In this document: positions 1 through 64,000 of the stretch, in pieces
How the letters are laid out: every line of letters starts with the position of its first letter
Position numbering within the stretch: position 1 is the first letter of the stretch
From: Planctomycetota bacterium
Lineage (GTDB): Bacteria; Planctomycetota; Planctomycetia; Planctomycetales; Planctomycetaceae
Length of the DNA: 64,000 nt
Reading direction: 5' to 3'
Assembly (NCBI GenBank): GCA_027624335.1
Contig: JAQBWV010000004.1
Location: 1-64,000, forward strand
Notes under the pieces: generated by a model
The model's database searches: none
Told to the model about the DNA's origin: nothing
What the model saw: the letters and a program-made list of their open reading frames with translations, nothing else
Position numbers and translations under genes: made by a program

Positions 1-60
1 CCCGCATCAGTCACTGATTAACAACTACCACCCCCTACCCGCGTAGCCCCGGACCGGCAG

Positions 61-705
61 TTACACTCGTTCAATTTCGCGAGACATGTCGAATCCTGCG
101 TACTGCTGGTTCAACACCAGGCGAATCTGGTTGGGCCGTCGAAGAATGTTCATATCAACAGTTTGCTCCATCACCAGCCCAAACGGGATGCGAGCGGTTG
201 TGGGGTTAATCAGATCCTCGATGACAAGTGCTCCAGCGGCGAGGCCGACGACAGTATCATCGGCGATGCTTGCCAGTTCGAGTGGCGCGCTGATCAATCG
301 ACCGCCCTCCAGGCTCTTTGCTCCAAACAACGCGCTGATCTGGCAATCCAGCCTTTGACCTCGACTGATACCTGTTCGAGGAATTGTGGCGGTAACTTCG
401 ACCGCCGCGACGCCTCCAAGATTCTTCAGCTCTGCCGGGCTTAGTACCGGGTTGTTCGACAATTTGAGGAAGGATGCGAACGCCCTCAACGTGGGAGCCG
501 TCTGGTCCGGGTCACCGGTGCCGTTGAGTCCTACCACGAATCCCAGGCCTCGAACGGTCAGCGGCATCTGCCCGTCGATGGTGCAGATGTTTCCGACTCG
601 CGTGACGGCTTCAGCACGACTCGATGTCAACAGAAGGGCTGAGAGCACCAGCACGAAGCCTGCACAGCGAGTCGCAAAATGATTGTGAAGAATGTGATAG
701 GGCAT
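61..705 (-). CDS. flgI: Flagellar P-ring protein FlgI, N-terminal half only
   Basis: FlgI builds the periplasmic P-ring around the flagellar rod. The 214-residue product has a signal peptide (roughly residues 1-33, ending in SRAEA), then FlgI landmarks: RGLGFVVGLNGTGD, NLGGVAAVEVTATIP and AKSLEGGRLISAPL. These align with the first ~200 residues of the usual ~365-residue protein. The frame then stops with TAA after the segment corresponding to FSxAQxIAxxIN in FlgI. The start was set at the ATG at 705, preceded by AGGAACGT and the signal peptide; the frame stays open upstream to 816, inside flgH. The gene follows flgH in the flagellar run. The other two frames also close within the remaining 60 bases, so a single-base frameshift would not restore the C-terminal half. 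It is probably a broken gene, or the window edge hides a rearrangement. Confidence 0.85.
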   Translation of the reverse strand: MPYHILHNHFATRCAGFVLVLSALLLTSSRAEAVTRVGNICTIDGQMPLTVRGLGFVVGLNGTGDPDQTAPTLRAFASFLKLSNNPVLSPAELKNLGGVAAVEVTATIPRTGISRGQRLDCQISALFGAKSLEGGRLISAPLELASIADDTVVGLAAGALVIEDLINPTTARIPFGLVMEQTVDMNILRRPNQIRLVLNQQYAGFDMSREIERV

Positions 706-797
706 GTCGACGTTCCTGCAGGCGACGGTTTGTCGTGGAATATTGAACCAGTGTCGAGGCGAGTCCTGAGGCTCCGCACGTCGTCGGGCGAGCGTGC

Positions 798-1742
798 TTA
801 GAAGGGCGACAACCAATCGTAGAGTCGGTACCCCCAGTTACGTTTCGTAGCGTCGTAAACTCGCCCGTTTTGTTGCTTGACGATGTTGAGACTGGCGACA
901 TTTTCGCTACTGGCAGTATTGTCGGGACTGATATCCGCGGCACGAAGTTCGCCGGTCAGCCTGTATTCAGAGACGTCGTCCTGAGTTTGTATCACCTTGC
1001 GTGCTTCGAGCTGCAGAACACCATTCGGCAGTACGTCGACAACCGTTGCCGCAATTCGATACTTGATGCCTTCCTGATCAGTCAACTGGCCAGTTGAGTT
1101 AAGCGTTCCCTGAAGCTGCGAGTCGACCGTTGGACCGTTGAGAGCGGCGGGAACAAGATTCCCAGTTTCCCCGATACGAACGAACTCCCTGAGTTCCGCT
1201 TTCAGCTTGGAAGTCCGCTGCCGATTAAACTTTGAATTCATAATCACTTCCGACTTCTCGTCCACGATGATCGTGACGATGTCGTGCAGTTTAATTTCCT
1301 GCGGTTGCGGTGGGTCGATGTAGATCCATGAGTAATCCCGAATCCGTTTACGATGCGAACCGACAATGAATGGCCCGGTTGGAAGCAGCTCTAAACGATC
1401 ATTGGCTGAGGTCTGCTGAATCTGGCCACTGCTCGACGTTAACCCATTGCTGGTCGCGAATTGGGGCCGTTGTGCGGGCGACTGCGGTCCCGGCCATGCA
1501 CTCGATGCCGCGTAACGGGTGGACGAATTCTGCGTCATGCCTGGCTCGGCAGGAGACTGGGCCTGAACGTCGGCACGACTGCGAAGTGTGACCGTCGAAG
1601 CCGCTTCGCGGTTGCGCTGCGCTGCCGAAATTCGAGACTGCGCCTCAGCCGAACCCACGCACAAAAATGACACAACACTCAGTCCGGCCATGACGCCAAA
1701 GATCGCCAGCGGCCTGGTCAAAAGGTTTCGGCAACACGGCAT
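798..1742 (-). CDS. flgH: Flagellar L-ring protein FlgH
   Basis: FlgH forms the outer-membrane L-ring bushing of the flagellum. The 314-residue protein starts with a hydrophobic export signal (about residues 10-34, SAEAQ cleavage region). A low-complexity linker runs to about residue 130. The conserved FlgH core follows: LHDIVTIIVDEKSEV, a GxGxxxxx-like middle, LPNGVLQLEARKVIQ, the GELRAADISPDNTxxS segment and a GRVYDATKRNWGYRLYDW tail. A typical FlgH is ~230 residues, so the extra length lies in the N-terminal linker. The classical FlgH lipobox cysteine is not evident. The ATG at 1742 has AGGAG 6-7 bases upstream. It sits between flgA and flgI, in the order flgA-flgH-flgI. Confidence 0.93.
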   Translation of the reverse strand: MPCCRNLLTRPLAIFGVMAGLSVVSFLCVGSAEAQSRISAAQRNREAASTVTLRSRADVQAQSPAEPGMTQNSSTRYAASSAWPGPQSPAQRPQFATSNGLTSSSGQIQQTSANDRLELLPTGPFIVGSHRKRIRDYSWIYIDPPQPQEIKLHDIVTIIVDEKSEVIMNSKFNRQRTSKLKAELREFVRIGETGNLVPAALNGPTVDSQLQGTLNSTGQLTDQEGIKYRIAATVVDVLPNGVLQLEARKVIQTQDDVSEYRLTGELRAADISPDNTASSENVASLNIVKQQNGRVYDATKRNWGYRLYDWLSPF

Positions 1743-1844
1743 CGTTGGCTCCTGGAATTCCTGTTCCGAGTTTTTGTGAGACTCTCAGTCAGAGGATAGT
1801 TTTCGGCCATCCAGTATTTCGCTAAGCATAGATGGCAGACATGT

Positions 1845-3086
1845 TCAGCTCCGGTCCGGTCCACCGGCGTCAACGGTCAGTCGAACTCCAGCCTCCCTGG
1901 TGCTGGATGCTGGCTGATTATCGATCAGTTCAGCCTGCCCGAGACCGACTACGCGGGCGGGGATCGGCTTTCTGTCGCTTCCATCGACAGGCACCAGATC
2001 GATGATGTCATTCAGAATTCCGGAGCGACGAGCCTTGAAGTTTCTGGTCACTCGAATGCTGCCAAATGTTGCGGCCACTTTGACAAGTTCATCACGCTGA
2101 ATCAGCGTGGGCGGTTTGACTGAGGCCGCTCGAACAAAATCGCCGGGACGGATCAGGCTGCGCGCTTCCATGCCAACCACGGTTCGCGGATCGTCCGTAC
2201 CGTTTCTCAGATCGTCGACCTGTATCCATTCCAGGTCGAGTTCCTGGATGACCTTTCCTTGCGGAATGACTCGACTAGCCGCCAGGACTTTCGGACGTCG
2301 AGTCACTCGTACTCTCACCTCGACAGTTTGCGTTGTTGTTTCCGCTTTGCGGTCGTCACCCGAATCGACCGGAGTGATCGCCGCAGTAGACGAGGGAATG
2401 TCGACAGCCAGCGCGAACACGTCGTCGCCAAGCATTTTCCCGGACACAATCTTCAGGTTGCCGTTTCGGGCAGACAGGATCGCTGGAACTGACGACACAG
2501 GCAGCAGCGGGCGAATGATCGGGTCGCCCCAATCGGGAGCCCACGTCGCCAGATAGTCCCGCACGAGATCGTGAATGACGGCTTCTGCAAGTCGCATGTC
2601 AGCGATCGGAATGTGTCGAAGATTAGACACAGTGCGACCATTCACTGGATTCATTCCCGCCAGAGTGGTCTGCGACAAAGAACGTGACTTGGATGCCAGG
2701 CCCGTCGCTGTCGGCAGACTCGTACGGGATGCCGGACTGACGGACGGCGAGAACTGCCCTCGTCGTTTCACGGTAACGACGCTGCTGCCCTGAAACTCAA
2801 GCTCGCCCAGTGCCACATTGTGGTTCAGCAGTCGCTCGCGAATCCGATCCAGCTGCAACCGTGTCGTGTTGCCTGGAATTGGCGATGGTACGAGTGTGAT
2901 TTCCTGCAGTGTCGCGGCAACTTGATCGTCGTCAGCAAAAATGTCGGCGATATCTCTAAGGTGGATCAGGTTCGTGTCGACCGTTGCCGAACTGCGCAGG
3001 CGGACGATGGCTCCATTGACTGCCGGCGCAATGGATGAGAATCCAGCCGCCACTACGCAGGTGAGAATCGTCGACCGAAGTGTCAT
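1845..3086 (-). CDS. flgA: Flagellar P-ring assembly chaperone FlgA
   Basis: FlgA is the periplasmic chaperone needed to assemble the FlgI P-ring. The protein has 413 residues, longer than the ~220-residue enterobacterial form. An export signal is visible in the first ~25 residues. The N-terminal half resembles the FlgA pre-SAF region (IHLRDIADIFADD, VPSPIPGNTTRL). A variable Ser/Thr-rich linker lies around residues 110-150. The C-terminal SAF domain and ring-binding part carry VLAASRVIPQGKVI, GMEARSLIRPGDFVR, KVAATFGSIRVTRNF and IPARVVG. The ATG at 3086 has a very strong GGAGGAG site 5 bases upstream. The gene lies directly between flgG and flgH, as in many flagellar operons. Confidence 0.92.
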   Translation of the reverse strand: MTLRSTILTCVVAAGFSSIAPAVNGAIVRLRSSATVDTNLIHLRDIADIFADDDQVAATLQEITLVPSPIPGNTTRLQLDRIRERLLNHNVALGELEFQGSSVVTVKRRGQFSPSVSPASRTSLPTATGLASKSRSLSQTTLAGMNPVNGRTVSNLRHIPIADMRLAEAVIHDLVRDYLATWAPDWGDPIIRPLLPVSSVPAILSARNGNLKIVSGKMLGDDVFALAVDIPSSTAAITPVDSGDDRKAETTTQTVEVRVRVTRRPKVLAASRVIPQGKVIQELDLEWIQVDDLRNGTDDPRTVVGMEARSLIRPGDFVRAASVKPPTLIQRDELVKVAATFGSIRVTRNFKARRSGILNDIIDLVPVDGSDRKPIPARVVGLGQAELIDNQPASSTREAGVRLTVDAGGPDRS

Positions 3087-3155
3087 GTGTCTCCTCCGTG
3101 AGACCGTCTCGAACGAAATGTGACGCAGCCCGGGTGGTTGTGACTAGAACGCCGA

Positions 3156-3947
3156 TCAGAACTGCCGCAGGTTCGAGATCAGCTGCAGCATCTGGTCGGC
3201 CGCTTTGATTGTCTGACTGTTGAGTTCGAAATTCCGCTGAGTCTTGATCAGGTCGACAAGTTCCCGCACCGGCTCAACATTGGATGCCTCCAGAACTCGA
3301 TGACGGATCGAGCCCAGGCCGTTTGACCCAGGTACGTCATTCACGGCCGCTCCCGATGCGGGTGTTTCAACAAACAGGTTCTCACCGCGCTGCAACAGTC
3401 CCTGTGGATTCACAAAGCGATAGAGCTGAATCTGTCCGATTTCCTGAATCTGCCCAGCTGACGACACATTGACTCGACCGTCACCCGAGATTGAGACATC
3501 GGTCGCATCAGGTGGAACCGTTATCGCTGGCTGCAGAATACGACCGCTGTCCGCAGAGCCAACGACGATCTGCCCCTCCGCGTTTCTCGTGAAATTGCCA
3601 GCGCGAATGTAGGCCGGTGTTCCATTGTCATCGACTTGAAAGAATCCCTGCCCAACGATCGCCATGTCAAAGTCGCCGTTGGTATCTCTCAGTGACCCCT
3701 GCTTGAAATCGAGCGACGTGCTGGCCACTCGAGTTCCCAGGCCGACTGACGTGCCGACACCCGTATTACCCGCGACAGACGTCGTGCCTGGTAGTTTCAG
3801 GTTCTGATAGAACATATCTTCGAAGTTCGTTCGAGACCTCTTGAACGAAGTCGTGCTGGCGTTTGCCAGATTGTTCGCGACGACATCCAGGCTGAACTGG
3901 TGGGCTTCCATGCCCGAGGCCGCTGAATGGATTGCTCGCAGACTCAT
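3156..3947 (-). CDS. flgG: Flagellar distal rod protein FlgG
   Basis: FlgG polymerises into the distal rod of the flagellar basal body. The 263-residue length matches the family. It shows the N-terminal rod/hook signature (AASGMEAHQFSLDVVANNLANASTTSFKRSR), the long FEDMFYQNL stretch characteristic of FlgG rather than FlgF, and the NGDFDMAIVGQGFFQV motif. The C-terminal rod domain is SNVEPVRELVDLIKTQRNFELNSQTIKAADQMLQ. GGAGG precedes the ATG at 3947. It lies 70 nt upstream of flgA and 82 nt downstream of flgF and is presumably co-transcribed with them. Confidence 0.96.
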   Translation of the reverse strand: MSLRAIHSAASGMEAHQFSLDVVANNLANASTTSFKRSRTNFEDMFYQNLKLPGTTSVAGNTGVGTSVGLGTRVASTSLDFKQGSLRDTNGDFDMAIVGQGFFQVDDNGTPAYIRAGNFTRNAEGQIVVGSADSGRILQPAITVPPDATDVSISGDGRVNVSSAGQIQEIGQIQLYRFVNPQGLLQRGENLFVETPASGAAVNDVPGSNGLGSIRHRVLEASNVEPVRELVDLIKTQRNFELNSQTIKAADQMLQLISNLRQF

Positions 3948-4029
3948 TGTCCTGCCTCCATGTGTTGATCACGTCGACGTGTTTGCTCGCCTTGTGAATG
4001 ACCGGCAGATACCGATCAGCAAGCGATGT

Positions 4030-4794
4030 CTAACCACCTACTGATTGCAGCAACCTGCCGAGCGATTCGTCCTGAATCCGGATCATGTTGATGTTGGCTT
4101 CGAATGCTCGTGATGTTTCGATCATGGCCGTCATTTCCTGAATCGGACTGACTCCCGACGCTTCCACAAAACCTTGCCTTACCTGCACCGCGTCGAATGC
4201 GGGAGGCGTCTTTGCCTGTGTTTCATACAGGCTGTCGCCCGTTTTTCTCAGTTGATCTGAGGGGGCCGAGACAAGATCAATCTGCCCCAGTGGGATCTGC
4301 TGATTGTCGGCCATAATTGCCGCAACCCGACCGTCGCTGGCGATCGAGATGCCCGCTGCTGTTGCCGGAATCTGAATCGGTGTTCCAGCGGTGTTGAGAA
4401 CTCTTAGCCCCTGATTCTCGGTGGCCAGTTCACCGTCGATGTTTCTATGCAGCTGACCATTGCGAGTCAGATACTGTTTCTGCCCGTCGGAGACTCGCAG
4501 GAAACCATCGCCTGACAGACCGATGTCATATTGTCGGTCAGTCCGCTGCAGGGCTCCGTTCCGGAAGTCGGTCGAAATCTGATCGACCGCCAGCGCACCT
4601 GGTTCCCGTTGCCGTTCGCCATCCATGTGTACCGGAATGTCGCGTCTCAATTCTTCCGGCTTGAACATCTGAAACGTAGCCACGTCCCGCTTAAACCCTG
4701 TGGTTGAAGCGTTTGCCAGATTATTCGCAATCACGTCCTGCCGGATGGACTGGACGTTAGCGCCATGTGACGAAAGGTAGATTCCGTGGATCAT
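4030..4794 (-). CDS. flgF: Flagellar basal-body rod protein, FlgF-like
   Basis: This is a proximal rod protein of the FlgF/FlgG family, 254 residues from the chosen start. The N terminus carries the rod signature NVQSIRQDVIANNLANASTTGFKR, and the middle has RQYDIGLSGDGFLRV. The C-terminal helix region is SGVSPIQEMTAMIETSRAFEANINMIRIQDESLGRLL. The shorter segment after the N-terminal helix, without the FlgG-specific FEDMFYQ stretch, argues for FlgF. The frame is open up to 4851, but the ATG at 4794 (MIHGIYLSSHG) places the rod signature at the normal distance from the N terminus. It is the first recognised gene of the leftward flagellar run. Confidence 0.9.
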   Translation of the reverse strand: MIHGIYLSSHGANVQSIRQDVIANNLANASTTGFKRDVATFQMFKPEELRRDIPVHMDGERQREPGALAVDQISTDFRNGALQRTDRQYDIGLSGDGFLRVSDGQKQYLTRNGQLHRNIDGELATENQGLRVLNTAGTPIQIPATAAGISIASDGRVAAIMADNQQIPLGQIDLVSAPSDQLRKTGDSLYETQAKTPPAFDAVQVRQGFVEASGVSPIQEMTAMIETSRAFEANINMIRIQDESLGRLLQSVGG

Positions 4795-4857
4795 CTTGCC
4801 ATTCCAAGCATTACTATCTGACCGGCACCGTCGAGATGCGCGTGGAGCCATCTTTCG

Positions 4858-4965
4858 TCAGATCGGCAGAAAGGTGCCCGAATCTTCAACGTAATCCATA
4901 AAGTTTTCGAAATCGGAAAAGTTTTCGCAGATTACCCACTTGTTCCACTCGTGAGAGATGCACAT
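4858..4965 (-). CDS. Possible 35-residue small protein upstream of flgF
   Basis: A short open frame starts at an ATG preceded by GGAGG at an ideal 5-6 base spacing and encodes a 35-residue acidic peptide rich in aromatic residues (MCISHEWNKWVICENF, then DFENFMDYVEDSG). The frame is open further upstream, with ATGs at 5004 and 5211, but those extensions look like non-coding sequence. It ends 63 nt before flgF on the same strand. I recognise no family. A well-placed ribosome binding site and non-random composition are the only support, so chance occurrence is quite possible. Confidence 0.25.
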   Translation of the reverse strand: MCISHEWNKWVICENFSDFENFMDYVEDSGTFLPI

Positions 4966-5348
4966 CCAATCCTCCAGGCAGTAGCCAGCAACACGACAAT
5001 TCATCGTGTTCGTTGGATTCCTCGGGCCAGCGGACTGCGTCTGCCGCTTGCCGGTACGTCGTGTAGCCTCGCCAGAAACACCTGATTCATGACGATGGAA
5101 GGCGTAAGAAACCGGGAAGCAACACGTTCTCCTACCGTCGGCGGATTTCAATGATGGTCGGATATCGTTGCTTCCCTGGTTCTCAGGGGCTGGCGAACTA
5201 TGACAGGCCATCGTTCCCGCTGCCTGCGCAGCTGAACTCGCAGACCGGTTGTGAGTACCGCGAACTTCGCCAATAATCGCTCTCAGTCGAGTGGCTTGTC
5301 ATTGCCGCTCGAACGTCGGACAGCGTCTTCTACACAGGACCATTCGCG
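4966..5348. other. Intergenic region between the flagellar run and the lipoprotein gene
   Basis: This 383-base stretch separates leftward flgF from the rightward lipoprotein gene, so it must hold the promoters for both. I see no convincing gene, hairpin terminator or flagellar sigma-28/sigma-54 promoter. Confidence 0.4.
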
Positions 5349-6305
5349 ATGCGAGTTTCCATGAATGCCAGCGTGATTGCAGCCGTGACCGTTTGCCTGT
5401 TCGCTGGCTGCACCGGAGGATCGTCTCCAGATTCAACGACCTCGGCAGGTTCGGTGGACGCAGCGTCCAACACCGATTCAGCGACAAAAGCCGTCGAGTC
5501 CGGAGCAACAGAATCAAAACCAACCGCATATCGGCCAGTTCAACTCGGAGGGACATCCACCGCGACAGCAACGGGTACCGACGAGGTTGCAGGAGCGTCG
5601 GAAGTATCGACGGCGCCACCGAAGTTCGAAGACATCGTCAAGGCCCTGAAGCCAATTCAAATTATGCTTGGCCGCTGGCAGGGAATTATTCAGAAAGCCA
5701 GTAAGAACGAAGTTCACGACTGGGTGTGGGATTTGAAATCCGATCCTGTCTTTCCAGCGCTCGTACTCGACATTACAGATGGCGAGTTTTTCACGAACGC
5801 TCGGATTACCTTCGACCCACGAATCGGCAAGTACCAGATGACGACGAGCGACGCGGAGAACATCAAAAGGTCGTTCGTCGGCGAGTTCACAGCTGCCCCT
5901 AAGGATGTGCCCAGCGAGGATGGCAAGACCGTCGAGCGGACGTTTGAGCTGCAGTTGACCGAGGTTTTCGGTGAGCCGCGAGGTACCCGTTTTCAGTACG
6001 TTTTCAAACAACAACACAACAACCGTTACCTGGTGGAAGTGAAACGTGCTCGCGGCACAGCGGGCTTTCGCCAGATTGATGTCATCGGGTCACAGCGTGA
6101 AGGTGTCTCGTTCGCGAAGGCCGATGACGACTACGGCGACAAGACGTGCATCATCTCCGGTGGTCTCGGCACATCGACGGTTACCTACAAAGGCAAAACC
6201 TACTACGTCTGTTGTTCAGGCTGCAAAGCCGCCTTTGACGATGAACCGGAACGCTGGATCGCTCGACTGGAAGAGCAGAAGGCCGAAAAGATGAAATCCA
6301 ACTGA
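5349..6305 (+). CDS. Lipoprotein with C-terminal YHS-like metal-binding domain
   Basis: The 318-residue product begins with a lipoprotein signal and the lipobox LFAGC at about residue 20, then a Ser/Thr/Ala-rich linker to about residue 85. The middle domain (about 95-235) contains W, beta-strand-rich text such as GRWQGIIQKASKNEV and LVLDITDGEFFTNARITF, and I do not recognise it. The C terminus (about 260-310) resembles a YHS/TRASH domain: DKTCIISGG, then YKGKTYYVCCSGCKAAFDDEPERW, with Cys residues placed to bind a metal. Secreted YHS proteins are usually linked to copper or other metal handling, but that role here is inference. ACAGGA lies upstream of the ATG. It is followed on the same strand by the SET-domain gene 150 nt later. 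Confidence 0.8.
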   Translation: MRVSMNASVIAAVTVCLFAGCTGGSSPDSTTSAGSVDAASNTDSATKAVESGATESKPTAYRPVQLGGTSTATATGTDEVAGASEVSTAPPKFEDIVKALKPIQIMLGRWQGIIQKASKNEVHDWVWDLKSDPVFPALVLDITDGEFFTNARITFDPRIGKYQMTTSDAENIKRSFVGEFTAAPKDVPSEDGKTVERTFELQLTEVFGEPRGTRFQYVFKQQHNNRYLVEVKRARGTAGFRQIDVIGSQREGVSFAKADDDYGDKTCIISGGLGTSTVTYKGKTYYVCCSGCKAAFDDEPERWIARLEEQKAEKMKSN

Positions 6306-6455
6306 CACCTTAGCACCCTTTCGATTGCGGCCTGACCTCGCTGTGCAACGTCAATATCTCGTACTTGCAGCATGGCAAAACACGACCGGTGACTGGCGGG
6401 AGCAGATCTCGCCGCTGGCAGTGTGTACTCAAGAAGTTTCAGCAGGGAATAAAAC

Positions 6456-6902
6456 GTGTTAGGCAGGAAGTCAAAAACACTGGGCGTCAAAGCGGCTCCG
6501 GCGAAGCATGGTATGGGACTCTTCGCGACGAGAAGGTTCCAGGCAGGACAGGCGATTGGTGAATTGACCGGCAAACGGATCGACGATTCCAACTATGGTT
6601 CGGAATACTGCATCGATCTCGGAGACGACTGGTCTCTCGAACCGGACGAGCCATATCGGTTCGTCAATCATTGCTGCACACCGAACGCCAAGCTGTACCT
6701 GATATTCGACGACGATGACCCCATCGACAAGCGCAAGGTCGTTCTGGAAGCCACTCGAAGCATTCAGGCCGGCATGGAAGTTACCATTGATTATGAATGG
6801 CCCGCTGATGGAGCCATTCGCTGTGGATGCGACAGCGCTGAATGTCGTGGATGGGTGGTCGATCCGGCAGAACTCCACCTGCTGAAGAAGAAAGCCCGCT
6901 GA
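6456..6902 (+). CDS. Small SET-domain protein (putative protein lysine methyltransferase)
   Basis: SET enzymes transfer methyl groups from S-adenosylmethionine to protein lysines. The 148-residue protein is essentially one SET domain: GMGLFATRRFQAGQAIGEL at about 20-38; the pseudoknot motif NHCCTPNAKL (canonical NHxCxPN) at about 71-80; and VTIDYEW (canonical DY) around 110. A post-SET Cys cluster, CGCDSAECRGW, follows and would bind zinc. All key residues expected for AdoMet binding appear present. Translation starts at a GTG (6456), which gives the correct domain start. Small free-standing SET proteins are known in bacteria, but their substrates are mostly undefined; none is indicated here. 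Confidence 0.85.
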   Translation: MLGRKSKTLGVKAAPAKHGMGLFATRRFQAGQAIGELTGKRIDDSNYGSEYCIDLGDDWSLEPDEPYRFVNHCCTPNAKLYLIFDDDDPIDKRKVVLEATRSIQAGMEVTIDYEWPADGAIRCGCDSAECRGWVVDPAELHLLKKKAR

Positions 6903-6961
6903 CGCAGCTGGCAGCGACACACTGCTGAATTCAACTCGCAGCCGATTCGTTATCCGGCGAT

Positions 6962-9900
6962 TCAGTTTGCCGTTTCTTTCGCAGATTCAGGCACCGTTCC
7001 CGTCAATTCCTCCAGCGCTTTCCGCAAGGGTCCTGCGAGTTTCGGCCCACCGCCGACAAACAGCCTCGCCACATTGCCTTCACGGTCAATCACGACCGTT
7101 TGCGGAATCGACGTAACGGAATACCGGGCTGCCGCCACGCCGTCCATGTCCAGCACAACGGGGACGTCCAGTTTGTGTCGTTCGAGAGTAGACTTGATCT
7201 CAGCCGGTTGTTCTTCCATGTTGACTGCCAGCAGTCGGACCTTGTGATCGGCAAAGTCCTCGACGACCTCATCGACCAGAGGCATCGTCTGAAGGCAAGG
7301 ACTGCACCATGTGGCCCAGAAGTCGAGGACGATGATCTCGCCCCGGTGGTCCGACAGCCGGAAATCATCCCCGGTCAGCTGTGCCAGGTTGAAATCCGGA
7401 GCCGCCTGTCCGACGAGAGGAGAGTCGGTCCCGCTCATCACGCCACCGCCAGAACCGTCGGACCCCGCCAGGACGAACTTCGGTTCCATGGCGTAGTGGA
7501 GTTTCCAGCGATGATAGGCCAATTGTGCCGCCGCCTGTTCGATGTAATTGCCGAACAGAAGTTGATCGATCTCTGACAGGTCCGCCTGGCAGTCACCGAG
7601 AATGTCGCTACTTCCAGAAAGCGTCGAGCCCGTCAGCCTGGTCGCCAGAAATGTCAGCCGATCCGAATTCCGAATGACGGTTTGAACACGAGTGGCGTCC
7701 GTACTGACCGGTTCCGGCTGGTGTTTATTGTCGTTGGCACTGGCAACCACTGCTGACACCTCCGGCTTCGGAACGACCGAGACAGTCTCGGCTGTACCTT
7801 CAGTTCCCGCGGAGTCGCCGGGCGTGCTATCAGCGATGTCCTCTGGTTGTTGTTTTTCGACGGGCGTCAGTTCGTCCGAGTGGAGCCAGATGACCTGGGA
7901 AACTCGCTCTCGTGGAATTTCACGGTTGGACAGTCGAACTTCGACAGTCAATGCATGCTCGTTCATGGCAATAAGACGACCTCGCAGAAAGTCACCATTG
8001 CTGGAGTAGATGAGGTGAGTCGGAGGCGATCCTTTCTGAAGACGCGGCAGCGTCAATAGTCGCTCGCGCTTCGTAGCGTCCAACGTCGGTGACCCAGTCC
8101 GACCTGCAAGTTCAACGCCCTTGATTCGGTCGTGTGCGATGAAAGTGGCACTCGAAAGAGGAGTCGTGAAATGCAGGCCGTCCTCATCCACCGAGACAAC
8201 ATCGCAGGGAATGGTATCGCCACTTCGCAAATGCAATGTCTGTGCTGCTTTAACCCTCGGCCGTTGGGTTGGAGGCAATGGCCCGGTCAACAATTGTTTA
8301 AAAACCTCACCAAACCCCTGAATCGCGGGCTTACGCTGATTGATACGAATCGCCACGCCGTTTCCTTGTTGAACGCCTACCGTCGATTTCACGACCGGCT
8401 TCGGAGGGTCGCGATAAACGATTCTTCCGGCCAGGTTCTTGGCCAGCGGGCTTGAATTCACACTGTAGTCCGGATGCCAGACCAGACAGCTTCCATCAGG
8501 CTGTTCTGCACCGTCAACCAGCCGGCCTGGCAACTTCAACCCGTCAATTTCCAATCGTCCCGCGAGACCTGCAGCGGTCGCCTTGAACTCCACCTTCGAT
8601 TTCGAAAGTTGCTGCCCGATCGATCGCAGACCGTCCAGCGGCAGTTTCAACGGTTCACGAATACTCGGGCACGACAGCAGGACATGGCCTTGCTCAATGC
8701 CGTTGAAGGTACCGCTGAATCTGGAACCGTCCAGGTAAGCAATCCGGACCACTTTAGAGAAGTCCACTGGTTCTGAAGTATCCGGGAGAGGATCCGCGGT
8801 ATCAGGCGTTGAGTCTGTAGCGATCGGCGCGGTCGGGATCGGAGACAGGAACACATCCGAAACCGTGGCAGCGTTAACTTCAATTGTCGAGCCGTCATTC
8901 AACAGTGTGAATGCGCGAGCTGCCTGGTCGAAGCCGGTGATCTGTCCGTAAACGATCGTGCCATCCGTCTGGTGGATTCGCGATTTATCTGTCTGCACTT
9001 TACGAGGAAGAATTCCATCCCAGTTAGCGATCCGCAAATGTGTCAGCCTGATGTCCCCCTTGCGGTTTGAGAGCCGCAGGCTGCCTCTCGTCTTAGGAAT
9101 TCTGGAATGGAGTTTCAGACTGGCTTTCTGCTGACCGTTGCTGGAGTAAATGCTCAGCCTCTGTTTTTCCTGATCAAGATAAAGTTGCACTCGGACTCCG
9201 CCAGGACCACTGACAACAGGTGTCACTTCGGCAACATCAGCGTCACGCTCGGATTCGCCCATCACAACGACAGTGTCATCCCAGACCTCAAACCGGAAAG
9301 CGTCGTCTGTCTTCGTCGCTCTTGCATTTCCGATCGGCAGACCACTGACGTCGAGGCCGCTATCAGCCCCCAACACGAATTCGAAGTCGGGCAGATCATT
9401 CCAGGACAGTTCAAACTCAATGGCCGAACGAGCGGGAATTGAGAAAGTTCCAAACAGCGATGCGTTGGGGCTGGCCGTTCGAGGCCAACCGCCGTCACTG
9501 CTCCAGGCGTCTGTTGACGCCTCGCCATTCAGCGTCTGTGACCAGTCATCCAGACCGCCTGGCCCGAGGTAGATCAAAGACGTCTCCTTCCAGCGATAAA
9601 TTCGCTGGACGTCAGATCGGTTGATGTGGACAGTCCCTGCGTGAGCTGTCGTAACACTCAAAGACGCGTCTGAAAGTTCTGAGATATCGCCATAAAGCAC
9701 GTCTCCCCCGGTGAGCTCAAGGCAATACTCTCCGCCTGGTTCTGGTCGCGGAACCCTTGTGGGAAATTGAGCCATCGAGATGCTGCTGAGCGGAAATTCA
9801 AACGGATGAGTGAACAGCGGGCTTTTCCATCGAATCTGGCCCGACTGAGCTGAGTCGAGAATACTGCCTGGCAGAATGCCATCATTCGCGAGATGCAGTA

Positions 9901-10027
9901 CCTGTTGCGACGCTCGCTCTTGAGCAGATGCGGAAGGCGACGAAATGAACACGAGCGACAACGCGAACCCGATAGCGCACCGCAGCGCGCTAGTCAGATG
10001 GCGACACTGAATAATTGCACAAGTCAT
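6962..10027 (-). CDS. Large secreted beta-repeat protein with C-terminal TlpA-like thioredoxin domain
   Basis: The product has 1021 residues. After a signal peptide (through SPSASA), most of the chain is made of repeated ~45-residue beta units of the form LxxxDGxxxxGxxxxxxxxxLxxxxxxxxxxLPxxxVxxI. At least six are visible, for example near DGTIVYGQITGF, DGSRFSGTFNGI, SGDTIPCDVVSV and NGDFLRGRLIAM. The last ~145 residues form a TlpA/ResA-type domain (APDFNLAQLTGDDFRLSDHRG, then FWATWCSPC with the redox CxxC, then SIPQTVVID). This suggests a periplasmic thiol-disulfide function attached to a large scaffold. The chosen ATG at 10027 has GGTGAG upstream; an ATG at 10048 overlaps the preceding gene by 11 nt. 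It is the last gene of the MoxR-led run. Confidence 0.85.
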   Translation of the reverse strand: MTCAIIQCRHLTSALRCAIGFALSLVFISSPSASAQERASQQVLHLANDGILPGSILDSAQSGQIRWKSPLFTHPFEFPLSSISMAQFPTRVPRPEPGGEYCLELTGGDVLYGDISELSDASLSVTTAHAGTVHINRSDVQRIYRWKETSLIYLGPGGLDDWSQTLNGEASTDAWSSDGGWPRTASPNASLFGTFSIPARSAIEFELSWNDLPDFEFVLGADSGLDVSGLPIGNARATKTDDAFRFEVWDDTVVVMGESERDADVAEVTPVVSGPGGVRVQLYLDQEKQRLSIYSSNGQQKASLKLHSRIPKTRGSLRLSNRKGDIRLTHLRIANWDGILPRKVQTDKSRIHQTDGTIVYGQITGFDQAARAFTLLNDGSTIEVNAATVSDVFLSPIPTAPIATDSTPDTADPLPDTSEPVDFSKVVRIAYLDGSRFSGTFNGIEQGHVLLSCPSIREPLKLPLDGLRSIGQQLSKSKVEFKATAAGLAGRLEIDGLKLPGRLVDGAEQPDGSCLVWHPDYSVNSSPLAKNLAGRIVYRDPPKPVVKSTVGVQQGNGVAIRINQRKPAIQGFGEVFKQLLTGPLPPTQRPRVKAAQTLHLRSGDTIPCDVVSVDEDGLHFTTPLSSATFIAHDRIKGVELAGRTGSPTLDATKRERLLTLPRLQKGSPPTHLIYSSNGDFLRGRLIAMNEHALTVEVRLSNREIPRERVSQVIWLHSDELTPVEKQQPEDIADSTPGDSAGTEGTAETVSVVPKPEVSAVVASANDNKHQPEPVSTDATRVQTVIRNSDRLTFLATRLTGSTLSGSSDILGDCQADLSEIDQLLFGNYIEQAAAQLAYHRWKLHYAMEPKFVLAGSDGSGGGVMSGTDSPLVGQAAPDFNLAQLTGDDFRLSDHRGEIIVLDFWATWCSPCLQTMPLVDEVVEDFADHKVRLLAVNMEEQPAEIKSTLERHKLDVPVVLDMDGVAAARYSVTSIPQTVVIDREGNVARLFVGGGPKLAGPLRKALEELTGTVPESAKETAN

Positions 10028-10037
10028 TAGTGATCGC

Positions 10038-11096
10038 TCACCGTTCATAAATGGGGAGAAATCGATAGTTCAGAGCCAGAGCAAGCAACGACATCGACGT
10101 ACTGACCGCGTCACCGTGCTGGCCTGGAAAACTGCCGTTCGGCAGCTGTGTCGTTTTCAACTGGCGAATCAGCAGCTTGTTCCAACGTTCCCAGGCATCC
10201 ACATCGCCCTGAAACAGTGCCTGCGCCTGGTAATACCTCTGATAGTTGACCCAGCCGAATCCCGAGTTGCCTGTGAATTCAACCTTGTTGACCAGATAAC
10301 CCAGCGTTGATTTAAACTGTGGCAGATCTTTCCGTTTGGATATTGAGTAAACGAGCGTCGCGATCGAAATCCTCGCCAGGGATTCGTCAAAGCCACCGAT
10401 CCCACCAGCATAAGCGACCTGACCTGAGGGTGCCGTCATCTTTGTGTAGTAGGAAATGGCCTTGTCAATCGCTGTGTCGGGCACTTCGATTCCCGCGTTG
10501 CGTGCGGCGAGCAGACCGACAAGCACAGATCCACTGACGGAAGTGTCCGCGTCCGTTGAGCCTGGCGAGTACCTCCACGCTCCCATTGAATTACTCTTCT
10601 GTGACGTCAACGCGGCGCGTACCGCCAATTCGAGCGACGCACCAATCGACCGGCCCTTCTTTCCTTCCGTCCAGACGCGTCGATCGTCGACCGCTCCATA
10701 GGCTTCGGCCAGTCCTAGCATCCCGAATCCGTGATGGTACATGCTGTTACCGAGGTAGCCTGTTGATGAATCCTGGTTTCCGATCAGGCTGCGTACGGCC
10801 TTTCGAACGCTGCTGCTGTACTGACCGAAATTCGGATCCTCGCCCGACGCCAGTAAGACCATCAGTCCCAGGCCCGTTACACCCGGCCCAGTTTGTCCGC
10901 CGCTCCAGTCACCATTTTCGCTTTGCGACTTGACCAGAAATTGCAGGCCCTTGTCGTAGATTTCCCGGACGTCGCGAGGAACGGCTTCTCCAATTCGCGC
11001 ATTCGGCGGCTGGGCTTTTGCCAGGGTTGAGTGAACCAGCAGGATCCAGCCCAACAGAACGAACGTCGCCACACGAGACGAATCAACGTTTTTCAT
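10038..11096 (-). CDS. Secreted prenyltransferase/squalene-cyclase-fold protein
   Basis: The 352-residue product has a signal peptide (LLGWILLVHSTLAKAQ) followed by repeats of the alpha/alpha-toroid fold found in prenyltransferases, squalene cyclases and alpha-2-macroglobulin thioester domains. These include GLQFLVKSQSENGDWSGG, GPGVTGLGLMVLLASGE, YHHGFGMLGLAEAYG and TQLPNGSFPGQHGDAVSTSMSLLAL. No DxDD cyclase motif or clear catalytic set is visible, so enzymatic cyclisation is unlikely; a binding or scaffold role is more probable. Its ATG overlaps the stop codon of the upstream gene (ATGA), indicating translational coupling. Proteins of this type are common in planctomycete genomes beside MoxR-type clusters. 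Confidence 0.85.
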   Translation of the reverse strand: MKNVDSSRVATFVLLGWILLVHSTLAKAQPPNARIGEAVPRDVREIYDKGLQFLVKSQSENGDWSGGQTGPGVTGLGLMVLLASGEDPNFGQYSSSVRKAVRSLIGNQDSSTGYLGNSMYHHGFGMLGLAEAYGAVDDRRVWTEGKKGRSIGASLELAVRAALTSQKSNSMGAWRYSPGSTDADTSVSGSVLVGLLAARNAGIEVPDTAIDKAISYYTKMTAPSGQVAYAGGIGGFDESLARISIATLVYSISKRKDLPQFKSTLGYLVNKVEFTGNSGFGWVNYQRYYQAQALFQGDVDAWERWNKLLIRQLKTTQLPNGSFPGQHGDAVSTSMSLLALALNYRFLPIYER

Positions 11097-11935
11097 TCTG
11101 CGGCCACCTGTTCATCGGGAAGCAGGACATCCTCGTCCTCGTCGCCATTCGGCAACATGCCGTTTTGCTTCAGCCATTGCTCCATGCCTCGCATCTGAGC
11201 GAGCTGTTGATTGAACACCTGCCACTGAACGTCGTCCAGAATCGGCTTCAGTTTGGGCTCTGAAATCTGCGCGACCTGATACATCATGGCGTAGTATTCG
11301 TACTGCCCTCCTTTTCGAGACGGCGACGTCTCCTCTCTGAGCAACTCGGTCAACCTTCTGCGTTGTTCAGCGGTAATAGGGGCAGCCTGATCGAGCATCG
11401 TGATCACGAGCTTGATCTTTGACTCATGGTGGAAACGACGACGCTCATCGTCGAGTTTCGTGTACTGCAGAAACTGTTGGCGATTGATCGTGTTCACCAG
11501 GCTTTTCTGCAGCAACGAGTCCCGGTCAAACAGTCCAGAAGATAATTGCATCTGCAGCGGGCTGATGTCCTGCCAGATCTGGTTAACCTTCTGCTGATCG
11601 TTTCTGATCTTCTGAAACTTCTCTTTGGCTTCGGCGAATCTTCGAAAAAAACGTTCAACGTCGCCTCGGCCAGCGAGTCGCAACTTGCGAAGCTGACTGT
11701 CGGAAAGATCACAGGAGCGATGCACGTCTTCCGTATAGAGTTCCAGGGATTCATTCAGTTTCGTACGAGCAGTCGTCGAATTGCCGTATTGCTGAAAAAC
11801 CCACTGCTCAAACTGTTCGTCGGTAAAACCAACCTGCCCGAAGACAACGACGTCACCATAGGCCGAGCAGCTCATCACCAGCACCATCGCCAGTAACAAT
11901 CGAGTCTGTGCCGATAAGAATCGGTGTCGGTTCAT
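11093..11935 (-). CDS. Secreted helical protein of unknown function, paralogue of its upstream neighbour
   Basis: A 280-residue protein with an N-terminal signal peptide (LLLAMVLVMSCSAYGDVVV). The rest is charged and mostly helical: DEQFEQWVFQQYGN, LSDSQLRKLRLAGRGDVERFF, ITAEQRRRLTELL and EPKLKPILDDVQWQVFNQQL. The same order of motifs occurs in the upstream 423-residue protein (ENVLKQFEQQYGR, LNPEQRTQVTQLL, DPKLMPILTASQKKVW), so the two look like tandem paralogues. An acidic tail (GDEDEDVLLPDEQ) closes it. Start and stop overlap both neighbours by 4 nt. I recognise no named family and assign no function beyond an exported component of the cluster. Confidence 0.8.
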   Translation of the reverse strand: MNRHRFLSAQTRLLLAMVLVMSCSAYGDVVVFGQVGFTDEQFEQWVFQQYGNSTTARTKLNESLELYTEDVHRSCDLSDSQLRKLRLAGRGDVERFFRRFAEAKEKFQKIRNDQQKVNQIWQDISPLQMQLSSGLFDRDSLLQKSLVNTINRQQFLQYTKLDDERRRFHHESKIKLVITMLDQAAPITAEQRRRLTELLREETSPSRKGGQYEYYAMMYQVAQISEPKLKPILDDVQWQVFNQQLAQMRGMEQWLKQNGMLPNGDEDEDVLLPDEQVAAE

Positions 11936-13203
11936 TTCGATTCCTTCTCGGCGGGCGTTGCCTCTCGGTTGGCAGCAGCGTCCGCTTCTGCGGCCTGAAC
12001 GGGTTGCTTAAGGACGGCACCCTTGCTTTCCTTGTCCGTCGCTTCGGCCGGTTCCGAGTCAGGTTCGCCTTCCCACTGTTCCTCTCCAATGACGATGCCC
12101 TGGATCATTCCGACATTGAATCCCCAATGAGTCTGCGACCGCTGGGCGACCGTCTGCCAGACTTTTTTCTGAGACGCTGTCAGAATCGGCATCAGCTTCG
12201 GATCAGGCAGATTGGGAAACTGCTCACCACCGTACATGAGCATGGGAGCCGACGCCCAGGATTCATTCCAGTTGTCATTGAGCAGTTGCGTAACCTGCGT
12301 CCGCTGTTCCGGATTCAACACGAGCTTGCGATCGAGTTTTGCCGCTGTAACGAGAACGGCGACTTCTTTTCGAGCCGCATTTCGATCAGCAACCTCGCGG
12401 TCGTAGTCCGCCACCTGCTCCGGTGAGAGGTGTCGTTTCACAGAGACCAGCAGCCCTTCGACCACCGGCCTGCGAGTGTCGCTGTTGTCCGATCCGGTCT
12501 GTCCTCTCTGCATACCCTGCTGAATCATCGCAAATTCCTGAACAGCTTTGGTGCGAACAGACTTTGAGTCCGAGGCGATGGATTCGTACTGCTGCCGGGT
12601 TGGTTGACAGACCACTCGAATAAAGTGCAGCTCCGTTCGTACGATCTGGTCGAAATGCCGACCATACTGCTGCTCGAATTGCTTAAGTACGTTTTCGTCG
12701 AGCTGGCCATTCTGGGCCTGTACCTGCCCTCCACCGCCGAAAATCCCGCCGAGAATGTTTCCAATGACCACGCCGACTTCTTCGACAACTACTGCCGCGC
12801 CTGCTGCAACAACCGCAGCCTTCTGCCTCACGAGTATCCTGGGAGGCTCAGCAGGCTTCACTTCTTCGCCAACGGCTTCGACGGCTATTGCCTCATTCTT
12901 CTTTACCGCAGCATCAGCCGGTTTCTTTTCAGCTGGTTCGACTTCTGCTGGTGCCGCTGCCCCAGCGATCGCCTTCGCTTCCGCCTGGACAGTGACGACG
13001 ATCTCGACAGTGTCCTTCGTTTCGACTTCTGCTTCCTGCGTAACGGGCGGTTTTTTTGCGCCGGCCTCAACCAGCTCCAGACCGACACTTGACCACACAA
13101 GCCCAACCGTAATAACCAGCGGGCAGGAAAACCGATCGAAAAGCGATACCGACCCGACTGGTAAGCGGACGCGCGACAGAACATTGCTGCTAATGGATTT
13201 CAT
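11932..13203 (-). CDS. Exported Ala/Glu-rich helical protein of unknown function
   Basis: This 423-residue protein has a hydrophobic N-terminal segment (CPLVITVGLVWSSVGL) acting as signal or anchor. An Ala/Glu/Val/Lys-rich low-complexity region spans about residues 50-140, with a Gly/Val-rich hydrophobic stretch (VVVEEVGVVIGNILGGIFGGGG) near 140-165. The helical C-terminal domain matches the downstream 280-residue protein in motif order and spacing. A second acidic, Ala-rich tail ends the chain. The stop codon overlaps the next start as ATGA. The low-complexity part is unusual in composition and could span periplasm or peptidoglycan. Function is unknown. Confidence 0.8.
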   Translation of the reverse strand: MKSISSNVLSRVRLPVGSVSLFDRFSCPLVITVGLVWSSVGLELVEAGAKKPPVTQEAEVETKDTVEIVVTVQAEAKAIAGAAAPAEVEPAEKKPADAAVKKNEAIAVEAVGEEVKPAEPPRILVRQKAAVVAAGAAVVVEEVGVVIGNILGGIFGGGGQVQAQNGQLDENVLKQFEQQYGRHFDQIVRTELHFIRVVCQPTRQQYESIASDSKSVRTKAVQEFAMIQQGMQRGQTGSDNSDTRRPVVEGLLVSVKRHLSPEQVADYDREVADRNAARKEVAVLVTAAKLDRKLVLNPEQRTQVTQLLNDNWNESWASAPMLMYGGEQFPNLPDPKLMPILTASQKKVWQTVAQRSQTHWGFNVGMIQGIVIGEEQWEGEPDSEPAEATDKESKGAVLKQPVQAAEADAAANREATPAEKESK

Positions 13204-13314
13204 GGCGTTATTTCTACCGTTCGAAGTGGCTTACTCTCAGGCAATGCGCCCGAAAGTGGTGCAGTCCAACTAGCAGTCGGGAAAGAAATTGATCGTACAA
13301 CTGAGCCCCTGCGA

Positions 13315-13905
13315 CTACTGACGAGAGAAATCCTTGTCGAGTCGATTGAAGAATTCATCAAGTCCTGACCGAAATTCTTCCGGAAACGACGAGCCTGATT
13401 CACCCGTGGCCTGAGTCACACCGCGCGGTTCTCTGGCTTCTTTTTCATTGCTTCCGTTACCGACCAGCGCCAGTGCGGAGTCGGTTGTGGTCCCGCCACC
13501 TCCACCGCCGGGCGAAGCACCTCCACCACCTCCCCCGCCGGGATTGATTCGTTTTGACTGAAGCAACAGCTCGATCGCTTCCGTTTCGGCGGCGATCGCC
13601 GGCCCGCCGGTTTCAGGCTGAGCCAGAATGTCCGTCGCTTCGGACATGACCTGCGAGACGGCCCCCAGAAGCTGGAGTTCTTTCCCGAAGTTCGCTGCGG
13701 CGTCGGGGAGTTCGTGAATTCGAGCAATGACTTTGTCAACGCGTTCGCGAAGTACCTGCTGAGTGTCCGACAGGTCTTCCGCCTGACTGATGTATTCATC
13801 CCGCGCGACGGCAGGCCGAGCCTGTTCAGCGACTCGCGTTTCCTCACGCAGATTAACTTCCGCTTCCAGAATCTGAAGCACTTCCAGCACGATCGATGGC
13901 GGCAA
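13315..13905 (-). CDS. C-terminal part of the split DUF4175-like protein, or separate small gene with TTG start
   Basis: The 196-residue frame begins at a TTG (SLPPSIVLEVLQILEAEVNLREE...) in the same reading frame as the large gene upstream and only 24 nt after its TGA stop. No Shine-Dalgarno sequence precedes the TTG. The text is helical and Glu/Arg-rich (NLREETRVAEQARPAVA), then a Gly-rich linker (GGGGGGGASPGGGGGG), then a tail with EEFRSGLDEFFNRLDKDFSRQ. A helical start immediately after a stop with an in-phase frame is what a nonsense mutation or stop-codon readthrough would leave. Alternatively it may be a genuine coupled small gene. Codon-scale quality looks coding throughout. Confidence 0.65.
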   Translation of the reverse strand: MPPSIVLEVLQILEAEVNLREETRVAEQARPAVARDEYISQAEDLSDTQQVLRERVDKVIARIHELPDAAANFGKELQLLGAVSQVMSEATDILAQPETGGPAIAAETEAIELLLQSKRINPGGGGGGGASPGGGGGGTTTDSALALVGNGSNEKEAREPRGVTQATGESGSSFPEEFRSGLDEFFNRLDKDFSRQ

Positions 13906-13929
13906 ACTGCCGGCCGATTTGGAACCGGG

Positions 13930-16581
13930 TCAGGTACCACCCGACGCTGGTTCGACAAGGTCTTCTGCCCAGCGATCAAAGGTGTCTGACCAGAATTCGC
14001 ACTGAGCGATCGACAGCCCTGATTCTTTTGGCAGGTCGTCGCCGAGTTGACGCAGGGCTCCCAGCACGTCTTCGTTCCGCATTTCATCCAGAACTGTTTT
14101 GAACTGCATAAAGCGTCGGCGTTCGAAGTACGCCTGCATGTCGTCCATGATGTTCGAAACGTCCAGAGTGCTGGTTTCTTCCAGACCTGAAAGTTCACTG
14201 AACAACTTCTTCTGGTCCGTCGGAGTCAACTTTGCAGGCACGCCAAACGACGTCGTGACTTCGTCACCTATACGCCCGGCGATCTTATACTGAACTCGTG
14301 AGGCCGCTTTAAGACGCTTAACCAGCGTGCTGCCTTCAAGATTCGCCAGCAGTTGATTCAGCTCGTCGGCGATTTTTTCGAACTCAGCCAGCAGATCACG
14401 CTGCTCTTCGACAGCCTCTTCCATTTTGTCGTTGACCGGGCACGAATCGCCGCCCTTCGGTCCTCCACCAATCAGCGTTGTACCTGCCAGACCCAACCGA
14501 GGAGCCCCTTTGCTGTCGCCAGGTTTGTCAGCAGCACCGTCCTTCTTGTCGAGCGGCTGATGAGATGACTCGACATCCACAACGCCAGGCACCTGCGGTT
14601 TTTTCCCGCCATCATCTTCGCCTGGAGGAGAATCACCTGACGCCGAGTTTCGAACCTGTCCCACTGAAGGAGCTTTACTGTTCGGCGTGCTTTGAGCCAT
14701 CTTCGGAGCTTCAGATGCCTGCTTCAGCATGTCAGCCACCGAGGGCATCCGGTTAGAAGAAATATCCTTGAGAATCTGCAGCATCTCCGCCCACTTTTCG
14801 AGATGGCCGACGCCGAACTCAGGATTTCTCATCGCCTGCTGGATCAACTCCTGACCGCTGTCAGAAAGACCCGACAGTCGACGCCCATTGGCACGCTCCG
14901 CCGCTGCCTGGCTCTCAATCTTCCGGCGGTTATCCGGCTGAGTGATTTCATCAGCAGTCAGTTCACGCAGCTGCTTGTTAGTTTCGTAAAGTTGCAGTTC
15001 GCGATCGCGAACGTCCAGCGACTGACGATGCCATTTGCTGAGTTGTTCCGTCAGCCAGATGGCGTGCTGTTCGGCATTCAGGACGTACAACAGGTGCGGA
15101 GGCGAGTAGACACGCTCGCGGCCAGGGAAGAAATCTTCAGCAAACAGTCTCACCTCGATCGGCTGCGGTTCAATGCCCAGCGAGCTGGCGGAAAACGTTC
15201 CGGCCAGTTCGAGTAACTCCTTGTCGGGACCACCTGCCGAAATGATGCGTTCTCCCTGAGCCGGGGTCGCAAAGTTGGTCTTGTCAAGACCCTGCCAGAC
15301 CATGCCCACGCGGCGAACGCCAAAGTCGTCCTGAGCATGGACCGTAAAGGCCAGCTGCTCGGTATCCAGCAAAACTTTCTGGCGGGGCAGATCCGCACAG
15401 GAGATCGCCGGCACTTCGTCTTCCAGAGCCTTGATCGTCAAGGTGAACGGTTCTTTGCTGGCCAATCCAAATTCGTCAGTCCACTCGAAGTCGACTTTGC
15501 TGTCAGTGTTCACTTCCTGAGACGGGCTGACGATTGTCGCGTCGCGAGGCGACACGGACTTTCCGCCGACGATCGCCGTCTGAAGCTTGCGGCTGGCTGT
15601 TGCTGTAAACGTTGCCCGGCTGCCCTGGACGAGTGACACCACTCCGCCTCGCACGTCTTTGTGCAATCCGGTTGCGCGTTCGAGATACGCTGGCAGTTCC
15701 ACATCGGCGACGAAAGAGCTGAGTTCCGGACGGAGCACCGGTTCAATGCGGATGCGTTGCGTGAAGTCACCGATTTCGATGTTAAGCCACGATGAGTCGA
15801 TCTGCGGCGGCAGATTGAAAACGTACTGGTTACCGTTGAGACGCGACTCAACCGGTCGCTGAACTCCCGACTGAACCATTCCTGACTCGGGTCGAGAGAC
15901 ACTCTGAGAAGCCAGCTTCACAGCGAAGTCAAACGGCTCTCCATGTGCGACGAACAGTTGCTCAGGCTGCGACTCGACCATTGTGAAGGTGTATCGCGAA
16001 GTGTCCCGCCACGGCATTAGAAAGCGCGACCAGGCGTTCGCCGTCGCTGCGGGGTAAAGCGTCAGCAGTGCCAGACCGCCGGCCAGCGACAGTCCCGCCA
16101 GTACGGCGCGGCGAACATGGCGAGGCTCCGGGACGGCTGTCGTGAAGTCTCGAGGCGCGGCCTGTTCGGCAACCTGCTGGATGGCCGCTTCGCACAGAGC
16201 CATCGACCGAGCCTGTTCGGATTCGCTACGAACCAGCTCGATGATGCCGAGCAGCTGATCGCCGATACTCGGGTACGTTCGCGTGAGCAGTATCGCCAGT
16301 TGCTCGATCTTCCGCTGTCGCCACACCCAGCGATGCAATGCCAGCGGCACGATCGTGCAGGCCAGCACAGCGGTGGCGAAAAGACCAATCCGAACACTGG
16401 CTGGCGTGTCCCAGAGGCGATCAAGCAGGAACGTCATTAGAAAGGCGAGCAGGACACCGAACACGGCACCACAGCAGGCTTCGACGAGTTTGACGATCCA
16501 GACTCGCCTCCGAAACTCGAACATCTGAGTCCGGAGGGACTCAGGAATTTCAATTCTGCGATTTCGAGAAGTGACGTCCAT
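13930..16581 (-). CDS. Large membrane protein, DUF4175-like, with coiled-coil C-terminal region
   Basis: The protein has 883 residues from the ATG at 16581; an upstream in-frame ATG at 16665 adds 28 residues without family character. Two membrane helices lie near residues 25-85 and a third near 180-200 (RRAVLAGLSLAGGLALLTLYP). A periplasmic beta-rich region follows (about 210-500). After about residue 520 the chain is helical and charged (WLTEQLSKWHRQSLDVRDRE, ERANGRRLSGLSDSG), with a Pro/Gly/Lys-rich linker and another helical part ending DLVEPASGGT. The layout is reminiscent of DUF4175-type proteins and of large membrane proteins next to MoxR/VWA genes in planctomycetes; the family call is tentative. 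It is probably a membrane scaffold for the VWA proteins. The TGA at 13930 is followed in frame by the 196-residue coding stretch. Confidence 0.8.
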   Translation of the reverse strand: MDVTSRNRRIEIPESLRTQMFEFRRRVWIVKLVEACCGAVFGVLLAFLMTFLLDRLWDTPASVRIGLFATAVLACTIVPLALHRWVWRQRKIEQLAILLTRTYPSIGDQLLGIIELVRSESEQARSMALCEAAIQQVAEQAAPRDFTTAVPEPRHVRRAVLAGLSLAGGLALLTLYPAATANAWSRFLMPWRDTSRYTFTMVESQPEQLFVAHGEPFDFAVKLASQSVSRPESGMVQSGVQRPVESRLNGNQYVFNLPPQIDSSWLNIEIGDFTQRIRIEPVLRPELSSFVADVELPAYLERATGLHKDVRGGVVSLVQGSRATFTATASRKLQTAIVGGKSVSPRDATIVSPSQEVNTDSKVDFEWTDEFGLASKEPFTLTIKALEDEVPAISCADLPRQKVLLDTEQLAFTVHAQDDFGVRRVGMVWQGLDKTNFATPAQGERIISAGGPDKELLELAGTFSASSLGIEPQPIEVRLFAEDFFPGRERVYSPPHLLYVLNAEQHAIWLTEQLSKWHRQSLDVRDRELQLYETNKQLRELTADEITQPDNRRKIESQAAAERANGRRLSGLSDSGQELIQQAMRNPEFGVGHLEKWAEMLQILKDISSNRMPSVADMLKQASEAPKMAQSTPNSKAPSVGQVRNSASGDSPPGEDDGGKKPQVPGVVDVESSHQPLDKKDGAADKPGDSKGAPRLGLAGTTLIGGGPKGGDSCPVNDKMEEAVEEQRDLLAEFEKIADELNQLLANLEGSTLVKRLKAASRVQYKIAGRIGDEVTTSFGVPAKLTPTDQKKLFSELSGLEETSTLDVSNIMDDMQAYFERRRFMQFKTVLDEMRNEDVLGALRQLGDDLPKESGLSIAQCEFWSDTFDRWAEDLVEPASGGT

Positions 16582-16764
16582 TTTTGTGTCTCTGCGACTA
16601 GTGGTCGATGGAGAAATCAATCCAACATTTGAGTCATACTGCAGGGTGCGTGGAGCGAATCGCAACGCACCTTTTCAAAGAATCCACAACTGCGGTCCGG
16701 TGCGTTCCGCTTCACGCGCCCTACTACTTAATCAGGTTGTCAGTCGATTGCTGCAGCTGGCTTG

Positions 16765-18960
16765 CTAAACCAGTCCCACAGCTTTTCGACCAATCCAGAA
16801 AACCGACAGCAAAAGTATAACAAGGCCAGCCGTCGCTGGGTGACTCCAAAGCTGAACGCGGCGGACCGAAGTGGGTGGCTCGGGCAGGCTGGCCAGTGAT
16901 TGTACCAGCTGATCGAGCTTGTCAGGTTCCAGAACTCGACCGCGAGTCACTCGGGCGATTTCTTCCATGACTTCCGGACGAGCGGGCTTGCCGGGCAACT
17001 CAGCCGTGTCGCCCTGCACGAAGAATGACGTGTCGAGCGTCGCGTTCGTTTCTTTGCAGAAGAGCCGGACCTGGTGCTTGCCCGGTTCCTTCGCCGTGAA
17101 TCGAGCGTCGAAAACGCCCCATTCATCACCCGCCGATGTGAACCGCACGGTCTCCGACTGCCCGGAGGGGGCTGTGATTCGAGCGGTGACGTCACCTTTG
17201 GCGAGTGGCTCCCCGCTGGTCTCCATGACATTGGCATGGAGCACCAGCGTCTGGCGAACCAGCGGCTGATCGGGAGCGTAGTACAGACGCATCGTCTCGC
17301 CCTTAGCCATGTTTCGCTGATAGGCCATCCACCGAACGACCTGCCCCCAGAATCGATAGTGATACTTGTCCTCGACGCCTTTTCTCCAGCGCCAGGCTCC
17401 GTCAGTCCCCATGAAGAGGACTTTACCCGCTCCGAAAGTGCGCGTGACCAGCAGCGGCAGTCGACCGTGTTTATTGGTGATGTCCTTGTGCACAGCCAGC
17501 GTTTCCGAGCCGGTTTTCGCTCGCAAAACCGGTGCGTACCACTGAAAACCCGGGAGGTCTTCCCAGACACTGAAGTTGTCATCCCGAGTGTCGGCCAGGC
17601 GGGTCAGCAGACTGCGGCGGCCCAGTTCCGTCAGTTCGAAGTGTCCGGGAGTTCGAGAACCCCAGCCATCGGGTTGCAGCTCGTCCAGGATGACCGGCAT
17701 CAACTCTTCCAGCTCTGATTCGAGCAACGAGAATTGTCGCCCCTGCCCGCCCGGCATGAAGACCAGTCCGCTGGCCTGATGTTCGATCAAGCCCTTGAGC
17801 AGACGACAGTTTTCTGTAGTCAGCTGGCCATCCTCGATCCCGACGTCGCCCAGAAACACGACATCGAATCTGGACAGTTCATCCAGACCGGCGGGAAACT
17901 GCTTGATGTAGTCTTTGTTGCCCCCGCCGACTTTGCTCAAACCCGGATGAAACAGCAGGCAGGATACGTCAACGCCAGGATCGCGAGACAGAGCGTTTCT
18001 TAGATATCGGTACTCCCAGCGAGGAACCGACTCGACGACCAGAACTCGCAGCTTCTCTTCGCGAATCGCGATCGGGGCAGTCAACTGATTGTTATCAGGC
18101 AGCGTGTCCTCTGTGTGTTGAGGGACAGTCAGCGTCAGCGTGAAGTCGCCCGTGCCGACGGGGTTCCACAACAGCGAGTCACTCGTCCTGCCCATGGCTG
18201 CGATGCGGACGTCGCGTGTGACTTCACTGCCCTCGGATGATTTCAACGTGACGGTCGTCAGGAATTCGCGCGGCAGCGTGCTTTCGATCGTGAACGGGAT
18301 TCGGACCGCCTTGCCAGCGACGCCGAATGTGGGAGCTTCCAGACTCAGCAGCTCAACATCCGGCAGGCGAGTCGGACTGCCAACTGGCACGGTGAAGATC
18401 GGAATCTCTTTCATACGCAGCGCGGTTGCCGCCTGAACCGGTGGCGGCCCTTCGTTCCAGTCGCCGTCAGAAACCAGCACGATTCCAATCAGGTTGCCAA
18501 ACTTTCCCGGTGCCTGGTTAAGCGGCGTGAAAAGATCGCTTCTGGTATGCGACTCGTCATTCGCGAACGGCTGAATCGTCACGTTCATCCGATCTGACAA
18601 CGAGGCCCATGCGCCTTCGTCAGTCAGTGCGACGATTGCTTCCTTCCGAGTGGATCGCCCTGAACCTGCACCGGAAGATTCGACATCCCGCGTCAGCATG
18701 CTTACCGAGTCGTCGACCAGCACGAGAATTTCGGGCTTCTCATCCGGGCGAAACTCTTCCACCCATTCCGGTTGATTGAACATCGCCGCCAGCAACACGA
18801 CGATGACAAGTCGCAGGAACTCCAGCAGCCCTTGAGATCTCGCAAACCCGCTCCGCTGCCACGCCATGAAACACAGCCCGGCCGTCACCAGTACGATCGC
18901 GGCGGAAATCGCCAGCGACCACGGTGTCCAGAGAAACGTCAGTGTGCGAGTAAAGTCCAA
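16765..18960 (-). CDS. VWA-domain membrane protein with glutamine-amidotransferase-like region
   Basis: A 731-residue protein with N-terminal membrane helices (LAISAAIVLVTAGLCFMAW and LLEFLRLVIVVLLAAMF). A VWA-like domain with the MIDAS motif DDSVSM lies near residue 82, and it ends in a C-terminal membrane helix (ATAGLVILLLSVFWIG). The centre (about 305-480) resembles the class I amidotransferase-like fold seen in large bacterial VWA proteins: LRVLVVESVPRWEYRYLRNAL, FDVVFLGDVG, GLVFMPGGQGRQF. No catalytic Cys is obvious, so binding is more likely than catalysis. It lies 28 nt downstream of the BatA-type gene and probably acts in the same membrane complex driven by MoxR. Confidence 0.85.
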   Translation of the reverse strand: MDFTRTLTFLWTPWSLAISAAIVLVTAGLCFMAWQRSGFARSQGLLEFLRLVIVVLLAAMFNQPEWVEEFRPDEKPEILVLVDDSVSMLTRDVESSGAGSGRSTRKEAIVALTDEGAWASLSDRMNVTIQPFANDESHTRSDLFTPLNQAPGKFGNLIGIVLVSDGDWNEGPPPVQAATALRMKEIPIFTVPVGSPTRLPDVELLSLEAPTFGVAGKAVRIPFTIESTLPREFLTTVTLKSSEGSEVTRDVRIAAMGRTSDSLLWNPVGTGDFTLTLTVPQHTEDTLPDNNQLTAPIAIREEKLRVLVVESVPRWEYRYLRNALSRDPGVDVSCLLFHPGLSKVGGGNKDYIKQFPAGLDELSRFDVVFLGDVGIEDGQLTTENCRLLKGLIEHQASGLVFMPGGQGRQFSLLESELEELMPVILDELQPDGWGSRTPGHFELTELGRRSLLTRLADTRDDNFSVWEDLPGFQWYAPVLRAKTGSETLAVHKDITNKHGRLPLLVTRTFGAGKVLFMGTDGAWRWRKGVEDKYHYRFWGQVVRWMAYQRNMAKGETMRLYYAPDQPLVRQTLVLHANVMETSGEPLAKGDVTARITAPSGQSETVRFTSAGDEWGVFDARFTAKEPGKHQVRLFCKETNATLDTSFFVQGDTAELPGKPARPEVMEEIARVTRGRVLEPDKLDQLVQSLASLPEPPTSVRRVQLWSHPATAGLVILLLSVFWIGRKAVGLV

Positions 18961-18988
18961 ACGAAGAATCCTTGTTGTCAGCTCGTTA

Positions 18989-21055
18989 TCAACTGGTGGT
19001 TACCGTCGCCGCCGCGCTGGTTGTTGCCCGTTCCGTGGGAGGATCAGCGTCAGTTTCCGCCGAGCGTCGTGGGAATCCGCTTTGTTCGACAACCGGCATG
19101 GCTCTTGGCATGCAGAGGATGGCTTCCACGATCAGAGCGATCAGCATTGTCACCAGAAACAGTCTCCAGATTTCCTGAATCAAGCCTTCGAAACTGCCCG
19201 CTGTATCGTTCACCCGGCTGAAGCTGAGTCCCTTGAACAGTTCGGCGAGACGATCGTCGTCCAGCACGCGGGCCTGATCTTCAGCGCTGCTTCGATTCAC
19301 TGCCAGCAGCTTTTCACCCGCAGAATAGACGCCGCGCTGGTGGATGTAGTCGGTCGAGAGGGCATCCTCCGGGCCGCTGATCTGCTTCCAGTCGACAGGT
19401 TGTTCGATCGCGGCTGCTCCTGCCGCAAGTTGTTGAGTTTGCCCCAGCACGGCGGCTCCAGCGGCCAGAGCCCGCTGAATGAAAACGTAAAGCACGACGC
19501 CGTTGGTCGTCAGCGATGAGTCCTGCGCGTCGGGAGTGGTCGTGCAGAAATAGACGCCGCCACGAGTTGTCGGTAAGTGAGCGAACAGAGTCAGATTGTT
19601 TTGCAACCTGGCCAGCGGCGTCACTTCGCCACTGAGCTCACAGAATCGTCGAATCTGCAACTCGCCGACAGGCAACGCGGCACCGCTTTGCGAGTTCGCC
19701 AGAATCCCCTGGTCTCCTCGCCATGACGCCACAGGAATGGCGACCTGCTGTTCCTTCCAGGAATTCCAGCTGACATTCATGAACTGACCTGAGCCGGGCT
19801 CCCGCGGCGGCAGAAACACAACCTGCCCTCCGCGATTGATATAGTCCCTCAGCAATGATCCCAATTCCTTGCCCGGCAGCGGAGCATGCCACAGCACGAG
19901 CGAAACAGCGGCCCAGTCCACCGTTGCGAGTTGCTCCTGCGAAAGCGTTTCCGCCGAACATTCAGTCGTCGTGTCGGGCGAGATCGACGCGGCCAGTTGC
20001 AACGGGATTGCCGTCTGAGGATCACCGCTGACGATCAGCGTGTGCCGTTTCTGAGGACGATCGAACACGAAGTAGAAATCGTTGTCTGCCGAATTCGAGT
20101 CAGCCGGGATCGACACGCGTCCCCAGCCTCGATCGTTAGAACGTTCAATAGGAATGCGGTGATCGATCAGTTCAAACGTTGGACCTTCGACGTCAACCGT
20201 CAGTTCTGATCTCGCACCTTCGAGTTCAATGTGAATCGGCAAACTGATGCTGTCTTCCATCGATTGATCACGCGTGACTCGCAGCGACACCAGCAATTCG
20301 GCACTGTCGACCGTTTCGAATCGACGCACGCTGGTCACTCGAATCGAAGTGTTCGAGTGACCGTCGGTTGGATAGGCGAGCAAATGAAAATTCACCGTCT
20401 GAGGCAGTTCAAGGAACGAATCACGCAGCGTTTGCCAGCGACCGCTTTCGGCATTCCAGTCGTTCTCGCGAATGTCCGAGCAGATCCAGATTTCGGTTCG
20501 ACCAGTATTGTTCGCCGTGATGTACTCGCGAGCCTGTTCCAGCATCGCGGGCAGATCGGACGAGGTTCCGACAGGCTCGGTCGACGGCAGCCGGCGCAGC
20601 GAATCCGGAGACTCGATCTCGATTGCTGCTCCTGCGGTCGTTTCCACCAGAACCCAGCGATCAGATCCCAGCGTCTCCAGCATGGATGCCAGCTGCTCGC
20701 GGCCGGTCTGCAGCTTCGAGACGCCAGTACCGGCTCCCTGCTCCTGCATGCTCGGAGAACGGTCCAGCAGAATGACCGTTGTGTCGGCCTGCCCGCCCGC
20801 AGTGAGTCCCAGCCAGCCGCTGGCCAGCGGACGACTGATCGCGAAAATCAAGCCGGCAATCGCCAGCGTGCGGAAGATCAGGATAAGGATCTGCCGCAGC
20901 CGGGCGTAACCGCGAGACATCCGGTTGGCCGCCAGCAGAAACATCATCGCTCCCCACCGAACGGTCTGATACCGCCGCTGGTTGATGAGGTGAATGATGA
21001 CCGGCAAGGCTATTAGCGGCAGCGCTGCCAGCAGCAAGGGTTGAAGAAACGTCAT
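18989..21055 (-). CDS. BatA-type aerotolerance/VWA membrane protein
   Basis: The 688-residue product opens with a classic BatA N-terminal domain: two membrane helices, FLQPLLLAALPLIALPVIIHLINQRR then VRWGAMMFL, and a third segment RQILILIFRTLAIAGLIFAISRPL. A VWA domain follows, with the MIDAS motif LLDRSPSM near residue 95. A long periplasmic part runs to a membrane helix near the C terminus (LFLVTMLIALIVEAILC). Such proteins partner MoxR AAA+ ATPases and DUF58 proteins; they are implicated in envelope stress and protein maturation, although exact substrates are usually unknown. The gene order DUF58-BatA-VWA fits that family pattern. Confidence 0.9.
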   Translation of the reverse strand: MTFLQPLLLAALPLIALPVIIHLINQRRYQTVRWGAMMFLLAANRMSRGYARLRQILILIFRTLAIAGLIFAISRPLASGWLGLTAGGQADTTVILLDRSPSMQEQGAGTGVSKLQTGREQLASMLETLGSDRWVLVETTAGAAIEIESPDSLRRLPSTEPVGTSSDLPAMLEQAREYITANNTGRTEIWICSDIRENDWNAESGRWQTLRDSFLELPQTVNFHLLAYPTDGHSNTSIRVTSVRRFETVDSAELLVSLRVTRDQSMEDSISLPIHIELEGARSELTVDVEGPTFELIDHRIPIERSNDRGWGRVSIPADSNSADNDFYFVFDRPQKRHTLIVSGDPQTAIPLQLAASISPDTTTECSAETLSQEQLATVDWAAVSLVLWHAPLPGKELGSLLRDYINRGGQVVFLPPREPGSGQFMNVSWNSWKEQQVAIPVASWRGDQGILANSQSGAALPVGELQIRRFCELSGEVTPLARLQNNLTLFAHLPTTRGGVYFCTTTPDAQDSSLTTNGVVLYVFIQRALAAGAAVLGQTQQLAAGAAAIEQPVDWKQISGPEDALSTDYIHQRGVYSAGEKLLAVNRSSAEDQARVLDDDRLAELFKGLSFSRVNDTAGSFEGLIQEIWRLFLVTMLIALIVEAILCMPRAMPVVEQSGFPRRSAETDADPPTERATTSAAATVTTS

Positions 21056-21180
21056 CTATTGAGAGTCCAATAAGCAGATGGCTACGCTCGGGCATCTGGT
21101 CAGTGTTTCGGGCGTTCCACCCGAAAGTAGCGTTGTTCAATTAGCCACTGTATGGTCATGAAATGACTCCGACCGTGGAG

Positions 21181-22086
21181 TTATCTTTTTCCGCTAGTTC
21201 GCCCAACAAGGAATCGTGAAAGGACCTGCTCATACTCTTCGTCGAGTTTCACCTGATGGAAGTCGATGGCTGATTCAAGCACCACCTGCCTGAGATCGTC
21301 GAGGTAAATCTGCATCGCCTTGTGATACCGGTCGGCGATGTCGTTGGGCTCAGCGAAGATCGCGGGGCCGCCTTCCATGTCGAGGAAACGCGTGGGACGT
21401 TTGAAGTCGAATCCAATCTCCTGCGGGTCGAGTAAGTGGAACACGGAGACGTCGTGTTTGCGAAATCTCAAATGCTGAAAACATTCTCGCAGCAACGTCG
21501 GCTCCACAAACAGATCCGAGATTATGATGATCAGCGCGCGCTGACGAATCGTCTCGGCAAGTTCGTGCAGCACGGTTACCAGTTGCGTTTCTCCGCTGGG
21601 CTCCGCCCCTTCCAGGAGATCGAACAGAGTTCGCAGATGCGCGGGGCCTCGTTTGGGAAGCAGGCTTTTAACGACGCCTTCCGCGACGCACGACAGACCG
21701 ACGGCGTCTCCCTGTTGAATCGCCATGTACCCGAGTGCGCCCGTGAGTCTTCTGGCATATTCGAGTTTTGTGACGTCGCCCGAACCGAAATCCATCGACC
21801 CGCTGGTGTCCACCACGAAGCAGCATCGCAGGTTGGTATCCGCTTCAAATTCCTTGACATAGAACCGGTCGGATCGCCCGTAAGCTCGCCAGTCAAGACG
21901 TCGCAGATCGTCGCCGGGGACGTATTTTCGGTACTCAGCAAACTCGACGCTCGATCCGCGATGAGGACTGGCATGCCGACCGGAAACGCTGCCCTGCATC
22001 GGCTGCCGCGCCAGAAACGGAATCCCCGCCAGACGCGAGAGCACTCCGGTATTCAGGAAACTGCGAGGTTGACGGTTTACGGACAT
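21181..22086 (-). CDS. DUF58 domain protein, MoxR partner
   Basis: The 301-residue protein matches DUF58 closely. It has GSVSGRHASPHRGSSVEFAEYRKYVPGDDLRRLDWRxYxRSDRFYVKEFE in the N-terminal half, then CCFVVDTSGSMDFG, a VWA-like MIDAS motif (DxSxS) near residue 94. There is no membrane segment, so it is probably cytosolic or peripheral. DUF58 proteins are encoded with MoxR ATPases and are thought to bind metal and bridge the ATPase to membrane VWA proteins. It lies 125 nt upstream of the BatA-type gene. Confidence 0.93.
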   Translation of the reverse strand: MSVNRQPRSFLNTGVLSRLAGIPFLARQPMQGSVSGRHASPHRGSSVEFAEYRKYVPGDDLRRLDWRAYGRSDRFYVKEFEADTNLRCCFVVDTSGSMDFGSGDVTKLEYARRLTGALGYMAIQQGDAVGLSCVAEGVVKSLLPKRGPAHLRTLFDLLEGAEPSGETQLVTVLHELAETIRQRALIIIISDLFVEPTLLRECFQHLRFRKHDVSVFHLLDPQEIGFDFKRPTRFLDMEGGPAIFAEPNDIADRYHKAMQIYLDDLRQVVLESAIDFHQVKLDEEYEQVLSRFLVGRTSGKR

Positions 22087-22129
22087 AGTTTCTCAATGAT
22101 CAGGTCGCGAGCGCTTAAGCGAGTTCCAC

Positions 22130-24094
22130 TCAAAAATCTCCGCTGACAACGATCAGTTGTTTGCCATCAGGTGTCCAGCAGACGTCAGTGTTGTTACGAG
22201 TTTCATCCTGCCCTGGAAGTAACGCTGGCGGCACATCCTGACCAGGATCAAATTCGTAGAGTTGCACATGCTTGCGCTCTTCACAGCGCATGCCGAAGAC
22301 AATTCTGTTTCCGTCCGGATGCCACGCGAAGTCGGAGTTAATGTTCTGTTTCGTCGAGTGATGGACTTTCGGCTCAGGTTTTTCGCTGACCGTGTCCAGT
22401 GTCACGACTTCCTGTGTTCCGTCAGCTTTCTGGCCCTTGAAGCAGAGAAATCGACTGTCCGGAGACCATGTCATGTTCCAGAAGATCTGCTTGTAATCAT
22501 GTGACATTAAGAGGCTGCGGAACTTCTTCGTTTCCACGTCGTACGACTTGACGATAAAGCCTTCCGTGAATGCGATTGTCTTCCCGTCCGGAGACCACTG
22601 CGCTCCCCATCCATTCTCACGGATCTCCATTGGGTTCCAGCCGTCGATGTTGACGATCCGAATGCCGCTTTGAGAACACACCAGGCGTTTTCCATCCGGC
22701 GACCACGTCGGCATCGATCCACTGCCAATCTTTTTCGGCTCGCTGCCGTCCACGCGGTTGCCGTGGAGCTCCAGGGTAAACAGCGTTGGGCTGGTTCTCG
22801 GCTTGACGCTCCAGGCATCAAACGCGAGTTGTTTTCCGTCTGGTGAAACCGCCGGAGACCCGCAGGCGAAATGAGTTTCGAACCGAAACAGAGGCCGCCA
22901 CTGTGTGCCATCCTCGTTCACGATGAAGAACTCATCGGGAGTCTTCGTCTTGAATTCGTATTCATCCAGCGAAAGTACACCGTCCGCGTCAGCATCAAGC
23001 CGGTGAAAGAACAGCCAGCGCAGCAATGGAAAGTGTGGCGAGTCAAACTTGAACTCGGCGTACGTTAATTCCTGATCGCCGTCGACATCGACAGGTGGCA
23101 CCTGCCACCGCAGATACGGATTGGCGAGCATCGTCAAGCGGTACTCGTCGAGCGACAACACACCGTCTCCGTCAGTGTCGAATCCCGGAAACACGTTGGC
23201 AGTCATGTTTAGCCGCCAAGCGGGAATTCCCGTACGCAATTCGTCGTTGTCGACCAGCGCGTCCAGATTCGTGTCCAGATTTCGAAACTCCGCGATCGGG
23301 TCAACCCGCCCGCGATTCGGCAAAGAAATCCATTCGGTGAACGAAACGCGACCATCCTTGTCGGCATCACCTTGAGTAATGATCTCAGCAATCAGGTCGC
23401 CTAATTTGGTCCGAGATTCAAATTCAGCCTTTTCCAGCAGGTCGTCATTGTTCCCATCAATCTGCCGAAACCCTGACAGGTTGCAGACTCGACCGTCCGG
23501 CGAGCGAAGCAGTCTGCCATCGCTGCGACGTACCCCGATCTGAATTTCAAGAAAACGGCGAGCTTCCTGGCGATTCACATTACCGTCGCCGTTCTCGTCG
23601 GCCTCTTTCACGTCAGGAGTGGTCGTCTGCGAACCGAAGGTGCCGATGAAAAGTTGCACGAAAGTCCAGGCATGAATCACTCGGTCGGGATGATCGTTCC
23701 AATCATCGAAAGACTTATCCATGGCAACAACGGCGTGGTCGACGAATGCGTCCAGCGGATCAGGCAGCGCACCACGGTCATCAGGCGGCGCGACGAATGG
23801 ATTTGTCTTGAATTCATTCAGTGAGAGCTTGCCGTTGCGGTCTACGTCGAACAGTTTGAAATCCCGTTTTAAGATCGCCTCTTTGCCGGGGATGTGCTTC
23901 AGGTATTCATCCAGCTGAAGCCCGTCATCCTTGTTAATGTCGAGGGTCGCGAAACGCCGCGCAAACCTGTCCGGAGTCTGGACGGGACTCTGATCTGCAG
24001 CGTCATCGAAACCGGTGCCGAAAATTGCCAGTAGGGCCAACGCCACTGTCGCGACTCGTGCGTTGCTGATGATGCCGGTTCCGCGAACGATCAT
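22130..24094 (-). CDS. Secreted EF-hand (nine loops) and WD40-like beta-propeller protein
   Basis: The 654-residue product has a signal peptide (ATVALALLAIFGTGF). Residues ~45-395 contain nine EF-hand-type loops, for example DINKDDGLQLDE, DVDRNGKLSLNE, DENGDGNVNRQE, DADKDGRVSFTE, DTDGDGVLSLDE and DADADGVLSLDE; the Asp/Asn/Gly spacing predicts calcium binding. Residues ~410-654 form a TolB/PD40-type beta-propeller with repeated WSPDGK-like motifs (AVSPDGKQLAF, TWSPDGKRLVC, QWSPDGKTIAF, AWHPDGNRIVF). It sits between the MoxR ATPase (59 nt away) and DUF58, an unusual position for such a protein. A calcium-dependent periplasmic sensor or adaptor for the MoxR/VWA complex is a reasonable inference, not shown. 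Confidence 0.88.
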   Translation of the reverse strand: MIVRGTGIISNARVATVALALLAIFGTGFDDAADQSPVQTPDRFARRFATLDINKDDGLQLDEYLKHIPGKEAILKRDFKLFDVDRNGKLSLNEFKTNPFVAPPDDRGALPDPLDAFVDHAVVAMDKSFDDWNDHPDRVIHAWTFVQLFIGTFGSQTTTPDVKEADENGDGNVNRQEARRFLEIQIGVRRSDGRLLRSPDGRVCNLSGFRQIDGNNDDLLEKAEFESRTKLGDLIAEIITQGDADKDGRVSFTEWISLPNRGRVDPIAEFRNLDTNLDALVDNDELRTGIPAWRLNMTANVFPGFDTDGDGVLSLDEYRLTMLANPYLRWQVPPVDVDGDQELTYAEFKFDSPHFPLLRWLFFHRLDADADGVLSLDEYEFKTKTPDEFFIVNEDGTQWRPLFRFETHFACGSPAVSPDGKQLAFDAWSVKPRTSPTLFTLELHGNRVDGSEPKKIGSGSMPTWSPDGKRLVCSQSGIRIVNIDGWNPMEIRENGWGAQWSPDGKTIAFTEGFIVKSYDVETKKFRSLLMSHDYKQIFWNMTWSPDSRFLCFKGQKADGTQEVVTLDTVSEKPEPKVHHSTKQNINSDFAWHPDGNRIVFGMRCEERKHVQLYEFDPGQDVPPALLPGQDETRNNTDVCWTPDGKQLIVVSGDF

Positions 24095-24153
24095 GAACTG
24101 ACCTTTTTGATGTCTCGCGTTTTACGTAGCCAAACTGGTGGAGTCGCCGTTCC

Positions 24154-25179
24154 TTAAGCCTCGGGAGTTGTCTCTTCGATCAGACGCGAAACGATTTGAC
24201 GAGCATCAATTCCTTCCGCCTGAGCCGCGAAAGTCGTAATGATGCGATGCGTCAGAACTGGCGACGCCACCTGCTGAATATCCTCGAGCCGGACCATGTA
24301 GCTGCCCATCAAAGCCGCTCGTGACTTGGCTCCCAGGATGAGGTACTGCACCGCTCGCGGCCCGGCCCCCCACGACACGAGCGGTTTCATCCATGCCGGC
24401 GCCGTTGTATCGCTGGGCCGAGTCTTCCTCACCAGCCGGGCAGCGTATTGATAAATGTGGTCAGGAACCGGAACGCGCCGAACCAGATGCTGATGCCGGA
24501 TGATGTCCTCAGCGTGGAGAATGTGATCCAGCGCCGGCAACTCGTCGCCGGTTGTTGTGCGCGCGATCTGAATTTCCTCAGCTTCCGATGGATAGTCCAG
24601 CTCGATGAGAAACATGAAACGATCGAGCTGCGCTTCCGGCAGCGGGTACGTCCCTTCCTGCTCGACCGGGTTCTGCGTGGCAAGGACAAGAAACGGCGGT
24701 GGTAGAGGGAAGCTCTTCCCAAGAACAGTCACTTTGTGCTCCTGCATGGCTTCCAGCATGGCCGCCTGAGTTTTTGGAGGAGCGCGGTTGATCTCGTCGG
24801 CCAGGACCATATTGGCGAAGACGGGGCCGTGAACGAATTCGAATTCCCGTTTCCCGCCCGCTACGTCCTGCAGGATATCTGTACCGGTAATGTCCATCGG
24901 CATCAGGTCGGGCGTAAACTGAATTCGGCTGAAATCCAGCGACATCGTCTCGGCCAGCTTACTGACCAGCAGCGTTTTGGCGAGCCCCGGCACGCCCATC
25001 AGCAGAGCGTGCCCTCGAGCAAACAGGCAGATCGCCAGCCGCTCAATCGTATCCTTCTGACCGACAATGACGCGGCCCAGTTCCGACGAGAGTCGACCAT
25101 ATGAGTCCCGTAACTGATCAATCGCCTGGACGTCGTTGTCGCTCAATCTTTCGGCAGGCGAAATATCAGACTGTGACAT
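24154..25179 (-). CDS. MoxR-family AAA+ ATPase
   Basis: MoxR ATPases act as chaperones for VWA-domain proteins. The 341-residue protein carries a Walker A-type GVPGLAKT near residue 65, Walker B in MVLADEINRAPPKTQAAMLEAMQE, sensor 1 in FLVLATQNPVEQEGTYPLPEAQLDRFMF, and the lid region with GAGPRAVQYLI. All AAA_3 family signatures are intact. The ATG at 25179 (MSQSDISPAERLS) is preferred over the one at 25209, which adds ten residues without family character. It is the first gene of the ~18 kb leftward run that holds DUF58 and VWA partners. Confidence 0.95.
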   Translation of the reverse strand: MSQSDISPAERLSDNDVQAIDQLRDSYGRLSSELGRVIVGQKDTIERLAICLFARGHALLMGVPGLAKTLLVSKLAETMSLDFSRIQFTPDLMPMDITGTDILQDVAGGKREFEFVHGPVFANMVLADEINRAPPKTQAAMLEAMQEHKVTVLGKSFPLPPPFLVLATQNPVEQEGTYPLPEAQLDRFMFLIELDYPSEAEEIQIARTTTGDELPALDHILHAEDIIRHQHLVRRVPVPDHIYQYAARLVRKTRPSDTTAPAWMKPLVSWGAGPRAVQYLILGAKSRAALMGSYMVRLEDIQQVASPVLTHRIITTFAAQAEGIDARQIVSRLIEETTPEA

Positions 25180-25526
25180 ACAGCAAATCCTTGAATAACC
25201 GTCGAGCAAATAGTCCCGCCATTTATGGTGGGATTTGTGGATTTCAGCAACCGTCGGTCGTCATTTTCGCGGTACCGGTCACCATGTTCGTTAGAGTTAG
25301 CGAAGAAACCATCATACGCCTAAGCCTTGCACTTACCCTTCGAGTACTGATTCACTGTTACACAATCGGTTTCTGTTGAGAGTTGCCCTGAAGTTCAGGC
25401 CGAAATCGATTATCTGTGACAGATGATCTGTTCGTGACCGCAGCAGTTTCAGTAGAACTGCGTCGGTGAATTGCGAAGATACGAGGTCGTTTGCCGACTT
25501 TACACGTACGACAATGAGGAGACACG
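25180..25526. promoter_or_regulatory. Divergent intergenic region between MoxR run and msrA
   Basis: About 350 bases lie between two divergent genes, so promoters for both must be here. GAGGAG stands 5 bases before the msrA ATG. I could not assign convincing -35/-10 pairs, and no hairpin or gene is evident. Confidence 0.45.
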
Positions 25527-26264
25527 ATGCGATTTCGAGAAGATTCAAGACCAGGGTACTGTTTGACGATCGCAGTCGCGGCAGCACTGTTTTCAGGATG
25601 CACGAGTGCCACCAACTCCGATGCACCGGCGGTGACGTCGGCTGCTCCCGTAACCGTTGAACCATCCAGCGCTGCAGCCCCTCACGAGACTACCTCTGAT
25701 ACGTCGCCCGGCCTGCAGTCAGCCGTGCAAGGGATGCAAACAGCAACGTTCGGAGCCGGCTGTTTCTGGTGTGTCGAGGCGGTTTTCGAGCAACTTAAGA
25801 GTGTCGAGAATGTTCGCTCCGGCTACACCGGTGGCACACAGGAAAACGCATCGTACGACCTGGTTTCTGGAGGTAGCACAGGGCATGCCGAAGTGATTCA
25901 GTTCGAATTCGACCCGTCCGTCATCACCTACGAAGAATTGCTGGAAGTGTTCTGGACGACTCACGATCCGACAACCATGAATCAGCAGGGAGCCGACGTC
26001 GGAACTCAGTACCGCTCGTCAGTTTTCTATCACGACGACAAACAGAAAGAACTTGCCGAAGCCTATAAGCAACGACTCAACGACGAAAACGCGTTCGGCA
26101 GCCCCGTCGTGACCGAGATCGTGCCCTTCACGGCGTTCTATTCGGCCGAGGGATACCACCAGGATTATTTTTCCGAGAACAGCAGCAAACCTTACTGTCA
26201 GCGAATCATTCGTCCGAAGGTCGAAAAAGTTCGTAAAGTCTTTGCAGACAAACTGCGAAAGTAA
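25527..26264 (+). CDS. msrA: Lipoprotein peptide methionine-S-sulfoxide reductase
   Basis: MsrA reduces methionine-S-sulfoxide in oxidised proteins. The 245-residue product has a lipoprotein signal with lipobox LFSGC at about residue 29, then a Ser/Thr/Ala linker to about 65. The MsrA domain contains the catalytic GAGCFWCVEAVF, SGYTGGTQENASYD, STGHAEVIQFEFDP, TTHDPTTMNQQGADVGTQYRSxVFYH and a late YCQ cysteine that may serve in recycling. All key catalytic residues are present. Anchoring outside the cytoplasm suggests repair of envelope proteins. It lies across a divergent promoter region from the MoxR run, which ends in a thioredoxin-like protein. Confidence 0.95.
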   Translation: MRFREDSRPGYCLTIAVAAALFSGCTSATNSDAPAVTSAAPVTVEPSSAAAPHETTSDTSPGLQSAVQGMQTATFGAGCFWCVEAVFEQLKSVENVRSGYTGGTQENASYDLVSGGSTGHAEVIQFEFDPSVITYEELLEVFWTTHDPTTMNQQGADVGTQYRSSVFYHDDKQKELAEAYKQRLNDENAFGSPVVTEIVPFTAFYSAEGYHQDYFSENSSKPYCQRIIRPKVEKVRKVFADKLRK

Positions 26265-26549
26265 GTCAAGCTGCAAACCTCAAGTAGTGCAGTGTTGGTG
26301 TCTGGTCAGAATAAGGCTGATTCAGGAATTGCCTTGGATGGGATCTGGTTTCCAGAGCATTCGAAACTCAGTTGTCGGGATTGCTGTATTGACCTCGAAA
26401 GCAGAATTTCCGGATAACCCCTATCTTTGGCCACACGAAAAAGCCGATTCTCATCCTGACGCGGCCACCGTGCTGGGAGCCTGGAGGATTGCTAACGCCT
26501 GGCGAAACCTCGGGATTCTTCGATCGCCTTGAAGTATCTACACGGATAT

Positions 26550-29500
26550 ATGCAGTTCATGGATGGCGGCATTGCGCTACGAATGCTGGGTCTGTTCGCT
26601 CTGGCAGCGACAGGTTCCGGGCTTGTGCGCGCTCAGGATATCCGGGTTCCGCTGCCTGAACTCGCTCCGGTCGTTGTCACCAACGAAGCGTCGTCAGCGG
26701 TCTCGTTTGGCTCACGACCAGCTTTATTGCCGCCGAATCCTGTGACTCCTGACGGCGAGGCGTCAGGACCAGGCGGACCGCCGCTGTTCTTGCCACACTA
26801 CGTCATGGACATCGACCTGGACACTGATCGAGGAAAAGTCCACGTCGAGGAAACTGTACGCTGGACGAATCCCGGACCAGTGCCGACTCAGTCGCTCGTT
26901 TTTCACGTGATTCCAAACAATCGCCCCAGCGAGAAGACACTAAAGGTGGCTGATCGTACGGTCGAGTCCTTGCGGCTGGACCCAAGAACTTCGATCGACC
27001 GGCAGGGTGGAAGGTTTCATCTGCAATCTGTTCGGCAGGGAAACGTCGAGCTGAAGGCCCACTTCGATCCCGATGCCGACACGCATCTGCACGTGCAACT
27101 TCCTGAGCAGGTACTGCCGGGTGAGTCTGTTGAAGTGTCGCTGCTGTTTGAGATCGATCTGCCACCGAAGCAGGGCCGGCTGGGGCAGCACAAAGGCGTG
27201 ACCAACCTGCTCAACTGGTATCCGATTCTGGCGGCATACAGCGACACCGGTTGGGATGCGGTCCCATATATTCCGTGGCATCAGCCGTGGTTGAACGAAG
27301 CCGGCATCTACAAGGTGAAACTGAGACTGTCCCCTGGGCAGGAAGCAGCCACCGGCGGACACGTGGTCTCGCGTCACCTGGATGATGACGGTTACTCAAC
27401 ACTCGACATCGAAGGCTACGGCCTCCGCGATTTCACCATCGTCTCCAGTGACCGGTTCGAAATTTACGAGACAACAAGTAACGGCATACCCATTCGTGTT
27501 CTGGCGTTCGAGGAGCACCAGGGACATGCTCGCCTGAGTCTGCAGATTGCTGCCGAATGCCTGAAGCAATACTCGGAATGGTTCGGACCGTACCCGTATC
27601 AGGAATTTGAACTCGTCGAGTCCTACTTCGGCTGGAACGGCAACGAGTCGTCCGGCCTGGTCATGATTGACGCGCGCATTCTTGACGTACCTCAGCTGGC
27701 GGGGCGATACGTTGAGCATCTGGTGAGTCATGAGATCTGCCACCAGTGGTGGTGTTCAGCCGTCGGCACCGACGGATACCGCGAACCCTGGGTTGACGAA
27801 GGACTTGCGCAGTGGCTGACGCGCTTTCGCATGGAAGAAAAGTACGGACAGGATGCCGAGGTGCTCGACCTCCCTGGTGGGGCAAGCTGGGGACTACCAA
27901 ACATCCGATACCGCAGTCTGGTACATAGCGGCTATTCCCTCTACAGCAACCGGGGCGGCGACGGAAAAACACTCGCTTCACTCGACGAGATTGGTCATAT
28001 TCACAATCTGTTCTTCCTCGTCTACGACAAGGGAGCGCGAATTGTCGGCATGATTCAGCACCGTCTGGGGCGCGAGCGATTCTTCGGATTCCTGCGACTC
28101 CTGTACGCCGAGTACAAGTTTCGAATTCTTCGTGCGGACGACTTTCAGCGGCTCCTGGAAAGCTACACGGGCGAAAGCTGGGAGCAGTTTTTCGACGACT
28201 GGCTACGTTCAAACCGAACCTGCGACTGGAAGATAGCCGGCGTCCAGACGACGACCGAAGGGAAGCAGTTTCGGACCGTCGCCAGGATCGTTCAGACTGG
28301 TGAGATCAGCGAGCCTGTCGAAGTCGCTTTGCATCTGGCACCGACGGTGGATTCCGACGCTGAGGTAATTGTTGAATCCATGCCCGGAATTGCAGGGCTT
28401 GCCGATCGGCAGTGGAATGAAGCCAGTTCACGTCAGATCGATGAAAAAACCTGGGAGTTTTCATTCCTGACCGACCGATCGCCGAAACAGGTCGAGATCG
28501 ATCCGGACGGTTGGGTCGTCGATCAGCATCCGAGTAACAACGACTGGAAGCCAGCGTACGAAATTCGCTACAGCCCGTTTTACACGCCGTTGGACGAAGC
28601 CTCGCTGATGCAGCCGTTCGAGAAGCCCGGCGTCGTCTTCGGCCCCGGCGTCGACCGTGATGGACGCATCGGCTTACGTGGAGCACTGATCGCGTCGAAT
28701 CAATTTCGTGTCTCGCCCTTTCTTGCCTATACGGCAGAGACGAATCGCGAACGTTTGTCGGCTGGCGTGGATGCAGTCTTTTACAACATGCCCTGGCCTA
28801 ACTGGCAGGTCGGGATGCGCTATGAGCATGCGTTGCTGACGAATATCCAGAACATGCCTGGCAACCAGGCGAAGCTTTATGCCCGCAAGGTCCTGGCATA
28901 CACAACCAGTCTCATTCGTCCCGATCTGAGCTATATCGATTTCTACACGCGAATCGGCGACAACTTTTTCCCGGATGCGGACATCTCAACTCCTCCCCCT
29001 CCAGGCATCGTCGAATACCGTGATGTCCGTGCTGTCGGAGTTGCATTTCATGCGGACACTCGCATGCCGTACTGGAACCCTCGCAGCGGATTTCAGTTCG
29101 ATACAAGCTACGAACATGGATTCATTGCCTTCGGAGATGGACAGACCTACGACAGAGTCGACGGGCAGCTGTCTGTTATTGAAGGAATCCCCGAAGGTTA
29201 CGGGTATCTCTCGGAGACTCGGATCGCAGGGCGAGTCGCCGCTGGATACGGCTGGTCCGAGAATGGCGAACACTTTCGCTTTGGTGGCCCAGGACGTTTC
29301 AGAGGTCGAGAAGCAAACACGACGGAAGGCAACGCCTTCTGGTTAACGAGTCTCGAATGGAGATTTCCCGTCACCGGCGAAATTGACCTGGAGGTCGTCG
29401 ACAATCTTGCAGCCTTGCGGTCAGTCTCCGGCTCGGTGTTCTACGACGTGGGCGAGTCATTCTTACGAGATAGATCACAGGGGGGAGTCGACCAGGCCAT

Positions 29501-29630
29501 CGGTGGTGGACTCTACTTCGACATTCCGCTGCTCAGCTTTGTCGAATCTTTGACCTCCCGAGTCGAATACGCCCGCTCCCTGGAGCGAAACACGGGCGCT
29601 TTCTGGTTCGGCCTCTACCACGCATTTTGA
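26550..29630 (+). CDS. M1-family metallopeptidase fused to a predicted outer-membrane beta-barrel
   Basis: The product has ~1026 residues with a signal peptide (MLGLFALAATGSGLVRAQ). Residues ~65-560 match M1 (gluzincin) aminopeptidases: LVSHEICHQWW and, 18 residues after the second His, the Glu of PWVDEGLAQWLT, completing the zinc site HExxH-x18-E. The usual GxMEN exopeptidase motif is replaced by NESSGL, so specificity may differ. Residues ~670-1026 are beta-rich with alternating strands and an Omp85/D15-like ending (GGPGRFRGRE, LTSLEWRFPV, SGSVFYDVGES, terminal FGLYHAF with a C-terminal Phe). This suggests a surface- or periplasm-displayed protease anchored by a barrel. Several starts are possible (TTG 26529, ATG 26550, 26559, 26583); none has a strong ribosome site. 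Confidence 0.82.
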   Translation: MQFMDGGIALRMLGLFALAATGSGLVRAQDIRVPLPELAPVVVTNEASSAVSFGSRPALLPPNPVTPDGEASGPGGPPLFLPHYVMDIDLDTDRGKVHVEETVRWTNPGPVPTQSLVFHVIPNNRPSEKTLKVADRTVESLRLDPRTSIDRQGGRFHLQSVRQGNVELKAHFDPDADTHLHVQLPEQVLPGESVEVSLLFEIDLPPKQGRLGQHKGVTNLLNWYPILAAYSDTGWDAVPYIPWHQPWLNEAGIYKVKLRLSPGQEAATGGHVVSRHLDDDGYSTLDIEGYGLRDFTIVSSDRFEIYETTSNGIPIRVLAFEEHQGHARLSLQIAAECLKQYSEWFGPYPYQEFELVESYFGWNGNESSGLVMIDARILDVPQLAGRYVEHLVSHEICHQWWCSAVGTDGYREPWVDEGLAQWLTRFRMEEKYGQDAEVLDLPGGASWGLPNIRYRSLVHSGYSLYSNRGGDGKTLASLDEIGHIHNLFFLVYDKGARIVGMIQHRLGRERFFGFLRLLYAEYKFRILRADDFQRLLESYTGESWEQFFDDWLRSNRTCDWKIAGVQTTTEGKQFRTVARIVQTGEISEPVEVALHLAPTVDSDAEVIVESMPGIAGLADRQWNEASSRQIDEKTWEFSFLTDRSPKQVEIDPDGWVVDQHPSNNDWKPAYEIRYSPFYTPLDEASLMQPFEKPGVVFGPGVDRDGRIGLRGALIASNQFRVSPFLAYTAETNRERLSAGVDAVFYNMPWPNWQVGMRYEHALLTNIQNMPGNQAKLYARKVLAYTTSLIRPDLSYIDFYTRIGDNFFPDADISTPPPPGIVEYRDVRAVGVAFHADTRMPYWNPRSGFQFDTSYEHGFIAFGDGQTYDRVDGQLSVIEGIPEGYGYLSETRIAGRVAAGYGWSENGEHFRFGGPGRFRGREANTTEGNAFWLTSLEWRFPVTGEIDLEVVDNLAALRSVSGSVFYDVGESFLRDRSQGGVDQAIGGGLYFDIPLLSFVESLTSRVEYARSLERNTGAFWFGLYHAF

Positions 29631-29773
29631 ATGCAGTGCATCGCCGACAGCTGCAAATCTGTCGTAGTTGATGCTCTTCCGGTCGGCATATTCGCCTGCC
29701 AGCTCACCAGGGCTGCATATCCACAGACTGTTGGCCACGCAGCAAATGTGCGTCACCATTATTTACCCACGAA

Positions 29774-29810
29774 AACACCCGAGTTGCTCACGAGGAGCAA
29801 CTCGGGTGTT
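29774..29810. terminator. Bidirectional intrinsic terminator between convergent genes
   Basis: A perfect 16-base-pair inverted repeat (29774-29789 with 29795-29810, 5-base loop ACGAG) lies between the convergent M1-barrel gene and nrdJ. It is flanked by CCTTT downstream on the + strand and by TTTT on the - strand. This is the form of an intrinsic terminator serving both directions. Confidence 0.85.
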
Positions 29811-29864
29811 CCTTTAATTCATGCGATCGAACGATGTTCAATCGATCGCCGATCGTCTCATTGT

Positions 29865-32813
29865 CTAACTGCAGCCCATACTGTTACCGCAGTTGTGGCA
29901 AAGGTAGCAGTTTCCGTTACGGACGGTGATGGCTCCGCAACCGTCACACGCCGGAGCGTCTGACTGAAACTCAGCAAATTGCTTGCTTCGAACTGCTGGA
30001 GAATCCTCGTCGGTCAGAGTCGACACTGCGACGTCAGCATCAGCTCCATTTAAGGTAGCGTCTCCGAAGCCCAGACTGTCGATCCGCCCGTTAATCATTG
30101 ATGCGACTTCGTCAGTCAGATTCTGTGGCGAAGCGATTGCCGCCGTCTGAGTTTCAGCGATTCCTTTCGGAGTGTTCGCTGCGCGGTAGCCTTCCAGGAA
30201 CTCGATGCCGAGCCACCGGAAGATGTAGTCAACAACGCTCTTGGCATTCGGAATATCCGGATTTCCAGTCCATCCGGACGGTTCAAACCGCATATGGGTG
30301 AACTTGCTGATCAGATCGCCGAGCGGCACTCCATATTGAAGAGCCATCGACGTCAGCGTTCCGATGGTGTCCATCAGGCCGCCAATGGTCGAACCTTCTT
30401 TGGCCATCGTAATGAACAGTTCGCCGGGCGTTCTGTCGTCAAACAAGCCGACTGTGATGTAGCCATCGTGTCCGCCGACTGAGAATTTGTGCGTCAGCGA
30501 CTGACGCGTCACGGGAAGCCGACGGCGGACTGGACCCGACTGAATGATGACAGTCTCGCCGCCCTTCTTACGGTCGCCTTCTTTCGAAGTTGCCAGCGGC
30601 TGGCTTTGCTTCGAGCCGTCACGATAAATCGCGAGAGCCTTAAGGCCCAGCTTCCAGCCTTCCTTGTAAGCATTTTCGACGTCTTCGACCGTCGAATTCG
30701 ACGGCATATTTACCGTCTTGGAAATCGCTCCGGAGAGGAACGGCTGAGCGGCAGCCATCATCGTGACATGTCCACGCCACGCGATCGATCTCGTTCCGTT
30801 CGCCGGTTTGAAGGCACAATCAAAGACTGCGAGGTGCTCGTCTTTGAAGTCTGGAGCTCCTTCGATCGTCTCGTGTTTGTCGATGTAAGCGATAATTTCC
30901 TTCGACTGAGCTTCGGTATAGCCAAGCGACTTCAGTGCCAGCGGAACCGTCTTATTGACGATCTTCATCATGCCGCCGCCAGCGAGTTGCTTGTACTTGA
31001 CCAGAGCAATGTCCGGCTCGATGCCGGTCGTGTCGCAGTCCATCATGAAAGCGATGGTTCCGGTCGGAGCCAGTACGGTCGCCTGAGCATTGCGATAGCC
31101 GTATCGGCGTCCGGACTCAAGACACTCGTCCCACACCTGACGGGCTGCTGCTCGGAGATACTCCGGACATTCCGGGTTGATCTCGTTTGTAGCGGCACGG
31201 TGCATTTCCATGACTTCGAGCATCGGCTTTTCGTTCTCCCGATACCCGGCGAAGGGACCAAGATTGCCGGCGATCTGGCTGGAAGTACGATAGCCTTCGC
31301 CACACAGAAGAGCCGTCAGAGCACCACAGATGCCCTGCCCCGCTTCGCTGTCATAAGGAATTCCCATCGACATCAGCAGGCTGCCGAGATTTGCAAATCC
31401 CAGCCCAAGCGGACGGAAGCGGTGCGAATTCTCAGCGATCGACGGCGTTGGATAGCTGGCGTGGTCGACCAGAATTTCCTGAGCCGTGATGAAGATGCTG
31501 GACGCTCGGCGAAACCGAGCAACGTCGAATGTGCCATCTTCCTGCTGGAACTTCCGCAGGTTGATGCTCGACAGATTGCAGGCCGTATCGTCAAGGAACA
31601 TGTACTCGGAGCACGGGTTCGAGGCGTTGATCGGACCTGAATTCTTACAGGTATGCCACCGATTAATGGTCGTTTCATACTGGACGCCAGGGTCGCCGCA
31701 GTACCACGTTCCTTCTGCCATCTCGTGCAGAACGTCTTTCGCGTCATACTCCGGGCCACTCCGCTCAGGATTCGTAACCCAGTGCGTCTGCCACTTACGA
31801 TCGTCTTCAGCAGCCTGCATGAACTCGTCCGAAACGCGGACCGAAAGGTTCGCATTCTGGAACATGATCGAGCTGTATGCTTCGCCGTTGAAGTTGGCGT
31901 CGTACTCGCCGGAATCGATCAGCGTGCGTGCTTTCTTTTCTTCTTTCGATTTGCACTGGACGAATTCCATGATGTCCGGATGCCAGTCTTTAAGACTCTG
32001 CATCTTGGCAGCTCGACGAGTCTTGCCTCCCGACTTCACGACAGCTGCAATCTGATCATAAACACGCATGAAGCTCAGCGGGCCAGACGGTGAACCCCCG
32101 CCAGATAGCTTTTCCTGCGAACTGCGGATGGTCGAGAGATCAGTACCGGTCCCCGATCCGAACTTAAACAGCATGGCTTCGCTACGAGCCAGACGCATGA
32201 TGTCTTCCATGTTGTCTTCGACAGACTGGATGAAACATGCGGATGCCTGCGGGTACTCGTAAGGAGTTTCCGGGCGACGGATCGAGCGGGTCTGAACGTC
32301 GTAGCGGTAGTTACCTCGCGAGCCTTTCACGCCGTACTGATGGAACAGACCAACATTGAACCAGACGGGGGAATTGAACGAACCGTGCTGGTGCAGGCAC
32401 AACCAGGCGAGCTCTTTGTAGTAAGTTTCACCGTCCGCCTGGCTGGCGAAGTAGCCGTCCTGAATTCCCCAGTCAGCGATTGTACGAGCGACTCGGTGAA
32501 CGACTTGCTGAATGCTGGTTTCACGTTCGGGAGTACCGGGCTCGCCATAGAAATACTTGCTGACAACAACATTCGTGGCCAGAGCACTCCAGTCCTTCGG
32601 AATCAGGCAGTCCTTCTGCTCAAACAGGATGCCGCCGTTCTCGTCCTTGATATGTGCTGTACGAGGCTCCCACTCGACTGTATCGAACGGGTCAACGTCT
32701 TCCGGGCAGAAATGAGGCTCGATCTGCATCGGGCTGGCCTCGGAAACGATCGTTCCATTGTGCCCATCCTGGGCTTCGAAATCATCCTCGAAGAATCCCT
32801 TGTTGCGGTGCAT
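29865..32813 (-). CDS. nrdJ: B12-dependent (class II) ribonucleotide reductase
   Basis: NrdJ converts ribonucleotides to deoxyribonucleotides using adenosylcobalamin, without oxygen dependence. The 982-residue protein has class II landmarks: NPCSEYMFLDDTACNLSSINL (substrate-site Cys and loop), GLGFANLGSLLMSMGIPYD, and VLAPTGTIAFMMDCDTTGIEPD with the PTGTI motif. The C-terminal tail is zinc-ribbon-like with several Cys (CDGCG, CYLCHNCG). Length and order match the long NrdJ type with C-terminal DUF-like extension. AAGGAGA precedes the ATG. About 475-565 bp upstream lie a sigma-70-like promoter and paired NrdR-box-like sites, implying NrdR control and a long leader. No other RNR gene is in the window. 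Confidence 0.96.
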   Translation of the reverse strand: MHRNKGFFEDDFEAQDGHNGTIVSEASPMQIEPHFCPEDVDPFDTVEWEPRTAHIKDENGGILFEQKDCLIPKDWSALATNVVVSKYFYGEPGTPERETSIQQVVHRVARTIADWGIQDGYFASQADGETYYKELAWLCLHQHGSFNSPVWFNVGLFHQYGVKGSRGNYRYDVQTRSIRRPETPYEYPQASACFIQSVEDNMEDIMRLARSEAMLFKFGSGTGTDLSTIRSSQEKLSGGGSPSGPLSFMRVYDQIAAVVKSGGKTRRAAKMQSLKDWHPDIMEFVQCKSKEEKKARTLIDSGEYDANFNGEAYSSIMFQNANLSVRVSDEFMQAAEDDRKWQTHWVTNPERSGPEYDAKDVLHEMAEGTWYCGDPGVQYETTINRWHTCKNSGPINASNPCSEYMFLDDTACNLSSINLRKFQQEDGTFDVARFRRASSIFITAQEILVDHASYPTPSIAENSHRFRPLGLGFANLGSLLMSMGIPYDSEAGQGICGALTALLCGEGYRTSSQIAGNLGPFAGYRENEKPMLEVMEMHRAATNEINPECPEYLRAAARQVWDECLESGRRYGYRNAQATVLAPTGTIAFMMDCDTTGIEPDIALVKYKQLAGGGMMKIVNKTVPLALKSLGYTEAQSKEIIAYIDKHETIEGAPDFKDEHLAVFDCAFKPANGTRSIAWRGHVTMMAAAQPFLSGAISKTVNMPSNSTVEDVENAYKEGWKLGLKALAIYRDGSKQSQPLATSKEGDRKKGGETVIIQSGPVRRRLPVTRQSLTHKFSVGGHDGYITVGLFDDRTPGELFITMAKEGSTIGGLMDTIGTLTSMALQYGVPLGDLISKFTHMRFEPSGWTGNPDIPNAKSVVDYIFRWLGIEFLEGYRAANTPKGIAETQTAAIASPQNLTDEVASMINGRIDSLGFGDATLNGADADVAVSTLTDEDSPAVRSKQFAEFQSDAPACDGCGAITVRNGNCYLCHNCGNSMGCS

Positions 32814-33346
32814 CGTGCACTCTCCTTAGTTAATTACCACACGAAATCAATGAACTAATCCCGAGTTCGTTCAGTCCCGTCGTAGGACTGTCGTGCTCAG
32901 CTTCCTGCCAATTCCAGACTGGATTCCATTCCACAACCTTCTCTGACTGGATCATGCCAGACGAGCCGTCGACGCCGGTCAAGGTCGAATACGTTCAATG
33001 TTCGCCCTTTCGCACGTCCGCGTTTCATCTGCGCGCAGTTTCCTCGCAGAAAGCGACCTGGTGCTGTGAAAGATCCCGACATGCGAACAACTATGTCGCA
33101 TGCCACTCCTTTGGTTGTCGAGACTGGAGCGTTTAGAAGTGAGCCCGCCAATGGGTTCGAGCAAACCCGTCAGGCGACTGAATTCTCCTCCGAGAACTCC
33201 CATGAATCGCACAGCTGAATGCCGCACGATCAATCATGAAACGAGAACAAACATCCGGGTTACCGTGCGCCGTCGAAAACACTACCACATACTATCGGTA
33301 GTGTTGCCGCCAGAATTAAACCCAAGATGTAGTGACTCAGAAGCGA
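32814..33346 (-). other. Long untranslated leader of nrdJ with inverted repeats
   Basis: If transcription starts near 33346, nrdJ has a leader of about 530 nt. It holds two short hairpins (33080-33102, arms CATGCGA/TCGCATG; 33153-33168, arms GGGTT/AACCC). I searched by eye for cobalamin-riboswitch signatures (GCCACTG box, AAGCCAGGA-like box) and did not find them. No convincing leader peptide is seen. Confidence 0.4.
33289..33335 (-). promoter_or_regulatory. Paired NrdR-box-like operators upstream of nrdJ
   Basis: Two 16-bp sites resemble the NrdR box consensus ACACWATATATWGTGT. Site 1 (33289-33304, ATACTATCGGTAGTGT) matches 12 of 16 positions; site 2 (33320-33335, ACCCAAGATGTAGTGA) also matches 12 of 16. 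They are separated by 15 bp, giving 31 bp start to start, which is the tandem spacing known for NrdR. They lie just downstream of the predicted nrdJ transcription start, a position suited to repression. Site 1 is also embedded in a 9-bp inverted repeat (33278-33305). No nrdR gene is in the window. Confidence 0.6.
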
Positions 33347-33352
33347 GCGAGA

Positions 33353-33380
33353 ATCTTAAATCGCTCTACCCGTCTGTCAA
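33353..33380 (-). promoter_or_regulatory. Predicted sigma-70-type promoter for nrdJ
   Basis: On the - strand a perfect -35 hexamer TTGACA (33375-33380) is followed after 16 bp by TAAGAT (33353-33358), which matches 4 of 6 -10 positions. Transcription would begin near 33346 and read into nrdJ. The adjoining NrdR-box pair supports the assignment. Confidence 0.5.
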
Positions 33381-33385
33381 GCCGC

Positions 33386-34187
33386 AGTTACAGATTGAGC
33401 CCTTCGAGAACCTCAGGAACAAGTCGAAACTCATCTCTGTATTGGGAGTTAGAGAATTCCGGAAAATCATAAAATCGTGAACGGCGTTGCAGCGCACTCT
33501 ATCTGGTTTGAGCAGACAGTGGCGAACTTCATGATTGATTCACAGCGCAAAGTGTTAGCTTCACGTGAGTTATCGTTTGCATTCCCGTTTTATGACGAAT
33601 TGCCATCCTTGATGTGTTCTTATGTGTGCAAAACATTGTATGTACGACATTTTCAGTCATAAGTTGAAGGTGCATCGCAAGGCTGTACTTGATGAACTCG
33701 TGAAGTGATTCGCGAACCATCCATTCAGAAGGACACCCGGAACGTCGTGGAGAATCACGGGAGTGAGATTAACTGTGAACTTGCGAATCCGGACATCGGG
33801 CGATCGGGCAACGTGGACTCCGAGTTCTCCGTCCAGGGGGTTCCCTTCTCAAGAGGGCCACTTCGTTCAATCGATACAACTGTGAAGTAGAGTCGCACCA
33901 ACGGACGATAGCTTACAACTCGCAACCGTGTTGATCTGGATGTCCCGGAACAGGCAACGCTCGACCGAAACCGGTCGAGCGTTGCTCTGGTACATGATGC
34001 GTTGTGGGCGGGCAGCGGCTGAGCGATCTTCTGATGCGACGGCATTCGAGCCCAACGCTGCTGGCATCCGGGCGAGCGCGCCACGGAATGGTTCAGGCAG
34101 ATTATTTTCCGGCCACGGCTTTGCTGTGGTCCGCCATTTCGGACGCCGTTGCAGCGTTCATCGCTCCTGCCTGAAGCAACTCGCAGT
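33386..34187. other. Gene-poor stretch with no convincing coding sequence
   Basis: About 800 bases without a recognisable gene. The part 33470-33700 is visibly more AT-rich than the surrounding genome. Short open frames exist but show no family character, start context or codon pattern. A perfect 14-bp hairpin lies at 33954-33985. Confidence 0.4.
33954..33985. terminator. Perfect 14-bp hairpin, terminator-like, no T-run
   Basis: Arms GCAACGCTCGACCG and CGGTCGAGCGTTGC flank a 4-base loop AAAC. The stem is strong and GC-rich, but no T tract follows on either strand. It lies downstream of the small membrane-protein gene (which reads leftward and ends at 34188), so it may terminate that transcript or be a REP-like element. 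Confidence 0.55.
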
Positions 34188-34418
34188 TCAGGCCGCTCGA
34201 GTGGCTGAATCCGCCGAGATCGGCGTTTTCACTGTGGAATGCCTTGGAATCGTTTTTCCGATGCGCCGCATTTCCAGAGCGAAGATACCTGATGTCGCCA
34301 ACTGAATTGCGATGTACGCCAGAATCACAGGTCCATGCAGCGCGAAGCAGGCGACGGCCCAGAGGCTCAGGCCACTGACCAGCAATGTGGTAAGACTCAG
34401 AGTGCTCTTTGTAGTCAT
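34188..34418 (-). CDS. Small membrane protein of unknown function
   Basis: A 76-residue frame encodes two predicted membrane helices (SLTTLLVSGLSLWAVACFAL and VILAYIAIQLATSGIFAL) followed by a basic, Ser/Thr-containing tail (RRIGKTIPRHSTVKT). The helices, short connecting loop (HGP) and positive residues after helix 2 look like a real membrane protein rather than random sequence. No ribosome binding site is obvious before the ATG at 34418. I recognise no family. A strong hairpin lies about 200 bases downstream. Confidence 0.5.
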   Translation of the reverse strand: MTTKSTLSLTTLLVSGLSLWAVACFALHGPVILAYIAIQLATSGIFALEMRRIGKTIPRHSTVKTPISADSATRAA

Positions 34419-34820
34419 AATGCGTCCATGAAGTTCTGGTTGGTTGTCAACATGATGGCTCGATGGCGGAAGCAGAACGATTCAGTATCGCGCGAGAGCG
34501 GAGTGCAGTCAGTCGCTTCCCGGCAACCGCAGACTTTTATGTCGGAGGCCGCTATGGGTTTTATCGACCGCCTGAAGGGATTCGATTCGCCCGGTTTTGC
34601 GGGGCGGGGCGGGATTTAACTAAATGCAGACGGTCTTTGAGTTCGCATCCGTGCGTCAGTATGAGCTGATGGTCAGGGATCAGGTCAGCCGTGATTCGGC
34701 GGAGGAGCGAATCAATACAGGCCGCTCAAAACTGTTGAAACCCCAATCAGGCAAAAATGGTCGTCCATCCCGAATTCGAACGGAATTGCCGGGCAACGCT
34801 CTCAGTGGCCAGAGCATTGT
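34419..34820. other. Intergenic stretch, nothing recognised
   Basis: About 400 bases between the small membrane-protein gene and the DUF2617 gene. Open frames here have low-complexity or basic random-looking translations. A G-rich patch near 34600-34617 is the only compositional feature. Confidence 0.4.
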
Positions 34821-35363
34821 CTACAGCTCAAAGAGAGCCTGAGTCTTCACGATGGCGCAATCTTCCGGAAACGTGTGGAACGCATGAATCAGCAGGCTGT
34901 GAGGCCACACGTCCGTTTGAACAAAGCTTAAAGCCGCAGGAGACAGTCGGTTTATTGAGCAGAAGCAGTGGGAGATCGGAGCTCGTTCGCAGTCATGCTG
35001 CAGTTCCTCGTGCATGTTGAGAAACACTTCGGGAGGCAGCGATTCGACCTGATAGCTCATGTGGTAGGTGATATCTTCCCCACACTTGATGGTCTCATCT
35101 CGGCTGCCTTTCAGACGTCGATTAAACCGTGCTTTTCGTTCCGGGAGCGGTTGACTTCGAGCGGCAACGAGTTCGGTGATGACGGAGCCTGAATGTCGAA
35201 ATGTCAAAACATGCCCCGAGTCGCAAATGCTGATGTCGGCCTCGTAATCCGGCTGTCGGATCTGCTCATGTTTTCGAATGTTGAACAGCTCGGGATGTAG
35301 CGAGCGTTCGAATAGATGAAACATTAGTTCGGAAACAGCTGGGCGGACGAAACTTACATTCAT
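34821..35363 (-). CDS. DUF2617 family protein
   Basis: The 180-residue soluble protein resembles DUF2617 proteins: an N-terminal VSELMFHLFERSLHPELFNI motif, then DYEADISICDSGHVLTFRHSG, the central DITYHMSYQVESLPPEVFLNMHEEL, and a closing SLLIHAFHTFPEDCAIVKTQALFEL. The length fits the family. Function is unknown for the family; the His/Asp/Glu-containing motifs are compatible with a metal or ligand site but prove nothing. It has no signal peptide. The surrounding region is gene-poor and suggests no partner. Confidence 0.75.
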   Translation of the reverse strand: MNVSFVRPAVSELMFHLFERSLHPELFNIRKHEQIRQPDYEADISICDSGHVLTFRHSGSVITELVAARSQPLPERKARFNRRLKGSRDETIKCGEDITYHMSYQVESLPPEVFLNMHEELQHDCERAPISHCFCSINRLSPAALSFVQTDVWPHSLLIHAFHTFPEDCAIVKTQALFEL

Positions 35364-35654
35364 TGGAAGACCTGCGGACCCACGGGCCGAGCTGGATTAA
35401 ACCGGTCAGGAAACAACGCGCCTGCTGATTGTATCGAGCGTATTCAGTCGATCGGAAGCTCCGCCAACCGCAATTTGGCGCATACCGAAACCCGGACGTC
35501 TTTCCTTAGAGTTAAGGGTTGCATCCTGCCAAACCGTCGCTTCTGTCTGCTTGTGACGTGTGAGAAGCCAGTCGTATTGACCGCGAGATCAGCAACTACC
35601 TGAGAGTCCACACTTATTGATCGATTCGTCTCGACGAAACCGGTACGTGAGTCA

Positions 35655-36260
35655 TCAGGTTTTGACGCTTCCACCACTCGTGAATGCCAGCGAGAAATCG
35701 TTCCCGACGTTTTCCATCGCCAGCAGCCGTTGCTTCAGTCCGGTACCGCCAGGCGCTGTAAAACCGCCGAGGCCACCTGAGCTACCGACAACGCGATGGC
35801 ACGGAACAATGAACGGAAAGCGGTTTGATGACATGACCGTCCCGACGGCGCGAGCCGCTCCGGGCGATCCAGCCCGTCTGGCGACTTCACCGTAAGTCAG
35901 TGTGGTTCCCCAGGAGATCCGGCGAGTCTCGGCGATAACGCGCCGGCGAAACGGCGTCAGCGGTCGCGGCCAACTCAGTTCGACACTCTCAAACGAGACC
36001 GGTTCTCCATCGGCGAAACGGATCAGCTGGTCGCGCAGCTCAGAGTTCCAATCGGTCAGGTCGATCCTGGTCTCGGTCAACTCTTCGTCGACAACAAACG
36101 CGTGGAGAACCGCCTCTTCAGATCGGTGGCCGATCCTGACCTGCGTCAACTTGCCATCGCAGGCAGAAATCGCGAGCCATCCAAGCTGCGTTTCGAAAGC
36201 AGACACCTGCAATAGCGAGGCCAGTTTGCTGGTGCGTGACGCATGCTGATTTTGCGGCAT
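35655..36260 (-). CDS. ogt: Methylated-DNA-protein-cysteine methyltransferase (Ogt-type)
   Basis: This enzyme repairs O6-alkylguanine by transferring the alkyl group to its own cysteine, a single-turnover reaction. The 201-residue protein has an Ogt/Ada-C core: SWGTTLTYGEVARRAGSPGAARAVGTVMSSNRFPFIVPCHRVV with the active-site PCHRV, then GLGGFTAPGGTGLKQRLLAME. The N-terminal ~95 residues form the usual poorly conserved domain. No HTH or AraC domain is attached, so it is a free-standing repair enzyme and not an Ada regulator. A 5' extension of 12-16 residues before KLASLLQV is possible non-family sequence. Confidence 0.93.
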   Translation of the reverse strand: MPQNQHASRTSKLASLLQVSAFETQLGWLAISACDGKLTQVRIGHRSEEAVLHAFVVDEELTETRIDLTDWNSELRDQLIRFADGEPVSFESVELSWPRPLTPFRRRVIAETRRISWGTTLTYGEVARRAGSPGAARAVGTVMSSNRFPFIVPCHRVVGSSGGLGGFTAPGGTGLKQRLLAMENVGNDFSLAFTSGGSVKT

Positions 36261-36463
36261 GATTGAATCCTGGCTCGTGATTTAGATGTCTGGAATACAA
36301 GAAACTGACCCGCGTGCTCCACTTTGACCGCTCTTCCGAGCACGGATACACTACGCCGCTTTTCGCTGAACAGGAACAGAACTGGCTCGTGAGCGGCTTT
36401 TCACGGATTGCGTGTTGACCGTTCCGAGCAATGCTTCGCGACCGAAACTGCCCGAGGTGATCG

Positions 36464-37207
36464 ATGAATCTGTATGCCGATCTGGCGGACGATTACTACT
36501 GCAACATGAATCTCAGTACCGAGATGGCGTTGCCGAATGGTCGCGAAACAGTACTCGGATTCCTGGAACGCGTGCAGAAGAGCTATCCATCACTGAGAAA
36601 TTTCTTTCAGCGTGAGAACGGTGACTTCGTTCTTGAGCAGGACAAGGAAAACGGTCAGCAGAGGTGGGTTTCGATCGAGCCACGCCGGATTTGCAGTGGT
36701 GCTTTGAATCAGTCGTCAATTGACGAAGCGGTCGGCCAGCACGAACTGGTGCTGGAATTGATCCCCTACATGTTGTCCGTCAGCCAGCTTGATTGCGAAG
36801 CGCTCGACTACATGATGGGTTTCGATTTTCTTTACCGAGGCAATCATGACGAACTTGTCGCGGACGCGCTGGGAGTCAGCCCGTCATTTGATGCCTTCTC
36901 TGGAATCCCCGGCGCTCAGGTGTTGAACTTCGAGCCCAGCGTCACGCTTTCTCTGGAAGGCTCGTGCCGTCGGCAGGCTCGGCTGTTGATCGAAACCCGC
37001 ACGAATGCGTACCAGGTTCGGCGGGATGAGTTCCCGGAAGAGCACATCAGCGTGTATTTCACTGTTCGCCAATACGGCAGCCTGGGGCCGGACACGTCGT
37101 TTCTCGACACGCTGACGATGCTCCGCGCTGACAGCGAACGACTTCTGGAACAGCACGTCATCGAGCAGGTGTTGCGTCCTCTCGCGCAGGCCATTGCGTC
37201 CCGTTAG
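36464..37207 (+). CDS. Protein of unknown function upstream of the radical SAM gene
   Basis: The 247-residue soluble protein contains NLYADLADDYYCNMNLSTEMALPNGRETVLGFLERVQKSYPSLRNFF near the N terminus, WVSIEPRRICSG, LPYMLSVSQLDCEALDYMMGFDFLYRGNHDELV-like text in the middle, and GSCRRQARLLIETRTNAYQVR near the C terminus. I recognise no catalytic motif or named family. It ends 30 nt before the radical SAM gene on the same strand, suggesting co-transcription. Its regular amino-acid composition and clean frame argue that it is a real gene. A substrate-binding or partner role for the radical SAM enzyme is only a guess from position. Confidence 0.75.
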   Translation: MNLYADLADDYYCNMNLSTEMALPNGRETVLGFLERVQKSYPSLRNFFQRENGDFVLEQDKENGQQRWVSIEPRRICSGALNQSSIDEAVGQHELVLELIPYMLSVSQLDCEALDYMMGFDFLYRGNHDELVADALGVSPSFDAFSGIPGAQVLNFEPSVTLSLEGSCRRQARLLIETRTNAYQVRRDEFPEEHISVYFTVRQYGSLGPDTSFLDTLTMLRADSERLLEQHVIEQVLRPLAQAIASR

Positions 37208-37237
37208 TCGGGCAGCAGAACAACCGCCGGTTTTCCA

Positions 37238-38779
37238 ATGGCTCAGATCGTCCTTGCCACCTTCAACGCGCGCTACTGGCACTCCGCGTTCGGGCTCCGC
37301 TATCTGCTGGCCAATATGGAGGAGCTTCGTTCGCAGACGACGATGCTGGAATTTGGCACCAGCGAGAACACAACCGACGTGCTGACCCGGATTCTCGATG
37401 AGCAACCGAAGATCGTGGGGCTGGGTGTCTACATCTGGAATGTTGAGCCGACCACACAACTTGTCGCTGATCTGAAACGCGTTCGACCGGACATTGTCGT
37501 CGTGCTCGGCGGTCCCGAAGTCAGTTACGAAACCGACGGGCAAACAATCGTCGAGCTGGCCGACCATGTCATCACGGGAGAAGCCGATCTTGCATTTCCC
37601 GACCTGTGCCGACAACTGCTCAACGGAACGCCGCCGCTCACAAACATTATCCACGCTCCGCCGCCGCAGTTCGACCAGCTGCGGCTTCCGTATGACCTCT
37701 ACACGGAAGAAGACATCCGGAGCCGCGTCATCTACGTCGAGGCCTCACGCGGCTGCCCGTTCACCTGCGAGTTCTGTCTGTCCGCACTGGAAATTCCCGT
37801 CAGGCAGGCGAGCCTTGAAACATTCCTGTCGGCGATGCAGTCGCTGTTCGAACGTGGCGTGCGGCAGTTCAAATTCGTCGATCGGACTTTCAACCTCAAC
37901 ATGCGTGTCAGTCAGGCGATTCTGGACTTCTTTCTCGACCGGTACGAGCCAGGTCTCTTTCTGCACTTCGAGATGATCCCCGACCGCCTGCCAGAGTCGC
38001 TTCGCGAGCGGATCGCGCAGTTTCCGCCCGGCGTGCTGCAGTTTGAAATCGGCGTACAAACCTTCAATGAGGCTGTCGGAAATCTCATCAGCCGCCAGCA
38101 GGATAACGCGAAGCTGGCAGAGAATTTCCGGTTCCTGCACGAGCACACGGGAGTCCACATCCACGCCGACCTGATCGTCGGCCTGCCGGGAGAAACCGTC
38201 GAGAGTTTCGGAGCCGGTTTCGACAGGCTCGTCCAGCTGGAACCTCAGGAAATCCAGGTCGGAATCCTGAAACGTCTGCGAGGAACGCCGATCATTCGTC
38301 ACGACAACGAGTGGCAAATGGTCTACAGCGCGGCGTCACCGTACGAGATTCTCAGTAACCGTCTGATCGATTTCTCCGCGATGCATCGGCTGCGACGTTT
38401 CGCGAGGTTCTGGGATCTGATCGCCAACAGTGGCAACTTCGTCGAGTCCCGCGACCTGATCTGGCACGCAGCGAGTTCACCTTTCGAGTGTTTCTTCGCA
38501 CTCAGTGACTGGCTGTTCGAGCAGGAACGACGCGCTCACGGAATTCCTCTTGTGAAGCTGTCGGAACGTCTCTTCGAGTTCCTGACAGATGTCCGCGCCC
38601 TCAACGCCGAAATGGTCGCCGGTTCGCTGTGGCGAGACTACGTGCGGGGCGGCCGTCGTGATCGTCCGGCATTTCTGAAACCGTTCGGCCTTCCGCAGCC
38701 GGACGAGGTCATCGACTCGGTATCGCTCGCTCCGCGACGGCAGACCCTCCACGCGAAGCCGGAAGCGACTCACCAGTAG
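37238..38779 (+). CDS. B12-binding-type radical SAM protein with DUF4080-like C terminus
   Basis: Radical SAM enzymes use a [4Fe-4S] cluster and AdoMet to start radical chemistry. The 513-residue protein begins with a Rossmann-like B12-binding-type domain ([41 protein letters not shown]). It lacks a clear DxHxxG cobalamin-ligand motif, as is usual in the DUF4080 group. The radical SAM domain has the cluster motif CPFTCEFC (Cx3Cx2C) near residue 177, then [11 protein letters not shown] and [15 protein letters not shown]. The C-terminal ~130 residues match the DUF4080 pattern. The reaction is unknown for this subgroup. The stop codon overlaps the start of a short palindrome. Confidence 0.9.
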
Positions 38780-38797
38780 GTCAGGCTGTGCCTGACC
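38779..38797. repeat. Short palindromic hairpin, copy 1
   Basis: Arms GGTCAGGC and GCCTGACC with loop TGT form a perfect 8-bp hairpin immediately after the radical SAM stop codon and before the convergent DUF3127 gene. The same hairpin core recurs at 43975-43991, so it may be a REP-like element; it could also serve as a weak terminator. Confidence 0.55.
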
Positions 38798-38842
38798 CAT
38801 GCGGCGGACCTGCGCTGAGTCCTTCATTACAGAACGGAGCAT

Positions 38843-39223
38843 TCAGAACGGAACGTTGTCCTCGTCAAACTCGCCTTCGTTCGACGGATCGAACATTGGT
38901 GCTCCGTCGTCACCGTCTGCCGGAGACTCGCTGCCGAGCACCGTGAAGCTGCTGGCCTGAGCGTTCAGGAAGTATTTCACTTCGCTGGCGGCATCGCGTT
39001 GCCATTTCCGACCGGTCAGCTCGAAGGTGATTTCCGCTTCGTCTCCCAGTTTGAGGGAGTCGACGGTGTCGCAACTTTCCTGGATGAACTCAACCGGGAT
39101 GTAGTTTGTAAAGCGACCGCTGTCCTGCTCGAGCACGACGGTGCGTTTGCGGAAACCGTTTTGTCCGAACGTCTTTGTTTCGTCAATAAAGTGGACCTTG
39201 CCGCGAACTTTTCCATCACTCAT
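38843..39223 (-). CDS. DUF3127 protein with SSB-like C-terminal tip
   Basis: The 126-residue protein resembles DUF3127, a small OB-fold-type family: GKVHFIDETKTFGQNGFRKRTVVLEQ, YIPVEFIQESCDTVDSLKLGDEAEITFELTGRKWQ, and EVKYFLNAQASSF. The C terminus after residue ~100 is acidic and Gly/Pro-rich and ends FDEDNVPF. This closely resembles the DDDIPF tip by which bacterial single-strand DNA-binding proteins recruit repair and replication partners. DUF3127 proteins are related in fold to SSB. A role in DNA metabolism is therefore a fair inference; direct evidence is lacking. Confidence 0.85.
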   Translation of the reverse strand: MSDGKVRGKVHFIDETKTFGQNGFRKRTVVLEQDSGRFTNYIPVEFIQESCDTVDSLKLGDEAEITFELTGRKWQRDAASEVKYFLNAQASSFTVLGSESPADGDDGAPMFDPSNEGEFDEDNVPF

Positions 39224-39345
39224 TGCCGGAGCCTTCTTAATCGGATTTCGATCTTCAATTCACGCGCGGACCTGTGCCCGCCGGGCCGCATCGTAGCGGA
39301 CCAGACGTTGACGTCGAGTCCCTTGCAAGGGGTGCGTCGACTTTC

Positions 39346-40104
39346 TCAGCCGCGTCCAACGAGCGGCATTTTCGTCGCCATGACCGTGATCGTCAGAACA
39401 TTGGACTCCGGTGACAGGCTGGACATGTAGACGATCGCTCGTGCGACATCGTTAACGTCCATGCGAGGTTCGACGGCGATGGAACCATCTGCCTGAGGAA
39501 CTCCGTCGGTCATGCGTTCGGTCATCTCGGTAGCAGCGTTGCCGATGTCGATCTGGCCGCACGCAATGTTGTATCTACGACCGTCGAGCGATGTCGATTT
39601 CGTCAGTCCGGTGATCGCGTGCTTGGTCGCGGTGTACGGTGAGGAATTCGGCCTGGGGGTTTGAGCGGAGATCGATCCGTTATTAATGATGCGCCCGCCC
39701 ATCGGAGTCTGGCTTTTCATGACTCGAAAGGCTTCTTGAGTACACAGAAACGAGCCGGTCAGATTGACGTCGACGACTGCCTGCCACTGCTCGAACGTCA
39801 GGTCTTCGAGCGGGATGGCAGGGGCACCAATTCCGGCATTGTTAAACAGCAGGTCGACGCGTCCGAACGCCTCGACCGTTGTCGCGAAGAGATTGGCGAC
39901 AGACACCGGATCACACACGTTGGTGGGAACGGCGAGGATTCTGGCGGCGGCGTCTCCTGCAAGTTCAACGGTGCGCTGCAGTGCGTCCTCGCGACGTCCA
40001 GCGACGGTGACGGAAAAACCTTCCGCCAGCAGTGCCAGAGCCGACGCCCGTCCGACTCCTGATCCGGCTCCCGTGACGATGGCAACTCGAGTGGTTCCAG
40101 ACAT
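39346..40104 (-). CDS. Short-chain dehydrogenase/reductase
   Basis: The 252-residue protein is a classical SDR with the cofactor motif [11 protein letters not shown] at the N terminus, NNAGIGAP, the catalytic Ser in NNGSISAQ and the active-site YTATK (YxxxK). A closing region with [12 protein letters not shown] is variable. The ATG at 40104 is preferred over 40143 because the glycine motif then lies at the expected distance. The substrate cannot be read from sequence. It faces away from the fatty-acid cluster that starts 635 nt to its right. Confidence 0.9.
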
Positions 40105-40739
40105 GGTTATCGCCAGGCTTTCGTGATTCTGTGGATCGTTCATTGGTAACGTGGCAGGCCGAATCTCCTCAGCCGCTGCTGAAGTCGTTCAGCAGTATCT
40201 GAAATTGTTGATCAATCTTGCCGTGTTTTCCGATAAGTGATAATAGGCCGACGCTTTGTGAGGACCCCGTCAAAGACCCATCGTCCCGGACTCCGCGAAG
40301 CATACTCGGTCACATCTGTGCGGTCTTCCATCGCACGAGCACATCAGAAAACACACGGTGAAGTGTACCTGACGGCTGTCAGCCAATCAGGGCGGGCTCC
40401 ATCAATAATCAATGACCAATGTTTGACTCAGGCGTCCGCCGGTTCAAGCCTGGTCAGACTCATTCCATTGACAGACACCAGTTCCGCCGTTTTCTGCTGG
40501 CAGCAGTTGCCACCAGTCAGTTGCGGGCTTCGGACAGGAATCTGTGATTGAGTGGCCAGGATGGTCGCTCCGCAGGCGACTGTGCGTATCGTTGGGCCGG
40601 TCAGGCCGAAGGTGCAGCCTCGAGTCGGGTACTCCTGCAGTATCAGGCGACGGACAAAGGCTGACGCTCTTCGTCCAGTCTGGCTCTCCGAGAGCTGGTG
40701 TTGTGATTGTACTCCGCACAGGGATGGAAGGGGTTTTTG
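40105..40739. other. Intergenic region upstream of the fatty-acid cluster
   Basis: About 635 bases between the SDR (leftward) and the first acyl-CoA ligase (rightward). No gene is convincing; open frames on both strands translate to unrelated low-scoring text. It likely carries promoters in both directions. A tRNA-like T-arm sequence at 40441 was considered and rejected. Confidence 0.4.
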
Positions 40740-42467
40740 ATGGGGACTGTTCCGTTTGCGCCGGCTCGCGATTTTGCCGATTCCCCGTTTCCAGTCACTC
40801 CGATTCTCAACGCCGCTCAGGCTCGCTGGCACGACTCGTATCCGCAGGGCATTCCACCGGCGATCGACTACACCCCACGCCGCGTCGAGCAACTGTTGAC
40901 GGCTGCCGCTGAGCGTTACCCCGATCGAGTCGCAATTCGATACTTCCGCACAAGCCACACCTACCGCGATCTGCTCGACCGAATCCGACAGACGGCGGGC
41001 GCACTGCGGGAACTTGGCATCAGTACCGGCGATCGAGTCATGCTGGTGCTGCCGAACGCTCCCGAGTTCATTATTTCGTGGTTCGCACTGCACTGGCTGG
41101 GGGCAGAGGCGGTTCCCGCCAACCCGTTGATGTCTGGCAGCGAGCTGGCTGGGCTCGCTCGCAAGTGCAACATTCAGGCGGTGCTGGGTCTTGACGTGCG
41201 AATGAAGCCGGTGGCTGAAATGGCCAGAGAAGTACCGTTAAAAGCTGTCATCATCACGAGCCTTGCTCCACACCTGCCGCCGGCCTACCAATTGCCGTAC
41301 TTGCTGCAGCGGTTGCGGTGTGGCAGACACGTCACGTCGATGGCCGCCCGCAAATTGCGGTTTGAAGAACTGGCTGGACTCGGACACCCGGCGACGCAAC
41401 CGCAGCTTGACGATCCCACATTGCCCGCAGTTCTGCAGCCGACCGGAGGCACGACCGGCACTCCCAAAGTCGCCGTGTTATCAAACGAAAATCTCTGCGC
41501 GAACGTGGCACAGCTGCATGTCTGGAGCGGCCTGGAACCGGGACGTGAGACTTTCCTTTCGGTACTGCCGTTCTTTCATGTTTACGGAGCGACCTGTGCA
41601 ATGCTGTCCCCTCTCGTCGGTGGCTCAACGCTGATTCTGCAGGCGAGGTTTCATCCGAAACGAACTCTCAAGCTGATGGATAAGTATCAACCGGGAATCG
41701 CGTTGCTGGTACCGTTCATGATCGCTTCGCTCAACGATGAAATGCGGAAGCGAGGCAAGGCACTGCAGGGACTGCGGCTCTGCATGTCTGGAGCGTCGGC
41801 CATGTCAGGTGAGGTCGGACGCGAGTTCGAGCATCTCACCGGGGCGACAATCATCGAAGGCTTTGGTCTTTCGGAAGCCTCGCCGGTGACGCACTCGAAT
41901 CCCTCCGATGGATCGGCTCGAATCGGCAGTATTGGATTACCGTTACCGAACACCGATGTGCGACTGGTCGACCTCGAAACAGGCACGCGCGAAGTTCGAC
42001 CAGGAGAAATCGGAGAAATGACTATCAAAGGCCCTCAGATCATGCAGGGGTATCTGGATGATCCTGAGGAGACGGCGGTCGCTTTGCGTAACGGATGGTT
42101 GTTCACCGGTGACCTGGCGACTGTCAGTAAGGAAGGCTACTTCGAGATTGTCGACCGCAAGAAAGACATGATCATCACAGGCGGATTGAACGTGTATCCG
42201 ACCGAAGTCGAAGAGCTCATCAAGCAGCATCCGTCAGTCCAGACCTGTGCGGTGGTCGGCGTCCCGGATCGAAAATACGGCGAGCTGGTTTGTGCCTGGA
42301 TTGTTCCCGCAGCCGGATGTTCTCCGGTGATTGAGGATTTGAAGTCGTTCTGCCGGGAGAAGCTTTCCGGATACAAGGTGCCTCGCGAATTTCGAATGTG
42401 TGATGCCTTGCCGGAAAATTTTCTCGGCAAAGTGAGAAGAATAGACCTGCGGAAGCGAGCTGCGTAG
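40740..42467 (+). CDS. AMP-dependent acyl-CoA synthetase/ligase
   Basis: The enzyme activates a carboxylic acid with ATP and CoA, most likely a fatty acid. The 575-residue length fits the ANL superfamily. Motifs: the A3 P-loop QPTGGTTGTPKVAVLS near residue 243, the A5 segment IIEGFGLSEASPVTH, the A7 region GWLFTGDLATVSKEGYFEIVDRKKDMIITGG, and the A10-type Lys near the C terminus in NFLGKVRR. All catalytic motifs are intact. The ATG at 40740 is favoured by GGAAGGGG just upstream; an earlier in-frame ATG adds 11 residues. A second ligase of similar sequence lies downstream of the thiolase and FadJ-like genes. Confidence 0.93.
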   Translation: MGTVPFAPARDFADSPFPVTPILNAAQARWHDSYPQGIPPAIDYTPRRVEQLLTAAAERYPDRVAIRYFRTSHTYRDLLDRIRQTAGALRELGISTGDRVMLVLPNAPEFIISWFALHWLGAEAVPANPLMSGSELAGLARKCNIQAVLGLDVRMKPVAEMAREVPLKAVIITSLAPHLPPAYQLPYLLQRLRCGRHVTSMAARKLRFEELAGLGHPATQPQLDDPTLPAVLQPTGGTTGTPKVAVLSNENLCANVAQLHVWSGLEPGRETFLSVLPFFHVYGATCAMLSPLVGGSTLILQARFHPKRTLKLMDKYQPGIALLVPFMIASLNDEMRKRGKALQGLRLCMSGASAMSGEVGREFEHLTGATIIEGFGLSEASPVTHSNPSDGSARIGSIGLPLPNTDVRLVDLETGTREVRPGEIGEMTIKGPQIMQGYLDDPEETAVALRNGWLFTGDLATVSKEGYFEIVDRKKDMIITGGLNVYPTEVEELIKQHPSVQTCAVVGVPDRKYGELVCAWIVPAAGCSPVIEDLKSFCREKLSGYKVPREFRMCDALPENFLGKVRRIDLRKRAA

Positions 42468-42671
42468 GCAGGGGAAAGAAAACCGGTGTTCCGTCAGGAT
42501 CGCTGACGAGCCACACTATCCACTCGCCGGTATGTCAGACGTCCTGTCCCTCAGGAATGTGGCTTAACAGGATGTGGTACTGGTTCTATTTCGCAGCATG
42601 GAAGCTGCTCGGTGCCGACTTCAAAGAATCTCATCATCGATTTCTGGCCCCGATGACAATGGAGAAATGTC

Positions 42672-43961
42672 ATGGCGGAAGCAGTGATCATCGGCGGCGT
42701 CCGTACTCCGTTCGTCCGGGCAGGTGCTGAACTCAGTGGCACGCCCGCTCCGGAACTCGGTCGCCTGGTCGTTCAGGAGCTGCTTTATCGGTGTGATGTT
42801 TTACCCGACGACATTGATGAGCTGATCGCGGGAAACGTTGCCTCGCCGGTCGACGCTGCCAACGTGGCTCGCGTCATCGCCCTGCGAGCCGGAATTCCGC
42901 AGGACCGCATCGCTCACACGGTCAATCGCAACTGTGCCAGCGGCATGGAAAGTGTTATGCAGGCTGCCGCTCGGATTTCCAGTGGCGCCGTGAAGTCGGT
43001 GGTCGCTGTCGGTGTTGACTCAATGAGCAATGTGCCACTGCTGTTCCGGAAGCGATTTGGTGAGAAGCTGCTGCAGCTTTCCAAGGCGCGGACCGCTGGT
43101 CAGAAGCTGGCCGGGATCGCAAAGTTTCGACCCGGCTATTTCGCACCGTTGATTGGACTGAAACTTGGTCTGACCGATCCGGTTTCGGATCTCATGATGG
43201 GCGACACCGCTGAGAAGCTCGCGCGCGAGTACGGTATCTCGAGGGACGAGCAGGATATGTTCTCCGTTCAGAGTCACGAAAAAGCCGTGGCTGCCTGGAA
43301 GGCCGGACGGCTCTCTGACGAGACGATGACGCTCTATCCGGAACCGAGGTCTGAAGCGTTGAGTCAGGATATCGGCCCACGCGACGGTCAGAGCATGGCG
43401 GCACTCGGGAAGATGAAACCGTACTTTGACCGAAAGTGGGGCAGTGTCACGGTGGGCAACTCGTGCGGAATCACCGACGGTGCAGCGGCTCTGCTGCTCA
43501 TGGAATCCGAGCACGCAAAGTCGCTCGGCCTGAAACCGATCGGTCGTATTCGGTCAGCAGAATTTGCCGGTTGCGACCCTTCGAGAATGGGACTCGGACC
43601 TGTTTACTCGTCGGCGAAAGCGCTTCAGTCGGCCGGGATGACGCTGGACGATGTCGACCTCGTGGAGCTGAACGAAGCCTTCGCCGCTCAAGTGCTGGCA
43701 TGCCTGAAGGGATTCGAAAAACCACCTCAGGATTGCTGCAACGCGGACGCGGCCTCGCGCCTGCGTCCGATCAACGAAGACAGGCTGAACGTCAATGGCG
43801 GAGCCATCGCGCTGGGGCATCCGGTCGGGGCGACCGGCGCCAGACTGATCCTGACACTATTAGGCGAACTGCAGCGGAGAGATCAGAACGTCGGACTGGC
43901 AACGTTGTGCATCGGAGGCGGGCAAGGCGGTGCCGTCATCGTTGAACGTGCCGCCGCCTGA
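42672..43961 (+). CDS. Thiolase (acetyl-CoA C-acyltransferase)
   Basis: Thiolases cleave 3-ketoacyl-CoA to shorten it by two carbons, or run the reverse condensation. The 429-residue protein has the nucleophilic Cys in VNRNCASGMESV near residue 90, NEAFAAQ, the catalytic His in GGAIALGHPVGATGAR, and the second Cys in CIGGGQGGAVI. These are the complete active-site set. The last-step role in beta-oxidation fits the FadJ-like gene 66 nt downstream. Substrate chain length cannot be told. Confidence 0.95.
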   Translation: MAEAVIIGGVRTPFVRAGAELSGTPAPELGRLVVQELLYRCDVLPDDIDELIAGNVASPVDAANVARVIALRAGIPQDRIAHTVNRNCASGMESVMQAAARISSGAVKSVVAVGVDSMSNVPLLFRKRFGEKLLQLSKARTAGQKLAGIAKFRPGYFAPLIGLKLGLTDPVSDLMMGDTAEKLAREYGISRDEQDMFSVQSHEKAVAAWKAGRLSDETMTLYPEPRSEALSQDIGPRDGQSMAALGKMKPYFDRKWGSVTVGNSCGITDGAAALLLMESEHAKSLGLKPIGRIRSAEFAGCDPSRMGLGPVYSSAKALQSAGMTLDDVDLVELNEAFAAQVLACLKGFEKPPQDCCNADAASRLRPINEDRLNVNGGAIALGHPVGATGARLILTLLGELQRRDQNVGLATLCIGGGQGGAVIVERAAA

Positions 43962-43974
43962 CCCCGCAACGCAG

Positions 43975-43991
43975 GTCAGGCTCTGCCTGAC
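43975..43991. repeat. Short palindromic hairpin, copy 2
   Basis: Arms GTCAGGC and GCCTGAC with loop TCT stand between the thiolase and FadJ-like genes. The sequence is the same as the hairpin at 38779-38797 except for one loop base and the outer base pair. Confidence 0.55.
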
Positions 43992-44027
43992 AAAGTCGAA
44001 AGTATTGTGAGTATCGAGGATGAATTC

Positions 44028-46232
44028 ATGGCTGACATGTGGCACTCGGAAAAAACACACGAAGGACTTCTGCGAATCACCATTGACCGCAAAGACCGCC
44101 CGGTCAACGCGCTGTCGCGATCTGTCATGGAAGAACTGGGTGAGCTGGTCCGAACCATCAGAAGCGACAAGTCGATTCGCGGAGTTATGTTTCAAAGCGG
44201 CAAACCGAGCATCTTCATCGCCGGAGCCGACATAACCGAATTCGATGATCTCACGGACACAGCAGCTGCCGAAGAAGTATCAACCTTCGGACAGAGCGTC
44301 TTCCAGGAACTGGAAGAACTGATGGTTCCCACGGTGGCCCTGATCTCGGGCGCGTGCCTGGGCGGTGGGCTGGAATTCGCTCTGGCTTGTCGATATCGCG
44401 TTGCCAGTTCGCACGCAAACACAAAGCTTGGACTTCCCGAGGTTCAACTGGGTCTGTTGCCCGGTTGGGGAGGAACCGTCCGTCTGCCGCGACAGATCGG
44501 TCTGATCGATGCGCTGCCGCTGGTCCTTTCCGGACGTCAGTTGGGAGGTTTTCAGGCTCGTTCCAAAGGAGTTGTTCACGAGGTCGTCCCACCGGAAGCG
44601 CTGGACTCGGTTGGCGAAACAATTATCCGCGCGCATCTTGAGTACGGTTCGGCGTCGCGACTGTTTCGCGCGTCAAAGAAGCCTGGCTGGCAGAGGTTTC
44701 TCGAAGGCACTTCTGCCGCAAAGAAGTTTGCATTGAAGAAAGCACGTCAGCAGGTGATGTCGAAAACGCACGGACATTACCCGGCCCCGCTCGCCATCAT
44801 CGAGACCTTCCAGAAAGGACTGTCAGCGGACGATCGCCAACGGTTCCGGATCGAGGCAAAGGCCATCGCCGGCCTTGCGGCCAACCCGGTGACACGAGAG
44901 TGCATTCGACTGTTCTTCCTGCAGGAAGAGGCAAAGAAGCCGCCGGCGGAACTCGGTGCGAAGTTCGACGCGAAAGATCTCAAGCAGGCAGCGGTGATCG
45001 GTGCCGGAGCGATGGGAGCGGGCATTGCTCTGCTGCTCGCCCGAAAGGGAGTCGCCACGCGGCTCAAGGATATCAAGCCTGAGTTCGTGGCTCGCGGCGT
45101 GAAGACCGTTCGTGATCTTCTGAAGAAAGACATGCAGCGAAAGAAGCTCACGAGGCGGCAGGCCGAGGAAGTCTTCGATCGTTTAAGTCCTGCCACTGAT
45201 TATCGAGGCCTGAAGCACTCGGACGTGATCATTGAGGCCGTCGTCGAGGTGCCCGATATCAAGCGGCAGGTGTTTGCGGAACTCGCGGAAGCGACGAACT
45301 CGGAAACGGTCCTCGCGACAAACACCAGTTCCCTGCTCGTCAGTGATGTCGCTCGCGACGTCCCACATCCCGAACGCGTTGTCGGTCTGCACTTTTTCAA
45401 TCCTCCGCACCAGATGCCTCTTGTTGAGGTCATCCGGACCGAGCAAACCAGTGACGCTGCGCTCGCAAAGGCGTTTGCGGTGGTGCAGCGTCTGGGGAAG
45501 ACACCCGTGGTGGTGGGCGACTGTGCCGGATTTCTGGTGAATCGACTGCTCGGTCCGTACATGAACGAGGCCGGTTTTATACTGACGGAAGTTGCTAACC
45601 CGATGGAAATCGAAAAGGCTGCAGTCGACTTCGGCATGCCGATGGGACCGCTGGCGCTGAGCGATCTGGTGGGACTCGACGTTGCCGCGCACGTGGCCGA
45701 CAACCTTTACCAGGCGTACGGCGAGCGGATGAAGCAGGCTCCAATCTGGGGAGCACTGAAGCAATTGCGCGAGAAAATCGGATCGCAGCCAAAGCTACTG
45801 GCAGAAGACGGACGCAGCATTCAGGAATCTGTGCTGAGGTGCATCGCCGATCTTCGCAAGCAGAGTGGTATCAGTGGCCGTGCGGTGCTCAGTCGAAAAG
45901 AAATCGCCAACCGACTGGTCTTTCCAGTGATCAATGAAGCGGCGATCTGCCTGGCGGAAGGAATCGCGAGGCGCCCGGAAGACATTGATCTGGCGATGGT
46001 GTTCGGGACCGGCTTCGCTCCATTCCGCGGCGGGCCGCTGCAGTACGCACTAAGCATTGGAATTCAAACGGTGGTCGACAGTCTGGAAGAACTGGCAAAG
46101 ACACATCCGCATCTGACTCCGTCGGAGCCGCTGAGGGACTGTGCAAGTCGCGGCTCGTTTGCAGCAACTCCGGGAGGTACATCAGACGCCAACAGGAATG
46201 AGTCCGGACACGCGTCCCGCGCCGCAGGTTGA
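44028..46232 (+). CDS. FadJ-like bifunctional enoyl-CoA hydratase / 3-hydroxyacyl-CoA dehydrogenase
   Basis: The 734-residue protein catalyses hydration of enoyl-CoA and NAD-dependent oxidation of the 3-hydroxyacyl-CoA. The N-terminal crotonase domain has the oxyanion segments FIAGADITEF and ISGACLGGGLEFALACRYR and the two catalytic Glu positions (GGGLE and GLPEVQLGLLPGWGG). The C-terminal half (from about residue 320) has the NAD motif AAVIGAGAMGAGIALLLARKG and the dehydrogenase site VVGLHFFNPPHQMPLVEVI, then the C-terminal helical domain. The ATG at 44028 was preferred to the GTG at 44007 because GAGG precedes it. It follows the thiolase and precedes a second acyl-CoA ligase. Confidence 0.94.
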   Translation: MADMWHSEKTHEGLLRITIDRKDRPVNALSRSVMEELGELVRTIRSDKSIRGVMFQSGKPSIFIAGADITEFDDLTDTAAAEEVSTFGQSVFQELEELMVPTVALISGACLGGGLEFALACRYRVASSHANTKLGLPEVQLGLLPGWGGTVRLPRQIGLIDALPLVLSGRQLGGFQARSKGVVHEVVPPEALDSVGETIIRAHLEYGSASRLFRASKKPGWQRFLEGTSAAKKFALKKARQQVMSKTHGHYPAPLAIIETFQKGLSADDRQRFRIEAKAIAGLAANPVTRECIRLFFLQEEAKKPPAELGAKFDAKDLKQAAVIGAGAMGAGIALLLARKGVATRLKDIKPEFVARGVKTVRDLLKKDMQRKKLTRRQAEEVFDRLSPATDYRGLKHSDVIIEAVVEVPDIKRQVFAELAEATNSETVLATNTSSLLVSDVARDVPHPERVVGLHFFNPPHQMPLVEVIRTEQTSDAALAKAFAVVQRLGKTPVVVGDCAGFLVNRLLGPYMNEAGFILTEVANPMEIEKAAVDFGMPMGPLALSDLVGLDVAAHVADNLYQAYGERMKQAPIWGALKQLREKIGSQPKLLAEDGRSIQESVLRCIADLRKQSGISGRAVLSRKEIANRLVFPVINEAAICLAEGIARRPEDIDLAMVFGTGFAPFRGGPLQYALSIGIQTVVDSLEELAKTHPHLTPSEPLRDCASRGSFAATPGGTSDANRNESGHASRAAG

Positions 46233-46587
46233 AATCAACGTCGCATGTGGCACCACCTGTCAACTCTTAATTTCACCGAAAACCGGAAAAGCCCCGAGTC
46301 ATCCTGAGAGTTTGGATTTACCTGACAGCGTTTCTTCTCCGAGACGTACATAGGGCTGGCCTAGAGTACAAGCCCACATCACCCACGAGGCCACTTCTTA
46401 GTTTTCCACTGAAAGCCCAGCGGCGACCGGAAATGTAGAGCGGGTATTCTGACCTGTTGAAACAGTCAGGGTGGCCGCACTTCATTTTCAGTTCCGAAGA
46501 CCGTGTTCAGCGGTTCGATCCCGGGACCATCCCATCCAGTTGTGTCGGCTCATGATCGGGCAGGCTCAGCGACTCGGGGAGTCCGTC
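46233..46587. promoter_or_regulatory. Intergenic gap before the second acyl-CoA ligase
   Basis: About 355 bases without a gene. The upstream genes read toward it, so it may hold an internal promoter for the ligase-ALDH-SDR part of the cluster. GGGGAG lies just before the ligase ATG. No clear promoter hexamers or terminator were identified. Confidence 0.4.
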
Positions 46588-48390
46588 ATGATGGCAACTC
46601 TGAAGAACGTCGATACATCCGACCGACCGTGGGTTGATCACTATCCACAGATCGTGCCGCGTACACTGGAGTACCCCGAGCTCTTCGCCTGGGGACTGCT
46701 GGAACGTACCGCTTCGCGTCATCCTGATCGAATCGCCTGCCACTATTACAACCACACCGTGACTTATCGCGAACTGGCCGAGAACTCTCGCCGAACCGCA
46801 TCTGTTCTGGTGAAGTTCGGTGTGAGACCTGGCGATCGTGTGGGCGTCCTGCTGCCAAATCTGCCTGAATACATCTCAGTTCTGAACGGGATCTGGATGG
46901 CTGGCGGAATTGCCGTTGCCATGAGTCCGTTAATGGTTGCTGAAGAGATCGACACTTTCATGTCGACGACTGATAGTCGAGTCGTCATCGGTCTTGACGT
47001 GCTGGCGCCCCTGATCGTCAACACGAAGTACAAGCCAGAGCACGTTCTGTTTGCAACGATTGGCGATCGTCTGCCTACATGGCAGAAAGTTGGTTACGCG
47101 TTCGCACGGTTGCAGCGGCTTGGGTTCTGGCCGGCTCCGGACCATCCGACTCATCATTCACTCGATGATCAGATGGCAACGGGCGACCCGGACTTTCAGC
47201 CGGTCAAGACGGCAAGTATCGACGAGCCCGCGTACATCCTTCCAACAGGTGGAACAACCGGCGCTCCAAAGGCAGTTACGCTGAGCCATCGCAACCTGAT
47301 TTCAAATGCCTGGCAGATTTACAACTGGGGCGGCGCTTACGAGGCCCGCGAAAAAATCCTGACAGTGCTGCCATTCTTCCACAGCTACGGGCTGACGTCG
47401 TGTGCGATGTCCGGCGTGGCGATGGCCGCGACGCTGGTGATCCATCACCGTTTCGTGCCGCGAATCGTCCTGCGGCTGATCGAGGAACATCAGCCGTCGA
47501 TCTTTCCTGCCGTGCCGGCGATGCTGGCGGCGCTGAACGACATCCTTCGCGACAGGCCCATTCAGTTCAAGGCGTTGAGGTATGTCGTGTCGGGCGGGGC
47601 TCCACTTTCGGATGAGATTTCAGACGAGTTTGCACGCTACTCGGGAGCGACGCTCGTCGAAGGTTATGGCATGTCGGAAGCCAGCCCTGTGATCTGTACC
47701 GGGCCGCTTGACGGCACTAATCGTCCAGGCACAATCGGATTGCCGTTGCCCGACACCGAAGTTCGCATTGTTGATGTTGAAGACGGCCAGCGTCTGTGTA
47801 AGCCTGGTGAGATCGGCGAACTCGTCGTCCGAGGCCCTCAGGTCATGCTTGGGTACTGGCAGAATGCTTCAGCAACAGCTGAGGTGATGCGAGACGGGTG
47901 GCTCTATACCGGCGACATGGGCACCTGTGATGAGGACGGTTTTTTCCGGATTGTCGATCGGAAGAAGGATCTCGTCATCACTTCGGGTTTCAATGTTTAC
48001 CCGGCTGATGTCGAGCCCGTGTTGAAGAACGCTCCGGGTGTCGACGACGTCGTCATTGTCGGAGAACCTGATGCCAGGTGCGGTGAAGTCGTCAAAGCCG
48101 TGGTCAGTGTTCGTTCGGCGAACGACTTCGATCGCTCGGCGTTTGATGCGTTCGCAGCAGAACATCTTTCAAAGCACAAACGCCCCCGGCTTGTCGAAGT
48201 CATCGTCGGCGAGCTGCCCAGAAACTTCCTGGGTAAGGTGCTCCGGCGTAAGCTTCGTTCCGAAGCAGGACCGGACGAACACTTGCGGGACACGGAAGTC
48301 GTCCCCGAATCGTTCGTTTCAATGACGGGTCTTGAGTTGGACGCTGATACGACCGCAACTGACCTGCCCGTTACAGACTTAAAGGAGTAA
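46588..48390 (+). CDS. Second AMP-dependent acyl-CoA synthetase/ligase
   Basis: A 600-residue paralogue of the ligase at 40740, with the same P-loop form (LPTGGTTGAPKAVTLS), IEHQPSIF-like middle segment, VEGYGMSEASPVI, GWLYTGDMGTCDEDGFFRIVDRKKDLVITSG and a catalytic Lys in NFLGKVLRR. The N termini also align (YPQ, RHPDRIAC). The start at 46588 has GGGGAG upstream; in-frame ATG/GTG codons farther upstream lack such a site. The ALDH-like gene starts six bases after its stop, indicating an operon. Two ligases in one cluster suggest two acid substrates or two steps requiring activation. Confidence 0.93.
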   Translation: MMATLKNVDTSDRPWVDHYPQIVPRTLEYPELFAWGLLERTASRHPDRIACHYYNHTVTYRELAENSRRTASVLVKFGVRPGDRVGVLLPNLPEYISVLNGIWMAGGIAVAMSPLMVAEEIDTFMSTTDSRVVIGLDVLAPLIVNTKYKPEHVLFATIGDRLPTWQKVGYAFARLQRLGFWPAPDHPTHHSLDDQMATGDPDFQPVKTASIDEPAYILPTGGTTGAPKAVTLSHRNLISNAWQIYNWGGAYEAREKILTVLPFFHSYGLTSCAMSGVAMAATLVIHHRFVPRIVLRLIEEHQPSIFPAVPAMLAALNDILRDRPIQFKALRYVVSGGAPLSDEISDEFARYSGATLVEGYGMSEASPVICTGPLDGTNRPGTIGLPLPDTEVRIVDVEDGQRLCKPGEIGELVVRGPQVMLGYWQNASATAEVMRDGWLYTGDMGTCDEDGFFRIVDRKKDLVITSGFNVYPADVEPVLKNAPGVDDVVIVGEPDARCGEVVKAVVSVRSANDFDRSAFDAFAAEHLSKHKRPRLVEVIVGELPRNFLGKVLRRKLRSEAGPDEHLRDTEVVPESFVSMTGLELDADTTATDLPVTDLKE

Positions 48391-48396
48391 GTCGAA

Positions 48397-50319
48397 ATGA
48401 TCCGTCCCGGTCCAGACATTGTCGAAGGTGCAAGCCGACTGCCGCTGCAGGGCGGAACAGCTGCGGGAACCGGACCGGCTCCTGCGACGACGTGTGGCCT
48501 ATCGGCCAATTCGAAATCTCAGTCTGCGGGTAAAGCGGTTGCATGTGCCGACGGTGTATTACTGGATCGATGTCTCGAAAAGCTCACCGAAGGTCGCACC
48601 AGACTTGCAGGCATGAATGTCGGGCAGCGGATCGCACTACTTGAGCAATGCGTTGATGGAATCAGCAGCGTGGCGACTGAATGGGTCGATGTCGCCTGCG
48701 AATCCAAGGGTATTTCTCGAAACAGCCCCGAACGATCGCAGGAGATTCTCGGTGGCCCGGTCGCGGCTCTGCGGCAGTTGCAATTGTTTCTCCAGACAAT
48801 GAGACAGATCGATCGAACCGGCAGACCGAAGCTGCCAGCGAGTCCCGTGCGAAAAAGTGACGGTCGAATTGGGATTCGCGTGACGCCAGGCTCGGGTTTC
48901 TTTGACGCGGTCACGTTTCTCGGATTCCGAGCGACAACATGGCTGCTGCCGGATGTTGGCGAAGACAACCTTGAGGCGTCGCTGGCACCCGCATACCGGT
49001 CTCTGGAAAACACAGGGACGTCACTCGTGCTTGGTGCGGGGAATGTCACTGGAATCCCCGCCGCCGACATGTTGACGAAACTGTGTGTCGACAATCGTGC
49101 CGTGCTGCTGAAAATGAACCCGGTTAACGAGTGCGTCGGACCAGTCTTCGAACGAGCCTTCGCACCGCTGGTCGAGAACGACCTGCTGAGAATCATTTCC
49201 GGAGACGCCAGCATCGGCGCCGCAGCCGTGGCTGATGAACGCGTTGACGATATTCTCATCACCGGGTCAGGCGAGACTCACGATGCGATCGTCTGGGGTT
49301 CATCCGGAACCGCTCGCGAAGAACGTCGACGTCGTAACGAGCCGACGCTGACCAAACCGATCGGCAGCGAGCTGGGCAACGTCACACCGTGGATTGTGGT
49401 TCCGGGTGCGTACTCAAAGATGCAGCGGACTTTCCAGGCGGAAAACATCGTTGCTTCGATGACCAACAATGCGGCATTCAACTGCGTAGCGACTCGCGTG
49501 ATTGTCACCTGGAAACAATGGCCGGATCGTGAACGATTCCTGCAGGGGATTGAGGCGGCTCTGTCCCGAGTGCCGCAGCGAGTTGCCTACTATCCCGGCG
49601 CCGATAAGCGTTTCGAACAGTACTCGGGAATGGCTCCGGACGTTGCTCAGCGAATGCTTCGAAATACAGCAGGCGGCGGCGTTTCTGGAAGTCGGACCAG
49701 TCCCGACGGAACCACAACTTTCGTCGCCGGCACCAACCGAATGGAGGGCACACTCCCCTGGACGCTGATTCGAAACGTCAACCCCGAAGTAGATTCGCCG
49801 CTGTTCGCCAGCGAATCGTTTGTCTGTGTCTGCGCGGAGGTCCCGATTGACGCGGCGAGTCCGGAAGAGTTTTTGCGGAAGGCCACGGACTTCTGCAATG
49901 AGAAACTCTGGGGCACACTGGCGGCTTCCGTCACCGTACCAGGGCGATTTGGCAGGAAGCAGGCGACTCGCCGAGTACTTGATGACTGCACCGACAAACT
50001 TCGCTACGGCGTTGTGGCTCAGAATCAATGGTCCGGCGTCGTCTTCGCACTGATGAGTCCCCCCTGGGGCGGGCATCCCGGTTCGACCCTGCAGGACATT
50101 CAAAGTGGCTCCGGCTGGGTTCACAACTCCTTCATGCTTACCGGGATCGAAAAAACCGTACTGGAAGCACCGCTCGTCGTGCTTCCGAAACCTGTCTGGC
50201 TGGCATCACACCCGAGACCCGAATCGGTTGCGTGGTCGTTGTGTCGGCTCTTCGAGAATCCATCGCTGTGGAACCTCTCGACACTGACATATCACGCAGT
50301 GAAGGGAGCACTGGTCTGA
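48397..50319 (+). CDS. Aldehyde dehydrogenase-superfamily protein
   Basis: The 640-residue protein is longer than typical ALDHs (~490). After an N-terminal ~110-residue extension it shows ALDH motifs: VLGAGNVTGIPAADMLTKL, NRAVLLKMNPVNE, ITGSGETHDAIVW, the Glu-containing SELGNVTPWIVVP, and the nucleophile Cys in NNAAFNCVATRV. The late segment WGGHPGSTLQDIQSGSGWVHN is unusual. It could oxidise an aldehyde to an acid, or reduce acyl-CoA to aldehyde; its place after an acyl-CoA ligase favours an acyl-CoA/aldehyde interconversion, but this is inference. Confidence 0.82.
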   Translation: MIRPGPDIVEGASRLPLQGGTAAGTGPAPATTCGLSANSKSQSAGKAVACADGVLLDRCLEKLTEGRTRLAGMNVGQRIALLEQCVDGISSVATEWVDVACESKGISRNSPERSQEILGGPVAALRQLQLFLQTMRQIDRTGRPKLPASPVRKSDGRIGIRVTPGSGFFDAVTFLGFRATTWLLPDVGEDNLEASLAPAYRSLENTGTSLVLGAGNVTGIPAADMLTKLCVDNRAVLLKMNPVNECVGPVFERAFAPLVENDLLRIISGDASIGAAAVADERVDDILITGSGETHDAIVWGSSGTAREERRRRNEPTLTKPIGSELGNVTPWIVVPGAYSKMQRTFQAENIVASMTNNAAFNCVATRVIVTWKQWPDRERFLQGIEAALSRVPQRVAYYPGADKRFEQYSGMAPDVAQRMLRNTAGGGVSGSRTSPDGTTTFVAGTNRMEGTLPWTLIRNVNPEVDSPLFASESFVCVCAEVPIDAASPEEFLRKATDFCNEKLWGTLAASVTVPGRFGRKQATRRVLDDCTDKLRYGVVAQNQWSGVVFALMSPPWGGHPGSTLQDIQSGSGWVHNSFMLTGIEKTVLEAPLVVLPKPVWLASHPRPESVAWSLCRLFENPSLWNLSTLTYHAVKGALV

Positions 50320-50394
50320 CGAACTGACATTCACACTTTGTGCGATCTTCAGTCAGCATCGCAGCACCGGTCTCCGCATCCGAGGAGGCTCGAA

Positions 50395-51255
50395 ATGAAG
50401 AATCTCAAGTCACGACGCGTACTCATCACCGGAGCTGGCCACGGTCTCGGTCTGGCCACTGCGAAAGCGTTCGCCAGGGCCGGTTCCTTTGTGATCATCA
50501 CCGACCGCGAATCGGAACGTGTCACCGAAGCTGTCAGCGAACTTCAGGCTGAATCTCTGCCCTGTGCCGGTTACGTAATGGACGTTACTGACCCGACCGA
50601 CGTGCGAGACGTGCGGGACCGCATTCATGCGGAACACGGCCGGATCAGCATTCTGGTCAACAATGCGGGAATTGTCTCCGGTGGGCAGTTCCTGGCTGTG
50701 CCGCTTGAAAAACATCTTGTTACTTACGACGTCAACACGCACGGGCCGGTGATTGTCACGCACCTGTTTCTCCAGGATTTGCTCGATAGCGACGAAGGTC
50801 ACATCGTTAACGTCGCCAGTGCCTCCGCGCTGATCGCTCTTCCGAACGCAACGACGTACGCGTCCAGCAAATGGGCGGTGCTTGGCTTTTCGGACTCGCT
50901 TCGCGAAGAACTGGAGTTGACCGGACGAGGCCACGTCGGTGTTTCCGTCATCTGCCCCAGTTACATCAGCACCGGAATGTTCGAGGGAGCCAGGGCACCA
51001 CTGCTCACGCCGTTTCTGACTCCGGAAAACCTGGCAGCAAAGATTGTCCGGTGTGTCGAGAAGCGAAAGACGCACCTGCTGACGCCGTGGCTCGTCATGC
51101 TGATTCCACTCGGTAAGGCCACGTGGCCGCGAGCGGTCTTTCGACGCCTGCTGCAGTTCCTTGGAGTGTACCAGGGCATGCAGGACTGGAAGGGCCATGC
51201 AGGAAAAGCGACCGACACAGCGACGCATGACGATCAGCTTCGCATCGCCAGCTGA
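50395..51255 (+). CDS. Short-chain dehydrogenase/reductase, last gene of the fatty-acid cluster
   Basis: The 286-residue SDR has the cofactor motif ITGAGHGLGLATA, NNAGIVSGG, the catalytic Ser in NVASASALIALP and YASSK as the YxxxK active site. GGAGG stands 7 bases before the ATG at 50395. A hydrophobic stretch near the C terminus (LLTPWLVMLIPLGK) may associate it with membranes, as in some lipid-active SDRs. It lies 75 nt after the ALDH-like gene. Together they could interconvert acyl-CoA, aldehyde and alcohol. Confidence 0.88.
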   Translation: MKNLKSRRVLITGAGHGLGLATAKAFARAGSFVIITDRESERVTEAVSELQAESLPCAGYVMDVTDPTDVRDVRDRIHAEHGRISILVNNAGIVSGGQFLAVPLEKHLVTYDVNTHGPVIVTHLFLQDLLDSDEGHIVNVASASALIALPNATTYASSKWAVLGFSDSLREELELTGRGHVGVSVICPSYISTGMFEGARAPLLTPFLTPENLAAKIVRCVEKRKTHLLTPWLVMLIPLGKATWPRAVFRRLLQFLGVYQGMQDWKGHAGKATDTATHDDQLRIAS

Positions 51256-51306
51256 GAGTAATTCTGCCAGACATCTCCTGGCGGAGCCGGTCAGACGATT
51301 GTGCGA

Positions 51307-52668
51307 TTAGCGCAATTCTCTCGCGGTTTTGACGAGTTTCCTGAACGTCGTGCGGACATCTTCCGGCAGCGATTCCTGGTCGACATGTTTTAGAACACCC
51401 AGAGCCGACTTGCCGTTTTCGAACCCTTTGATGAAAACGCTGGCGAGTCGCAATCGCATCGGGTCGGCGATGTCGGGATACGTGTCGATGTATTCCTGCA
51501 TTAACTCGGAAGCCGATCCCCATTGCTGCTGCCTGGCGAGACCTGTTGCCAACGCCTTGAGGGTGGGGTCATCCAGTCTGGCCTCCGAGTCCCTCAGACG
51601 CACGTTGTAGAGTTCGTCGAACGCGGTCTCGAACTCACCCGCCTCGACGAACTGAGCGACCTGGGCGAGTTTTTTCTTCGTCCCGGCTGCCGAGCGGATG
51701 GACTGCTTCTTTGGTTCTTTCTCACGAGCGGCGTCCGCCAGGTCGCCCGTTTTCTTCCCGTCACCCTTCGCGCCGATTCGGTATCCGAACTGATCACGCG
51801 CCCGTGGGCCATAGTTTCCGCTCAGAACGGAAAACAGATCCCAGTCCTCGCAGTCGACGACCTCTTTTTTCAGCAGCAGCGTACCCAGACCGAAACCAAC
51901 GGCAGCTCCCATCAGATGCAGTGTCGCTGTGGCCATCGCGAATCCTTCGAACGAAGCTGTCAGGATTTCAAGTCCGATGTACCACGCCGAGAACGACATG
52001 ATGGTGGCGTCAAACGTGATCGGTCGAATGACAATAATCATCAGTACCGTGACCTCGTTCTTCGGAGCCCACACAAGAGCTATGGCCAGCATCCCGTAAA
52101 TGATGGCGGAAGCTCCGCAGGATCCGTTGAATCGAGCGTACGAGAGCTCGACAGTCGTCGCGAAGCTTTCCAGTTCCGTACGGAACTCTTCCTTCTTCTC
52201 TTCAATCTCCTCTCTTGATAAGCCAGCTGCTTCCAGTTCCGTAATCGCCGATTCATCGAATACATCATCGACGTCAACGATGTCCGTGACGAACTGCTCT
52301 GCTGCGGCAGCTGGAGTGTGACCCAGCATGATGGTCTGTTCGACGGCACACTGTGCAACTCCGATCGCCAGATAGGCCAGAAGGAACTTCCACCAGCCAA
52401 GCTTGCCTTCGACAACGAGTCCAAAGCCCCACAGAAAGATCATGTTTCCGATCAGGTGGGCCGCACCCATGTGGATGAAATTGCTGGTGATCCACTGAAT
52501 TGGATGCAGGCCGTCGCCGTAGGCCAGTGCCCAGGGACCCCATTGGTCGACATGTTCCATCTGCCCCCACCCAGTGATGAGAAAGGCGATGCAGTTCACG
52601 ACGATCATTGCGATGCAGACGATGGGGAAGTGGTAGATCGGCGCGTCGGTTCTCAGTGGAATCAGCAT
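51307..52668 (-). CDS. Rhomboid-family intramembrane serine protease with soluble insertion and C-terminal tail
   Basis: Rhomboids cleave membrane proteins inside the bilayer. The 453-residue protein has membrane helices near residues 15-35, 63-85 (HMGAAHLIGNMIFLWGFG with the conserved HxxxN) and 92-110. The catalytic Ser lies in GSCGASAIIYGMLA, and the His in TLHLMGAAVGFGLG. Between the third helix and the active-site helix there is an insertion of about 65 residues, acidic and likely coiled (DIVDVDDVFDESAITELEAAG, EEIEEKKEEFRTELES). The C-terminal ~170 residues are soluble and helical, probably TPR-like. The convergent SDR gene ends just to its left. Confidence 0.88.
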   Translation of the reverse strand: MLIPLRTDAPIYHFPIVCIAMIVVNCIAFLITGWGQMEHVDQWGPWALAYGDGLHPIQWITSNFIHMGAAHLIGNMIFLWGFGLVVEGKLGWWKFLLAYLAIGVAQCAVEQTIMLGHTPAAAAEQFVTDIVDVDDVFDESAITELEAAGLSREEIEEKKEEFRTELESFATTVELSYARFNGSCGASAIIYGMLAIALVWAPKNEVTVLMIIVIRPITFDATIMSFSAWYIGLEILTASFEGFAMATATLHLMGAAVGFGLGTLLLKKEVVDCEDWDLFSVLSGNYGPRARDQFGYRIGAKGDGKKTGDLADAAREKEPKKQSIRSAAGTKKKLAQVAQFVEAGEFETAFDELYNVRLRDSEARLDDPTLKALATGLARQQQWGSASELMQEYIDTYPDIADPMRLRLASVFIKGFENGKSALGVLKHVDQESLPEDVRTTFRKLVKTARELR

Positions 52669-52704
52669 CGACCGTGATCCTTCGGCGAGTGAAGTTTCGT
52701 CGGG

Positions 52705-55605
52705 TTAGTTCGTTCGACGCTCAAGTGTCGCGTTTGCAGGAACGCTGAGCGAATAGATCACCACTTCCTCGGCGGCTTTTCCAGCAGCCTCGTAATTCTC
52801 GCGGGCCTTCCGCACTGCCTGCCCCTGCGCGTTGTCGTCGGGTCGGTAACGATCGTGCAGCCGACCATGATTTTCTGAAAGCTCAGTCTCGCCCAACTCG
52901 TCGTGAACCTGCTGCAGGAGATAGTGCGCCGTCGCATTTTCACTGTCGACTTCGAGCGTGCGATGCAGCTCCGCGACGGCGGATCTCAGAAACTGTTCCT
53001 GCACTTGCTTCTGTTCTTCGTACCGGGCGACAGTTTCCGGCGTGTCAATTGCCGGATCTGGTTTCTTCGGAATTCGTGTCTGCCTGGCTCGGTCGAACAA
53101 CAGCGACGCCAGTTGATTCCTCACGACATAATCGAGACTGAAATCGAATCCCCGGCGCGCGGTTTCCTGAGTCCGCATTTCCAACGCGGCACGCAAGCCG
53201 TCCTCTGCCTCAGCAAGTCGGTTCTGTTGCCGATTCAGTACGCCTCCCAGCCAAGCGATCGTCCATGGCGGAGCGGGAGGGTCTTCGTGACTGGCCGCGC
53301 GTCCGACCGCCAGAATCGCCTCGTCGATGCTACCTTCTGCCAGCAGTGCTCGCGCGAGATTCAATGGGCCATCATACCGCCCCAGTGCTTCGACCTGTCG
53401 AAACGCGTCCGCCGCCAGACGAAGCTCACCCTTCCCCTTGAGTAGTAAACCGATGCCGTAGTCATTCCAGCGTTGCCATTCCGGAATCTCTCGGTCCGCT
53501 ACCGCTGGAACGTCCCCCGTCGCCAGGCCTTCAATCGGAAAGACGATCCGGTCGGAGGCCAGAACGGTCACCGGCAATGGGTTTCCGTAGGGTTGGTCAG
53601 GAGTGAAATCCCGCAGGGGAAGATCGCCCGACTTGCGGCGTCCGGCGATGAAGTTCTCGACGTACTCCCGATCGAACTTCCTGTAGAGCAGTCTCAGCTC
53701 GACGGTGACTGGTTCGTCCAGATCGTCGGGCAGAATGAGTTCGTAATGCACTGTTTGCCCCGCTCCTGGCGGGATCTGATGGTTATAGAGCGGCGTGAAG
53801 ATGTCCTGCGCGTTGCGGCGGTTGATCCGATTTCCGTTCTTATCCAGAACGAAAGCGTTAACTCGGTGAGCCTGGGGATCAACTTCGCCGGTCGCGTCGA
53901 TCGTTCCACTGTGGCCGATAATCCGTGCGCCACTTGAAACGCTGAGCTGCAACCACAGCTCGTTCGAATCGGAAGTTCCCTGCGTCAGATGATGTCCCAG
54001 CTTCAGGGTGCGAATCACGGTTTCCAGCAACATCGATGTACCAGGTTTCAGCGTCGGAATGATCGGTCGCAATGGCGCGGTCAATTCGCCATCGATCCTG
54101 GCGCCTGCGCGCAGGCCGAAGATGTCAACGCGGCAGCTGCCTTCGAGAATCTTCTGCTGACGTGTGACCGCGTCCGCATGCCCGTTCCACCACGGAACGG
54201 CGGTATTACCTCCGGGAAACAGGTGGTCGTGAACTTTCAGCGTTCCCGAGTCGTCCAGGATCTTCGCGCCGAAGTCGTTCGATTCTCGAGGTGGCATGTG
54301 GCAGCCGTTGCAGTCTTCCTGAGCGACGTCCGGGTAGTAAAAGCTGCGGATGCCGTGCCCGGAAACTCCGCTGAGCAGATACGAATCGTAGTGATTCTGC
54401 CCTCGCAGGAACTCCTTGTAATGGTTCAGTTCGTAAGGCAGGCTGACTTTATGACAGACCGAGCAGAATTCAGCCTCCGAGTGGAAATCCTTGAGGAACG
54501 TCTTCTTGTGGAATGCCGGCTTTGCCTTCACGAGTTGCTCATTCACCCACTGCAGAACAGGGCTGTCGCTCGAAGCGAACGGGTAATGCAGCGGCTCCTC
54601 GATTGTGTAGTCGCCGTTACCTTTATTCGAATTGACGTTCGTTATCGCATGGCAAACGGTGCAGGTGATCCCCGCATGTGCCGTCGGATCCTGGACGTCA
54701 TCGAAGCCCGGATTGTCAAACGCTCCACTGAAAAACGGCACCGGATCATGACAGCCGGCGCACCACCGTGATGCCTGTACGTTGCCGTCGCGAGCCATCA
54801 GAACGTCGCGAGTCTCTCGCACCGAAGTCAGATAGGCCGGATTGTTGAACGAACTTTTTCGGTGGGCGCTCTTCTGCCAGTCGCTGTGAACGTCCGCGTG
54901 ACAACGTCGGCAATACTCGTCGTTGGACAGGGCGTCGGCAGAGATGAAATTTCCGGTCGCCGTCCTCGCCAGAGACGGTTGGAAATATTTGTCACCGCTG
55001 GCGGGGCCTTTCACGTTCCAGCTGCGAGGATCGGTCGAGTGCAGACCCACCATTGCAACGACCGTCGCTGCCACAACACCACCGTAGGCCAGACCAACCT
55101 TCCAGCGAATTTTCGGCCCGACCAGCCGATGCAGCCAGTAGAGCCACGCTCCAACAATCGGCGTTCCCACGTGCAGCCAGTACACCACCGACCGTGCCGA
55201 TGGATTCTTCAGGTCGAATACACCCGACACTCGAACCAGCAGCAGCCCGGTGACGAGCACCGCCAGGCACACGGCAAACAGCGCGTACCCGACTCGAACT
55301 GCCCGCCGATTTCTGCGTCTCCAGGTGTTCCTCATATGGGTGATGCCGAACACGACGAACGGCACGACAATCAGCAGCCCGAACACCAGATGCCCAAGAA
55401 ACATCAGAAAGTAAAAATAGTTCTGGTACGTCTCCCCCGTGAACCATTCCAGCGCCGTCACGCTGGCCAGGTATCCCGAGTTCGCACCCAGCAACGCCAG
55501 CAGGGCGAACACGACATACAGCAGGCGTCGCAGGCGAGGCCCGATTGCCTTGACCACTTTCGGAGCGGCTGGAGTCGTCTCTGCCTGCTGCTGCTGTTCG
55601 GGCAT
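52705..55605 (-). CDS. Membrane-anchored pentaheme cytochrome c with TPR-like tail
   Basis: The 966-residue protein starts with about five membrane helices in the first ~190 residues. The helices include His residues (FLMFLGHLVFGLL, WLHVGTPIVGAWLYWLH) and recall b-type heme-binding membrane domains. Five CxxCH motifs follow: CRRCH, CAGCH, CTVCH, CSVCH and CNGCH, between about residues 230 and 435. A beta-rich domain and then a helical TPR-like tail from about residue 720 complete it. It may carry electrons between the membrane and periplasm; partners are unknown. The Rieske gene lies across a 267-nt divergent region. Confidence 0.9.
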   Translation of the reverse strand: MPEQQQQAETTPAAPKVVKAIGPRLRRLLYVVFALLALLGANSGYLASVTALEWFTGETYQNYFYFLMFLGHLVFGLLIVVPFVVFGITHMRNTWRRRNRRAVRVGYALFAVCLAVLVTGLLLVRVSGVFDLKNPSARSVVYWLHVGTPIVGAWLYWLHRLVGPKIRWKVGLAYGGVVAATVVAMVGLHSTDPRSWNVKGPASGDKYFQPSLARTATGNFISADALSNDEYCRRCHADVHSDWQKSAHRKSSFNNPAYLTSVRETRDVLMARDGNVQASRWCAGCHDPVPFFSGAFDNPGFDDVQDPTAHAGITCTVCHAITNVNSNKGNGDYTIEEPLHYPFASSDSPVLQWVNEQLVKAKPAFHKKTFLKDFHSEAEFCSVCHKVSLPYELNHYKEFLRGQNHYDSYLLSGVSGHGIRSFYYPDVAQEDCNGCHMPPRESNDFGAKILDDSGTLKVHDHLFPGGNTAVPWWNGHADAVTRQQKILEGSCRVDIFGLRAGARIDGELTAPLRPIIPTLKPGTSMLLETVIRTLKLGHHLTQGTSDSNELWLQLSVSSGARIIGHSGTIDATGEVDPQAHRVNAFVLDKNGNRINRRNAQDIFTPLYNHQIPPGAGQTVHYELILPDDLDEPVTVELRLLYRKFDREYVENFIAGRRKSGDLPLRDFTPDQPYGNPLPVTVLASDRIVFPIEGLATGDVPAVADREIPEWQRWNDYGIGLLLKGKGELRLAADAFRQVEALGRYDGPLNLARALLAEGSIDEAILAVGRAASHEDPPAPPWTIAWLGGVLNRQQNRLAEAEDGLRAALEMRTQETARRGFDFSLDYVVRNQLASLLFDRARQTRIPKKPDPAIDTPETVARYEEQKQVQEQFLRSAVAELHRTLEVDSENATAHYLLQQVHDELGETELSENHGRLHDRYRPDDNAQGQAVRKARENYEAAGKAAEEVVIYSLSVPANATLERRTN

Positions 55606-55872
55606 GATCGCTCACTTTTACTGTGCTGCGGAAAAAAACGCCGACCTGTCGTGCTGCGGCCATCCTGCCGGGACAGCGTCGCTGGTAGGATTCGTGACAA
55701 CGTCGGCAACATCGTATCGAACCCTGAGTTCACCACGAACAACTCCAGGCAATTGCCGCGGCAGAAACGTGGAGCCTGTTCCGTGGCAGCGTGATTTCTG
55801 TAACCTTCGGCGATCGTTCACTCGGGTGAGTGCCAGTCCGAAATCGCCACAGGCTACGCAGCAGGATATCTC

Positions 55873-56205
55873 ATGTCTGAGTCTGAAAAATATCGAGTCG
55901 CCTCGCTGCAGGAAATTCCGTCAGATACGGGTCTTGAAGTCACCGCCGGCGGACGGGTCATCGCTCTATTCAACGTCGATGGCCAGGTCCGAGCCATCGA
56001 CGGAATCTGTGCTCACGCCGGCGGCCCGATTGCCAAAGGGATCTTGAACGGCCAGATCATCACGTGCCCCTGGCACGGTTGGCAGTACGACGTCACGAAC
56101 GGTACCCATTGCCTCACCCCGGCAATCTGCCAGCAACCATTTGAGGTCACCGTCGAAGGCGAAGACGTCTTTGTTGAACTTTCCTCAATACCGGGTTCAA
56201 CCTAA
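55873..56205 (+). CDS. Small Rieske [2Fe-2S] ferredoxin-type protein
   Basis: The 110-residue protein is a single Rieske domain. The cluster ligands are in CAHAGGPIAKG and CPWHGWQYDV (CxH...CxxH). It resembles the soluble Rieske ferredoxins (NirD/BphF type). No signal peptide is present, so it works in the cytoplasm. It reads divergently from the pentaheme cytochrome and may share regulation; no oxygenase subunit is nearby. A G10 tract lies 44 bases downstream. Confidence 0.94.
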   Translation: MSESEKYRVASLQEIPSDTGLEVTAGGRVIALFNVDGQVRAIDGICAHAGGPIAKGILNGQIITCPWHGWQYDVTNGTHCLTPAICQQPFEVTVEGEDVFVELSSIPGST

Positions 56206-56539
56206 GCTCGACTTTTCCGTCACGGAGCGAGGGTCAGGGCGTAGAGCAGGGGGGGGGGCAAGAGTTTCTGGACGACTTCGCGGAATCCAATGGGTGCCAG
56301 TATTCAGCGAGCTCACAAATCACGACGCACGATACTCATCACGTCGCTGACGTCGCCGTCTGGTGGCCGGCTCACGTGGGTTCAACGTCGGTGCGATCTT
56401 GCTTCATCAGACATCTCCCCCGTCCCGCCCCTGAGCAATGTGCAAAACGCGACGTGCGGTCGACCGTGCATTCGTATTCAAGCCGGCGTGTCTTCGTTCT
56501 GATCTTTCACTCCTGGGTACACGCTGCGATCTCTGATGG
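56206..56539. other. Intergenic stretch with a G10 homopolymer
   Basis: About 330 bases between the convergent Rieske and esterase genes with no coding signal. Position 56249-56258 is ten consecutive G residues, a likely slippage and sequencing-error site. No terminator hairpin with a T tract was found. Confidence 0.45.
56249..56258. repeat. G10 homopolymer tract
   Basis: Ten consecutive G residues on the + strand in the non-coding gap after the Rieske gene. It is outside any recognised gene, so a phase-variation role is not supported. Confidence 0.9.
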
Positions 56540-57421
56540 TCACGGCCGCCGAGGCTGAAGTTTGCCGAGCCACTCCAGTGACTGTTTCTGCCAGGCGTCC
56601 CACATGGGGCCTTTGTAGCCGTTCAGGCCGTGGCCACCGGACGGCAGTTGCAGGTACTCTGTTGGGATGTTGTGAGCCTTCAGGGCATTGTGAAAGTCCT
56701 GGCTGTTGGCAGGGACGACGACCTTGTCATCCAGAGCGTGTGCAAGAAACGTCGGGCACGTTTCGGCGGTGACCTGTTTTTCGTTGCAAAACAGGTCGAT
56801 CAGTTCGTCGGACGGTTTGTCTCCGAGCAGGTTTCGTCGCGAACCGCCGTGAGTTGTTTTGTCCATCGTGACAACCGGGTAGACAAGGATGGCGAAGTCC
56901 GGCCGCGACGACTGACGAGTGATCGGATCTTCTGACTGAGCGACTCCCGAGTCAAAATGTGTCGCGGCTGTTGAAGCCAGATGCCCACCGGCAGAGAACC
57001 CGATGATGCCGATTCTCTTTGCATCGAGATTCCATTGTTTCGCGTTTCCGCGGGCCGTTCGGATTGCTCGTTGAGCATCCAGCAACGGTACGTACGATCG
57101 GCCCTTTGGCAGGCGATACTCAAGAACAAGACCCGTGATGCCGTGGCTGTTGAGCCACTTCGCGATGCCGTGTCCTTCTCCGCCGGTGACCAGTCCACCG
57201 TAACCGCCGCCGGGGCAAATCACGATCGCAGTGCCGTTTGGCTGTGCCGGGCGATGCAGCGTCAGGCGGACGTTGACATCCTCATTCGTTCCATCGCCAA
57301 TCGGGGCCTTGCCGTTCCACAGTGACAACGTCTCCGGCAGGTTCGGAGATTCAGCCGCGAAAGCAGAGATGCAAACCGTACATTGAAAAAGGATTGTGGC
57401 GAGAGTCAGCAGGTGACGCAT
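56540..57421 (-). CDS. Secreted alpha/beta-hydrolase (esterase/lipase-like)
   Basis: The 293-residue product has a signal peptide (LLTLATILFQCTVCISAFAAE). Hydrolase motifs: the oxyanion region ICPGGGYGGL, the nucleophile elbow GFSAGGHLAS (GxSxG), an Asp in HALDDKVVVP and a His in PSGGHGLNGYKG. All three catalytic residues have candidates. This is the BD-FAE/acetyl-xylan-esterase-like group, so deacylation of polysaccharide or small esters is plausible. The ATG at 57421 has GAGGA upstream; in-frame extension to 57514 enters the C-terminal region of the adjacent giant gene. It lies downstream of the giant surface-protein gene on the same strand. Confidence 0.9.
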   Translation of the reverse strand: MRHLLTLATILFQCTVCISAFAAESPNLPETLSLWNGKAPIGDGTNEDVNVRLTLHRPAQPNGTAIVICPGGGYGGLVTGGEGHGIAKWLNSHGITGLVLEYRLPKGRSYVPLLDAQRAIRTARGNAKQWNLDAKRIGIIGFSAGGHLASTAATHFDSGVAQSEDPITRQSSRPDFAILVYPVVTMDKTTHGGSRRNLLGDKPSDELIDLFCNEKQVTAETCPTFLAHALDDKVVVPANSQDFHNALKAHNIPTEYLQLPSGGHGLNGYKGPMWDAWQKQSLEWLGKLQPRRP

Positions 57422-57503
57422 GAGGATTCCTCGAAGAAGTGGAAATCGCGAAACAGAGAAGGCTGCAACGCATTCTATCGCGATCCACGTTTTACGAGCA
57501 GTC

Positions 57504-60500
57504 TCAGCCACCAATCAACTCAGAAGGATCCTGCCCCGTCAGGTAGTAGTACTCGATGAGTTCCGCCAGCGTGGTCGGCACTTCACGAGGCGGCAGGTCT
57601 CGCTGATCAGTCCCTGGAACAAGCGGTGCATTCGGATCGAGGACGACGACGACGACGACGTCCAGCGTGTTGCCGGCCGGATCGGAAATCGTAAATGTCA
57701 GTTCGATCGACTGAGTTCCGTCGTCGGCCGTAAGAATTGGACGCTCCGCCAGATCGTTGAACCGGCGGCGGAATGTCATATCACCGAAACTGTCGTCAAA
57801 GATTCGACCGTGTACAACGAAACCGTGCCTCAACCCCAGCGGGTTTACACGAAGTTCTTCGTCCGTCATGGTCAGTTGGAATTCAGGCGCAGTCACATCT
57901 CCAAAGATGAAGAACGTCCGCGTCTGACCATCGACGATTCGCGTGAGAAGATTCCAACCTTCCCGCAGATCAGCCGTCGCAGCGTCAATGACCAGCTTGC
58001 CGGTTCCGTCGATGTATCGAAGCTGGTAGCCCGCAAGCTGGTTGGTGAACTTCGCACTGCGAAGTTCCAGCGGCGTTTGATACTCGGCTCGCGAACCGAT
58101 CAGACCGCTGACTCGATCGACCTCGACAGCATCCTGTGGAGCGATCGTTCCTCCAGGCGCGATGCCGTACTGCGTCCAGAGTTCCGAATTCGTCTTGCCG
58201 ATCAATTCTGGCGGCATCCAGTCCGGAGCGGTCTCCGCCGGGAAAGGCACAAAACTGGCGGCCTGCTTGTGGTAGTAAACCTGGTGGTTGTTAAACAGGA
58301 CTGTGCCCAGCCGCACGATGTCCGGCGTGAAGTAGGTCTCGATGTCTCGATTCTTAACAGAGATTTCTCCGTCCATGAAGATGTCGAACTGTTGCCGATT
58401 TCGAAGTTGCGAGTCCGTCAGTGTGGCGAATTCCGGATCGCCCAGAATGTCAACTTCACGAAGAGAGTCGTGAGCAGTGCTGATTCGAATCGCCTGCACG
58501 GCTGCGAAGTAGCCGTTGCGAATGACCGTGGTGCGGTTAACCGGAACGTCGATGCCCACGCTCCAGCCCACGACATGCACGTTTTCGTAGGTCATCTGGT
58601 TGGTCACGTTGTTTCGACCAAGAGCCGTTCCGTTCGGCCGATCGACGTTGCCAATCAACGTGGCGTTTCGGACTGTCGTTCGCCCGGTGTACGGGTTGAA
58701 AATCCCGCGACCGACGTTCCACGCGGTGAAGTCGTCGATGTATGACTGCCCTGCGTTGGAGCTCGTCTGGTGAAACCAGGTTTCCAGACCGCTGCGACTT
58801 CCGAACGCGGTGTTTCCACTGACCTTTCTCAGCGGCACCATGCCCACCGGAATTTCGTCGCGTCCGGCCGCAAGACTCGGATCGGCCATGTTGACCGTCT
58901 TGAACTTTGCTTCGCTGGACGTTGTGAAGAAGTTGAAGGCCGAATCACGAGCACCTGTCGAGATATTGTCAACCACCTCGACGCCCGGCCCCTGCAGCCA
59001 GAATCCGTGACCACCGTGGCCAAAGTCAAAGATGTCTTTGCGATCTTCCAGTCCATCTCCGGAACCGCTGTTCGCAATCGACAGGTTCCCGACGAACGAG
59101 CCGATCTCGTCACCGAACTCCGTAAAGAACGACGAACCGACCACATTAAAGGCGACGTTGTGCGTGAAATTCACATAGCTCTGATGATTGACGAACCCCA
59201 AACCAGGACTGTCGACAACGACACTGCCGGAGACTTCGCCTGGGTTGTCCGCGTAGGTTGCCCCTGCACGGTGGAAGTGGACGGCGTAGCGACCTCGCTG
59301 GTTCAGGCCGGGCACTAGTTCGTCGTTGTCGTTCAGGACGGCGTCGTTGGCCGGATTGCGTTTGTCAGTTCGCCCAAGTCCGTAGAAGCCGACGTTTTTG
59401 ACTTCGGCTCGCTGATTATGCATGAACATGACGTGCCCGCGTCGCTGTGTAATCGAGGGATTCTCCGACATAACTACGACGTTGCGGTTCATGTTTGAAA
59501 CATAAACACTGAGTTCCTGGCCTGCAGGCGTGAGATGGCTGTACGCCAGAGCCTGAATGCCAGGCATGTCTGAGTCAGCATCGATGATTACGACATTGCC
59601 ATCGATAGAGACGATCTCCAGCTCCTCGTCCTGAGTGTTCTGAGGATTCGAACTGGTTCCTGTCAGCACCAGTCGGTTGCCGGCTTCCCAGTTGACCGGG
59701 ATCGCATCGAGCACGAGTTGCGTGTCACCTCGCCGCGGATCGGTCGCGAGCGAGACGTAGGGAGTCACTTCCTCGCCAAACATCTTCGTCGTGCCATGCG
59801 AGATGACTCCGCGGCTGATTTGAATCGGATCCCAATTGAGATCGATGTCGGCACCGTTGTCGGCGATGACGATTCTGGCAGCGACACCGTGTTCAACGGG
59901 ATTGTCTTCGGTTCCGATCTGAAGCAAACCGTTACCGTCAACAAACAACGTGTCAAGCAGCATCTGCGTGTCGTCGTCGGTGTCCCAGTTGAGGGTTCCA
60001 TCAACACGCACCCAGTTCATCGAGTCGTACTGGATGACGTCGAAGGTGACGGACGTGCCGGAAGAAATCAATACCTGAGCATCGTCGCCTGGAACAACTC
60101 CTCCACCCCAGATCGCCGCGTTGGACCATTCACCACTCGCGATGCTGACGAACGTTGCCGCTTCGTGCGGGACCAGCGCGAGCGCAGCCAGGTGCTCCGA
60201 CCGTTTGGCCGGATCATCGACATGCGGCACGTTTGGATGGTGCCCGGAAGTCTCGTCGACCGACGAGTCGCTATGTTCGTGCCCCGCTTCCGACATTGTG
60301 ACGGCTGCAGTCTCGGAAGTGGCTGTGTGTGCAAGCGTAGCTGCCGCTTCCGTCATCGGGCCGTGATCTTCGTCAGGTGCAAACATTGCCGTCGGCTGGC
60401 GATTCAAGCCAGCATGAACGGCATTTGGCAGTGCCAGCAACTGGTCCTGACTTAGTGTCGCACGCGCCGCGTCTGACATCTTCAGGAAGTACCACTGGTT

Positions 60501-63440
60501 CGAAATCGATCCCATTTGCTCGCGAGTCAAGTGGACGACCTGGTCAGCCGACAGATACTGAAAGTCGTACTGCGTCAGCGACTGAATCTGCACCGTCGTC
60601 AGTGAGTTCCGTTGAGCGGGGCTGATGTATCGTATGGAAATCTCTCGGACGTTCAGACGCTGCACCTGCTCGTCGGTCAGGCTGTACCGAGCTTCCTCAG
60701 CGATACCATTGAAGTACCAGCCGTTACGGATTCCGGCAATCTGATCTCCAGTCAAATGAGTGATCTGCTCTTCATTAAGCCGATCAAAGTCTCGATACGA
60801 AAGCGTCTGAATTTGAGCGACGCTCAACCATCCCACCTGCTGATCGGTGAGGCCGACGAGTCGCACTGTTGCGACATCAATGCTCTGAATCTGAGCTCCC
60901 GTTAGTGCTGCGCGGGCACTGTCAGAAACTCGGTAGAACCACCATTCATTCGGAATGCTTTGCAGTTGTTCTGCGGTCAAGTGCGGAGTTTGAGCGTCAG
61001 TCAGAAATTCGAAACTCCGATAGCCGATGGTCTGCACCTGCGCCGCTGAAAGTTCTGCGATTTGTGCGGCCGTCAGCTGGGCGAGCCCAACCGTTTCCAC
61101 AGACAATGCTCTGATCTGGTCACCTGTCAAAGCTGCTCGCACATCATCCGGAATTCTCTCAAACCACCATTGATTCGGAACCTGCTGCAACTGCTCGCCC
61201 GTAAGTTGCGGCGACTGAGCAACATTCAGACGTTCGAACTCTCGATATCCGACGCTCTGAATTTGTGATGTAGTCAGGACCGCAATCTGTGGAGTCGACA
61301 GGGAGCCGAGTCCCAGAACGCCAACATTCAGTGATTGAACCTGTGCGTCGGTCAGTGCGGCTCGTGAGTCTTCCGGAACCCGCTCGAACCACCAGTAATT
61401 CGGAATCGTCGCCAACTGCTCAGCCGACAGATGCACGATCTGTCCAGGGCCGAGCCGCTCGAAGTCTCGATACCCTAGCGCATGAACCTGCTCGGGCGAC
61501 AACTGCGCAGACTGTTCCGAAGACAGTCCGGAAACTCCCGTGACACTGACATCAAGAGCCTGCACCTGTTTCGGAGTCAACGCGGCACGAGCCTCTGCTG
61601 AGATGTTGCCGAACCACCAGCTATTCGGGATTGTGGCGATCTGCCCGGTCGTCAACTCAGGAGTCTGCGTTGCATTCAGGTAACGGAAATCGCGATACGA
61701 CAGACTGCGAATCTGCTCGACGCTTAGTTCCGCCCGCTGAGACTCAGTCAACGCCCCCAGATGAATTTCACTGACGTTGAGTGCTCTGACCTGGTCGCCG
61801 GTCAGAGCTGCGCGAGCTTCTTCAGGGCTGCGCGTAAACCACCACTCATTGGGAATACTCGCGACCTGTTCATTCGTGAGATCGACGATCTGCCCGACCG
61901 TCAGGTATTGAAAATCGCGATAGCCAAGCGACTGAACCTGCTGACGCGACAATGCTTTCACCTGCTGCAGCGTCAAAGCACCGACGCCGACTTTCTCCAC
62001 AGCCAGCGTTTTGATCTGCTCGGGCGTGATGGCCGCGCGAGCTTCCACCGACATCCGGCCAAACCACCACGAATTCGGAATCGTTGCCACCTGATCAGCA
62101 GACAGCAACGGCGTCTGCGACTCGGTCAGGTAATGGAACTCCCGGAAACTCAGCGATTGAATCTGGTCGAGCGCGAGGACGGCTAACTGAGTCGGCGTCA
62201 GGCCTGACAGTCCCAGATTATCGACACGCAAAGCCTGCACCTGCGCAGCGGTCAGGACACTTCTCGCCTCGGCTGACAAACGGCCGAACCACCATGAATT
62301 CGGAATCGCGGACACCTGATCGGCACTGAGCAGCGGTGTCTGCTGTGGCACAAGATGTTCGAATTCTCTGTAGTTAAGGCTCTGAATCTGAGCTTCTGTC
62401 AGTACAGAGATCTGGTCTCCAGCAAGACCACTCAGCCCGATGTCGGCAACGTTCAATGCCTGCACCTGTGAAGGTGTCAATGCAAAACGAGCCGCTTCCG
62501 GAATTCGGCTCAGGTACCAGCCGCTCGGAATCGAAGCGACCTGTTCGATCGTCAGGTACGGTGTCTGCTCGGCGGTCAGCGATTCGAAGTGTCGATAAGT
62601 CAGCGCCCGAATCTCGCCCACGGACCTATTGCCAACTGGCATCTCGGCAATTGTCGTCATCGCGGAAGCCGACGCCGGCCGTTCCGGCGGCACCTGACCT
62701 GCCGCCATCATGTTGCGGATTTCGTGCTGCTCGTCGCTGAGCATCTCGACGTCAGAATCACCTCTGACATCTTCCAGTTGCGCGAGTGACAACTCAGCAA
62801 CCTGCTCTTCCGTCAGGAGGTCAAGCCGCGAACGTCCAACATCAAGCATTCGAATCTGGTCGCCGGTCAGAGCTTTCCGCGCCTCGTCCGTCAACTTGCG
62901 AAGCTGGTAATAACCGCTTAGTCGACCAGTTTGCTCGGCAGACAGATTCGGAATCTGACTCGGTGTCAGGCTACGAAGATCCCGCAGATTCAATGACTGA
63001 ACCTGCTCGACCGTAAGATCGTCGATCTGATCGTTGGTCAGCCCCGCTAATCCGACCCTGCGAACATTCAACCATGCAACCTGCTGAGTACTCAGAGCTT
63101 GTCGCGAGCTCAAAGGAATGAGTCGAAATGCAAATCGGCTGTCAATGTCCTGAATCTGTTGCTGGCTCAGAAACGGCACCTGGTCAGCGGTAAGTGTCCC
63201 GAATTGCGCCGTACGCAGACTCTGAACGTGCTCAAGAACCGCGATCTGATCGATCGAAGGAACCACCTTTTGAGCTGCGTCAGCGTTACCGAGAGTTATG
63301 GCGCTAAGAAGTTGTCTGACCTCAAGAGTTTCCAAATTAAGGCAGCTTCCAAATCGGATAGAACTTCGTCGGCGAGCCGGCTTCGTCCCAACAAACGAAG
63401 AGACAAGTAGCCGACGCCAGCGAATCACACGATTCTGCAT
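57504..63440 (-). CDS. Giant surface protein: LTxxQ-repeat region plus G8/CEMIP-like beta-helix
   Basis: A 1978-residue protein. The N terminus is basic and holds NLETLEVRQLLSAI, the LEPR-XLL-type export motif of giant planctomycete proteins. Residues ~50-1000 consist of LTxxQ(V/I)xxL helical units, arranged as about ten 75-residue repeats marked by IPNxWWFxR and LxYRDFxxL motifs. A His/Glu-rich linker follows. Residues ~1100-1230 resemble a G8 domain (ASGEWSNAAIWGGGVVPG, LFVDGNGLLQIGTE), and the next ~450 residues a parallel beta-helix with CEMIP-like GRYAVHFHRAG and GHGFWLQGPG. A beta-sandwich-like C terminus closes it. CEMIP-type proteins bind or cleave hyaluronan; whether this protein acts on a polysaccharide is unknown. 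GGAG stands 8 bases before the ATG. Confidence 0.88.
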   Translation of the reverse strand: MQNRVIRWRRLLVSSFVGTKPARRRSSIRFGSCLNLETLEVRQLLSAITLGNADAAQKVVPSIDQIAVLEHVQSLRTAQFGTLTADQVPFLSQQQIQDIDSRFAFRLIPLSSRQALSTQQVAWLNVRRVGLAGLTNDQIDDLTVEQVQSLNLRDLRSLTPSQIPNLSAEQTGRLSGYYQLRKLTDEARKALTGDQIRMLDVGRSRLDLLTEEQVAELSLAQLEDVRGDSDVEMLSDEQHEIRNMMAAGQVPPERPASASAMTTIAEMPVGNRSVGEIRALTYRHFESLTAEQTPYLTIEQVASIPSGWYLSRIPEAARFALTPSQVQALNVADIGLSGLAGDQISVLTEAQIQSLNYREFEHLVPQQTPLLSADQVSAIPNSWWFGRLSAEARSVLTAAQVQALRVDNLGLSGLTPTQLAVLALDQIQSLSFREFHYLTESQTPLLSADQVATIPNSWWFGRMSVEARAAITPEQIKTLAVEKVGVGALTLQQVKALSRQQVQSLGYRDFQYLTVGQIVDLTNEQVASIPNEWWFTRSPEEARAALTGDQVRALNVSEIHLGALTESQRAELSVEQIRSLSYRDFRYLNATQTPELTTGQIATIPNSWWFGNISAEARAALTPKQVQALDVSVTGVSGLSSEQSAQLSPEQVHALGYRDFERLGPGQIVHLSAEQLATIPNYWWFERVPEDSRAALTDAQVQSLNVGVLGLGSLSTPQIAVLTTSQIQSVGYREFERLNVAQSPQLTGEQLQQVPNQWWFERIPDDVRAALTGDQIRALSVETVGLAQLTAAQIAELSAAQVQTIGYRSFEFLTDAQTPHLTAEQLQSIPNEWWFYRVSDSARAALTGAQIQSIDVATVRLVGLTDQQVGWLSVAQIQTLSYRDFDRLNEEQITHLTGDQIAGIRNGWYFNGIAEEARYSLTDEQVQRLNVREISIRYISPAQRNSLTTVQIQSLTQYDFQYLSADQVVHLTREQMGSISNQWYFLKMSDAARATLSQDQLLALPNAVHAGLNRQPTAMFAPDEDHGPMTEAAATLAHTATSETAAVTMSEAGHEHSDSSVDETSGHHPNVPHVDDPAKRSEHLAALALVPHEAATFVSIASGEWSNAAIWGGGVVPGDDAQVLISSGTSVTFDVIQYDSMNWVRVDGTLNWDTDDDTQMLLDTLFVDGNGLLQIGTEDNPVEHGVAARIVIADNGADIDLNWDPIQISRGVISHGTTKMFGEEVTPYVSLATDPRRGDTQLVLDAIPVNWEAGNRLVLTGTSSNPQNTQDEELEIVSIDGNVVIIDADSDMPGIQALAYSHLTPAGQELSVYVSNMNRNVVVMSENPSITQRRGHVMFMHNQRAEVKNVGFYGLGRTDKRNPANDAVLNDNDELVPGLNQRGRYAVHFHRAGATYADNPGEVSGSVVVDSPGLGFVNHQSYVNFTHNVAFNVVGSSFFTEFGDEIGSFVGNLSIANSGSGDGLEDRKDIFDFGHGGHGFWLQGPGVEVVDNISTGARDSAFNFFTTSSEAKFKTVNMADPSLAAGRDEIPVGMVPLRKVSGNTAFGSRSGLETWFHQTSSNAGQSYIDDFTAWNVGRGIFNPYTGRTTVRNATLIGNVDRPNGTALGRNNVTNQMTYENVHVVGWSVGIDVPVNRTTVIRNGYFAAVQAIRISTAHDSLREVDILGDPEFATLTDSQLRNRQQFDIFMDGEISVKNRDIETYFTPDIVRLGTVLFNNHQVYYHKQAASFVPFPAETAPDWMPPELIGKTNSELWTQYGIAPGGTIAPQDAVEVDRVSGLIGSRAEYQTPLELRSAKFTNQLAGYQLRYIDGTGKLVIDAATADLREGWNLLTRIVDGQTRTFFIFGDVTAPEFQLTMTDEELRVNPLGLRHGFVVHGRIFDDSFGDMTFRRRFNDLAERPILTADDGTQSIELTFTISDPAGNTLDVVVVVVLDPNAPLVPGTDQRDLPPREVPTTLAELIEYYYLTGQDPSELIGG
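60440..62640. repeat. Tandem 225-bp coding repeats in the giant surface-protein gene
   Basis: About ten repeats of 75 codons each, recognisable by the WWF/WYF codons spaced near 225 bp from about 62515 down to about 60500. Each holds five to six LTxxQ units. Two more degenerate copies appear toward the N-terminal end (to about 63300). Sequences differ enough that they are not recent duplications. Confidence 0.85.
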
Positions 63441-63755
63441 ATTGATGTCTCCGGAGGTGACGCTTCGCAGAAGATGTTGCGATGAAAGCTCGCGAGAAAT
63501 AAAAGTTCAACGACCGCACGACTCAGAACAGCTCAAGCAGGAATCGAATGCAACAGGAATACCTGCCGATAACGGCGCTCGATTTCAAACAAGTGACAAA
63601 CGTGTCAATCGTATCGTTTCGAACCGTTGAAATTCGCCTGCCAGATATTGCCAAATGACTCCCGAAGAGTTCAGACGCAAGTTCCTGGCTGTCATTCATC
63701 AGATGGCTTCAAGCCATCTGCAGCAAATCGCATCGATATCGATTCCACTGAAGCA

Positions 63756-63813
63756 TTCTGCAACGTTCCCAGCAATGTGATGAGTGTTCGCATCAAACAT
63801 TGGGAATGCAGAA
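63756..63813. repeat. Long imperfect inverted repeat
   Basis: Paired segments TTCTGCA/TGCAGAA, TTCCCA/TGGGAA, AATGT/ACATT and GATG/CATC nest in order around an 8-base loop, interrupted by 2-3 base bulges. There is no T tract at the 3' side of the + strand. It may be an RNA structure or protein-binding site upstream of the giant gene. Confidence 0.5.
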
Positions 63814-63899
63814 AACTCAGTAAGAACGGAGTTGTGAAGCTGATTCGAGTCTCAGGCTTCTCGTTTGTACTGAGAATACCCTACGCAGTTGTCGTGCCA

Positions 63900-63919
63900 C
63901 CTGACGCGATCGCGTCAGG
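63900..63919. repeat. Perfect 20-bp palindrome
   Basis: CCTGACGCGATCGCGTCAGG is identical to its own reverse complement. Such a dyad with no loop suggests a dimeric protein-binding operator more than a terminator. Its target gene could be either the giant gene or one beyond the window edge. Confidence 0.55.
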
Positions 63920-64000
63920 AAATCTGTCACCTGCAGTAGCCGCCCTGATAACGCCCGCCGTCACTGACTTCGTCCCGCAACCGCTCGAAAATCCGCATCG

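What the first reader, a model, noticed from the sequence alone, without database searches (positions are those of the whole stretch)
57504..63440. Giant LTxxQ-repeat protein with a G8/CEMIP-like region
About ten 75-residue repeats with conserved IPNxWWF and YRDF motifs, each made of LTxxQ units, are linked to a domain set related to animal hyaluronan-active CEMIP proteins. The repeat family is unusual and the combination suggests a cell-surface adhesin or polysaccharide enzyme.
Basis: partly seen in the sequence, partly recalled or inferred. Interest (0 to 1): 0.6.

Follow-up and report, generated by a model that had tools for sequence, protein, structure and literature searches.

The report
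Planctomycete CEMIP-like protein with repeat stalk
This is a very large, probably cell-surface bacterial protein that carries the same beta-helix core as the animal hyaluronan-handling proteins CEMIP and TMEM2 behind a chain of ten helical repeats of exactly equal length; the arrangement recurs in related bacteria, and the residues the core shares with the human protein point to a possible active site that has not been located.

Summary
P0001 (1978 aa, window 57504-63440, minus strand) has ten LTxxQ repeats in a strict 75-residue register (lag-75 score 41 SD above shuffles), a G8 domain and a CEMIP-type beta-helix. Pfam already names all three pieces (PF20080, PF10162, PF24606). A profile of 21 bacterial cores finds human TMEM2 (8c6i) at E = 1.5e-34, and the predicted core matches 8c6i best by fold. 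The repeats are predicted (pLDDT 94.7) as a solenoid of nine short helices per 75 residues, with no confident match among solved structures. The repeat-plus-core fusion occurs in at least eight planctomycete genomes, including cultured Lacipirellula limnantheis, and forms one clade.

A hyaluronidase label is not supported: the GG/lectin domain holding the residues reported as needed for hyaluronan degradation in TMEM2/HYBID is absent. But 11 polar residues are invariant in 78 bacterial cores and ten are identical in TMEM2; by predicted secondary structure several fall on successive coils of the helix, a testable candidate active site. Best reading: a surface-displayed beta-helix polysaccharide-processing protein on a repeat stalk. 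New variant of a known kind.

The parts
63300..63440 (-). Residues 1-47: long basic N-terminus ending in LETLEVRQLLSA, planctomycete-type export signal
   Evidence: Sequence; Pfam Planc_extracel PF07595 at 34-47, E 0.051, below cut-off; LExR-type motif in many homologs
62532..63263 (-). Residues 60-303: degenerate LTxxQ copies before the regular array
   Evidence: Repeat-profile hits 1.9e-19 and 1.1e-10
60411..62531 (-). Residues 304-1010: ten LTxxQ (ALTTAQ) repeats in exact 75-aa register (nine complete, the tenth partial)
   Evidence: Motif positions, gap-free alignment, z = 41, PF20080; AlphaFold model of 4 repeats pLDDT 94.7
60171..60338 (-). Residues 1035-1090: His-rich linker ending in the shared HxDDPxKxxEHLA-type motif
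   Evidence: His mean 8.2% in the stretch of up to 80 aa before the G8 domain of 76 homologs, against 3.0% over the whole proteins
59757..60110 (-). Residues 1111-1228: G8 domain, predicted as the start of the beta-helix
   Evidence: PF10162 6.3e-14; model
58371..59756 (-). Residues 1229-1690: remainder of the right-handed parallel beta-helix (CEMIP_beta-hel at 1382-1513)
   Evidence: PF24606; profile hit to TMEM2 8c6i 1.5e-34; fold match 4.7e-14
59106..59537 (-). Residues 1302-1445: stretch with the invariant polar residues H1302 R1319 H1336 R1357 R1384 Y1385 H1388 H1390 H1419 E1441 E1445 (candidate active site)
   Evidence: 100% identical in 78 cores, the query included; all but R1357 identical in TMEM2
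57507..58235 (-). Residues 1736-1978: C-terminal beta-rich tail, modelled with low confidence
   Evidence: pLDDT mostly below 50; shared only with close homologs
56540..57514 (-). Neighbouring alpha/beta hydrolase (BD-FAE esterase-like), same strand, directly downstream; possible partner
   Evidence: PF20434 1.7e-17; same order in congener G295 only

Best explanation
The gene encodes an exported, probably surface-anchored planctomycete protein in three functional sections. The N-terminal LTxxQ array folds as a rigid solenoid of very short helices and acts as a stalk or adhesive rod whose length can change in whole 75-residue steps. [quoted passage not shown] That core most likely binds and cleaves, or otherwise processes, an extracellular (probably acidic) polysaccharide. 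Its working site is most likely the invariant set H1302, R1319, H1336, R1384, Y1385, H1388, H1390, H1419, E1441 and E1445, possibly with a bound metal. Shown: repeat register, homology, predicted fold class, recurrence of the fusion, invariance of these residues. Inferred: surface location, stalk role, catalysis, substrate class, metal.
For: Repeats. Core homology: all 11 members of A6 match G8 and CEMIP_beta-hel, profile hit to TMEM2 8c6i at 1.5e-34, best fold match 8c6i at 4.7e-14 with probability 1.00, followed by a capsule lyase, phage depolymerases and other beta-helix polysaccharide enzymes. The fusion recurs in L082, L083, L084, L086, L087, L093, L094 and the query and is one clade, SH-aLRT 92. 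Related cores carry other extracellular modules instead, such as RTX arrays (L102), consistent with an exported core on exchangeable surface modules. Eleven polar residues are 100% conserved in 78 cores from Planctomycetes, Cyanobacteria, Proteobacteria, Myxococcota and others. In the model, H1336, H1388/H1390, H1419 and E1441 lie in or next to the first strand of consecutive coils.
Against: No enzymatic activity is known to me for any bacterial member; even for human TMEM2 activity is disputed (PMC10206443 and PMC10276149 against, PMC10474455 for). No polysaccharide-utilisation genes sit nearby except one esterase. The export signal match is below Pfam's cut-off, and no anchoring motif was identified.
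Confidence: 0.58

Rival explanations
1. The core is a non-catalytic carbohydrate-binding or structural beta-helix: the whole protein is an adhesin or surface-layer component that holds cells to polysaccharide or to each other, and the invariant residues maintain the fold.
For: Human TMEM2, the only solved relative found, showed no hyaluronidase activity or strong hyaluronan binding in one study and no assignable active site (PMC10206443). A long repeat array is typical of adhesins; the same repeats occur without the core in RTX/cadherin-type surface proteins (G318, G527, G528).
Against: Eleven polar residues (His, Arg, Tyr, Glu) kept at 100% across phyla are more than a bare beta-helix scaffold would be expected to need. 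Most other fold neighbours are polysaccharide-degrading enzymes.
Confidence: 0.27
2. It is a bacterial hyaluronidase working as animal CEMIP/TMEM2 is claimed to.
For: Clear homology of the beta-helix.
Against: The GG/lectin-like domain 1 (TMEM2 about 246-418) has no counterpart: the profile goes from position 158 to 166 while TMEM2 runs through about 172 residues, and no GG domain is found in 11 homologs. TMEM2 H248, A303, R265, D273 and D286 and HYBID R187, reported as needed for hyaluronan degradation, lie in that domain (PMC10276149). Hyaluronan is not an expected substrate for free-living planctomycetes (general knowledge).
Confidence: 0.06
3. The His-rich linker and invariant histidines make it mainly an extracellular metal-binding protein (zinc or copper capture), not a glycan-processing one.
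For: The His-rich stretch before the G8 domain is a common trait (8.2% against 3.0% His), and the invariant set is His-rich.
Against: Only 37 of 76 homologs have 8% His or more in the linker, so it is not universal; no metal-uptake genes were recognised nearby; beta-helix neighbours are glycan enzymes.
Confidence: 0.06

Closest known systems
Human TMEM2/CEMIP2 (PDB 8c6i) and CEMIP/HYBID/KIAA1199
   Same: Homologous G8-started parallel beta-helix; ten of the eleven invariant polar residues identical (TMEM2 H471, R490, H519, R546, Y547, H550, H552, H585, E608, E612)
   Different: No GG/lectin-like domain 1 inserted in the beta-helix; carries an LTxxQ array and a His-rich linker instead, with a planctomycete-type export signal
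Bacterial G8/CEMIP_beta-hel proteins without the array (Roseovarius, Acaryochloris, Adhaeretor, own-genome paralogue on contig C111, and others)
   Same: Same core and same invariant residues; often a His-rich pre-G8 stretch
   Different: No repeat array, or RTX arrays, instead of the LTxxQ array
ALTTAQ repeat, Pfam PF20080, and HeliScrew4 (PDB 9zem)
   Same: Same LTxxQ unit; PF20080 2.7e-23, 9zem 1.9e-20
   Different: Here a higher-order 75-residue unit of nine short helices, with the IPNxWWF and YRDF motifs in the window's genus; the 75-residue length is kept across genera
Klebsiella K1 capsule lyase and phage tailspike depolymerases
   Same: Right-handed beta-helix fold
   Different: About 10-12% identity, low TM-scores; shared catalytic residues not tested
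Mesothelin-type superhelix
   Same: Best Foldseek neighbour of the repeats in the PDB, not significant (E 1.6e-3, TM about 0.2)
   Different: TM-score too low to claim the same fold; no sequence relation tested

Membership tests
CEMIP/TMEM2 beta-helix family (G8 + CEMIP_beta-hel) | G8 domain above Pfam cut-off | tested here: met
   52.4 bits, cut-off 22.9
CEMIP/TMEM2 beta-helix family (G8 + CEMIP_beta-hel) | CEMIP beta-helix above Pfam cut-off | tested here: met
   28.1 bits, cut-off 27.3; all 11 aligned homologs match at E <= 0.01
CEMIP/TMEM2 beta-helix family (G8 + CEMIP_beta-hel) | Same fold as TMEM2 ectodomain core | tested here: met
   Top Foldseek hit 8c6i, E 4.7e-14, probability 1.00, TM 0.42 by query length; profile 1.5e-34
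Animal CEMIP/TMEM2 hyaluronidase | GG/lectin-like domain 1 with Arg187/Arg265 and the other residues reported as needed for hyaluronan degradation | tested here: not met
   About 172-residue gap in the profile alignment; no such Pfam match in 11 homologs
Animal CEMIP/TMEM2 hyaluronidase | Hyaluronan depolymerisation | not testable with these tools
   Needs an assay
ALTTAQ repeat (PF20080) | Score above Pfam cut-off | tested here: met
   81.8 bits, cut-off 26.4, six stretches
Leucine-rich repeat proteins | Beta-strand in every repeat | tested here: not met
   LRR chains score in sequence searches, but the model (pLDDT 94.7) has helices only
Planctomycete surface/exported proteins | LExRxLL-type N-terminal signal | tested here: inconclusive
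   Motif LEVRQLL present; Pfam PF07595 E 0.051, below cut-off

The most novel reading that the evidence does not exclude
The invariant His/Arg/Tyr/Glu set in the beta-helix (H1302, R1319, H1336, R1384, Y1385, H1388, H1390, H1419, E1441, E1445; TMEM2 H471, R490, H519, R546, Y547, H550, H552, H585, E608, E612) is the ancestral catalytic or metal site of the whole G8/CEMIP family, from bacteria to humans. The animal GG domain would then be a later substrate-binding addition, and the bacterial proteins a new polysaccharide-processing enzyme family, here displayed on a modular repeat stalk.
Probability: 0.35. Interest if true: 0.75.

Novelty: new variant of a known kind. Interest (0 to 1): 0.48.

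Why it matters
[quoted passage not shown] A bacterial family that lacks the GG domain but keeps a fully invariant polar set shared with TMEM2 gives a simple and direct test. If the site is catalytic it would name the active site of a medically important family and add a family of environmental polysaccharide enzymes. The 75-residue short-helix solenoid, whose copy number changes in whole units, is also an attractive natural modular rod.

Tried and rejected
Leucine-rich repeat: LRR chains appear in sequence searches, but the model has no strands; rejected. The first Pfam PF20080 genome search missed even the own gene, because single 38-residue units fall below its threshold, so repeat alignments were used instead. 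My early impression that the fusion was limited to one genus was wrong: the named-genome scan and the family search found it in more genera. A paper on a zinc exoprotein that mentions Lacipirellula limnantheis (PMC10957091) proved unrelated. Literature searches for HeliScrew and ALTTAQ found no paper. The viral fold search of the repeats gave only low-TM matches. An alignment of overlapping windows of the array (A3) was mis-registered and discarded.

Full report
OBSERVATION. The open frame at 57504-63440 on the minus strand is real, 1978 aa from ATG to stop with no interruption. The repeat is exact: the IPNxWWF-type motif recurs at residues 304, 379, 454, 529, 604, 679, 754, 829, 904 and 979, all 75 apart. 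Nine complete copies align without a gap with 13 invariant columns, and the lag-75 score is 41 standard deviations above shuffled sequence. Two degenerate copies stand before the array.

WHAT THE PIECES ARE. Pfam names three parts: ALTTAQ repeat (PF20080, 2.7e-23), G8 (PF10162, 6.3e-14, residues 1111-1228) and CEMIP beta-helix (PF24606, 2.1e-6, residues 1382-1513). The N-terminus carries LETLEVRQLLSA, a planctomycete export-type motif, though the Pfam match is below its cut-off. A His-rich linker ending in an HxDDPxKxxEHLA-type motif leads into the G8 domain. The tail after about residue 1736 is modelled with low confidence.

CORE FOLD AND FAMILY. A profile of 21 bacterial cores finds the solved human TMEM2 ectodomain, 8c6i, at E = 1.5e-34; the only other hit is weak (0.14) and looks like chance. 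The predicted core (pLDDT about 90 over most of the first 600 residues of the model) is a parallel beta-helix whose best match in the PDB is again 8c6i, E = 4.7e-14, followed by a Klebsiella capsule lyase, phage depolymerases and other beta-helix polysaccharide enzymes. All 11 members of a closer alignment match both G8 and CEMIP_beta-hel.

WHAT IS MISSING. TMEM2 has a GG/lectin-like domain inserted in the beta-helix. In the alignment the bacterial profile passes from position 158 to 166 while TMEM2 runs through chain positions 164 to 336, about residues 246-418 of the full protein (the +82 offset is inferred from construct and chain lengths and agrees with the unpaired Cys554 named in PMC10206443). 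The residues reported as needed for hyaluronan degradation, HYBID R187 and mouse TMEM2 H248, A303, R265, D273 and D286, lie in that domain (PMC10276149). The bacterial proteins therefore do not meet a defining feature of the animal hyaluronidase, and hyaluronan is not supported as the substrate.

WHAT IS KEPT. Over 78 cores (the query and 77 relatives) from Planctomycetes, Cyanobacteria, Proteobacteria, Myxococcota and other phyla, eleven polar residues are identical in every sequence: H1302, R1319, H1336, R1357, R1384, Y1385, H1388, H1390, H1419, E1441 and E1445. In the 21-row alignment, which includes cores of only 22-28% identity, H1302, H1336, Y1385, H1388, H1390, H1419 and E1441 stay invariant. 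All but R1357 are identical in TMEM2: H471, R490, H519, R546, Y547, H550, H552, H585, E608 and E612. Three caveats: the 77 relatives were fetched with patterns that contain GH[VT]MFMH, GRYxxH and TRN, so conservation at H1336, R1384, Y1385, H1388 and R1319 is partly built in by selection; H1302, H1390, H1419, E1441 and E1445 are not part of those patterns, and the 21-row set was gathered without them. By predicted secondary structure, H1336, H1388/H1390, H1419 and E1441 sit in or next to the first strand of successive coils, as residues lining one face of a beta-helix would. The TMEM2 authors could not assign an active site; this set is a concrete candidate.

THE REPEATS. Four repeats are predicted at pLDDT 94.7 with helices only, nine short helices per 75 residues. 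No solved structure matches at E <= 0.001; by sequence the best relative is HeliScrew4, 9zem, for which no paper was found. Sequence hits to leucine-rich repeats reflect a similar L/Q spacing and are not borne out by the model.

DISTRIBUTION AND HISTORY. The same array is fused to the same core in at least eight genomes: the window's own, two congeners, three MAGs of another genus of the family, a Pirellula MAG and the cultured Lacipirellula limnantheis I41 (the match of the three MAGs to genus g311 rests on equal frame and contig lengths). The fusion proteins form one clade (SH-aLRT 92, one change on the tree), so a single fusion is the simplest history. In the window's family, 10 of 170 genomes carry the repeat; in genus g230 and in G315 it sits without the core in RTX or cadherin-type proteins. 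Repeats are orthologous by position between the window and congener G295 (60-81% along the diagonal, at most 60% off it), G298 has five fewer in register, and Lacipirellula shows an exact three-repeat duplication. The array thus changes length in whole 75-residue units. Related cores without the array often carry RTX arrays instead.

SURROUNDINGS. Directly downstream on the same strand is a BD-FAE-type esterase; the order is kept in G295 but was not seen in the more distant fusion loci. Other neighbours are a Rieske protein, a multihaem cytochrome, a rhomboid protease and fatty-acid genes; there is no recognisable polysaccharide-utilisation cluster. The own genome has a second G8/CEMIP protein without repeats (L076).

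VERDICT. The most likely reading is an exported polysaccharide-processing beta-helix displayed on a repeat stalk (0.58), with a non-catalytic adhesin as main rival (0.27). It is a new architecture built from known families. Its chief value is the candidate active site that it exposes for the whole CEMIP/TMEM2 family.

Noticed in passing
L094 (Lacipirellula limnantheis I41), frame 1779-7082: Repeats 3-5 and 6-8 of the array are identical, an exact 225-residue block duplication, which suggests recent recombination.
   Followed up: partly
L063 (G295), 2205-7481 and 7357-8268: The congener's ortholog is split into two overlapping frames near the end of the core; pseudogene or assembly error.
   Followed up: no
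L076 (own genome, contig C111), 4085-6556: A second G8/CEMIP_beta-hel protein (824 aa, CEMIP_beta-hel 7e-39) without repeats and with an HDHDHLH stretch near its N-terminus.
   Followed up: partly
L079, L168, L169 (genus g230): The same 75-residue repeats in long surface-type proteins with RTX (and, in L079, Big/cadherin) domains and no G8 core.
   Followed up: partly
L067, frame 513-5522 (minus): A G8-core paralogue in G295 carries a long, nearly perfect acidic DETDEGDDENED tandem repeat.
   Followed up: no
window 48397-50319 (+): A 640-aa frame between fatty-acid genes gives no Pfam hit at 1e-5 although parts of it read like an aldehyde dehydrogenase.
   Followed up: no
window 22130-24094 (-): A 654-aa protein with many EF-hands followed by PD40/WD40-type propeller repeats.
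   Followed up: no
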